This document shows positions 1 through 34,243 of a stretch of DNA of 34,243 nucleotides, one piece after another. The first letter of the stretch is position 1. Each line of letters starts with the position of its first letter. The notes under the pieces are model-generated. The model was given only the letters and a program-made list of their open reading frames with translations. It did not search any database and had not been told where the DNA came from. Origin of the DNA: Flavobacteriales bacterium (GTDB lineage: Bacteria; Bacteroidota; Bacteroidia; Flavobacteriales_C; GCA-002722245). Location of the stretch: NCBI GenBank assembly GCA_002722245.1, contig PBLA01000009.1, positions 1-34,243 on the forward strand, written 5' to 3'. The position numbers and the translations under genes were made by a program.

Positions 1-3000
1 AGTGGTTCAGGAGGAACATTGCCCTATTCATATTGGTGGGATGATCCATCAAACCAGACGAATGATACGGCGATAAATCTTTTTGGAAGAGCTCATCGCG
101 CAGCGGTTACTGATGTAAATGGATGTACAGATACGGTAACAATTGTAGTAGAGAGTCCCGATACCTTAAGACCAAATGATAGTTTGGTAAACATCTCATG
201 TAAATGGGCCTGTGATGGATACATCGGTGTTGCTTTAACAGGAGGAACGAGAGGAGGCGGATATACGCATTCATGGAATGTGGCATCTACGGATACTTTC
301 TTAATGGATTTATGCCCTGGTATATATGTGGATACAGTTACCGATGGGTTGGGTTGTATTGATACATTTACATTTGAGATCACAGAACCTGATACATTGA
401 TCGCTGTGATTACCGATACTACTAACGTGGTTTGTAATTATAGTAATAACGGTCAGGGAATTGTAACTCCAGTAGGAGGTACGCCTAATTACAGTTATGA
501 TTGGTACGATGTACCAGGAGGAGATACAGACTCTGTCGCCTCAGGAATTTTACCAGGAACGTATCATGTAGAGGTTACGGATGCGAATGGATGTATTGAT
601 ACAGCGGAGATTGAGATTAGTTCACCGCCCGCAATTGTAGTTGATTTGGATTCAATAGAGTCAACGTGTACAGGAATCTGTGATGGAGCAGCAATTGTGT
701 CTGTATCCGGAGGAACCGCGCCTTATGGTTATGATTGGTATGAGAATGGAAATTTAGATCACGATACGTTAAATAATATTTGTGCAGGGTTATATAATGT
801 AGAAATAACAGATTCGAATGGTTGTGTAGATACAGCTACCGTAAGCGTTACTCAACCGGTAACTGTTTCTGCCATGATTATTGACTCTAATTCAACAACT
901 TGTTATGGAGGTAATGATGGATGGGCGGTAATTAGCGGTTCGGGTGGAACATTGCCTTATACTTATTGGTGGGATGATCCTTCTAACCAAATTTCAGATA
1001 CAGCTACAGGATTATCATCAGGAACATATCGAGTAGCAGTGACGGATTTTAACGGTTGTTCAGATACTGTTTCGGTTGAGATCCGACAACCTCTACCTTG
1101 GAACCATTTGAAAGACACCTCAAATATTACCTGTTATGATTATTGTGATGGTCAAATAACAATTACACCAGCTGGAGGTATTGGACCTTACCAACATAGC
1201 TGGAATACAGGGTCATCATTACCTACATTAATTAATTTGTGTGCAGGAGAGTATATAGATACCATAACGGATTTTAATGGTTGTAGAGATACGGTTACTA
1301 CAATTATTGTGGAGCCTGATTCGTTGATGGCATTGCCTCAAATTATCAATCACGTGGTTTGTCATGGTGAAAACAATGCGAATGCAGTCTGTGAAGTGCA
1401 AGGTGGTACAGCTCCTTACTCGTTCACCTGGGGTGATCCTGTGAATGTAACAAACGATACACTATATAATGTTTCGGCTGGAACATATAGCGTTATTGTT
1501 ACAGATAGTTTGGGATGTATAGACTCCAATAATGTAGTTCTTATTGAACCAGTAAAATTGATCACAAGTATTACCGATACTGTGCATGCGAATTGTTTGT
1601 GTAATGGGGAGGCAACGGTAACGCCTACGGGAGGAGTTTTCCCATATAATTACTCATGGAGTGATATCGCAGGTTCATCAGATTCTACAGCAATAAATCT
1701 ATGTGCAGGTGCATATCAAGTTGAAATCAATGATGCTAACGGATGTTCAGATACTGCTTATGTTACTATAAGGGATACTGCTGACTTTAGTATCTCTATA
1801 ACAGATACTAATCAGGTTACCTGTAAAGGTTCTTGTGATGGTTCGGCAATTGTTACTCCAATGAACGGTACTGCGCCATATACCTATTTATGGAATGACC
1901 CTGGTGTTACAACCGATTCTGTTGTAACTGGTTTGTGTGCCGGCTTAGTGAGTGTAAGGGTTATCGATAATATTGGATGTGCAAGAATTGCAAATGTAAC
2001 GATTAGTGAACCCAATGAATTAGAAGTAAATCCTCAATTCATTAATCCATCTTGTTATGGTGATTCAAACGGATCAGCATGGGTTGAGGTAATTGGAGGA
2101 ACTTTACCAATTCAACATTCATGGAATACGTTTAGTGTAAATGACACTATTTATAATATTCCTGCAGGATTATATACCGATACCATTATCGATGCCAACG
2201 GCTGCTCAGACACCGTAACTATTTCAGTTATTGAGCCAGAACTCCTTGAATTGACAATTGGAGGAATGGATATAAATTGTTTCGGTTCTTCGGATGGAAA
2301 AGCATTTGCAGATGTTCAAGGTGGAATAGAACCCTACACGTATTCATGGAATGATCCTTCATCCTCTTCAAGTGATTCGATTTTTAACTTAAATCCTGGA
2401 AATTATATTCTTGAAGTAACGGATTTAGCGGGTTGTATTAAAATCGATAGTATTGACATTACAGAACCCGCTAAATTGCGATCAAGTATTTCGGATACTA
2501 CGCATGTGGAGTGTTTTTGTGATGGAATTGCGAGTGTGCTACCTATTGGAGGAACTCAGCCTTATACGTACGTTTGGAATGATCCATCGGATCAAACTGA
2601 TTCGATAGCAAATGGACTTTGTGCTGGTAATTATTCAGTTGTTGTGACAGATGCAAGAGGTTGTTTGGATACATCGTCGGTAAGCATTCGAGATACATCA
2701 GGCTTTGAAACAGCTATTGTTGATTCCTCTATGAATTCATGTTTTGCATTATGTGAGGGATCTGCTACTGCTAGAGCGGAAAACGGGGTTCAACCTTATA
2801 ATTTCTTATGGGATGATCAATCATCAACGAATGACTCCATGGTGAATAATTTATGTGCCGGTCGTTATACCGTTACTATTTCTGATGCAGAGGGATGTAC
2901 TCACATTGAAGATATAACCATATCAGAACCGGATGAGCTCATTGTTTCTTTGTCAAATTCAAGCGTGAGTTGTAATGGTAATAATGATGGTGTTATTTCT

Positions 3001-5714
3001 GCAATTATTAATGGAGGAACAACTCCTTATTCCTACAAGTGGAATGGGGATGGATCCTTGGCTGATTCAACCATCGATTCTTTGTCACCAGGACAATATA
3101 TTGTGGAGATTTTTGATGATAATGGATGTTTTGTTTCTGATACAGGAATAATATCAGAACCTGCAGAATTACTAGCGTTTATAACGCCTTACAGTAATGT
3201 ATCATGCTTTGGAGCAAATAATGCCACACTTACAGGATTGGGTACTGGAGGAGTGGCGCCATATTCGTACTCATGGAATTCAGGTGAATCAACTTCTAAT
3301 ATATCTAGTAAAGGCCCAGGGAATTACAGAGTGGTTATTACGGATTCGATAGGTTGTGCAGATGATACTTCAATAGTGATTACAGAACCAGTAGTGCTTA
3401 GTTCTTTAATAACAGATACCGTTCATATATCATGTGGAGGTGATGCAACAGGTTCTGCTACGGTAACTCCATCCGGAGGTACAGCTCCTTACACCTATCT
3501 ATGGAATGATCCAAGTGCACAAACTGATTCCATTGCAGATGGATTATCAGCTGGAAACTATCAAGTGGAGGTGACAGATGCTAATGGATGTTCCCATACA
3601 TCATTAATTACCATTACTGAACCTTTAGAATTTGATGTGTCAATTGCGGATAGTTCAAATGCAATTTGTGCAGGAGGAAGTGAAGGTTGGGCATTGGTTT
3701 CTTACACAGGAGGTACAGCACCATATACCATATTATGGAATGATGATGGAGATCAAGTAACGGATACAGCGATAAACCTGTCTGCAGGAACATATCAAGT
3801 TTTGGTTACAGATTTTGTGGGATGTATAGATTCGGCTTCTGTGACTATTGAACAGCCAGCTGATGCAATTACTGTATCATCTACGGTTACCCAAAATGTT
3901 TTATGTACAGGTTTTTGTATTGGAGAAGCGCACTTGGTTGTTGATGGCGGGGTGGAAGGATCTGGTTATACTTACCTTTGGGAGAGTGGTGAAACTGATT
4001 CGGCGGCTAATCAGCTTTGTCAAGGATATCAAACTTACACGGTAACTGATGGACTTGGATGTCAATATGTTGACTCAGTGCAGATCTTGGATTTGAATAA
4101 TTTTACGGCTGATTTCAGTCGATCATCAGTGAGTTGTTATGGTGACTGTGATGGCGCTATAACCGTTACTCCTGCTGGAGGTACTCCTCCCTATATTCAT
4201 TCTTGGAAGCATGGCGTAGCAGATACGGTTTTAAATTCGCTCTGTCCTGCAGTTTATATTGATACTATTTTTGATGCAAACGGTTGTTTCTTAATTGATA
4301 GTGTAAGAATTCTTGAGCCAGCTTTATTTGAGGTTTCAATTTCAGATACATTAAACCCAAGTTGTTTTGGTTATTGCGATGGTAGAACAGTTGCGGAAGG
4401 TATAGGAGGTACTGCTCCATATTCATTTACCTGGTACAACAGTTCAATCAATGAATTGAACGATACAGCGTTTAACCTTTGTGCAGCAACATATTATGTG
4501 CGAGGAGAGGACACAAACGGGTGTGCCTCAGAAGATACGATACTACTAACGGAACCAACTAAAATTAATACGACTTTAGATGTTTCAAGTGATGCGAAAT
4601 GTGCTAATTCTTGTGATGGCTCGGCAACTATTTTAGCGAATGGTGGTTCAGGAGCTTTGACTTTTTCATGGCTGGATGGAGATGCAAATGCGATTCGAAA
4701 TGATCTATGTCCTGGAGAAAACAAAGTGTATGTTTCAGATGAAAATTCATGTAGAGACAGCTTGTCATTTACAATAGGTTCTCCTTCTGAATTAGAGGCA
4801 ATAATTACAGATACCACTCATATTTTCTGTGATGGTACCACAAGCGGAGCAGCAGAAGTTGGTCAATCAGGAGGGGTAGGGCCATATACTTATAAGTGGT
4901 ATGAGTTAGGAAACCAAACGAGTAGTACTGTGACTAATTTGGATTCTGGAATATACTATGTGGAGGTTATGGATAATAATGGCTGCGTTGATACAGCTTC
5001 GGTCAAAATAAACATAGACGATGTGTTAACAGCAGATATTACTGTAACCAATACAAGTTGTTTTGGAAAATGTGATGGTAAAGTGGTAGCATCAATTTCA
5101 GGAGGGATAGGAAGTTACACGATTAACTGGGGAGATGGATCAACTATAGATTCGATAGAGAATGCATGTGCCGGAAATTATAACTTAACGGTTACTGATT
5201 TTGACGGGTGTACGGTGGCTACAAGCGGAACAATTCTAGAACCTCCGTTATTAACATCATCTATTATTGATAGTGCTAATTTGGATTGCTTTGGTGACTG
5301 TGATGGTTTTGCAACAGTATCTCCACAAGGCGGAACAAGCCCATACAGTTACCAGTGGAATGATGATGATTTACAAAATAGTCAAACGGCAACCGGTTTA
5401 TGTGGAGAATCATATGTGGTAGAGGTAACAGATAGTAAGGGATGTTTAAGCATTTCAATTGTTTCCTTAGAACAGCCATCAAATTTGGTTTCAACAATAA
5501 GTAGCATACCATCAAATTGTTCAAATTCTGCTGAAGGATCTGCTGATATAACTGTTTCAGGAGGAGTATCTCCTTACTCGTTCAGTTGGACAAATAATGA
5601 GATGTACAGTTCAAGTTTAGAAGATATATCTAATTTATGGATGGGTGATTACCAGGTAACGATTCTTGATTCTAATGGTTGTTCATTGGTTGACTCTACT
5701 ACAATTACTGCTGT
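1..5714 (+). repeat. 25-copy SprB-type protein repeat array
   Basis: Counting the terminal motif (VTDxNGC and variants) gives 25 repeats, the first truncated by the window edge. DNA identity between copies is generally low, so the array is old, but some copies are closer. Repeats 1 and 5 share SGSGGTLPY and WWDDPSNQ at an offset of 933 bases. Repeats 2, 6 and 10 share HSWN at offsets of 927 and 921. Two cysteine classes are visible: 13 repeats have four Cys and 11 have two, plus the partial first repeat. Confidence 0.9.
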
Positions 5715-6432
5715 TAATATGATGAACGCAAACGCAGGAGTTAACCTTGTTATTTGTGAAAATGACAGCGTTGAATTAACAGGAACAGGAGGAGATCTAT
5801 ACTCCTGGAGTGACGGAGGTACAACAGCGAATCATATTGTGTCACCTATTACGACAACAGAATATATCTTGACAGTATTTAAAAATGGATGTTCAGATAC
5901 AGATACCGTCCAAGTAACAGTGAATGCGTTACCCGTTATATCAGCATATGCTCAAGATGATTTAATTCTAGAAGGAACGAGTACCCAACTTGTGTCTTCT
6001 GGAGGTGGACCTGGAGGTCAATATGATTGGAATCCACCAATAGGGTTAGATGATCCAACTCTTGCAGGACCAACCGCTACACTTGAAAAACCCTCTACAT
6101 TTATTGTAACAGGAACGGATGCGAATGGATGTGTAGATACGGCATCAGTATTTATTGATGTTGCCAAAACAGTTGTTTTCCCTGAGGGAATTACGCCAAA
6201 CGGAGATGGTCTTAACGATAATTGGATTATACGATTGATCGATGAGTTCCCAAGAGCGAAAGTGATGATTTTCAATAGATGGGGACAAAAGGTATTTGAG
6301 AGTGTGGGATATTCTGACGCATGGGATGGAACGCAAAATGGAAGAGAATTACCTGTTGGTACTTATTATTATGTAATTGATTTAGGACCAGGTCACGACC
6401 AATTTACAGGGCCAATAACACTTATGCGATAA
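1..6432 (+). CDS. Giant SprB-repeat adhesin, T9SS type B cargo (5' end missing)
   Basis: The frame is open from the first base, so the true start lies upstream and at least 2143 codons are visible. The protein consists of 25 tandem SprB-type repeats (about 76 residues each; each has an early SC-x-G Cys, GGT-PY-x-x-W, an LxAGxY turn and a VTDxNGC end). Two PKD/Ig-like segments follow (about 5715-6170). The end (about 6170-6429) is a gliding-motility-associated C-terminal domain with ITPNGDGLNDNW, FNRWGQKVFES, W-D-G-T and LPVGTYYYVIDL. In this family that domain is the T9SS type B sorting signal, and proteins of the SprB class are cell-surface adhesins used in gliding or attachment. The repeats are rich in Asp, Thr and Cys, fitting an exported, disulfide-bonded filament. 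A PorP/SprF-like gene follows after 17 bases, a common pairing. Family assignment is firm; the role (gliding, attachment or prey contact) is inference. Confidence 0.95.
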   Translation, partial: SGSGGTLPYSYWWDDPSNQTNDTAINLFGRAHRAAVTDVNGCTDTVTIVVESPDTLRPNDSLVNISCKWACDGYIGVALTGGTRGGGYTHSWNVASTDTFLMDLCPGIYVDTVTDGLGCIDTFTFEITEPDTLIAVITDTTNVVCNYSNNGQGIVTPVGGTPNYSYDWYDVPGGDTDSVASGILPGTYHVEVTDANGCIDTAEIEISSPPAIVVDLDSIESTCTGICDGAAIVSVSGGTAPYGYDWYENGNLDHDTLNNICAGLYNVEITDSNGCVDTATVSVTQPVTVSAMIIDSNSTTCYGGNDGWAVISGSGGTLPYTYWWDDPSNQISDTATGLSSGTYRVAVTDFNGCSDTVSVEIRQPLPWNHLKDTSNITCYDYCDGQITITPAGGIGPYQHSWNTGSSLPTLINLCAGEYIDTITDFNGCRDTVTTIIVEPDSLMALPQIINHVVCHGENNANAVCEVQGGTAPYSFTWGDPVNVTNDTLYNVSAGTYSVIVTDSLGCIDSNNVVLIEPVKLITSITDTVHANCLCNGEATVTPTGGVFPYNYSWSDIAGSSDSTAINLCAGAYQVEINDANGCSDTAYVTIRDTADFSISITDTNQVTCKGSCDGSAIVTPMNGTAPYTYLWNDPGVTTDSVVTGLCAGLVSVRVIDNIGCARIANVTISEPNELEVNPQFINPSCYGDSNGSAWVEVIGGTLPIQHSWNTFSVNDTIYNIPAGLYTDTIIDANGCSDTVTISVIEPELLELTIGGMDINCFGSSDGKAFADVQGGIEPYTYSWNDPSSSSSDSIFNLNPGNYILEVTDLAGCIKIDSIDITEPAKLRSSISDTTHVECFCDGIASVLPIGGTQPYTYVWNDPSDQTDSIANGLCAGNYSVVVTDARGCLDTSSVSIRDTSGFETAIVDSSMNSCFALCEGSATARAENGVQPYNFLWDDQSSTNDSMVNNLCAGRYTVTISDAEGCTHIEDITISEPDELIVSLSNSSVSCNGNNDGVISAIINGGTTPYSYKWNGDGSLADSTIDSLSPGQYIVEIFDDNGCFVSDTGIISEPAELLAFITPYSNVSCFGANNATLTGLGTGGVAPYSYSWNSGESTSNISSKGPGNYRVVITDSIGCADDTSIVITEPVVLSSLITDTVHISCGGDATGSATVTPSGGTAPYTYLWNDPSAQTDSIADGLSAGNYQVEVTDANGCSHTSLITITEPLEFDVSIADSSNAICAGGSEGWALVSYTGGTAPYTILWNDDGDQVTDTAINLSAGTYQVLVTDFVGCIDSASVTIEQPADAITVSSTVTQNVLCTGFCIGEAHLVVDGGVEGSGYTYLWESGETDSAANQLCQGYQTYTVTDGLGCQYVDSVQILDLNNFTADFSRSSVSCYGDCDGAITVTPAGGTPPYIHSWKHGVADTVLNSLCPAVYIDTIFDANGCFLIDSVRILEPALFEVSISDTLNPSCFGYCDGRTVAEGIGGTAPYSFTWYNSSINELNDTAFNLCAATYYVRGEDTNGCASEDTILLTEPTKINTTLDVSSDAKCANSCDGSATILANGGSGALTFSWLDGDANAIRNDLCPGENKVYVSDENSCRDSLSFTIGSPSELEAIITDTTHIFCDGTTSGAAEVGQSGGVGPYTYKWYELGNQTSSTVTNLDSGIYYVEVMDNNGCVDTASVKINIDDVLTADITVTNTSCFGKCDGKVVASISGGIGSYTINWGDGSTIDSIENACAGNYNLTVTDFDGCTVATSGTILEPPLLTSSIIDSANLDCFGDCDGFATVSPQGGTSPYSYQWNDDDLQNSQTATGLCGESYVVEVTDSKGCLSISIVSLEQPSNLVSTISSIPSNCSNSAEGSADITVSGGVSPYSFSWTNNEMYSSSLEDISNLWMGDYQVTILDSNGCSLVDSTTITAVNMMNANAGVNLVICENDSVELTGTGGDLYSWSDGGTTANHIVSPITTTEYILTVFKNGCSDTDTVQVTVNALPVISAYAQDDLILEGTSTQLVSSGGGPGGQYDWNPPIGLDDPTLAGPTATLEKPSTFIVTGTDANGCVDTASVFIDVAKTVVFPEGITPNGDGLNDNWIIRLIDEFPRAKVMIFNRWGQKVFESVGYSDAWDGTQNGRELPVGTYYYVIDLGPGHDQFTGPITLMR

Positions 6433-6449
6433 GTTGAACAATTAATTAA

Positions 6450-7775
6450 TTGAAATTGCTGAAGACAAAAAAACATAGTAAACTCATTGTAATGATTCTG
6501 CTGGTAGCAAGCGTTTCACGTGCGCAACAGTTGCCAATCTTTACTCAATATTTATTCAACAAGTATGTATTTAATCCTGCTTTTACTGGTACTGAGGATA
6601 ATTTCTCAGCCACGGCAAATTATCGCTATCAATGGCAAGGAGTAACCGATGCGCCAAGAACTTATGTGCTTTCAGTTCATGGACCACACAAATACAAAAG
6701 CTTTGGATTAGGAGGTGCTCTGTATACTGATGTAACAGGTCCTACATCAAAAACAGGAATGTATTTATCCTATGCGTATAATTTTAAAGCGACAGACTAT
6801 ACAAAGATATCATTCGGTTTAAGTGGAGGAATGATGCAGTATAGGGTTGATGGTACTAAAATTACCTTAGCTGAACCCGGTGATATTACTTTAGCAAATA
6901 CATTGATGAATAAAATTATTCCTGATTTTGGGTTTGGAGGTGTATGGTATAGTGATGATTTCTTTCTCGGAATATCTGTACCTCAATTTATTCAAACCAA
7001 ATTAGACTTTACTGATGACAGCAAACAAACGCTTAGTCAATTAACTTCTCACCTGTATTTAAATGGAGGATACAATTTTATAATTAACGATGATTTCAGT
7101 ATTGAACCCTCTACAATGATTAGAATGTCTTCGGGAGTAATTCCTCAATTTGATTTTGCCACCAAATTGATTTTTCAAACCAATTATTATTTAGGAGCTA
7201 TGGCAAGAACTCAGGATGCCTTTGCATTGATTACTGGATACATGACTCCAAATGGGAAGTTTAATTTTGGTTATGCGTATGATGTTACAGTTGGACGTTT
7301 AGGCGCATACAGCAATGGATCGCACGAATTAATGATTAAAGCAACCTTTGGTGACATTAAGCAAAAAAGACCTGCGAGAAAAAGAAAGAGGAGAGGTTCA
7401 AAAATGGAACGATTAGAGTGGAAGCTTAAGAATTTAGAGAATCAAGAAAACGGTGGTTCTATTGAAGAGGAAAGTAATGAAACTCAGGATGGAGACATGG
7501 ATTACTATGACGATACTAAAAAGGATCAAACCACAGAGACAAATACAGAAGAATCCGATGATAGCAAAACAATAGGTGAAAGAATAGAAGAGGTGGAGCG
7601 AGAAGACAGGGCATTAAGAGCGAAAGTAAGAGCGCTAAGAGATGATGCTGAATCTCAAGGGTATGGAAGTCCAAATGATACGGGTTACCCAAGGCGACAA
7701 GAATACCTTGAGGCCCTTGAAAAAATTAAGGCAATTTATCGAAAGAAAAAAGAACTTGATGGTATGTTAGATTAA
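6450..7775 (+). CDS. PorP/SprF-family T9SS outer-membrane protein with charged C-terminal tail
   Basis: Residues 1-25 form a signal peptide (basic start, hydrophobic core, cleavage likely after SRA). The following segment QQLPIFTQYLFNKYVFNPAF is the signature opening of the PorP/SprF family, outer-membrane beta-barrels that pair with type B T9SS adhesins. The barrel ends near residue 302 (KATFGDI). A further ~139 residues follow: a basic stretch (KRPARKRKRRG), an acidic Glu/Asp-rich region and a predicted coiled coil near the C-terminus. Family members are usually about 300 residues long, so this tail is an addition. The TTG start at 6450 is chosen because the first in-frame ATG (6492) would remove the basic n-region of the signal peptide. 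The gene begins 17 bases after the adhesin stop, so the two are probably co-transcribed. Confidence 0.9.
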   Translation: MKLLKTKKHSKLIVMILLVASVSRAQQLPIFTQYLFNKYVFNPAFTGTEDNFSATANYRYQWQGVTDAPRTYVLSVHGPHKYKSFGLGGALYTDVTGPTSKTGMYLSYAYNFKATDYTKISFGLSGGMMQYRVDGTKITLAEPGDITLANTLMNKIIPDFGFGGVWYSDDFFLGISVPQFIQTKLDFTDDSKQTLSQLTSHLYLNGGYNFIINDDFSIEPSTMIRMSSGVIPQFDFATKLIFQTNYYLGAMARTQDAFALITGYMTPNGKFNFGYAYDVTVGRLGAYSNGSHELMIKATFGDIKQKRPARKRKRRGSKMERLEWKLKNLENQENGGSIEEESNETQDGDMDYYDDTKKDQTTETNTEESDDSKTIGERIEEVEREDRALRAKVRALRDDAESQGYGSPNDTGYPRRQEYLEALEKIKAIYRKKKELDGMLD

Positions 7776-7838
7776 TCCTTTCCATTAATCAAAAAGAAAG
7801 AAACTCGTTAAAATACCACTCATGCTCAATTGGATTTG

Positions 7839-7846
7839 TACCTTTG
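7839..7846 (+). promoter_or_regulatory. Bacteroidota -7 box TACCTTTG
   Basis: This is an exact match to the Bacteroidota -7 consensus TAnnTTTG, ending nine bases before the ATG at 7856. No convincing -33 TTG is present at normal spacing. If it is used, transcription would start within a few bases of the ATG. The same 8-mer occurs on the minus strand before the gene ending at 14013. Confidence 0.5.
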
Positions 7847-7855
7847 TTTGTGAAT

Positions 7856-8092
7856 ATGAGTGAAGAGAGAATCAAGTTAATTTGGGATTTAAGAAGCATT
7901 GATGCAAAAGAGGTGGCAGAACATCATGTTAAACACCTAAGAGAATATATAGCCTCAAAAGATCTAGTTGATACCACGGCAGATTGTACAGAGATTTTCC
8001 CTCATTATTATGTAGCTTTTATACTTACCTCAAAAGAATATATGATTCAGCTTCGTGATGATTTGAAGCCACATAGAGGAGAATATGTTTAA
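7856..8092 (+). CDS. Small conserved-looking protein of unknown function (78 aa)
   Basis: I do not recognise this protein. It begins MSEERIKLIWDL, is soluble (no signal or membrane segment) and carries a His pair (AEHHVKHL) and an ending LKPHRGEYV. The mix of helical and beta-prone segments suggests a small alpha/beta fold. The ATG at 7856 is preferred over an in-frame TTG at 7844, because the latter lies inside the TAnnTTTG box. The end overlaps the next gene: ATGTTTAA at 8085-8092 holds both the VTC gene's start and this gene's stop, which indicates translational coupling. Its position suggests a role linked to the VTC/DUF4956 pair, but this is inference only. Confidence 0.75.
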   Translation: MSEERIKLIWDLRSIDAKEVAEHHVKHLREYIASKDLVDTTADCTEIFPHYYVAFILTSKEYMIQLRDDLKPHRGEYV

Positions 8093-8846
8093 GCATAATG
8101 ACATAGCAGAAGAGCTCAAAACATTTTCACCACTTTCATTAACGGACATAGAAGATCTTTTTTCATCAAAAAGAGTAGATACTAAGTTTATTTTGGAACC
8201 AAAGCAACTGATTCAGTTGCTTCCTAAACTTTGTTCTACATATAAAATATTGGACACGAAAGGAAAGAGGGTTTTTAGATATAAAACACATTATTTTGAT
8301 ACAAATAATAAAGCTCTTTTTCATGCTCACGTGAATGGGAAATTAAATCGATTTAAAATTCGATACAGAGAATATTTGGATGTAGGAGACACTTATTTTG
8401 AGATAAAATTTAAAAATAACAAAGGTCATCTTTTAAAGTATAGATTGGATTCGCGTCCTAAAATTCAATTAGATCAACGCGAGCGGCAATTCATTCGTGA
8501 ACACACTAACCTTGACTCAACCCAGTTGATGCCTGTAATTACAAATGAGTTCTCACGAATTACATTTATTGAGAAGTCCACAAACGAGAAAATCACGATT
8601 GATTTATCGCTAAACTTTAAAATCAATGATAAACAACTAGCGATTGAAAATATGATTATCCTTGAATTGAAACAGGACAAAAAAAATCGAGATTCCGTTG
8701 TTTTTCAGGAAATGAAAAAATTAGGTGTTCGCGAATCAAGTTTTAGCAAATACATTACTGGATCAATACTTATGGATGATCAGCTGAAATACAATAATTA
8801 TAAACCTATTTTACGCCATTTAATTAAAGCATCAGAATTATGTTAG
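8085..8846 (+). CDS. VTC domain-containing protein (polyphosphate polymerase-like)
   Basis: The 253-residue protein matches the VTC domain, a triphosphate-tunnel fold found in the catalytic subunit of the eukaryotic vacuolar polyphosphate polymerase and in many bacterial homologues. Visible family features are RVDTKFIL (residues 30-37, tunnel Lys), FRYKTHYFDT (65-73), the basic strand RFKIRYREY (89-97), EIKFK (106-110) and a late ELKQ. It has no membrane segment. The start overlaps the preceding stop by eight bases and the stop overlaps the DUF4956 start by seven, so three genes form a tight operon. VTC-DUF4956 adjacency recurs in bacteria. Polyphosphate synthesis is a reasonable but unproven activity. 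Confidence 0.9.
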   Translation: MFKHNDIAEELKTFSPLSLTDIEDLFSSKRVDTKFILEPKQLIQLLPKLCSTYKILDTKGKRVFRYKTHYFDTNNKALFHAHVNGKLNRFKIRYREYLDVGDTYFEIKFKNNKGHLLKYRLDSRPKIQLDQRERQFIREHTNLDSTQLMPVITNEFSRITFIEKSTNEKITIDLSLNFKINDKQLAIENMIILELKQDKKNRDSVVFQEMKKLGVRESSFSKYITGSILMDDQLKYNNYKPILRHLIKASELC

Positions 8847-9481
8847 GGATAGAAACAATGGAAGTGGGCCTTATTGCAACCAAATTTTTGGGAATGGAAT
8901 TAATTGATAAGGTAGCGTTCATGGAATTGATTTTTAAGTTTTTTCTAAATTTTATTTTTCTTTGGATAACAGTTCAATTCATCTTTTATCGAAACAATAA
9001 GGAGAAAGACTATCTTTTCACTTTTTATCTTTTTAATATTATCACTTTTTTTATTTGTGTTCTCTTACGAAAAACAGAAATGCAATTAGGGTTTGCCTTT
9101 GGTTTATTTGCTGTTTTTGGTATTATTCGATATCGTACAGATACGATTCCATTCAAGGAAATGACCTATTTATTTATTGTTATTGGGCTTGCGATGATTA
9201 ACGCACTATCAAGCACAAAAATAAGCTATGCGGAGGTACTTTTTGTTAATGCAGTAATCGTCCTTACTACTTTTGGAATAGAAACGATCGGTCCTTACAA
9301 TCATAAAAAGAGTAAAACAATTGTCTACGAAAAAATTGAATTAATTAAACCTGAAAAAAAAGAAGATTTATTAGCGGATCTTAGAGAGCGAACAGGATTA
9401 AAGGTATACAGAGCCACTATTGGACACATAGACTTCTTAAGAGACGTTGCAGAGATTAAAATATACTATACCGAAGAGTAA
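8840..9481 (+). CDS. DUF4956 family inner-membrane protein
   Basis: The 213-residue protein has about four transmembrane helices between residues ~28 and ~145, with the central motif FGLFAVFGIIRYRTDTIPFKEM that typifies DUF4956. A cytoplasmic C-terminal domain of ~60 residues follows (GLKVYRATIGHIDFLRDVAEI). It is translationally coupled to the VTC gene (ATGTTAG overlap at 8840-8846). The family is commonly found beside VTC-domain proteins, suggesting a membrane partner for that enzyme. Its biochemical function is not established. Confidence 0.88.
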   Translation: MLGIETMEVGLIATKFLGMELIDKVAFMELIFKFFLNFIFLWITVQFIFYRNNKEKDYLFTFYLFNIITFFICVLLRKTEMQLGFAFGLFAVFGIIRYRTDTIPFKEMTYLFIVIGLAMINALSSTKISYAEVLFVNAVIVLTTFGIETIGPYNHKKSKTIVYEKIELIKPEKKEDLLADLRERTGLKVYRATIGHIDFLRDVAEIKIYYTEE

Positions 9482-9509
9482 CAGTTCATCGAATAATTTA
9501 GCAAATTAA

Positions 9510-11069
9510 TTATTGATTATAATCCAAAGAGTAATGTAGCCCAACACTTTCTTTTCTATTGGCCGCAAATTTGATGATAAGGTAGGCGATGTTGATGAGA
9601 TTACGGGTTTCGCAAAGTTTCTGTGATGGAGTCGTCTTTTCATAGAGTTCTTCCACCTCACGATATAAAATTTCAAGTCGGTCTAACGCTCTTTTTAAGC
9701 GTAAATCACTGCGCACAATACCCACATATGCGCTCATAATTCCCTGGACTTCACGCATACTTTGTGTGATTAAAATCATTTCTTCAGGTGCCTCGGTTCC
9801 TGAAGCGTCCCAATCTGGAATATTGGTTTGATATCCCTTAGCTGTAATGTTTTCGCTTGTTTTCAGATACGCTCTGTGTGCAAATACAACAGCTTCTAAC
9901 AAGGAATTACTGGCTAATCGGTTTGCACCATGTAAACCGGTACAAGCACACTCTCCAATCGCAAATAAATTTTTCACAGAAGATTGACCATGTTCATCAA
10001 CTACAATACCACCACAGGAATAGTGAGCTGCCGGGACTACAGGAATGTAATCAAAGGCGGGATCAATTCCAATTTCAACACATTTTTTATAAATATTTGG
10101 AAAGTGAGCCTTGAATTTTTTCATGTTCAAATGAGTACAATCGAGATGGACAAAATCCACTCCATGCAGTTTCATTTCATTGTCAATCGACCGTGCCACG
10201 ATATCTCGAGGAGCTAAAGATTCACGTTCATCATATTTTTGCATAAATTCTTCTCCATTATGATCTCGTAAGATTGCTCCAAAACCTCTCACGGCCTCTG
10301 AAATCAGAAAGGAGGGATATGCACCAGGATCATATAAGGAAGTAGGATGAAACTGAATGAATTCCATGTCACTTACCTCTGCTTTTGCACGATAGGCCAT
10401 CGCAACTCCATCACCAGTAGCAGTTAATGGATTAGTTGTTGATTTATACACCAAGCCTGCACCCCCGGATGCCATGATGACATTTTTAGCCAACACTGTG
10501 AGGATATCATTGGTGTTTTTATCTAAAACATAAGCGCCAAAACATTCAATATCCTCTGCTTTTCGAGTGACTTTAATACCTAAATGATGTTGTGTAATAA
10601 TATCTAATGCGAAGTAGTTGTCACAAACCGTAATGTTGGGATGATTATTCACTTGAGTCAAAAGAGCTCGGATGATTTCTTTACCTGTAACATCTTTATA
10701 ATGAAGAATTCTACTTTCGGAGTGGCCACCTTCTTTGGCTAAATCGTATTCTCCTTTTCGATTTTTATCAAATTTTGTCCCCCAATCAATTAATTCCTTA
10801 ATTCGATCTTTTGCTTCATGCACAACGATTTCAACAATCTTATTCTTGTTCAGTCCTGCACCTGCGTCAAGGGTATCAGCAATATGTTTATCCACATGAT
10901 CTTCCTTGTTCCACACGCCTGCAATTCCGCCTTGAGCATAGGATGTATTTGTTTCCTCAGGAATATCTTTTGTAATGAGACAAACCTTCCCTTTTTCAGC
11001 AGCTTTTAGCGAATAACTAAGCCCTGCAATACCTCCTCCAACAACCAAAAAATCGTATTTCAAATCCAT
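9510..11069 (-). CDS. nadB: L-aspartate oxidase
   Basis: FAD-dependent enzyme that oxidises L-aspartate to iminoaspartate, the first step of de novo NAD synthesis; cytoplasmic. The FAD-binding GGGIAGL lies at residues 11-17. Succinate dehydrogenase/fumarate reductase-type motifs follow in order: TSYAQGGIAGV, EFIQFHPTSLYDPGAYPSF, ISEAVRGFGAILRD, ESLAPRDIVARSID, AAHYSCGGI and GANRLASNSLLEAVVF. The length (519) is normal for NadB. The partner genes nadA and nadC are not in this window. The gene is convergent with the DUF4956 gene, separated by 28 bases. Confidence 0.96.
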   Translation of the reverse strand: MDLKYDFLVVGGGIAGLSYSLKAAEKGKVCLITKDIPEETNTSYAQGGIAGVWNKEDHVDKHIADTLDAGAGLNKNKIVEIVVHEAKDRIKELIDWGTKFDKNRKGEYDLAKEGGHSESRILHYKDVTGKEIIRALLTQVNNHPNITVCDNYFALDIITQHHLGIKVTRKAEDIECFGAYVLDKNTNDILTVLAKNVIMASGGAGLVYKSTTNPLTATGDGVAMAYRAKAEVSDMEFIQFHPTSLYDPGAYPSFLISEAVRGFGAILRDHNGEEFMQKYDERESLAPRDIVARSIDNEMKLHGVDFVHLDCTHLNMKKFKAHFPNIYKKCVEIGIDPAFDYIPVVPAAHYSCGGIVVDEHGQSSVKNLFAIGECACTGLHGANRLASNSLLEAVVFAHRAYLKTSENITAKGYQTNIPDWDASGTEAPEEMILITQSMREVQGIMSAYVGIVRSDLRLKRALDRLEILYREVEELYEKTTPSQKLCETRNLINIAYLIIKFAANRKESVGLHYSLDYNQ

Positions 11070-11204
11070 GTACTTAAAGTTAATGATCTCTCCGGAAAAT
11101 CATTGAATATTAAGTCAGATATATAACCAAGACAAATTTGAATGAAAACAAATTCGTTAAACGTATTATCCAACTGTATGATGATTTTCCTATAATTAAG
11201 CGCA

Positions 11205-11232
11205 TAAAAAAGCTATCCCTAGTGAGATAGCT
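11205..11232 (-). terminator. Rho-independent terminator after tatA
   Basis: Read on the minus strand, a 7-bp stem (AGCTATC/GATAGCT, arms 11226-11232 and 11211-11217, 8-nt loop) is followed directly by a run of T (plus-strand A run 11205-11210). It sits 25 bases after the tatA stop. Confidence 0.75.
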
Positions 11233-11257
11233 ATTCATATTTAGAATTTAAATAAAT

Positions 11258-11458
11258 CTAACTTTGTTTATTATTTCCATCATCTTTCACTTCTTCTTTC
11301 AGCTCGTTGGTGGCGTTTTTAAATTCTTTCACGCCTTTTCCTAACCCTTTCATTAACTCAGGAATCTTCTTTCCGCCAAAGAGTAAAAGAACGACTAAAA
11401 CAATTAAAACAATACCCCAAGGGCCCATTCTTTGAATAAATAATAGCGTTGATTCCAT
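11258..11458 (-). CDS. tatA: Sec-independent protein translocase subunit TatA
   Basis: The 66-residue protein has one N-terminal membrane helix ([18 protein letters not shown]), the FG hinge, and an amphipathic helix beginning [18 protein letters not shown], then a polar tail rich in Lys and Glu. This is the TatA/TatB layout, and the short tail favours TatA. TatA forms the translocation pore for folded twin-arginine substrates in the inner membrane. No tatC is nearby. It is transcribed on its own between a TAnnTTTG box and a terminator. Confidence 0.93.
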
Positions 11459-11481
11459 GTTTATGGCTTTATAATTTAGAA

Positions 11482-11489
11482 CAAAGTTA
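11482..11489 (-). promoter_or_regulatory. -7 promoter box TAACTTTG for tatA
   Basis: Exact match to TAnnTTTG on the minus strand, 23 bases upstream of the tatA ATG. No clear -33 TTG at the usual spacing. Confidence 0.45.
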
Positions 11490-11553
11490 CTAAAAATTGA
11501 ACTATCATACCTTATCTACTGTGTGAATGGCTCTTCTTTATTGCTTATTTATA

Positions 11554-13602
11554 CTAATTATTAGATAAACCTACTTGATCCAGCAGAAACGCATAATCCA
11601 TTGCAACCTCCTTATAATATTCATATCTACCAGAGGCTCCTCCATGACCAGTATCCATGTTGGTTTTTAATAAAAGGATACGGTTATCTGTTTTAAGCTC
11701 GCGTAATTTAGCCACCCATTTAGCCGGTTCCCAATACTGTACTTGAGAATCGTGAAGACCAGTAGTAACCAACAAAGCTGGATAATCCTTCCGTTCTACC
11801 TGATCATAAGGGCTGTAACTTAAAATGTAATGGTAATATTCTTCATCATTTGGATTTCCCCATTCATCATATTCTCCAGTGGTTAAAGGAATCGATTCAT
11901 CTAACATAGTAGTCACTACATCAACAAATGGAACTGCTGCAACAATAGCTTTCCAAAGTTGGGGTTTTAAATTCATAATAGCTCCCATAAGTAATCCTCC
12001 TGCGCTTCCTCCCATAGCACATAACTTCTCAGGGGAAGTATATTTGTGCGCTACTAAATATTCACCACACGCAATAAAATCAGTAAATGTATTTTTTTTG
12101 TGAAGCATTTTCCCCTGCTCATACCAATTTCTACCAAGATCCTCACCTCCTCGAATATGGGCAATAGCAAATATAAATCCTCTATCCAGTAAACTTAATC
12201 TTGCTGGAGAAAAATACGGATCAACTACATGCCCGTAACTACCGTAACCATATAAAAGTGTTGGGTTTGATCCATCGAGTACGATTCCATTTTTATACAC
12301 TACACTCATTGGGATATCTATTCCGTCATCTGTTTGGGCATGCAAACGTTTAATGGTATAATCACTTGGATTATGGCCTCCAATTACTTTTACTTGTTTT
12401 TTAATAATTTTTTCTCGCTGATCTAAATGATAGTCATAAGTCGTTGTGGGAGTTTTTAAGCTTGAGAAACTATATCGAAACAAATTGGAATTAAAATCTA
12501 GATTAATGGATGAATGTGCCATATAGCTTTCTTCCTCCATATCAATGATATGTTCAGTACCGTTTTTTTGATTAATTACTCTAAATTGAGTCAGCCCCCC
12601 TTTTCGTTCATTGAGCACTAGAAAATCGTCAAATACTTCGATATCCTCTAACAGCGTATCTTCTCGATTTGGGATAACCTCCTCCCAATATTGAGATGCA
12701 GTATTTGATTGGTGACATTTCATCAATTTGAAATTCTTCGCCTGATTTATATTTGTAATAATGTAAAATTCTTCTCCTTTATGTTCGATGGAATATTCGT
12801 GATTGCGCTGTCTTGATTGGAAAACGTTGAACTGTTCGTGAGGTTGATCGGCAGAAATAATTCTAAACTCTGTAGAAACAGTACTGTAGGACCCAATGAT
12901 AATGAACTTTTTGGATTTTGAACGGTACACGCTAGAAATAAAAGCTTCATCCTCTTCCGTATAAATTAATTCATCTTCTTTTACATCGGTTCCTAAAATG
13001 TGCTTGTATACCTTATCACTTCTTAATGTTTGTTCATCTTTTACCGTGTAAAAAATAGTTTTACCGTCATTTGCCCAAGCAAAACCTCCGGAAGTATTGG
13101 GTATTTGATCCGATAGAATTTCTCCTGTGGTTAAATTCTTAAAGTAAATAGTGAAAAGCCGACGAGAAACAAAGTCTACTGAATAGGCTAAAATTTCATT
13201 GTGGGTACAAATCCCCAGTTTACCAATCGCACAAAATGATTGATTTTCGGCTAACTTATTTTGGTCAATAAGAATTTCTTCCTGCGCGTTTAAATGTCCT
13301 TTTTTTCTGCCGAAAATGGGGTATTCTTTCCCAGTTTCATAACGCTGACTATAATAATAACCATCAAGATAATAAGGTACAGAGGTTTCTTCTTTATCTA
13401 AACGCCCAACAATTTCCTCATATAATTCTTTTTGAAGTTCATTGGTATGCGCCATTTGCGCATCGCAATAGTCATTCTCTTGATTTAGATAATTAATAAC
13501 CTCTTGATTGTCACGATCCTTTAACCAATAATAATTGTCAATTCTGGTATGATTATGATGTGTTAATTTGTGTGGATGTTTATTGGCAGATGGTGTTTTC
13601 AT
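11554..13602 (-). CDS. ptrB: Oligopeptidase B (S9A serine peptidase)
   Basis: Prolyl-oligopeptidase-family enzyme that cleaves short peptides after basic residues; cytoplasmic, no signal peptide. An N-terminal beta-propeller (about residues 70-400) precedes the alpha/beta-hydrolase domain. With the ATG start at 13602 the nucleophile Ser (GGSAGG) is residue 533, Asp (GLHDSQV) 618 and His (DTGHGG) 653, almost the positions I recall for E. coli oligopeptidase B (532, 617, 652). AHIRGGEDLGR and the N-terminal TRIDNYYWLKD are also typical. An in-frame TTG eight codons upstream (13626) is possible but the alignment of the N-terminus favours the ATG. Length 682 is normal. Confidence 0.94.
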   Translation of the reverse strand: MKTPSANKHPHKLTHHNHTRIDNYYWLKDRDNQEVINYLNQENDYCDAQMAHTNELQKELYEEIVGRLDKEETSVPYYLDGYYYSQRYETGKEYPIFGRKKGHLNAQEEILIDQNKLAENQSFCAIGKLGICTHNEILAYSVDFVSRRLFTIYFKNLTTGEILSDQIPNTSGGFAWANDGKTIFYTVKDEQTLRSDKVYKHILGTDVKEDELIYTEEDEAFISSVYRSKSKKFIIIGSYSTVSTEFRIISADQPHEQFNVFQSRQRNHEYSIEHKGEEFYIITNINQAKNFKLMKCHQSNTASQYWEEVIPNREDTLLEDIEVFDDFLVLNERKGGLTQFRVINQKNGTEHIIDMEEESYMAHSSINLDFNSNLFRYSFSSLKTPTTTYDYHLDQREKIIKKQVKVIGGHNPSDYTIKRLHAQTDDGIDIPMSVVYKNGIVLDGSNPTLLYGYGSYGHVVDPYFSPARLSLLDRGFIFAIAHIRGGEDLGRNWYEQGKMLHKKNTFTDFIACGEYLVAHKYTSPEKLCAMGGSAGGLLMGAIMNLKPQLWKAIVAAVPFVDVVTTMLDESIPLTTGEYDEWGNPNDEEYYHYILSYSPYDQVERKDYPALLVTTGLHDSQVQYWEPAKWVAKLRELKTDNRILLLKTNMDTGHGGASGRYEYYKEVAMDYAFLLDQVGLSNN

Positions 13603-13803
13603 AAACTTTTTTATTTGATTCTTCAAAATAGACGGATATCGAAGTGTAATTTATTAACAAGTTGACAAAGTAAATATCCTTTAAAATTAGGGTTTTCAAA
13701 AGACATTCGTGAAGTTATCAACATAGTTCGATTTTATTCATTAAACACAGGAAGCTATCTTACGTTGAAACAAAGAGAGATTTTTCTAATAAAATCATTT
13801 TTT

Positions 13804-14016
13804 ATGGGATCAATTTATTCTAAAGACGAATTAGTTAGCCAATTAACAGCGCTTAAAGATAAGCGTGATTTAGTGCAAAAAAATCGAGTAGCTATTCTTG
13901 AAAAATACACTAGAAAGGCGACACAAGAGAAAAAAGATGTTGAGGCTGGAATTGAATTATATCAATTAGAGCTTAAAATTGAAGATGTAGAGCGAAGATT
14001 GGAAAAGCTATTTTAA
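13804..14016 (+). CDS. Small coiled-coil protein of unknown function (70 aa)
   Basis: Begins MGSIYSKDELVSQLTALKDK and is almost entirely Lys/Glu/Gln-rich helix with heptad-like hydrophobics (IELYQLELKIEDVERRLEKL), so a short coiled coil is likely. An in-frame TTG at 13765 would add 13 residues, but it follows directly on a promoter-like TATCTTAC (13756-13763), so the ATG is preferred. Its stop overlaps the convergent oxidoreductase stop within TTAA (14013-14016). I recognise no family; the helical composition and clean frame make a real gene likely. Confidence 0.65.
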   Translation: MGSIYSKDELVSQLTALKDKRDLVQKNRVAILEKYTRKATQEKKDVEAGIELYQLELKIEDVERRLEKLF

Positions 14017-15044
14017 CAATTATCGTTGAAATATTTTTTAACACATCTCTTAATGGAGACTTCCTCGTGAATATCCCCTTTACCTTCTAAAAAGTCACAG
14101 AATTCCTGGGCCAATAATGGGCCTAGGAATATTCCTTTAGATCCAAGGCCATTAAAAATCAACAAGTTTTTATGTGTAGGATGTTCCCCAATGAATGGTC
14201 TGCGATCGTAAGTTGCTGGTCGAATTCCTGATTCGTGCCCAATCACTTCGTATGAACAGTTCGAAATTTTTTCAAATTTCTCTAAAATTTCAGCTTTTGC
14301 TTTTTCACTAGGTTCCCAGGACTTATCATGCCAATCGTAAGTAGCTCCAATTTTATAAATATCTTTCCCTAATGGAAGAATAAAAATATTTTTTTTTCGA
14401 ATCGTCTCTATTTTTAAATCACTAGATTTTATTGTTAAAATATCTCCTTTTACGTTTTTAAACGGCAACCACTTAAAGTAAGGATTAAGGGAGCAATAGG
14501 TTCCTTCAGTGAAGATATAAATCGAGTGATTATGAATGGAGGAATAGTTAAATTTTTCCTTAACTAAAACCCCTCTAGCCGTAAAAAATGAATGGAGTTC
14601 CGATACGTATCGAGACAAGTCTAAACGCCCAGTTTGCTTCACAATTCCTGCTGATTTTTCTTCAGAATCAATTGTTATTTTATGAAGTTCAGTATGTAAA
14701 AAGTCTTTCGAGATCTCTTTTTGTGCCATTTCCTTCCAAAAATCGATTTCTTGATCATTAGCAAGAATCTTTTCAACTTTGATCATAGAGAGCAAATCAA
14801 CGCCAACTTCTTTTTCCACTTCAGTATATACACGAAGCATTGCATCAATCATTTCCTGTGCACGCCAAGTAGGAATCATTCTTCTAAACGTAACAGGATT
14901 CCAAGTTCCAGCTGCAACATGAGAGGAAGCAGGCGCATCGTCTGAATAGATAACGAATGGTTTATTCCTTTTGTGAAGCTCCCATGCCACGAGCATTCCT
15001 GCTAATCCTCCACCAACAATAGTATATTCAGGTGACTTACCCAT
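14013..15044 (-). CDS. FAD-dependent oxidoreductase, DAO superfamily
   Basis: 343 residues from the ATG at 15044. A dinucleotide-binding start YTIVGGGLAGMLVAWELHKR (GGGLAG at residues 11-16) and a C-terminal closing motif (GHESGIRPATYDRRPFIG, then FNGLGSKGIFLGPLLAQEF) match the D-amino-acid oxidase / glycine oxidase superfamily. The middle contains GRLDLSRYV and LPFKNVKGDIL. The substrate cannot be inferred; amine or amino-acid oxidation is the family chemistry. A TTG at 15053 would add three residues but lies inside the TACCTTTG box at 15051-15058. Confidence 0.85.
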   Translation of the reverse strand: MGKSPEYTIVGGGLAGMLVAWELHKRNKPFVIYSDDAPASSHVAAGTWNPVTFRRMIPTWRAQEMIDAMLRVYTEVEKEVGVDLLSMIKVEKILANDQEIDFWKEMAQKEISKDFLHTELHKITIDSEEKSAGIVKQTGRLDLSRYVSELHSFFTARGVLVKEKFNYSSIHNHSIYIFTEGTYCSLNPYFKWLPFKNVKGDILTIKSSDLKIETIRKKNIFILPLGKDIYKIGATYDWHDKSWEPSEKAKAEILEKFEKISNCSYEVIGHESGIRPATYDRRPFIGEHPTHKNLLIFNGLGSKGIFLGPLLAQEFCDFLEGKGDIHEEVSIKRCVKKYFNDNC

Positions 15045-15050
15045 TTGATT

Positions 15051-15058
15051 CAAAGGTA
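15051..15058 (-). promoter_or_regulatory. -7 promoter box TACCTTTG, nearly at the start codon
   Basis: Exact TAnnTTTG on the minus strand, only six bases upstream of the ATG at 15044, so the transcript would be leaderless or nearly so. It is the same 8-mer as at 7839-7846. Confidence 0.5.
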
Positions 15059-15308
15059 CATGTTTATGAATAAAAATTTAAGAGGCGTGAATCTTATTAG
15101 AGAATCTTTTATTATTAGTAATGAGGATTAATTTAACTAATTTGTGCACTGTTAAACACCCACAAAAATCTGTTTATAAGATAATTAAAGTAATTATTAA
15201 AAATTTAATTTAGAGATAATTTTCACGTCCAGGTTTTGTCTAAACAGTAGATTTTGATTTTTAAAATTAGATAATAATATTATGTTGAAACCCTTAAACG
15301 TTTAAAAT

Positions 15309-16997
15309 ATGTACCGAATTATTCTTTTGCTTTTATTAGGAAATATAGTCTCATCAATATCAATAGTGGCGCAACATGATTATCCTAAAGCCTTAAATCT
15401 CTCAACTTATTTTTTGGGCGCTCAAAGAAGCGGAGATAATAATTCATGGATTCATGAAGCCTCTCATACAGAAGATGGAAGCGCATTAAGTCCTCAAGTT
15501 GATCTTACAGGAGGTTGGCATGATTGCGGTGACCACATTAAATTTAGTTTTACCAATAATTGGGCTGCAACAATGTATTTGTTAGGCTACCATTTTTTTC
15601 CTTCAGGTTTTCTGGATAATTATTCGAGCGCATTTTCCGCGCCTCCATCAAACGGAATTCCTGATATATTAGATGAGGTTAAAATTCAAACAGACTTCAT
15701 TATTAAATCATTCAATAATGGTAATGTTGTTCAGCAAGTTGGTAGTGGTGATTATGATCATTCTGGAAGTTTTGCTGAGCCTGCAACACAGTCTACTTTA
15801 CCAACGAACAAAGGTGGTGATCCTAGGCCGATTTACATAAATTCGAATTGTGTTAATATCATTGGTGGAGCAGCATCTGCTCTAGCTTTAATGTATATGA
15901 ATTACTCGGACTATGATCAAACATATGCGAATGAATGTTTAGCATCTGCAAAGGAATTTTATGCACTTGGTAAGCAAAAATCTGGAAGTTGCGGAAGTGT
16001 AGATTGTTCTTCTGGAGGAAATCCTTGTTATAATTTAAGTTCAACAAGTTCTGATGATGAAATGGCTATGGCCGCTGCATGCCTTTATGAATCAACAGGT
16101 GAAATTTCTTACCGAACAGATGCCGAAAATTATTTTAATAGTAATTTATGGGATGGACAGGTTCATTATTATGGAGGCATGGATTTGATTGCTGCCGCTG
16201 TATTATATAGAACAACCGCTGATATTAAATATCTTGATTTTCTAAAAAAGCATTTCACTTTTCATAGTAAGGCCCAATATAATGCTATGGGGTTTTACAA
16301 TTATCAGTATAGTTCCGGTTGGGGAAATCTTCAATATACAGGGAATGAGGCTTTTATTGCTTCATTAATACATTCTTTAGACGGCAGAATAAACAGTACG
16401 TATTACGACTTTGCAAAAAGTAATACAGATTTCATTTTAGGAAGTCACGATGAATTAGGAAATATTCCAGCCAACTATTCTTTTTTAATCGGATACGATG
16501 AATTAGGAGGTGGATATCCATTGCGCCCTCATCATAAGGCCGCATTTGGAAGTACAAAAACAGATTGGTCGCTGTTTACCTTGGAAAGTAATTCACCAGG
16601 TTCGGTGGCTTATGCTTTTGAATTAAAAGGAGCAGTAGTAGGAGGACCAGATGACTCAGGGAATTATACGGATAAGATCGATGTTTTTCAAAATTCGGAA
16701 GTTTGTACTTATTATAACGCTGGATTTACAGGCGCTTTGGCTTATATAAATATGATAGAGAACAACTTGATTGCCCAAGTAAAAGAATTATCAGGACAAC
16801 CAGAACTTGTCCAGAATGGAAGATTTATGACAATTAAGCAAGGTGGTCAAATGCAGGTTGTTGATGCTGTTGGAAAGTTAGTGATTGACCAAAAAGTAAA
16901 TAAAAATCAAACGATTAATTTGTCAGATTTGAAAGTTGATGTTTACTTCGTTAAATTAAACGGATTAAGTCACGCAACAAGAATCGTTATCAAATGA
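15309..16997 (+). CDS. Secreted glycoside hydrolase family 9 cellulase with T9SS type A-like tail
   Basis: A signal peptide (residues 1-21, ending in AQ) leads directly into a GH9 (alpha/alpha)6-barrel. Catalytic motifs are in place: GGWHDCGDHIKF (D72 and D75, the nucleophile-water Asp pair; DCGD replaces the usual DAGD), GGYPLRPHHKAA (H408/H409) and NSEVCTYYNAGFTGALAY with the general acid at E464. The last ~70 residues (QMQVVDAVGKLVIDQK to DLKVDVYFVKLNG and a basic end) resemble the T9SS type A sorting domain. No N-terminal Ig domain or cellulose-binding module is present. GH9 enzymes are mostly endo-beta-1,4-glucanases. The 255-base upstream gap is AT-rich and holds only weak signals: TTAAACGTTTAA at 15294-15305 and a 6-bp inverted repeat at 15141-15166. 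The stop overlaps the AraC gene start. Confidence 0.93.
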   Translation: MYRIILLLLLGNIVSSISIVAQHDYPKALNLSTYFLGAQRSGDNNSWIHEASHTEDGSALSPQVDLTGGWHDCGDHIKFSFTNNWAATMYLLGYHFFPSGFLDNYSSAFSAPPSNGIPDILDEVKIQTDFIIKSFNNGNVVQQVGSGDYDHSGSFAEPATQSTLPTNKGGDPRPIYINSNCVNIIGGAASALALMYMNYSDYDQTYANECLASAKEFYALGKQKSGSCGSVDCSSGGNPCYNLSSTSSDDEMAMAAACLYESTGEISYRTDAENYFNSNLWDGQVHYYGGMDLIAAAVLYRTTADIKYLDFLKKHFTFHSKAQYNAMGFYNYQYSSGWGNLQYTGNEAFIASLIHSLDGRINSTYYDFAKSNTDFILGSHDELGNIPANYSFLIGYDELGGGYPLRPHHKAAFGSTKTDWSLFTLESNSPGSVAYAFELKGAVVGGPDDSGNYTDKIDVFQNSEVCTYYNAGFTGALAYINMIENNLIAQVKELSGQPELVQNGRFMTIKQGGQMQVVDAVGKLVIDQKVNKNQTINLSDLKVDVYFVKLNGLSHATRIVIK

Positions 16998-18022
16998 TGA
17001 ATCTTCAAACCCTTAAAATATTCGGGATTATCCAAATGTTGTTTAGTGCAGCTATTTTTATCGTTCTTGGACAGAAGGAGGTTCTCAATTTCACAAAGGA
17101 TAATGGCTTTCGAATTGGTGTTTATGATGACATATCAGTGAATGGAAATTCAACTATTAAAGAATTGTCTGAGGGAAATTTTGAGTTTTCCGTTGGCGAT
17201 AAATACCAGTACGGTTTCGCAGGAGTGTATCTTCAAAAAGAAGATAAAACACTTTTCGAATTAGGTAAAGGAAAAGTTATTGATTTAAGGATCTCTTCAA
17301 ATACCGATGTGAACGTTCATTTAAGTTTTGAAAAACTTCTGCCTGATGGTCATTCAACAAGACCGTTTCAAGCAAAAGGCACGTTACTATATACTAGTGA
17401 AATCAGTTCTCATCAAATAGATTTAGAGGAATTTAAAACGCCAGAATGGTGGTTTAAAGACCATATAAAAAGGAGTAAAACAGGTTTGGTATCGGACAGT
17501 ATAGTGAGTTTTAATATTGAGTTCAAAAAGTCAGGAGAAAAGCTTCAGTCTGGAGTAGTGGGAATAGATAATGTATCCGTTTTAACAAAAGAAAATTTAC
17601 TACAACTACCTCTTGGAGGGGGATTATTTTTTATTGGATTAATCTTAATGTTCATACCTCAAAAAAAAGAACTTCGAGGAAGTAAAGAAGAAAAAGGGAA
17701 GAATGAAAACCCAATAGTTTATTATGTAAACTCAAATCTTTACAATCGCTCATTAACCATACACAGTGTTTCAGAACATTTCAAACTTTCTACGGATTAT
17801 ATCAACGAGAGAATGAAGACTGAAACGGGGTTAGCATATAAAGATTACGTTAATCAAAAACGAGTTGATAAAGCAAAAGAGTTGTTAAAGTCCTCTGAAG
17901 ACAAAGCGTTCGAAATAGCTCAATTATGTGGCTTCAATAGCTCAGCTGGATTCAGTCAGACATTCAAAGCTGTTACTGGATTTACACCTAATGAGTATCG
18001 AAATTCTAAATCTGATCAATAG
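16994..18022 (+). CDS. Membrane-anchored AraC-family regulator with extracytoplasmic beta-sandwich domain
   Basis: 342 residues in a one-component transmembrane layout. TM1 spans ~9-26, an extracytoplasmic region ~27-202, TM2 ~203-222 followed by basic residues (PQKKELRGSK, positive-inside), and a cytoplasmic AraC-type DNA-binding domain ~245-337. In the last, YINERMKTETGLAYKDYVNQ and IAQLCGFNSSAGFSQTFKAV mark the two helix-turn-helix units. The external region is beta-rich and ends GVVGIDNVSVL, a closing strand often seen in galactose-binding-like or carbohydrate-binding modules; YQYGFAGVYLQ and EFKTPEWWF also fit that fold. The ATG overlaps the GH9 stop (ATGA), so the two are translationally coupled. 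A glycan-sensing activator of the cellulase is the simplest reading. The ligand and targets are unknown. Confidence 0.88.
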   Translation: MMNLQTLKIFGIIQMLFSAAIFIVLGQKEVLNFTKDNGFRIGVYDDISVNGNSTIKELSEGNFEFSVGDKYQYGFAGVYLQKEDKTLFELGKGKVIDLRISSNTDVNVHLSFEKLLPDGHSTRPFQAKGTLLYTSEISSHQIDLEEFKTPEWWFKDHIKRSKTGLVSDSIVSFNIEFKKSGEKLQSGVVGIDNVSVLTKENLLQLPLGGGLFFIGLILMFIPQKKELRGSKEEKGKNENPIVYYVNSNLYNRSLTIHSVSEHFKLSTDYINERMKTETGLAYKDYVNQKRVDKAKELLKSSEDKAFEIAQLCGFNSSAGFSQTFKAVTGFTPNEYRNSKSDQ

Positions 18023-18070
18023 GTTATTTAAGCGATAAGATCTTTTTTTGCGCATAGCGTTTGAGGGAAA

Positions 18071-20524
18071 CTAAAAACTCAAAGGATCCTCAGGCCATTT
18101 GTGTTTTTTGTAGCGAATTCTAAGTTCTTTTCTAACTTCGAAGTACGCGTTTTTCCAAAAGCTTTCAAGATCATTAGTGATTTGAACAACTTTAAATCCT
18201 GGTGAAAGCAAATGCATCAATGCATTGGTTTTTCCACCGTTTACTTTTGGCGTTTCCAACATCCCAAAACACCGTTGTAGAGGAACTGCAAGAATAGGCG
18301 CTGAACTATTTTCCTGATAATCCAACTTAGCAAATGTTCCATTTGGGAGTTTAACTTTTGAAGGTGCAAGCGTATTTAAATCCGATTGTTGTTCTGGAGT
18401 TAAACTGTAAAATAAAATCTCTTTTAAGTCAATTTTCCTTAGATCGTGTGGCTTTTTAATTCCAGCCAAATAAGGAATAATCCATTCTCTGTTTGAGGCC
18501 AATAAGGCTTCAATACTATACTCTGGCCATGTTTGAGATGGATTCCATTTTTTTAATGATTTCACTCTGTTTAGAAGTTGGAGTACCTCTTGATTCCAGT
18601 CTAATAACTGACGACCTTTTTCTGTAATTGCATCTGTAATAGCCTCAATCATTTTCTTAGGATCGGGGTTTTGGATAGGAGTAGAGCGAAGTAAAATGCT
18701 GCCAATTCTCATTTCTTCACGTGCGATTAATCCGCCATCTTCTATGTCCCATTTTACAACCTCTTTTGTTACCACTTTACTGGCTAAATCCTGAGGGTTA
18801 ATTGGGCTGGCCATAAATATTTTACCGCTATGATCACGCTCTGCTACATGTGCAACAGCTAGCCACTGTTCATGGGCTAAATCATCTTGATGACCTGCAG
18901 CTGCTAATTTGCCATTTGCCATTTGGAATTGAGCGTTGTTACCTGGCCTAGAACTGGCAATTCTTTCAGGATAAGCCGAAGCGATTAAAAATCCAGTGTC
19001 ATGATCATCAACAGAGCTATTATCTGGTTCAATATTAAACATTTGGCGGCATTGTTTGGCTAGCTTTTCCAGTCGCGCAAATTGTCGTCCACCTTTGCCT
19101 TGTTCACGATACCTTCTAAGGGCTTCTATACGAAGGTTAATATCAATTCCAGAGTTTGGAGGAAGGGGGTCTTTCTCTTCTAGCAAAGGAGCAATATCAG
19201 TTGCTAAACCCAACTGTCCTATCTCTTCTGCTTGCACCATCATTTGGGCTATACGAGGATGGGTTGGTATTTTGTGTAATTCAATTCCGTGAGGAGTAAT
19301 TTTTCCATTTTCAATAGCTCCTAATACCTCTAATAGTTTTTTTGCTTTATGTACATTACCGAACGGAGGTGGCGTCACCCAAAAAAGTTGGTTCGCATCT
19401 TGAATTCCCCATTTTGCAAGATCTAAAACCAACGAAGTTAAATCCGCTTGCTCAATCTCTGGAGTTCCTTGATCCTTCATTCGTGAATGCGTTATGTTAC
19501 TCCATAATCGATAACAAACGCCTTCGGATAAACGTCCGGCTCTTCCTTTTCTTTGATCAGCAGCTTCTTTAGAAATCAGCACAGTTTCTAATCGAGATAA
19601 GCCCGATTTTGGATTGAATTTAGCTACTCTTTCGAAGCCTGAATCAATAACTATTTTGATGCCCTCCACGGTAAGTGATGTTTCGGCGATATTGGTAGCT
19701 AAAATTATTTTTCTTTTTCCTTCCTTATCGGGCATTATAGCTGCAAATTGCCTTGCAGGTGGTAACTGACCATATAGCGGTGTGATTTTAAAATCAGCCA
19801 TAGATCGCCGAAGTAATTCTTCACATTTTTTGATCTCACTTTGTCCTGGAAGGAAAACCAAAGTATCTCCATCAATGGATTTAGTTGCTTTTTTTATTGC
19901 TCGATTTACCATTTCAGGAAGCATGTTCCAATCTGAATCCCCCTCATAATACACGTCAACAGGAAAGAGCTTTCCTTCACTTTCAACTTCAACAGCGTTT
20001 AACCGTTGAGCAAGTTCAGGCATATTTATCGTGGCTGACATGATAAGAATTCTCAAATCTTCTCTTAAAACACTTTGAATTTCTTTGCTAAATGCTATAG
20101 CTAAATCTGCATGAATACTTCTTTCATGGAACTCATCAAAAATGATTAACCCAATATCGTCAAGAGAATTATCTTCATGGATTAATCGAGTAAGAATTCC
20201 CTCTGTAACAACTTCAAGACGTGTTTTATCGGAAATTTTCTGCTCAAAACGTATGCGGTACCCTACGGTTTCTCCCACCTTCTCCCTCAACATATCCGCC
20301 ATTCGGATAGCCACGGTTTTAGCCGCTAATCTCCTTGGCTGTAGTAAGATGATTTTCTTTTTTTGAAGCCATTTTTCCTCCAATAAGGTAAGAGGAAGAA
20401 GTGTACTTTTTCCAGCACCAGTAGGTGCTTTTATAATTAATGTATGGTGTCCCGATAGTCCTTTTTTCACTTGCGGAACTACTTCTGAAACGGGAAGATT
20501 AAATGCAGAATAGTGGAATATCAT
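18071..20524 (-). CDS. hrpB: ATP-dependent helicase HrpB
   Basis: 817-residue DEAH-family helicase. Walker A APTGAGKST at residues 33-41, QPRRLAA (motif Ia) at 62-68, DEFH (motif II, in place of DEAH) at 130-133, SAT motif III shortly after, then AETSLTVEGIKIVIDSG and QRKGRAGRLSEGVCYRLW (motifs V and VI). The C-terminal half (ASAYPERIASSRPG, a run through to the end WPEDPL) is the HrpB-specific region. The cellular role of HrpB is poorly defined; RNA-related functions are usually assumed. The gene is convergent with the AraC-like gene (48-base gap). Confidence 0.95.
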   Translation of the reverse strand: MIFHYSAFNLPVSEVVPQVKKGLSGHHTLIIKAPTGAGKSTLLPLTLLEEKWLQKKKIILLQPRRLAAKTVAIRMADMLREKVGETVGYRIRFEQKISDKTRLEVVTEGILTRLIHEDNSLDDIGLIIFDEFHERSIHADLAIAFSKEIQSVLREDLRILIMSATINMPELAQRLNAVEVESEGKLFPVDVYYEGDSDWNMLPEMVNRAIKKATKSIDGDTLVFLPGQSEIKKCEELLRRSMADFKITPLYGQLPPARQFAAIMPDKEGKRKIILATNIAETSLTVEGIKIVIDSGFERVAKFNPKSGLSRLETVLISKEAADQRKGRAGRLSEGVCYRLWSNITHSRMKDQGTPEIEQADLTSLVLDLAKWGIQDANQLFWVTPPPFGNVHKAKKLLEVLGAIENGKITPHGIELHKIPTHPRIAQMMVQAEEIGQLGLATDIAPLLEEKDPLPPNSGIDINLRIEALRRYREQGKGGRQFARLEKLAKQCRQMFNIEPDNSSVDDHDTGFLIASAYPERIASSRPGNNAQFQMANGKLAAAGHQDDLAHEQWLAVAHVAERDHSGKIFMASPINPQDLASKVVTKEVVKWDIEDGGLIAREEMRIGSILLRSTPIQNPDPKKMIEAITDAITEKGRQLLDWNQEVLQLLNRVKSLKKWNPSQTWPEYSIEALLASNREWIIPYLAGIKKPHDLRKIDLKEILFYSLTPEQQSDLNTLAPSKVKLPNGTFAKLDYQENSSAPILAVPLQRCFGMLETPKVNGGKTNALMHLLSPGFKVVQITNDLESFWKNAYFEVRKELRIRYKKHKWPEDPLSF

Positions 20525-20620
20525 TTTTATAAAGTTCGGTATTTAATACGGAAAACAGGATTGTGGTAACGAATTACAGTAATAAAAGAAGTTGATTTGA
20601 TAGGAAAAAATAAGTAGAAA

Positions 20621-20653
20621 TCCCTCAAATGCAACAAAATTGCATTTGAGGGA
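20621..20653. promoter_or_regulatory. 14-bp perfect palindrome, candidate Zur/Fur-family operator
   Basis: Left arm TCCCTCAAATGCAA (20621-20634), 5-base spacer, right arm TTGCATTTGAGGGA (20640-20653), with no mismatch. The core (AAATGCAA-N5-TTGCATTT, 21 bp) has the same length and AAAT...ATTT edges as the Bacillus Zur box, though its inner bases differ. Its right arm contains the probable -33 TTG, so a bound repressor would block the promoter. A Fur-family gene lies 3.3 kb downstream. Confidence 0.7.
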
Positions 20654-20668
20654 AAATATGTATATTTG
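20640..20668 (+). promoter_or_regulatory. Bacteroidota promoter: TTG-N18-TATATTTG
   Basis: A -33 TTG (20640-20642) and an exact TAnnTTTG -7 box (20661-20668) are separated by 18 bases, within the normal range. Transcription would start near 20675, which supports the ATG at 20692 over the in-frame TTG at 20677. Confidence 0.7.
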
Positions 20669-20691
20669 CCTTCTTATTGATTTTGGGTGAG

Positions 20692-23115
20692 ATGAGAATT
20701 GCACTAACGCTATTCATGATTTTTTTAAAAACGTTATTATGGGCTTACCCTGATTCGTGCAGTTACTCTATTTCTGGGAAAATTTTAGATATATCAACAA
20801 AAGAGCCAATACCTTATGTGTCGGTGATGACTCGAGATGGAAGTAGGGGGACAATTGCCAATGATCAAGGCGAGTTTTTTTTAGATAGTTTATGTTCAAA
20901 ATCCAATACACTCTTTATTTCTTGTTACGGTTATTGTGACTCCATTTGTGAACATCATCATCAACATGGAAAAGTACCTCATATTTATTTGACACAAAAA
21001 GTTATAGATGTTGGAGAGGTCACGATTAAAGCGCCGATGAACAAAAAAGAGGGGATAGAATCGATTGCTCAAACTACGATAGATAAAGACGAAATAAACA
21101 GTGATCCAACTCAAACACTTGCGGGAGTAGTTGAAGATGAGCAAGGAGTTTCGCTTCTTTCTGCGGGAACCAATGTTCAAATGCCGGTGATACATGGATT
21201 GTATGGGAATCGAATTTTGATTTTAAATAATGGGTTGAAGCATGGTTTTCAAAATTGGGGAAAAGATCATGCCCCTGAAATTGATATTGCTAATGCAAAT
21301 TCAATAACCATTGTAAAAGGGGCTGCAGGTGTTCAATTTGGGCCTGAAGCACTAGGGGGTGCCATTATTGTAGAGCCTAATCCACTATATTTGAAGGAGC
21401 CTTTTTATGCTTTGGTAAGAACGGGATATCAAACCAATGGTCGAGGGTATAATTCAGGCTTTGAGTGTGGCCAGGGAAAGAAACATTGGAGTTACTTTAT
21501 TAATGGGAATTACACAAAAGTTGGAGACAGACACGCCCCAAATTATTCTCTTACGAATTCAGGGAAGGAGGAATATTCATTTGGATCAGGAGTACATTTT
21601 CGAACCGAGAAATTAGGGGTGAAAGCATATTATAGTTTGATTAATCAGAATTTAGGTCTTTTAAGAGCCTCTTATCCTCATAGCTCACGGGCAATTCGAC
21701 AAGCCTTTGAAGCTGAACAACCCGATTCATCCTATATCTTACCATTTTCATATGCCATCAATGAACCCAATCAGCTTATACAACATCATTTGGCAAAAGG
21801 AGAGGTGAAATGGAATTATTCAAATCATGGGAATTTTAAGTTAATCATGGGTAAACAATTGAATAGCAGAAAAGAATATGATGTTAGAAGAAATTCTCAT
21901 AAACCAATTATTGATTTGGACTTAATAACCAATGATATTCAGTTGGAATGGAAACATCCTGATGTTTTTGAGCTTGATGGAGTGATAGGAGTACAATATT
22001 TTTATCAGGATAATGACAACAATCCTGGAACAGGGACTACACCTTTTATTCCAAATTATAATATTGATCGATACAGTGCTTTTGTGGTAGAAAGTAAAAG
22101 GCTTGGAAATGATATGATTGAAGCGGGTATCCGAGTTGATTTAGAAGAGGATAATGTTCGGGGTAGAGAAACAAATCAGGATTTATTTAGGGATGAATTT
22201 TCCTTCAGTAACATCACATCATCTATTGGCTTTGTGAAAAATTTTAGCAAAGCAAATTCATTCAGAATGAATTTAGGAAACGCTTGGAGAACTCCCAATA
22301 TGGCAGAACTATTTAGTTTCGGTCAGCATGGTTTTAAAACGACCTATGGGTTGCTTAGGCATTATTTTAATGATGAAGAGAAAATTAAAACAAATCGCGT
22401 AATTCCCTTTAAAGAAAGTGAAGTAGAAGCAGAGAAAGGATGGAAATATGTGAATGAATTAAGAATTAATACAAAACGACATGGACATACGTTATCAGCT
22501 TATTCTCATTATATTTTGAACTATATCTATGAGCGTCCATATGCTGTTATAGGTACTTTTAGAGGTCCTCAACCCGTATTTATCATTCGTCAAACAGATG
22601 CGCTTTTTCTGGGATGTGATTATGATTGGAAAGCGGAATGGAGTAAACGAGTTGATGGAACATTTGGAGTGAGTTATTTATGGTCACGCAACCTTTCAGA
22701 AAATGAGGGTCTTATTAATCAGCCGCCAGTAACAATGAGTTATAAATTAAATTGGGAACATAAACCAAAAGGCAAAATGACTTCTTCTAAAATCATCTTG
22801 AAACCTTTCTATCGGTTTGAGCAATTTCAAGCTCCTCGAACATTAACGCCCACACAATTAATTGATGGCGATGAGGTTATTACTTTAAATTCTGAAATTT
22901 TTGATTTTAAAGCTGCTCCTAAAGGATATTTTATGTTCAATATTGCCTGGAAATTTGAATGGAGACTAATACAAGGTCAAGTTGCGGTGAATAATTTATT
23001 CAATTCGAGTTACCGAGACTATTTAAATGAAATGAGGTATTTCGCAGATGCTCCTGGAAGAAATTTCTTATTTACACTTACCTATAAATTCAAAAACAAT
23101 AAATCTAAATACTAA
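20692..23115 (+). CDS. TonB-dependent outer-membrane receptor, probable metal (zinc) uptake
   Basis: 807 residues from the ATG at 20692. A signal peptide (MRIALTLFMIFLKTLLWA) precedes a carboxypeptidase-D-regulatory-like domain (CSYSISGKILDISTKEPIPY), which contains a His cluster (CEHHHQHGK). The plug follows (GVSLLSAGTNVQMPVIHGLY, then VKGAAGVQFGPEALGGAI) and a 22-strand-type beta-barrel ends in APGRNFLFTLTYKF. The layout is that of active importers powered by TonB. A zinc role is inferred from three neighbours: the palindrome over the promoter, the His/Asp-rich lipoprotein 16 bases downstream, and a Fur-family gene. Siderophore or another substrate cannot be excluded from the protein alone. 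Confidence 0.93.
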   Translation: MRIALTLFMIFLKTLLWAYPDSCSYSISGKILDISTKEPIPYVSVMTRDGSRGTIANDQGEFFLDSLCSKSNTLFISCYGYCDSICEHHHQHGKVPHIYLTQKVIDVGEVTIKAPMNKKEGIESIAQTTIDKDEINSDPTQTLAGVVEDEQGVSLLSAGTNVQMPVIHGLYGNRILILNNGLKHGFQNWGKDHAPEIDIANANSITIVKGAAGVQFGPEALGGAIIVEPNPLYLKEPFYALVRTGYQTNGRGYNSGFECGQGKKHWSYFINGNYTKVGDRHAPNYSLTNSGKEEYSFGSGVHFRTEKLGVKAYYSLINQNLGLLRASYPHSSRAIRQAFEAEQPDSSYILPFSYAINEPNQLIQHHLAKGEVKWNYSNHGNFKLIMGKQLNSRKEYDVRRNSHKPIIDLDLITNDIQLEWKHPDVFELDGVIGVQYFYQDNDNNPGTGTTPFIPNYNIDRYSAFVVESKRLGNDMIEAGIRVDLEEDNVRGRETNQDLFRDEFSFSNITSSIGFVKNFSKANSFRMNLGNAWRTPNMAELFSFGQHGFKTTYGLLRHYFNDEEKIKTNRVIPFKESEVEAEKGWKYVNELRINTKRHGHTLSAYSHYILNYIYERPYAVIGTFRGPQPVFIIRQTDALFLGCDYDWKAEWSKRVDGTFGVSYLWSRNLSENEGLINQPPVTMSYKLNWEHKPKGKMTSSKIILKPFYRFEQFQAPRTLTPTQLIDGDEVITLNSEIFDFKAAPKGYFMFNIAWKFEWRLIQGQVAVNNLFNSSYRDYLNEMRYFADAPGRNFLFTLTYKFKNNKSKY

Positions 23116-23131
23116 TTTTAAAATCAGAAAA

Positions 23132-23863
23132 ATGAAAACAAACCAAACAATTCAAAAAATCAAAAATTACAGTAAGATTCCTGTATTAGCGCTGGCTATA
23201 TTACTTACTGGTTGTAAAAAAGATGACCCAGATGATGATGTGCCTGCAGAAGAGCATGATCATGAGATGATCACGGATGTAGATTTAATTTTTACTAATG
23301 ATGCGGACCCTTCTGATGTGGTGGTGGTATCTGCTGTTGACCCTGATGGAGAAGGTGTAGCAGAATTAACAATTGAAGATGCAATTAATTTGGATACAGG
23401 AAAAACCTACACACTTACCTTAGAAATTTGGAATGACCATGATGACCATGATGACCATGATGACCATGATGATGAGGGTCAACATGAAGAGGAAGACCAC
23501 GATGATCATGATGAAGAAGGAGATCACGATGATCACGACGAAGATCATGGCGAAAATATAGGTGAAGAGATTGCTGAAGAAGCGGATGAGCATCAAGTGT
23601 TCTTCTCATTTACAAACGATGCTTTTTCGAGTCCTTCAGGAAACGGGAATATTGACAATTCGAGTGATGCAATTAATTATCTTGATGAAGATTCTAATGG
23701 ATATCCGTTAGGGTTAGAAACTTCTTGGACAACGTCTTCGGTTGTTTCAGATGGTACATTTAAAGTAGTTTTAATGCACCAACCGGATGTAAAAACATCT
23801 TCTTCAGGCGTAAATGATGGTGATGCTGATTTTGAATTAGAGTTTAAATTAAATATCCAATAA
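23132..23863 (+). CDS. His/Asp-rich lipoprotein, probable metal-binding partner of the receptor
   Basis: 243 residues from the ATG at 23132. A lipoprotein signal ends in LLTGC (lipidated Cys28). A second, acidic segment (DDPDDDVPAEEHDHE) is followed by a beta-rich region. Residues ~101-140 are almost only His, Asp and Glu (DHD repeats, EEEDHDDHDEEG), an obvious metal-binding tract. A beta-rich C-terminal half follows, with VFFSFTNDAF and a closing DADFELEFKLNI. I do not recognise a named family. It follows the receptor by 16 bases and ends just before a terminator, so they form a two-gene operon. Zn(II) capture for the receptor is the likeliest job; other transition metals are possible. Confidence 0.88.
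   Translation: MKTNQTIQKIKNYSKIPVLALAILLTGCKKDDPDDDVPAEEHDHEMITDVDLIFTNDADPSDVVVVSAVDPDGEGVAELTIEDAINLDTGKTYTLTLEIWNDHDDHDDHDDHDDEGQHEEEDHDDHDEEGDHDDHDEDHGENIGEEIAEEADEHQVFFSFTNDAFSSPSGNGNIDNSSDAINYLDEDSNGYPLGLETSWTTSSVVSDGTFKVVLMHQPDVKTSSSGVNDGDADFELEFKLNIQ
23435..23470 (+). repeat. Four tandem copies of GACCATGAT
   Basis: Four perfect 9-bp units in frame, each adding Asp-His-Asp to the metal-binding tract of the lipoprotein. Slippage would change the number of His ligands without breaking the frame. Confidence 0.9.
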
Positions 23864-23873
23864 TAAAATAGAT

Positions 23874-23898
23874 AAGCCCCCTTTTTGGGGGCTTTCTT
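23874..23898 (+). terminator. Rho-independent terminator after the receptor-lipoprotein operon
   Basis: Perfect 8-bp stem AAGCCCCC/GGGGGCTT (23874-23881, 23887-23894) with a TTTTT loop and a T-rich tail. It starts 10 bases after the lipoprotein stop, separating this operon from the Fur-family gene. Confidence 0.9.
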
Positions 23899-23915
23899 AT
23901 CTAGTACGCTATTTT

Positions 23916-23940
23916 ACTTTACCTAAAAGTAGGGTAAAGT
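23916..23940. promoter_or_regulatory. Inverted repeat upstream of the Fur-family gene
   Basis: ACTTTACC (23916-23923) and GGTAAAGT (23933-23940) are perfect complements 9 bases apart. The repeat lies 27 bases upstream of the ATG, just before a -7-like TAATTTAG (23956-23963). It is a candidate autoregulatory operator, but its sequence differs from the palindrome at 20621-20653. Confidence 0.45.
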
Positions 23941-23967
23941 TTAATAAGATAATTTTAATTTAGAGAT

Positions 23968-24384
23968 ATGAGCGATGTTAAAACACTCCTAAAGAAACGA
24001 GGATTAAAAGTAACTCCAGCAAGAACAACTATTTTAGAAGTTTTTAATGGTAAAAACTATGCTCTATCCTTTAAAGATCTTAACAAAGAGTTGGGAGGTG
24101 CACTTGATAAAGTAACTATTTATCGTACATTAAAATCATTTGAAGAAAGTGGGATTATTCATGAGGTAATGGATGGAAGTCCGCAAGTAAAGTATGCATT
24201 GTGCCATCATGAAGGTTGCTCAAGTGAAGTTCATTATGATGCACATGTCCATTTTAAATGTGAGCGTTGTAATCGAACCTATTGTTTAGAATCTACCCAA
24301 ATACCAACAATAGTATTACCACAAGGTTATTTTGTAAGTAAACAGTTTGTAAGCTTACAAGGTATGTGTAAGAATTGCCACTGA
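23968..24384 (+). CDS. Fur-family metalloregulator (Zur-like candidate)
   Basis: 138 residues. The N-terminal winged helix contains KKRGLKVTPARTTILEVF and the recognition helix DKVTIYRTLKSFEESGI (47-63). The C-terminal dimerisation domain has both structural-zinc Cys pairs, CERC (98-101) and CKNC (134-137), and likely sensory ligands in CHHEGC (79-84) and HYDAHVHF (89-96). In this family such proteins repress metal-uptake or stress genes when metal-loaded. Position behind a putative zinc-uptake operon with a Zur-box-like palindrome suggests Zur, but Fur or PerR cannot be excluded by sequence alone. Confidence 0.92.
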   Translation: MSDVKTLLKKRGLKVTPARTTILEVFNGKNYALSFKDLNKELGGALDKVTIYRTLKSFEESGIIHEVMDGSPQVKYALCHHEGCSSEVHYDAHVHFKCERCNRTYCLESTQIPTIVLPQGYFVSKQFVSLQGMCKNCH

Positions 24385-24403
24385 CTTTTTCGCTGGAAAA
24401 GAG

Positions 24404-24411
24404 TAATTTTG
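24404..24411 (+). promoter_or_regulatory. -7 promoter box TAATTTTG five bases before ATG
   Basis: Exact TAnnTTTG match in the 32-base gap between the Fur-family and GT2 genes. With the usual initiation distance, the transcript would begin at or next to the ATG at 24417. Confidence 0.45.
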
Positions 24412-24416
24412 CATTT

Positions 24417-25124
24417 ATGAGAGTATGCATTGTGGTTCCATGTTACAATGAAGGTCATCGGTTAAACGAGTCGGCGTTCCTCACATTTTTAAACGAAAAC
24501 CCTCAAATATCTTTTTGTTTTGTAAATGATGGAAGTTCGGATGATACAATTGACAAATTGCTGAGATTAAAATCGAAAAACGAGCGAGTTTTAGTCCTGG
24601 ATAATCCTCACAATAAAGGCAAAGCTGAAACAGTTCGGAATGGGATTAATCATGTGGTAAAAGAGTTTGATATTGTTGGTTTTTTTGATGCAGATTTAGC
24701 CACTCCACTTAATGAGCTAAGCCAATTAATTCATATAATTGGACAAAACCAATATGATGCGGTATTTGCCTCTAGAATATTACGACTAGGATCAGTCATT
24801 CAACGAAGATTTAAACGACATTTATTTGGACGGTTATTTGCCACCATTATAGGGACATTATTTGGCATAAAAGCATACGATACGCAGTGTGGTGCAAAAG
24901 TTTTTCGTCGTGAAATAGCCGAGAAAATATTTGCTGAACCTTTTGTTTCTAAATGGATTTTTGATGTTGAGTTGTTAATTAGGATGGATTATCGTCAAGA
25001 TCACCACAACCTTTTTGAATATCCTCTAAGAAAATGGGTAGATGTAGCTGGATCTAAAATAACCTTTAAGGACACTTTAAGGATTCCGCTAGAAATTTTA
25101 AAGTTATATAAGGCTTACAGGTGA
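24417..25124 (+). CDS. Family 2 glycosyltransferase (polyprenyl/dolichyl-phosphate glucosyltransferase-like)
   Basis: 235 residues, GT-A fold. VCIVVPCYNEG at the N-terminus, CFVNDGSSDDT, NKGKAETVRNG, the metal/nucleotide-binding FFDADLATP (DAD 91-93), and KAYDTQCGAKVFRRE with KWIFDVELLIRM in the acceptor region, a pattern seen in Alg5/GtrB-like enzymes that load a sugar on a lipid phosphate. No strong membrane helices beyond a weak hydrophobic patch. The ATG at 24417 (first residues MRVCIVVP) is preferred over an upstream in-frame TTG that would overlap the Fur-family gene. It overlaps the convergent membrane protein by ten bases. Confidence 0.9.
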   Translation: MRVCIVVPCYNEGHRLNESAFLTFLNENPQISFCFVNDGSSDDTIDKLLRLKSKNERVLVLDNPHNKGKAETVRNGINHVVKEFDIVGFFDADLATPLNELSQLIHIIGQNQYDAVFASRILRLGSVIQRRFKRHLFGRLFATIIGTLFGIKAYDTQCGAKVFRREIAEKIFAEPFVSKWIFDVELLIRMDYRQDHHNLFEYPLRKWVDVAGSKITFKDTLRIPLEILKLYKAYR

Positions 25125-27424
25125 AGTCCATTCGGTAATTTGCCTACGGGATAATTGTTGTAATAGAGTACACTATCCTCAATACTATATATTTCGGAAT
25201 ACTTTTTCTTAACCATCACTTGGTCAACATAAAGAGGGGGGTTTTCAAAAATATGCCCTTTTAAAAAATATTTTAGATGACTGTTTTTTATTCTTTGCTG
25301 AAAGACAAACGACACATAGGTCCAATCACCAATATGATCATATGAATTTTTGGTATCAGTAATTAAAGTCCAATCCGATTGTCCATCTCGTTTTTCTTCA
25401 ATAACCCCCATAATATTATAGGTTTCCATACTTTTAGTGTGATACCAATAATTAATTTCATAATCTATATTTGTTTCAAATAGATAATTTGGATCATTTA
25501 AAAGCATCGTGTAATCAAGATGTTTTCCCTCAAGACAATGAGATCCTGAAAAAGATTGATTCGTACTAAAGGAATCATTTTCGAAGTTAGAGTAAAAAAT
25601 CAAATCACTTGAATCATTAAGGTATAGGTTGCCTATAGTAATGAATTGATCTTTTTTCTTTAAAAAGTTGTTGAGCTTAGCTTCGTTTTCAAGTTGAAGA
25701 AGGTCTTCAAAACGACACGAATAAAGTTCAAAATGAGCGGTTTCAAAAAGTTTTGTAGATTTTCTAAGGAGTTGTTGTTCTTGTGGTTTTATCCAAACTT
25801 TTTCTTTTAGAATTATCGCTTTTTTCTCTTGAACGTTTTCTAATAATAGAGATGGTTTTAAGTGCATGCCGAAAATTTCGCTGATTGCTGAACCATAAAT
25901 ATTTGGCGTTCGCGTCATGCTTGAGTTAACCAAAGGTTTTCCTGCATGAATTGCTAAGAATTTAGAAAATTGAAATGTTAATGATGTTGACTCATGACCA
26001 AAACGATCACCTTTGTAGTAAAACGGAAGTGCTATAATAGCATCATAATCAAAAGATTTAGCTTTTGTAATGAGTTTGTTGAGTTCAGTGTTCTGCTCAG
26101 GATGCGCAAATAAGTTATGTTGTTCAATAGCTTTTTCACTCACCATTTTCTGTATGGGAATAGCACTAAATCCATATAGAAAAATCATCACACTAAGCAT
26201 TAGAAAAGCATGTATATTTTTCCTCGAAATGGAGTAATGTTTGTATATTTTGAATAGATAGATCACTGAATACACATTAATTAACAAAAAGAAAACCCAG
26301 GTAAATCGCGCTAAAGCTCTAATTTGTGCAAGAAAGGGGAATTTGGGCAATAATTGATAGATCCCAAGTTTATATGGAACTCCAAACGCAACAATAAGTG
26401 TAAGAAAAGCAATAATCCAAATACGAATATATCGTGTTTTAAAGAGCGATTTAATTGCTTTTTTTTGAATTTTGAATAGGATTCGAATAGAAATAAGGAT
26501 AAGAACAATCAATGCCGGAAAACCGATAAAAGACCAACTTTCCCATGTATGTTCTTGAACATTAAATAAGTTATTTGTATACTGAACTACATCTCCAACA
26601 TTTGGTAAAAACACATCTGATAACTTGGCATTATAGGTATATAATTCGTAAAAGTTTACAGGCCTTTCCTCTCCGTTACCCATTATTTTTAAATAGGAAA
26701 AGAAGACAATAACTCCAGTGAATGATTGAACCGAGAAATGAATTCCTCTGCGAATAATATTTTTTCTGTCCTTAAGAAATGATGTTAATCCTAGGCTAAA
26801 CAGTAAAAACATAGAGATAATTCCAAGATAAGGGTGGATGAAAAATAGAATTAAATTGAAAAGAGCAATTAAAATGGAACTTTTCAAACGATAACGTTCA
26901 CCATGTTTTATGAAAAAATACCACGTCCCAGGAAGAAAAAAAGCATAGGGTAAACTTGGATGTGCAACAATACGATACGTTTGTGGCCATAATATGGCAA
27001 TTAAAAAAGCAAAAATTGCGGAAAACCACCATGTTACGCCGTGATGCAGAAGGATCTTATATAGGAAGAAGGAACACAATACAATTGAAAACAAAATAAA
27101 AAGGTTAATAAATCCCGCAGAGTAAGTATAAATTCCTGGGAAAATAGTGTCAAGTGCCTTTATTGAGTTGGCCACAATGGGTTGACCATCTGTAAAATTA
27201 TATAGATCACCGAACGGGTAATTGAACCCATTATAATGCGAAAAAGAGGTATCATGTTTCGCATGAAAATAAACAGAGTAATAGGTCATTAGTCCATCTC
27301 CATCTCCCGTAAACAAGTACTTATTTGGTTGAAAAATAACCTTTCCGTAAAAAACAAAAAGAAATCCCAAAGGTAAAAGTATGGATAGGTAGAGCCCCTT
27401 GGATTTATTCATAGGATTTAACAT
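25115..27424 (-). CDS. GT-C-like polytopic membrane protein with C-terminal jelly-roll-like domain
   Basis: 769 residues. The N-terminal two thirds have roughly eleven membrane helices. The first external loop holds GDGDG (40-44) and YNGFNYPFG, an acidic-loop arrangement seen in GT-C glycosyltransferases that use lipid-linked sugars. HPSLPYAFFLPGTWYFF follows. The last ~200 residues are soluble and beta-rich (NFENDSFS ... DWTYVSFVFQQ ... PPLYVDQVMVKK), resembling a carbohydrate-binding-type beta-sandwich. No named family is certain; a YfhO-like or GT-C transferase is the best guess. A TATTTTTG box lies 57 bases upstream (27482-27489). Start is at 27424; Met5 (27412) is an alternative. Confidence 0.75.
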   Translation of the reverse strand: MLNPMNKSKGLYLSILLPLGFLFVFYGKVIFQPNKYLFTGDGDGLMTYYSVYFHAKHDTSFSHYNGFNYPFGDLYNFTDGQPIVANSIKALDTIFPGIYTYSAGFINLFILFSIVLCSFFLYKILLHHGVTWWFSAIFAFLIAILWPQTYRIVAHPSLPYAFFLPGTWYFFIKHGERYRLKSSILIALFNLILFFIHPYLGIISMFLLFSLGLTSFLKDRKNIIRRGIHFSVQSFTGVIVFFSYLKIMGNGEERPVNFYELYTYNAKLSDVFLPNVGDVVQYTNNLFNVQEHTWESWSFIGFPALIVLILISIRILFKIQKKAIKSLFKTRYIRIWIIAFLTLIVAFGVPYKLGIYQLLPKFPFLAQIRALARFTWVFFLLINVYSVIYLFKIYKHYSISRKNIHAFLMLSVMIFLYGFSAIPIQKMVSEKAIEQHNLFAHPEQNTELNKLITKAKSFDYDAIIALPFYYKGDRFGHESTSLTFQFSKFLAIHAGKPLVNSSMTRTPNIYGSAISEIFGMHLKPSLLLENVQEKKAIILKEKVWIKPQEQQLLRKSTKLFETAHFELYSCRFEDLLQLENEAKLNNFLKKKDQFITIGNLYLNDSSDLIFYSNFENDSFSTNQSFSGSHCLEGKHLDYTMLLNDPNYLFETNIDYEINYWYHTKSMETYNIMGVIEEKRDGQSDWTLITDTKNSYDHIGDWTYVSFVFQQRIKNSHLKYFLKGHIFENPPLYVDQVMVKKKYSEIYSIEDSVLYYNNYPVGKLPNGLHL

Positions 27425-27538
27425 CTAGTTCATTACGAAGTTGATCTAAAGATACTAAGGTCAAAGTGAAAAACAGCTGTTCAAAAATAATATCCTTAAA
27501 TAATGTTGATGAAATTTCATTAAATTGGTGCGCAGTTT

Positions 27539-28267
27539 ATGAGCGCAATACAACAATTATCAATCATTATTCCCGCCTATAATGAGGAAAAAACAATTCA
27601 TTTAATACTAGATAAAGTGCGTCATGTTCATTTGATAAACAATATTCAAAAAGAGTTTATCATTGTAAATGATTACAGTAAGGATAATACAGAAGAGGCA
27701 ATTAAACAATATATGGCCAAATATCCTTCACTTAAAATCAGATATTTTAACCAGCCTAAAAATATGGGTAAAGGGGCTGCATTACATCGGGGTATAAAAG
27801 AGGCTACTGGTGAAGCCATAATTATACAAGACGCAGATTTAGAGTATGACCCAAAAGAATACAATGATTTGTTACAACCAATGGTTGATGGATTTGCGGA
27901 TGTGGTTTATGGATCCCGATTCATGGGGGCTAACCCACATCGAGTTCTCTTTTTTTGGCATACCATCGGGAATAGGTTCTTAACCTTTTTATCCAATATG
28001 TTTTCCAATTTGAATCTAACAGATATGGAAACATGTTATAAACTATTTAAAGCACATCATATTAAATCGTTAACCCTGAAGGAAAAAAGATTTGGATTTG
28101 AACCAGAGGTTACCGCAAAGATCAGTCGAATACCAAATATTGCGATTTATGAAGTGGGTATATCCTATTACGGAAGAACCTATGAGGAAGGTAAAAAAAT
28201 AGGATATAAAGATGGATTTAGGGCTATATTCTGCATTTTGAAGTATGGTTTATTAAAATTGAAATAA
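27539..28267 (+). CDS. Family 2 glycosyltransferase (DPM1-like)
   Basis: 242 residues: [38 protein letters not shown], the DAD motif (98-100, [12 protein letters not shown]), [16 protein letters not shown] and [11 protein letters not shown]. This is the typical layout of enzymes that transfer a sugar to polyprenyl phosphate. No C-terminal membrane helices are present. It is divergent from the GT-C-like gene (114-base gap), which could use the lipid-linked sugar it makes. Sugar identity is unknown. Confidence 0.92.
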
Positions 28268-28369
28268 ACGAATCATCTCGAGAAAAGAAAAGACGATTAT
28301 TTCATTATGATAGAAGGATCATTTTTTTAAATTAGTTACTTTAGCAATCTAATTTGTAGTCAGTGATTT

Positions 28370-30667
28370 ATGCGCATTTTACTATTAATTGGTGTTGTTT
28401 TTTTCCTTTTTTCAGGCTGTTCTGAAAGTAGTAATAAATCTGCTTTACATTTTTCAGTTTCAAAAAATAGGAAAACATTTTTAATGGATTTTGAATCGAA
28501 CCCAGATTCGCTCATTTGGCAATTGAATAAAGATCAAATTCAAGGCCAGGATAATCAGTTTTTACATTTTGGAAAAGAGGACTTATTTGGAGGCAATTTT
28601 GAATTTCATGTACCCGATGGTTTTCAAAATTCTAGCGCCGTTGTTAAAGTGACCTTTAAATACAGAAATCAGTCTAATAAACAGGGTTATTACGTGTTCA
28701 GCGCAAAGGATTCTTTGGAGCAGTTTTATTGGCGAAGTTCGTCTTTTGAAGGAAAGCAAAAAGACTGGATGATTTTTTCTGATTCAATTATAATTCCTGT
28801 GTCAAAAATAGAAAACACAGATCTTAAGTTTTATGGATTCAACCCCGACAAGGCAGTGTTTGATATCGACTCATTAACAATAACAATTCAGAATTATACT
28901 TTTCCGAGTTACCTAACAGATGTGAAACAACATTATCATTTATTTCCAAAAGTAAACTTAAATAACCCTCTTTTTGAAAGCGTAGCGTTAGCATCATTTG
29001 TAAATAATCAATTTGTTACCGCAGATTTTGAAAAAGAGAATGATAGCACCCTCATTGGAGGGAATGATTACTTTGATATTCATGTGCTTCAATTAAACAA
29101 TCAAGAACATTGTTTATTTGAGAGTTCTACTAAATTTAAAGAGCCCACTAAAGTAAATCGACTGGCATTAATTTATAAATATAAAGGGGACGTTTCAGAA
29201 GTTTATCGCAATAACCGGATGGCCTCTGAATTTCTAGGCAATGAAGCTTGGCTTGCAAAACAAGGGTTTAAAATTACTCAAGGCGTCGAAAACTGGATGT
29301 GCTATGGTAGCAATAAGGTGAGTTCTTTTCAACTACTTAAAAAGGAAAAACTATTGGTAGTGAATATTGATTGGTTACAAGACCATCCCCTTTTTCATTT
29401 TCCAGAACTTGATTCATTGATTAATGTAAAAAAAGATGTTTCCGCTTATCGGTATACCAAGTATAGTCCAAAATTGGAACATTCTTTTAAAATATTCAAA
29501 ACCAGTAAGGTTAAATCGGCTCCAAGAATCCTCCCTACTCAGCATGGGTTTCAATCTGCATTCCTTTGGACTGAACATGCCGATTTCACAGATATTCGGT
29601 TACATAGGGTTACGTATTTTGGTAACGAAGATGCAACGGGACTTTCTAAAGCGAATGCAGGCTTTGCTTACCATGAAATTCCAGTAACAAAAAGTGTATT
29701 CTATACTGTTCATGATACGCTTAAAAACGGAGATTACAAAAGCACTAAAATCAATACAGAATCAGCGTCGTTAATGAAAACAGATGGGTTTCGATTTTTT
29801 TTAGATACACTTCATTCATTAGGGAATGAGATATGTTTGCATACTCCCGACTTTTTCACCACCAATGAACGAACCATGGATAGAGCATTGGATTATATAA
29901 CGAAGCGTTATGGATCTCATACTTGGATTGATCATGGGTATAATAATGGTCATTCTGATAATCGAGAAAATGTGATGTGTGATGGGTTAAATTCATATTC
30001 TAAAAATCTTTGGGAGAAATATGCGATTAAATATTTTTGGAATGGATACTTTGAAGACACATTAATACAAAAGCCGTTTACCTATAGTGAAAGTATTACA
30101 GTACCCTATCACGGTTTCGAAGATCAAGTACCCTACCCACTTTATTGGGAGACTAAAAGACAGGGTAGTGGGTTTTATTCATGGCGGACAAATACCGTTT
30201 TCTTTCCAAAACATGGGGGGACTTGGAGTTATTTTTTCTCCGATCAGAAATTGAATGATTTTACTACGAATTATGGCGTTGAATTTAGTCATGTATATCC
30301 TGCCCATACAGGACATATGGGATTTTGGAAATATGATACGGATAGTAATTTTATCATTGAGCCTGCTTTTGACGAAACCTTGCGGAAAATGGCCTCCCTT
30401 AGAGATCTAGGAATACTACAAATCCCCACTGTAACTGAATTTATGGATCATCAATTAGCCATTGAAAAAGTCACATATATATTTAAAGATGATCAGATAA
30501 TCGTGAAGAATAACGGAGAAAATATTAAAGGATTAACCTTTGCGATTAAGCGAAAAGGTCTCCCAAGTCATTTTAAGGAACAATTTCAGCATCATCGAGT
30601 TAATGGAGAAGATTTAATTTTTTGGATGGATTTAAATAAAAATCAGGAACGAATTATTCAATTTTAA
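28370..30667 (+). CDS. Lipoprotein with jelly-roll-like and possible deacetylase-like domains, function unknown
   Basis: 765 residues. A lipoprotein signal ends in LFSGC (Cys17). Residues ~40-175 look like a beta-sandwich (MDFESNPDSLIW start, FDIDSLTITI end). From ~390 to ~690 is an alpha/beta region with conserved-looking His/Asp patches: AFLWTEHADFTDIRLHRVTY (~396), GNEICLHTPDFFTTNE (~485), TWIDHGYNNGHSDN (~518) and VYPAHTGHMGFW (~641). Their order recalls the NodB/polysaccharide-deacetylase superfamily, but the canonical TFDDG is absent, so this is a tentative call. A short beta-rich tail ends the protein. The -7-like TACTTTAG is at 28337-28344. Its neighbours suggest work on an envelope or exported glycan. 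Confidence 0.7.
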   Translation: MRILLLIGVVFFLFSGCSESSNKSALHFSVSKNRKTFLMDFESNPDSLIWQLNKDQIQGQDNQFLHFGKEDLFGGNFEFHVPDGFQNSSAVVKVTFKYRNQSNKQGYYVFSAKDSLEQFYWRSSSFEGKQKDWMIFSDSIIIPVSKIENTDLKFYGFNPDKAVFDIDSLTITIQNYTFPSYLTDVKQHYHLFPKVNLNNPLFESVALASFVNNQFVTADFEKENDSTLIGGNDYFDIHVLQLNNQEHCLFESSTKFKEPTKVNRLALIYKYKGDVSEVYRNNRMASEFLGNEAWLAKQGFKITQGVENWMCYGSNKVSSFQLLKKEKLLVVNIDWLQDHPLFHFPELDSLINVKKDVSAYRYTKYSPKLEHSFKIFKTSKVKSAPRILPTQHGFQSAFLWTEHADFTDIRLHRVTYFGNEDATGLSKANAGFAYHEIPVTKSVFYTVHDTLKNGDYKSTKINTESASLMKTDGFRFFLDTLHSLGNEICLHTPDFFTTNERTMDRALDYITKRYGSHTWIDHGYNNGHSDNRENVMCDGLNSYSKNLWEKYAIKYFWNGYFEDTLIQKPFTYSESITVPYHGFEDQVPYPLYWETKRQGSGFYSWRTNTVFFPKHGGTWSYFFSDQKLNDFTTNYGVEFSHVYPAHTGHMGFWKYDTDSNFIIEPAFDETLRKMASLRDLGILQIPTVTEFMDHQLAIEKVTYIFKDDQIIVKNNGENIKGLTFAIKRKGLPSHFKEQFQHHRVNGEDLIFWMDLNKNQERIIQF

Positions 30668-32946
30668 ATTTCAAAATCCCATTCCTCTCCATAGGGGTGA
30701 ACAATTTCTGGCTTTTCAAGAGAGTCCACTAAAATAAAATCAAGTTGTTTTTTAGAAAGATCGGCATTTTTGATTTCGATCAATATTTCGTCGCCCATTT
30801 GATATTTTTTACCAGTTGTTTGACCAATAACACAATAATTATCCGCGTCTAAAACATAGGTGTCATCATTCATATCACGCATCGAAATCATTCCCTCACA
30901 AAGATTCTCTTCAATTTCAGCATAAATCCCCCAATCCGTTACCCCACTAATAATTGCTTTAAATCGTTCTCCCAGGTGTTTTCCCATGAATTCAACCTGC
31001 TTGTATTTTATCGAGTCTCGTTCGGCATCAGCGGCCTGTTTTTCCATTTTTGAACAATGCTTACAATATTCTTCATATTCCTGATCATCTACAGATTTTC
31101 CTTGATCGAGGTAATATTGCAAAAGACGATGAACCATTACATCGGGATATCTTCGAATCGGCGAGGTGAAATGTGAATAGTAGTCAAACGCTAACCCATA
31201 ATGTCCAATGTTTTGAGTAGAATATTCTGCTTTTGCCATGGTTCGAACGGCAAGAGTTTGAATCATATTACCCTCTTTTGTGCCCTTTACTTTATCTAAC
31301 ACTTCATTTAATCCTTTTGAAATATTTGCATTTTCACCTGTTGGAACATGAAGACCAAATTGGGTAATGAAATTCGCAAATTGATCAAATTTGTCGGTTT
31401 TAGGTTTGTCATGAATTCTATAAACAAATGTTTTCGGCCGCTTGTTTTTTTGCTTATCACCAATGTATTGAGCTACCCTTCGATTAGCTAGGAGCATATA
31501 CTCCTCAATTAACTTATTTGAATCTTTGGCCTCTTTAAAATAAACACCTGTAGGTGTGGAGTTATCATTTTCATCAAGATGAAATTTTACTTCAACACGA
31601 TCAAAACTTACCGCTCCTGCTCTAAATCGCTTTTTTCGCAATTTTTTTGCAATACGATCCATGATCCCAATCTCCTCATTATACTCTCCCTCACCCGTTT
31701 CTATAATTTCTTGGGCTTCTTCATACGTGAACCTTCGATCGGAATAAATGACTGTTCTTCCAAACCATTCCTCTTTAATTTTTCCATGAACATCCATTTC
31801 AAAAATGGCAGAAAAAGTGAATTTTTCCTCATTGGGTCGTAATGAACAAACACCATTCGACAATTTTTCAGGTAACATAGGGACAACTCGATCAACCAGA
31901 TAAACAGAAGTAGCCCTATTAAAAGCCTCTTCATCTAAAATACTTCCTGGTTGAACATAATGAGAGACATCTGCAATATGCACACCAATTTCGTAATTGC
32001 CATTAGGCAACAACTTAAATGATAATGCATCATCAAAATCTTTCGCATCATGAGGGTCAATCGTGAATGTAAGGATATCACGCATATCCCGTCGTTTACT
32101 AATCTCCTTTTGATCCAATTCGAATTTTATTTTTTCAGCCTGCTCCTCAACCTTTGCAGGAAATTCATACGGTAAATCATATTCAAAAAGAATAGAATGC
32201 ATTACCACATCATTGTTTCCAGCTTCCCCTAAGATTTCGGTGATTTTACCAAATGGATTTTTTGAGTCGTTTGGCCAGTCGGTAATCTCCCCTATAACCT
32301 TTTCCCCATCTTTAGCCTCATTTAATTTTGTTTTTGGAATATAGAGATCAATAGTAATTTTATCATTATCGGGGATAAGAAAGCCGAACTTATCATTCAT
32401 TTGTAAGGTTCCAATGAATTTTGTTCGAGCTCGTTTCACTACGTTTACCACCACTCCTTCAGGTTTTCCCTTACGGTAAACAACTTTAATTTTTACAGTA
32501 TCACCATGAAGCGCTTTATTCATATTCTTAGCATGAACATAAATATCATCTTCTTGATCGGGAACTACTACATATCCGCCTCCTCTTCGAGTAGCATCAA
32601 TTACTCCTTCAATCTCATCCGTTTGAATATTCAACTGATACTTCCCCCTTCCTAATTCTGTAATTGCTTTTTGATTAGCTAAATTTTCCAGAATAGCTTG
32701 AACCCTTGCTCTGTCTAATTTATTACCAACCCTAATTTCTCTACTAACTTCCTTGTAAGTATAGATTTTAGATGGATTAGATGTGAAAATTCGCATGAGT
32801 TCACTAGTCATTCCTTCAAGGGTTTGTAAACTCGCACGTTTTGTTTTGGAGGGCTTCCTCCCAGTCGTCTTAGAACCGCTTCTTTTGGAAAAGTTGCGAT
32901 TTGATTGTGATGACCTTTGGGAACTTTTTCCTTTTCTTCTGGACAT
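30664..32946 (-). CDS. rnr: Ribonuclease R
   Basis: 760 residues. The N-terminus is a Ser/Lys/Arg-rich tail (~1-40), followed by an HTH_12-type segment, cold-shock/OB domains, the RNB catalytic domain with TIDPHDAKDFDDALSF (near residue 295, Asp cluster) and HIADVSHYV, FTSPIRRYPDVMVHRLLQYY, and a C-terminal S1 domain (SGVTDWGIYAEIEENLCEGM). A 3'-to-5' exoribonuclease that degrades structured RNA; cytoplasmic. It shares a TTAA with the convergent lipoprotein gene, so the two stops overlap by four bases. Confidence 0.96.
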   Translation of the reverse strand: MSRRKGKSSQRSSQSNRNFSKRSGSKTTGRKPSKTKRASLQTLEGMTSELMRIFTSNPSKIYTYKEVSREIRVGNKLDRARVQAILENLANQKAITELGRGKYQLNIQTDEIEGVIDATRRGGGYVVVPDQEDDIYVHAKNMNKALHGDTVKIKVVYRKGKPEGVVVNVVKRARTKFIGTLQMNDKFGFLIPDNDKITIDLYIPKTKLNEAKDGEKVIGEITDWPNDSKNPFGKITEILGEAGNNDVVMHSILFEYDLPYEFPAKVEEQAEKIKFELDQKEISKRRDMRDILTFTIDPHDAKDFDDALSFKLLPNGNYEIGVHIADVSHYVQPGSILDEEAFNRATSVYLVDRVVPMLPEKLSNGVCSLRPNEEKFTFSAIFEMDVHGKIKEEWFGRTVIYSDRRFTYEEAQEIIETGEGEYNEEIGIMDRIAKKLRKKRFRAGAVSFDRVEVKFHLDENDNSTPTGVYFKEAKDSNKLIEEYMLLANRRVAQYIGDKQKNKRPKTFVYRIHDKPKTDKFDQFANFITQFGLHVPTGENANISKGLNEVLDKVKGTKEGNMIQTLAVRTMAKAEYSTQNIGHYGLAFDYYSHFTSPIRRYPDVMVHRLLQYYLDQGKSVDDQEYEEYCKHCSKMEKQAADAERDSIKYKQVEFMGKHLGERFKAIISGVTDWGIYAEIEENLCEGMISMRDMNDDTYVLDADNYCVIGQTTGKKYQMGDEILIEIKNADLSKKQLDFILVDSLEKPEIVHPYGEEWDFEI

Positions 32947-33002
32947 GCTTAAATGTACGGACTCACTACAAAGTAGTTTTAACTATCCAAAAAAGTTATA
33001 AA

Positions 33003-33040
33003 CGATTCAAACTGAATTATTAACCAATCGATTTGAATCG
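33003..33040. repeat. 9-bp inverted repeat upstream of rnr
   Basis: CGATTCAAA (33003-33011) and TTTGAATCG (33032-33040), perfect, 20 bases apart; the right arm also lies within a smaller palindrome CGATT-TG-AATCG (33029-33040). It sits between the barrel gene stop and the rnr start, so a weak terminator, a leader structure or an operator are all possible. The T tail is poor. Confidence 0.4.
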
Positions 33041-33065
33041 GCTCAAATTCGTTCTAAAAAAGGAA

Positions 33066-33968
33066 TCACAGCTGAAATCGATAGGTAGCAGAGATTTTAA
33101 ACCCTAAAGCATTTTCGTATTTCCCATTCATACGTGTACGTTCATCACCGGGGTACCATCCTAACATCCCAAATGGAGTAGAAGAACCATCCGTGTATAA
33201 GGCATAATCAAACATCGTGTACAATACTTCTGTTTTAACAATCACACGTTCTTTTAAAAGATCAAATTGCAAATAACCTCCAAACTCATTTGAGGCAAGT
33301 TGGGTGTAAAAATCTTTGCTCGAATTTCGGGTTAAATCAAAAGTCCTTACAATCATAAGAAAATCAGCTCCTATTCGCACATTGTTGTGAAGTTTGTAAT
33401 CAGCAAATCCCGTGATGGGAAATTTAATATCGGATTCAAATTTTGCATTTTTACTTTTATGGTAAACGCCCAATATTGGAACAAAAAGAGTTCCAAAAAT
33501 TTCTGTATTACTATAACTTCCAAAAATAAATTTAGTTTGTGGGTTGATGACATATTTAAACAAAGCAATTCCTCCAATTTGAAAACTATTGCTCAGATTT
33601 CCATAATCTGAAGCTAATTTAGGAAGAAGGAGATAGGTCCCCGATAATCTTGCGTTGTGTTTTATATTGAACCCAGCTTTTAATGTAGCAATGTTAACAC
33701 TGCTTGGCGCCCACCCTCTTTTTAACGTTGTCGTATGATTTTCAAAATCGACTCCTGTTAAAAAGGCAAGTGAATCTGAAATTTGCACGGGAATACTTGT
33801 GAGTAATTTAGACTGTATTACTGAAGATTCAAAAGGATCTAAAGGAGATGGATTAACATTTACTTGAGGGGCATTGGTATAGGTGAATTTTGCCAAGTCA
33901 ACATAACGCTGAGCAGCACCCCACAACGTAGAGGAAAATAAGGTGATAAGAAGGATATATTTTTTCAT
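33066..33968 (-). CDS. Outer-membrane beta-barrel protein of unknown function (DUF6268-like)
   Basis: 300 residues from the ATG at 33968. The signal peptide MKKYILLITLFSSTLWGAAQ precedes alternating beta strands with a C-terminal FKISATYRFQL, the aromatic closing strand of outer-membrane barrels. Motifs such as NIKHNARLSGTYLLLPKL, GSYSNTEIFGTLFVPILGVY and GADFLMIVRTFDLTR recall the DUF6268 group, which I name with moderate confidence. An in-frame TTG 14 codons upstream (34010) would disrupt the signal peptide. No substrate can be suggested. Confidence 0.82.
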   Translation of the reverse strand: MKKYILLITLFSSTLWGAAQRYVDLAKFTYTNAPQVNVNPSPLDPFESSVIQSKLLTSIPVQISDSLAFLTGVDFENHTTTLKRGWAPSSVNIATLKAGFNIKHNARLSGTYLLLPKLASDYGNLSNSFQIGGIALFKYVINPQTKFIFGSYSNTEIFGTLFVPILGVYHKSKNAKFESDIKFPITGFADYKLHNNVRIGADFLMIVRTFDLTRNSSKDFYTQLASNEFGGYLQFDLLKERVIVKTEVLYTMFDYALYTDGSSTPFGMLGWYPGDERTRMNGKYENALGFKISATYRFQL

Positions 33969-34022
33969 TGGTTGTAAGGTATCGATAAAAACCATCGACA
34001 AAGCAAACAAATAAATTTAATA

Positions 34023-34054
34023 TTTGGAAAATCGATTACATAAAACTACTTTTG
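34023..34054 (+). promoter_or_regulatory. Promoter of the tRNA gene: TTTG-N20-TACTTTTG
   Basis: TTTG (34023-34026) and the exact TAnnTTTG box TACTTTTG (34047-34054) at normal Bacteroidota spacing; initiation would fall near 34060, about 20 bases before the mature tRNA. Confidence 0.7.
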
Positions 34055-34062
34055 CCTTCCGA

Positions 34063-34080
34063 ATTTTCCAATAGGAAAAT
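34063..34080 (+). other. Hairpin in the pre-tRNA leader
   Basis: Perfect 7-bp inverted repeat ATTTTCC/GGAAAAT (34063-34069, 34074-34080) with an AATA loop, ending two bases before the tRNA 5' end. It would fold in the transcribed leader. Confidence 0.6.
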
Positions 34081-34081
34081 A

Positions 34082-34158
34082 GGGCCTATAGCTCAGTTGG
34101 TTAGAGCACTTGACTCATAATCAAGGGGTCCCTGGTTCGAGCCCAGGTGGGCCCACCA
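34082..34158 (+). tRNA. tRNA with CAT anticodon (Ile2 or elongator Met), CCA encoded
   Basis: 77 nt cloverleaf: acceptor GGGCCTA/TGGGCCC, D arm GCTCAGTTGGTTAGAGC, anticodon arm CTTGA-CTCATAA-TCAAG, T arm CCTGG-TTCGAGC-CCAGG, encoded CCA. The anticodon CAT could read AUG, or AUA if the C34 is modified by TilS (tRNA-Ile2). The acceptor pairs C4-G69 and C5-G68, which E. coli TilS uses to recognise tRNA-Ile2 and which E. coli elongator tRNA-Met lacks, lean to Ile2. G1-C72 pairs normally, so it is not a typical initiator. Confidence 0.96.
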
Positions 34159-34166
34159 AAAAGAAT

Positions 34167-34189
34167 CCCACTCATTTGAGTGGGTTTTT
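34167..34189 (+). terminator. Rho-independent terminator of the tRNA gene
   Basis: 7-bp stem CCCACTC/GAGTGGG (34167-34173, 34178-34184), ATTT loop and a TTTTT tail, starting eight bases after the encoded CCA. Confidence 0.9.
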
Positions 34190-34243
34190 ATTTATTCAAA
34201 AACATTTTATTTAATTGTTGTATTCAGTATCATGATTACTATA

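Follow-up and report, generated by a model that had tools for sequence, protein, structure and literature searches.

A gene for a membrane-bound AraC-type regulator overlaps the end of a GH9 cellulase gene in the window, as we call the whole 34,243-nt stretch of DNA analyzed here. Its product is a divergent member of a small, previously unnamed protein family, whose members combine two membrane helices with a C-terminal AraC domain, commonly lie next to genes for polysaccharide-active proteins and are accompanied by direct repeats of 21- or 22-bp period. We consider it probable that these proteins are one-component transmembrane activators in which a periplasmic CIA30/CBM11-like domain switches on the adjacent enzyme gene directly.

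A GH9 cellulase gene and a membrane AraC regulator in one apparent operon

Both open reading frames lie where the preliminary description of this DNA had placed them (Table 1), and their 4-bp overlap is evident from the junction sequence, ...AAATGATG..., in which the ATG of the regulator at 16994 runs into the TGA stop of the GH9 gene (16995-16997). The two genes apparently form one operon, with the regulator as the second gene.

Table 1. Features of the GH9-regulator locus (window coordinates).
Feature	Position	Strand	Basis
Intergenic region 5′ of GH9, presumed promoter, without a significant 20-22-bp direct repeat	15054..15308	.	Repeat scan
GH9 cellulase, 562 aa, predicted secreted	15309..16997	+	Pfam PF00759, Cel9M relative
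T9SS type A C-terminal sorting tail of GH9	16830..16994	+	TIGR04183
ATGA overlap, GH9 stop/regulator start	16994..16997	+	Junction sequence
Membrane AraC regulator, 342 aa	16994..18022	+	ORF, HTH match, hydropathy, family profile
Transmembrane helix 1, residues 7-25	17012..17068	+	Hydropathy peak, position conserved in family
Predicted extracytoplasmic CIA30/CBM11-like sensor domain, residues 26-203; GNS, FAG and PEWW motifs conserved	17069..17602	+	Family profiles
Transmembrane helix 2, residues 203-221, then basic stretch	17600..17656	+	Hydropathy
AraC-type double helix-turn-helix DNA-binding domain, residues 260-337	17771..18004	+	PF12833, PF00165

The product of the first gene matches the Glyco_hydro_9 model of Pfam (E 1.5e-80). 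Its closest solved relative is Cel9M (E 3e-46), with which the HDxGDH and EV..YNAG motifs, containing the catalytic Asp and Glu, can be aligned. Since the protein ends in a T9SS sorting tail (25.3 bits against a cut-off of 23), we predict that it is exported.

In the regulator, the HTH region scores 61.7 bits against HTH_18 (PF12833; cut-off, 33.6) and 45.2 bits against PF00165. This is its sole Pfam match, no kinase, ATPase or receiver domain being present, and membrane helices and DNA-binding domain share one chain without a phosphorelay. The preliminary description was right about the AraC domain and an extracytoplasmic domain of ∼175 residues, but counted one membrane helix where there are two. 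Between the helices lie ∼175 to 178 residues, which presumably face the periplasm; helix 1 might in addition act as a signal anchor that is not cleaved.

We identified no SusC/SusD pair within the window, in line with the earlier remark that none is adjacent. The sole TonB receptor of the window (20677-23115) begins 2.7 kb past the regulator, behind a helicase gene on the opposite strand, and is followed by an uncharacterized ORF and a Fur-family gene. Elsewhere, positions 19-7775 encode a 2137-aa SprB-repeat adhesin with a CHU_C T9SS tail, followed by a PorP/SprF gene, likely a gliding or adhesion pair. The T9SS, PorP/SprF, SprB and CHU_C genes together suggest placement in the Bacteroidota. 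Three long ORFs at 25115-27424 (-), 28370-30667 (+) and 33066-34010 (-) lack a Pfam match at E 0.001.

A small family with a common two-helix layout

In a first search, whole genomes were queried with just the outer domain, which brought up relatives in a sister genus. Of 395 genomes of the class that were then searched with a profile, 8 contained members, 23 in all if that of the window is counted. A later search brought the total to 27, with four strong additions from other taxonomic families. The TM-domain-TM-AraC layout is not confined to the window's genome: the sister genus has it, and so do other families of the class. The two-helix layout is common to all 22 relatives first examined (for L050, we took the longer start, which includes helix 1), and all intact members combine TM-domain-TM-AraC with the conserved motifs, including a P-x-W-W-like family signature with an invariant Trp.

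The window protein was recovered at E 3.1e-18 by a profile built without it. In the tree, it forms a lone long branch, with at most 23% identity to any other member. Among the sampled genus-mates, no counterpart was found beside a GH9 gene, and a search of genome contigs for related loci returned generic AraC matches only.

The window's genome contains a second family copy of 239 aa (L056:7242-7958; G000:C17, minus strand), located directly upstream of a GH18 gene, that consists of a membrane helix, the sensor domain and another membrane helix, followed by a stop in place of the AraC domain. Its closest relative (L055:6634-7767; G003) has kept the AraC domain and lacks an enzyme neighbor. At another locus (L054:6657-8970; G005:C44), two family members stand in tandem beside T9SS cargo of unknown function.

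Most family members adjoin polysaccharide-active genes

The preliminary description had suggested looking for homologues next to other glycoside hydrolases. We find the next credible gene to be polysaccharide-active in 18 of the 27 members, a count that includes orthologues and hence nonindependent cases; the classes are GH5, GH9, GH18, GH28, GH43, GH127, CE2 and sulfatase. Such neighbors are represented in eight of ten clades, and the substrate class of the neighboring enzymes differs between clades. Five orthologues are flanked by a CE2 esterase and, on their opposite side, by a GDSL esterase, some with GH9, GH16 or GH18 nearby. Besides GH9 in the window, next genes of other members encode CE2, GH18-CBM6, GH18, GH28/GH127, GH5 mannanase (two cases) or sulfatase. 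Viewed from the enzyme side, 6 of the 10 CE2_N genes in five sister-genus genomes immediately adjoin a family member.

The idea of adjacency came from the first 23 members, so that the four found later serve as a held-out set. All four have an enzyme as next gene: GH5 plus GH5 in G875, CE2-CE4 at each of two members in G623, and GH43 plus GH127 in G649. With an enzyme background assumed, not measured, at 10 to 20%, this outcome has a p value of 9e-5 to 1.6e-3. The nine members lacking an enzyme as next gene comprise four with lectin/propeller neighbors or at contig ends and five others. Some members lie beside lectin-domain or uncharacterized T9SS proteins, and many neighbors are T9SS cargo.

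Direct repeats of 21- or 22-bp period beside family members

Upstream alignment of orthologous regulators, used as a phylogenetic footprint, revealed a conserved direct repeat in each of two groups. The CE2-linked regulators have GCAAAGT repeated at a 21-bp period, and those linked to lectin/GH18 have GTCCGGT repeated at a period of 22 bp. When five whole genomes were searched for exact matches to GCAAAGT-N14-GCAAAGT and GTCCGGY-N15-GTCCGGY, every match adjoined a family member; the one exception was an identical site on a second contig of that same genome. Three successive GCAAAGT copies occur in the promoter of a further CE2 gene.

A motif-free scan of 41 intergenic segments adjacent to members, covering spacings of 12 to 45 bp, gave significant repeats at 21 bp in 10 segments (four of them orthologues of one another) and at 22 bp in 4, every other spacing occurring in 0 to 3. 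The repeats lie mostly upstream of the enzyme gene, the regulator gene or both, including sites upstream of GH127, GH5, GH43, CE2 and mannanase genes, and several have a TTTTG(C/T)AAAG-like core in common. We predict from these patterns that the repeats are AraC-type operators; their periods, about two helix turns, are as expected if two AraC domains occupy a direct repeat. Upstream of the window GH9, the scan found no significant direct repeat; the link between this regulator and this enzyme therefore rests on operon structure and analogy.

The outer domain as a putative divergent relative of CIA30 and CBM11

The suggestion that the outer domain resembles a carbohydrate-binding module holds at the level of the family, through CIA30 and CBM11, whereas the window domain alone matched no Pfam model. 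Six of 23 members, the window protein not among them, match CIA30 weakly (best E, 0.001). In hhalign, the family scored 39.2 against 21 CIA30 domains, compared with a maximum of 17.7 for 60 column shuffles, 16.5 for the reversed alignment and 12 to 14 for control alignments of CE2_N, GDSL and HTH. The window sequence scored 14.6 by itself, and we therefore base the CIA30 assignment on the family. From CIA30, profile searching leads on to the CBM11 of endoglucanase H (1v0a, 2lro; E 0.002).

Direct comparison of the family with CBM11-like rows, which were few and mixed, gave no signal, and the outer-domain profile produced one chance-level match only against solved structures. AlphaFold2, run on a single outer-domain sequence, returned an unusable model (pLDDT 32). 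We read the outer domain as a putative divergent member of the CIA30/CBM11 beta-sandwich superfamily rather than as CBM11 itself, which makes a carbohydrate-binding fold plausible for the family and leaves the preliminary idea standing. Since CIA30-like domains act in protein assembly too, the fold is no proof of sugar binding.

Elsewhere in the phylum, a histidine-kinase-like protein with PAS domains (L090; G454:C6; open frame of 1811 aa) contains a CBM11/CIA30-like segment between its N-terminal membrane helices, which suggests repeated recruitment of this fold for sensing.

A proposed mechanism and its alternatives

In the scheme that we favor as probable, the secreted enzyme would cut a polysaccharide, and small soluble products would reach the periplasm, where one of them would be bound by the CIA30/CBM11-like domain between the two membrane helices. 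Binding would alter helix packing in a regulator dimer, with its two helix pairs, and thereby seat two cytoplasmic AraC domains together on a direct repeat of 21- or 22-bp period, from which they would turn on the neighboring enzyme gene. With a promoter common to enzyme and regulator, as appears to be the case in the window, a positive feedback loop would result. Our computations show the architecture, the family, the adjacency to polysaccharide-active genes and the periodic repeats; we infer the periplasmic orientation, the ligand, the signaling through a dimer, an activating instead of a repressing role, and control of the window GH9. Taken further, the family may constitute a distinct class of polysaccharide sensors, with a CBM-related domain between two helices, direct AraC output, a clade-by-clade match to enzymes and separate 21- or 22-bp operators for each clade; this wider claim we make tentatively. 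If it is true, glycans would be sensed by a further route beside hybrid two-component systems, ECF/anti-sigma pairs and SusR, one that can operate without SusC/SusD.

The family might be as described and the window copy nonetheless not control GH9, acting instead on its own gene or on distant genes, or drifting from use. Its long branch, the lack of an operator upstream of GH9 and a second copy in the same genome that has lost its DNA-binding half (L056) would fit such a history; yet the ATGA overlap places the two genes in one apparent operon, the HTH is intact and well over its cut-off, and the sensor motifs are conserved, and we judge this reading rather unlikely. What the outer domain binds could also be different: a partner protein, or the state of the membrane or of secretion, in which case the enzyme neighborhood would reflect control by a signal of secretion or surface attachment. 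That the closest named family is an assembly factor, CIA30, that many neighbors are T9SS cargo and that some members lie beside lectin-domain or uncharacterized T9SS proteins speaks for this option. It is made improbable by the clade-dependent substrate class of the neighbors, as substrate-specific sensors would predict, and by the relation of CIA30 itself to CBM11.

Chance adjacency deserves mention because the enzymes are frequent, with 4 to 16 GH18 and 1 to 7 GH9 genes in each sister-genus genome. We considered and disfavor it as very improbable: enzyme neighbors occur at 18 of 27 members and at all of the held-out ones (p 0.0016 even at the assumed 20% background), and the operator repeats are found beside members and almost nowhere else.

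Relation to known regulators

Neighborhoods and repeats across the family support the notion that a single membrane protein with AraC output is coupled to glycan enzymes; its novelty as a design had been overstated, in view of SusR and of regulators published in 2008. The latter, from Saccharophagus degradans 2-40, are membrane-bound AraC proteins such as Sde_0324, beside the cellulase Sde_0325, for which extracellular polysaccharide sensing was hypothesized (PMC2386152). By their published description, they share with our family an AraC-type HTH, two predicted membrane regions, a cellulase next door and lineage-specific expansion; in contrast to our family, they belong to the Gammaproteobacteria. 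SusR of Bacteroides thetaiotaomicron, an inner-membrane-spanning sensor-regulator of periplasmic maltose (PMC11216935, PMC10936149), is likewise a single membrane-spanning activator of glycan genes with a periplasmic sugar sensor, here compared by description; unlike the present regulator, it works with SusC/SusD.

Hybrid two-component systems resemble the family in their periplasmic sensor, AraC output and nearby CAZymes, but differ from the window regulator by having kinase, ATPase and receiver domains. Membrane sensing with AraC output is also found in the YesS-type regulators of Bacillus, which control pectin genes. ToxR, CadC and TcpP, the classical transmembrane regulators, are likewise single chains made up of a sensor, a membrane helix and a DNA-binding domain, the last being an N-terminal winged helix. 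A survey whose main text does not mention AraC reports that transmembrane transcription regulators are common, with an enrichment in Bacteroidota (PMC10269533). In the literature searched, with most subscription papers outside it, we found no description of the sensor-domain family or its operators. While the general idea is already known from Saccharophagus, SusR and transmembrane regulators, the present analysis adds a variant with a defined sensor-domain family and predicted operators.

For enzyme genes outside classical SusC/SusD loci, whose control is for the most part little understood, family and operators offer a sensor-operator pair that can be put to the test. The differences between clades in neighbor enzyme and operator would provide a route to study how sugar-binding domains adapt to new substrates, and the proteins may supply compact single-protein parts for glycan-responsive switches.

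In one regulator clade, the divergent gene encodes a propeller protein of ∼940 aa (L040:4167-6983, L041:4441-7251, L042:4198-6999, L045:8456-11272). Pfam matches on the L040 copy comprise Reg_prop, Y_Y_Y and a LuxR-type HTH, without a kinase, so that it resembles a hybrid two-component sensor reduced to one-component form. Between the regulator and the propeller gene, all four loci contain a conserved block, AAGAAAAGTAGATTGAATCCCC, that is separate from the GTCCGGT repeats and is followed by a possible hairpin.
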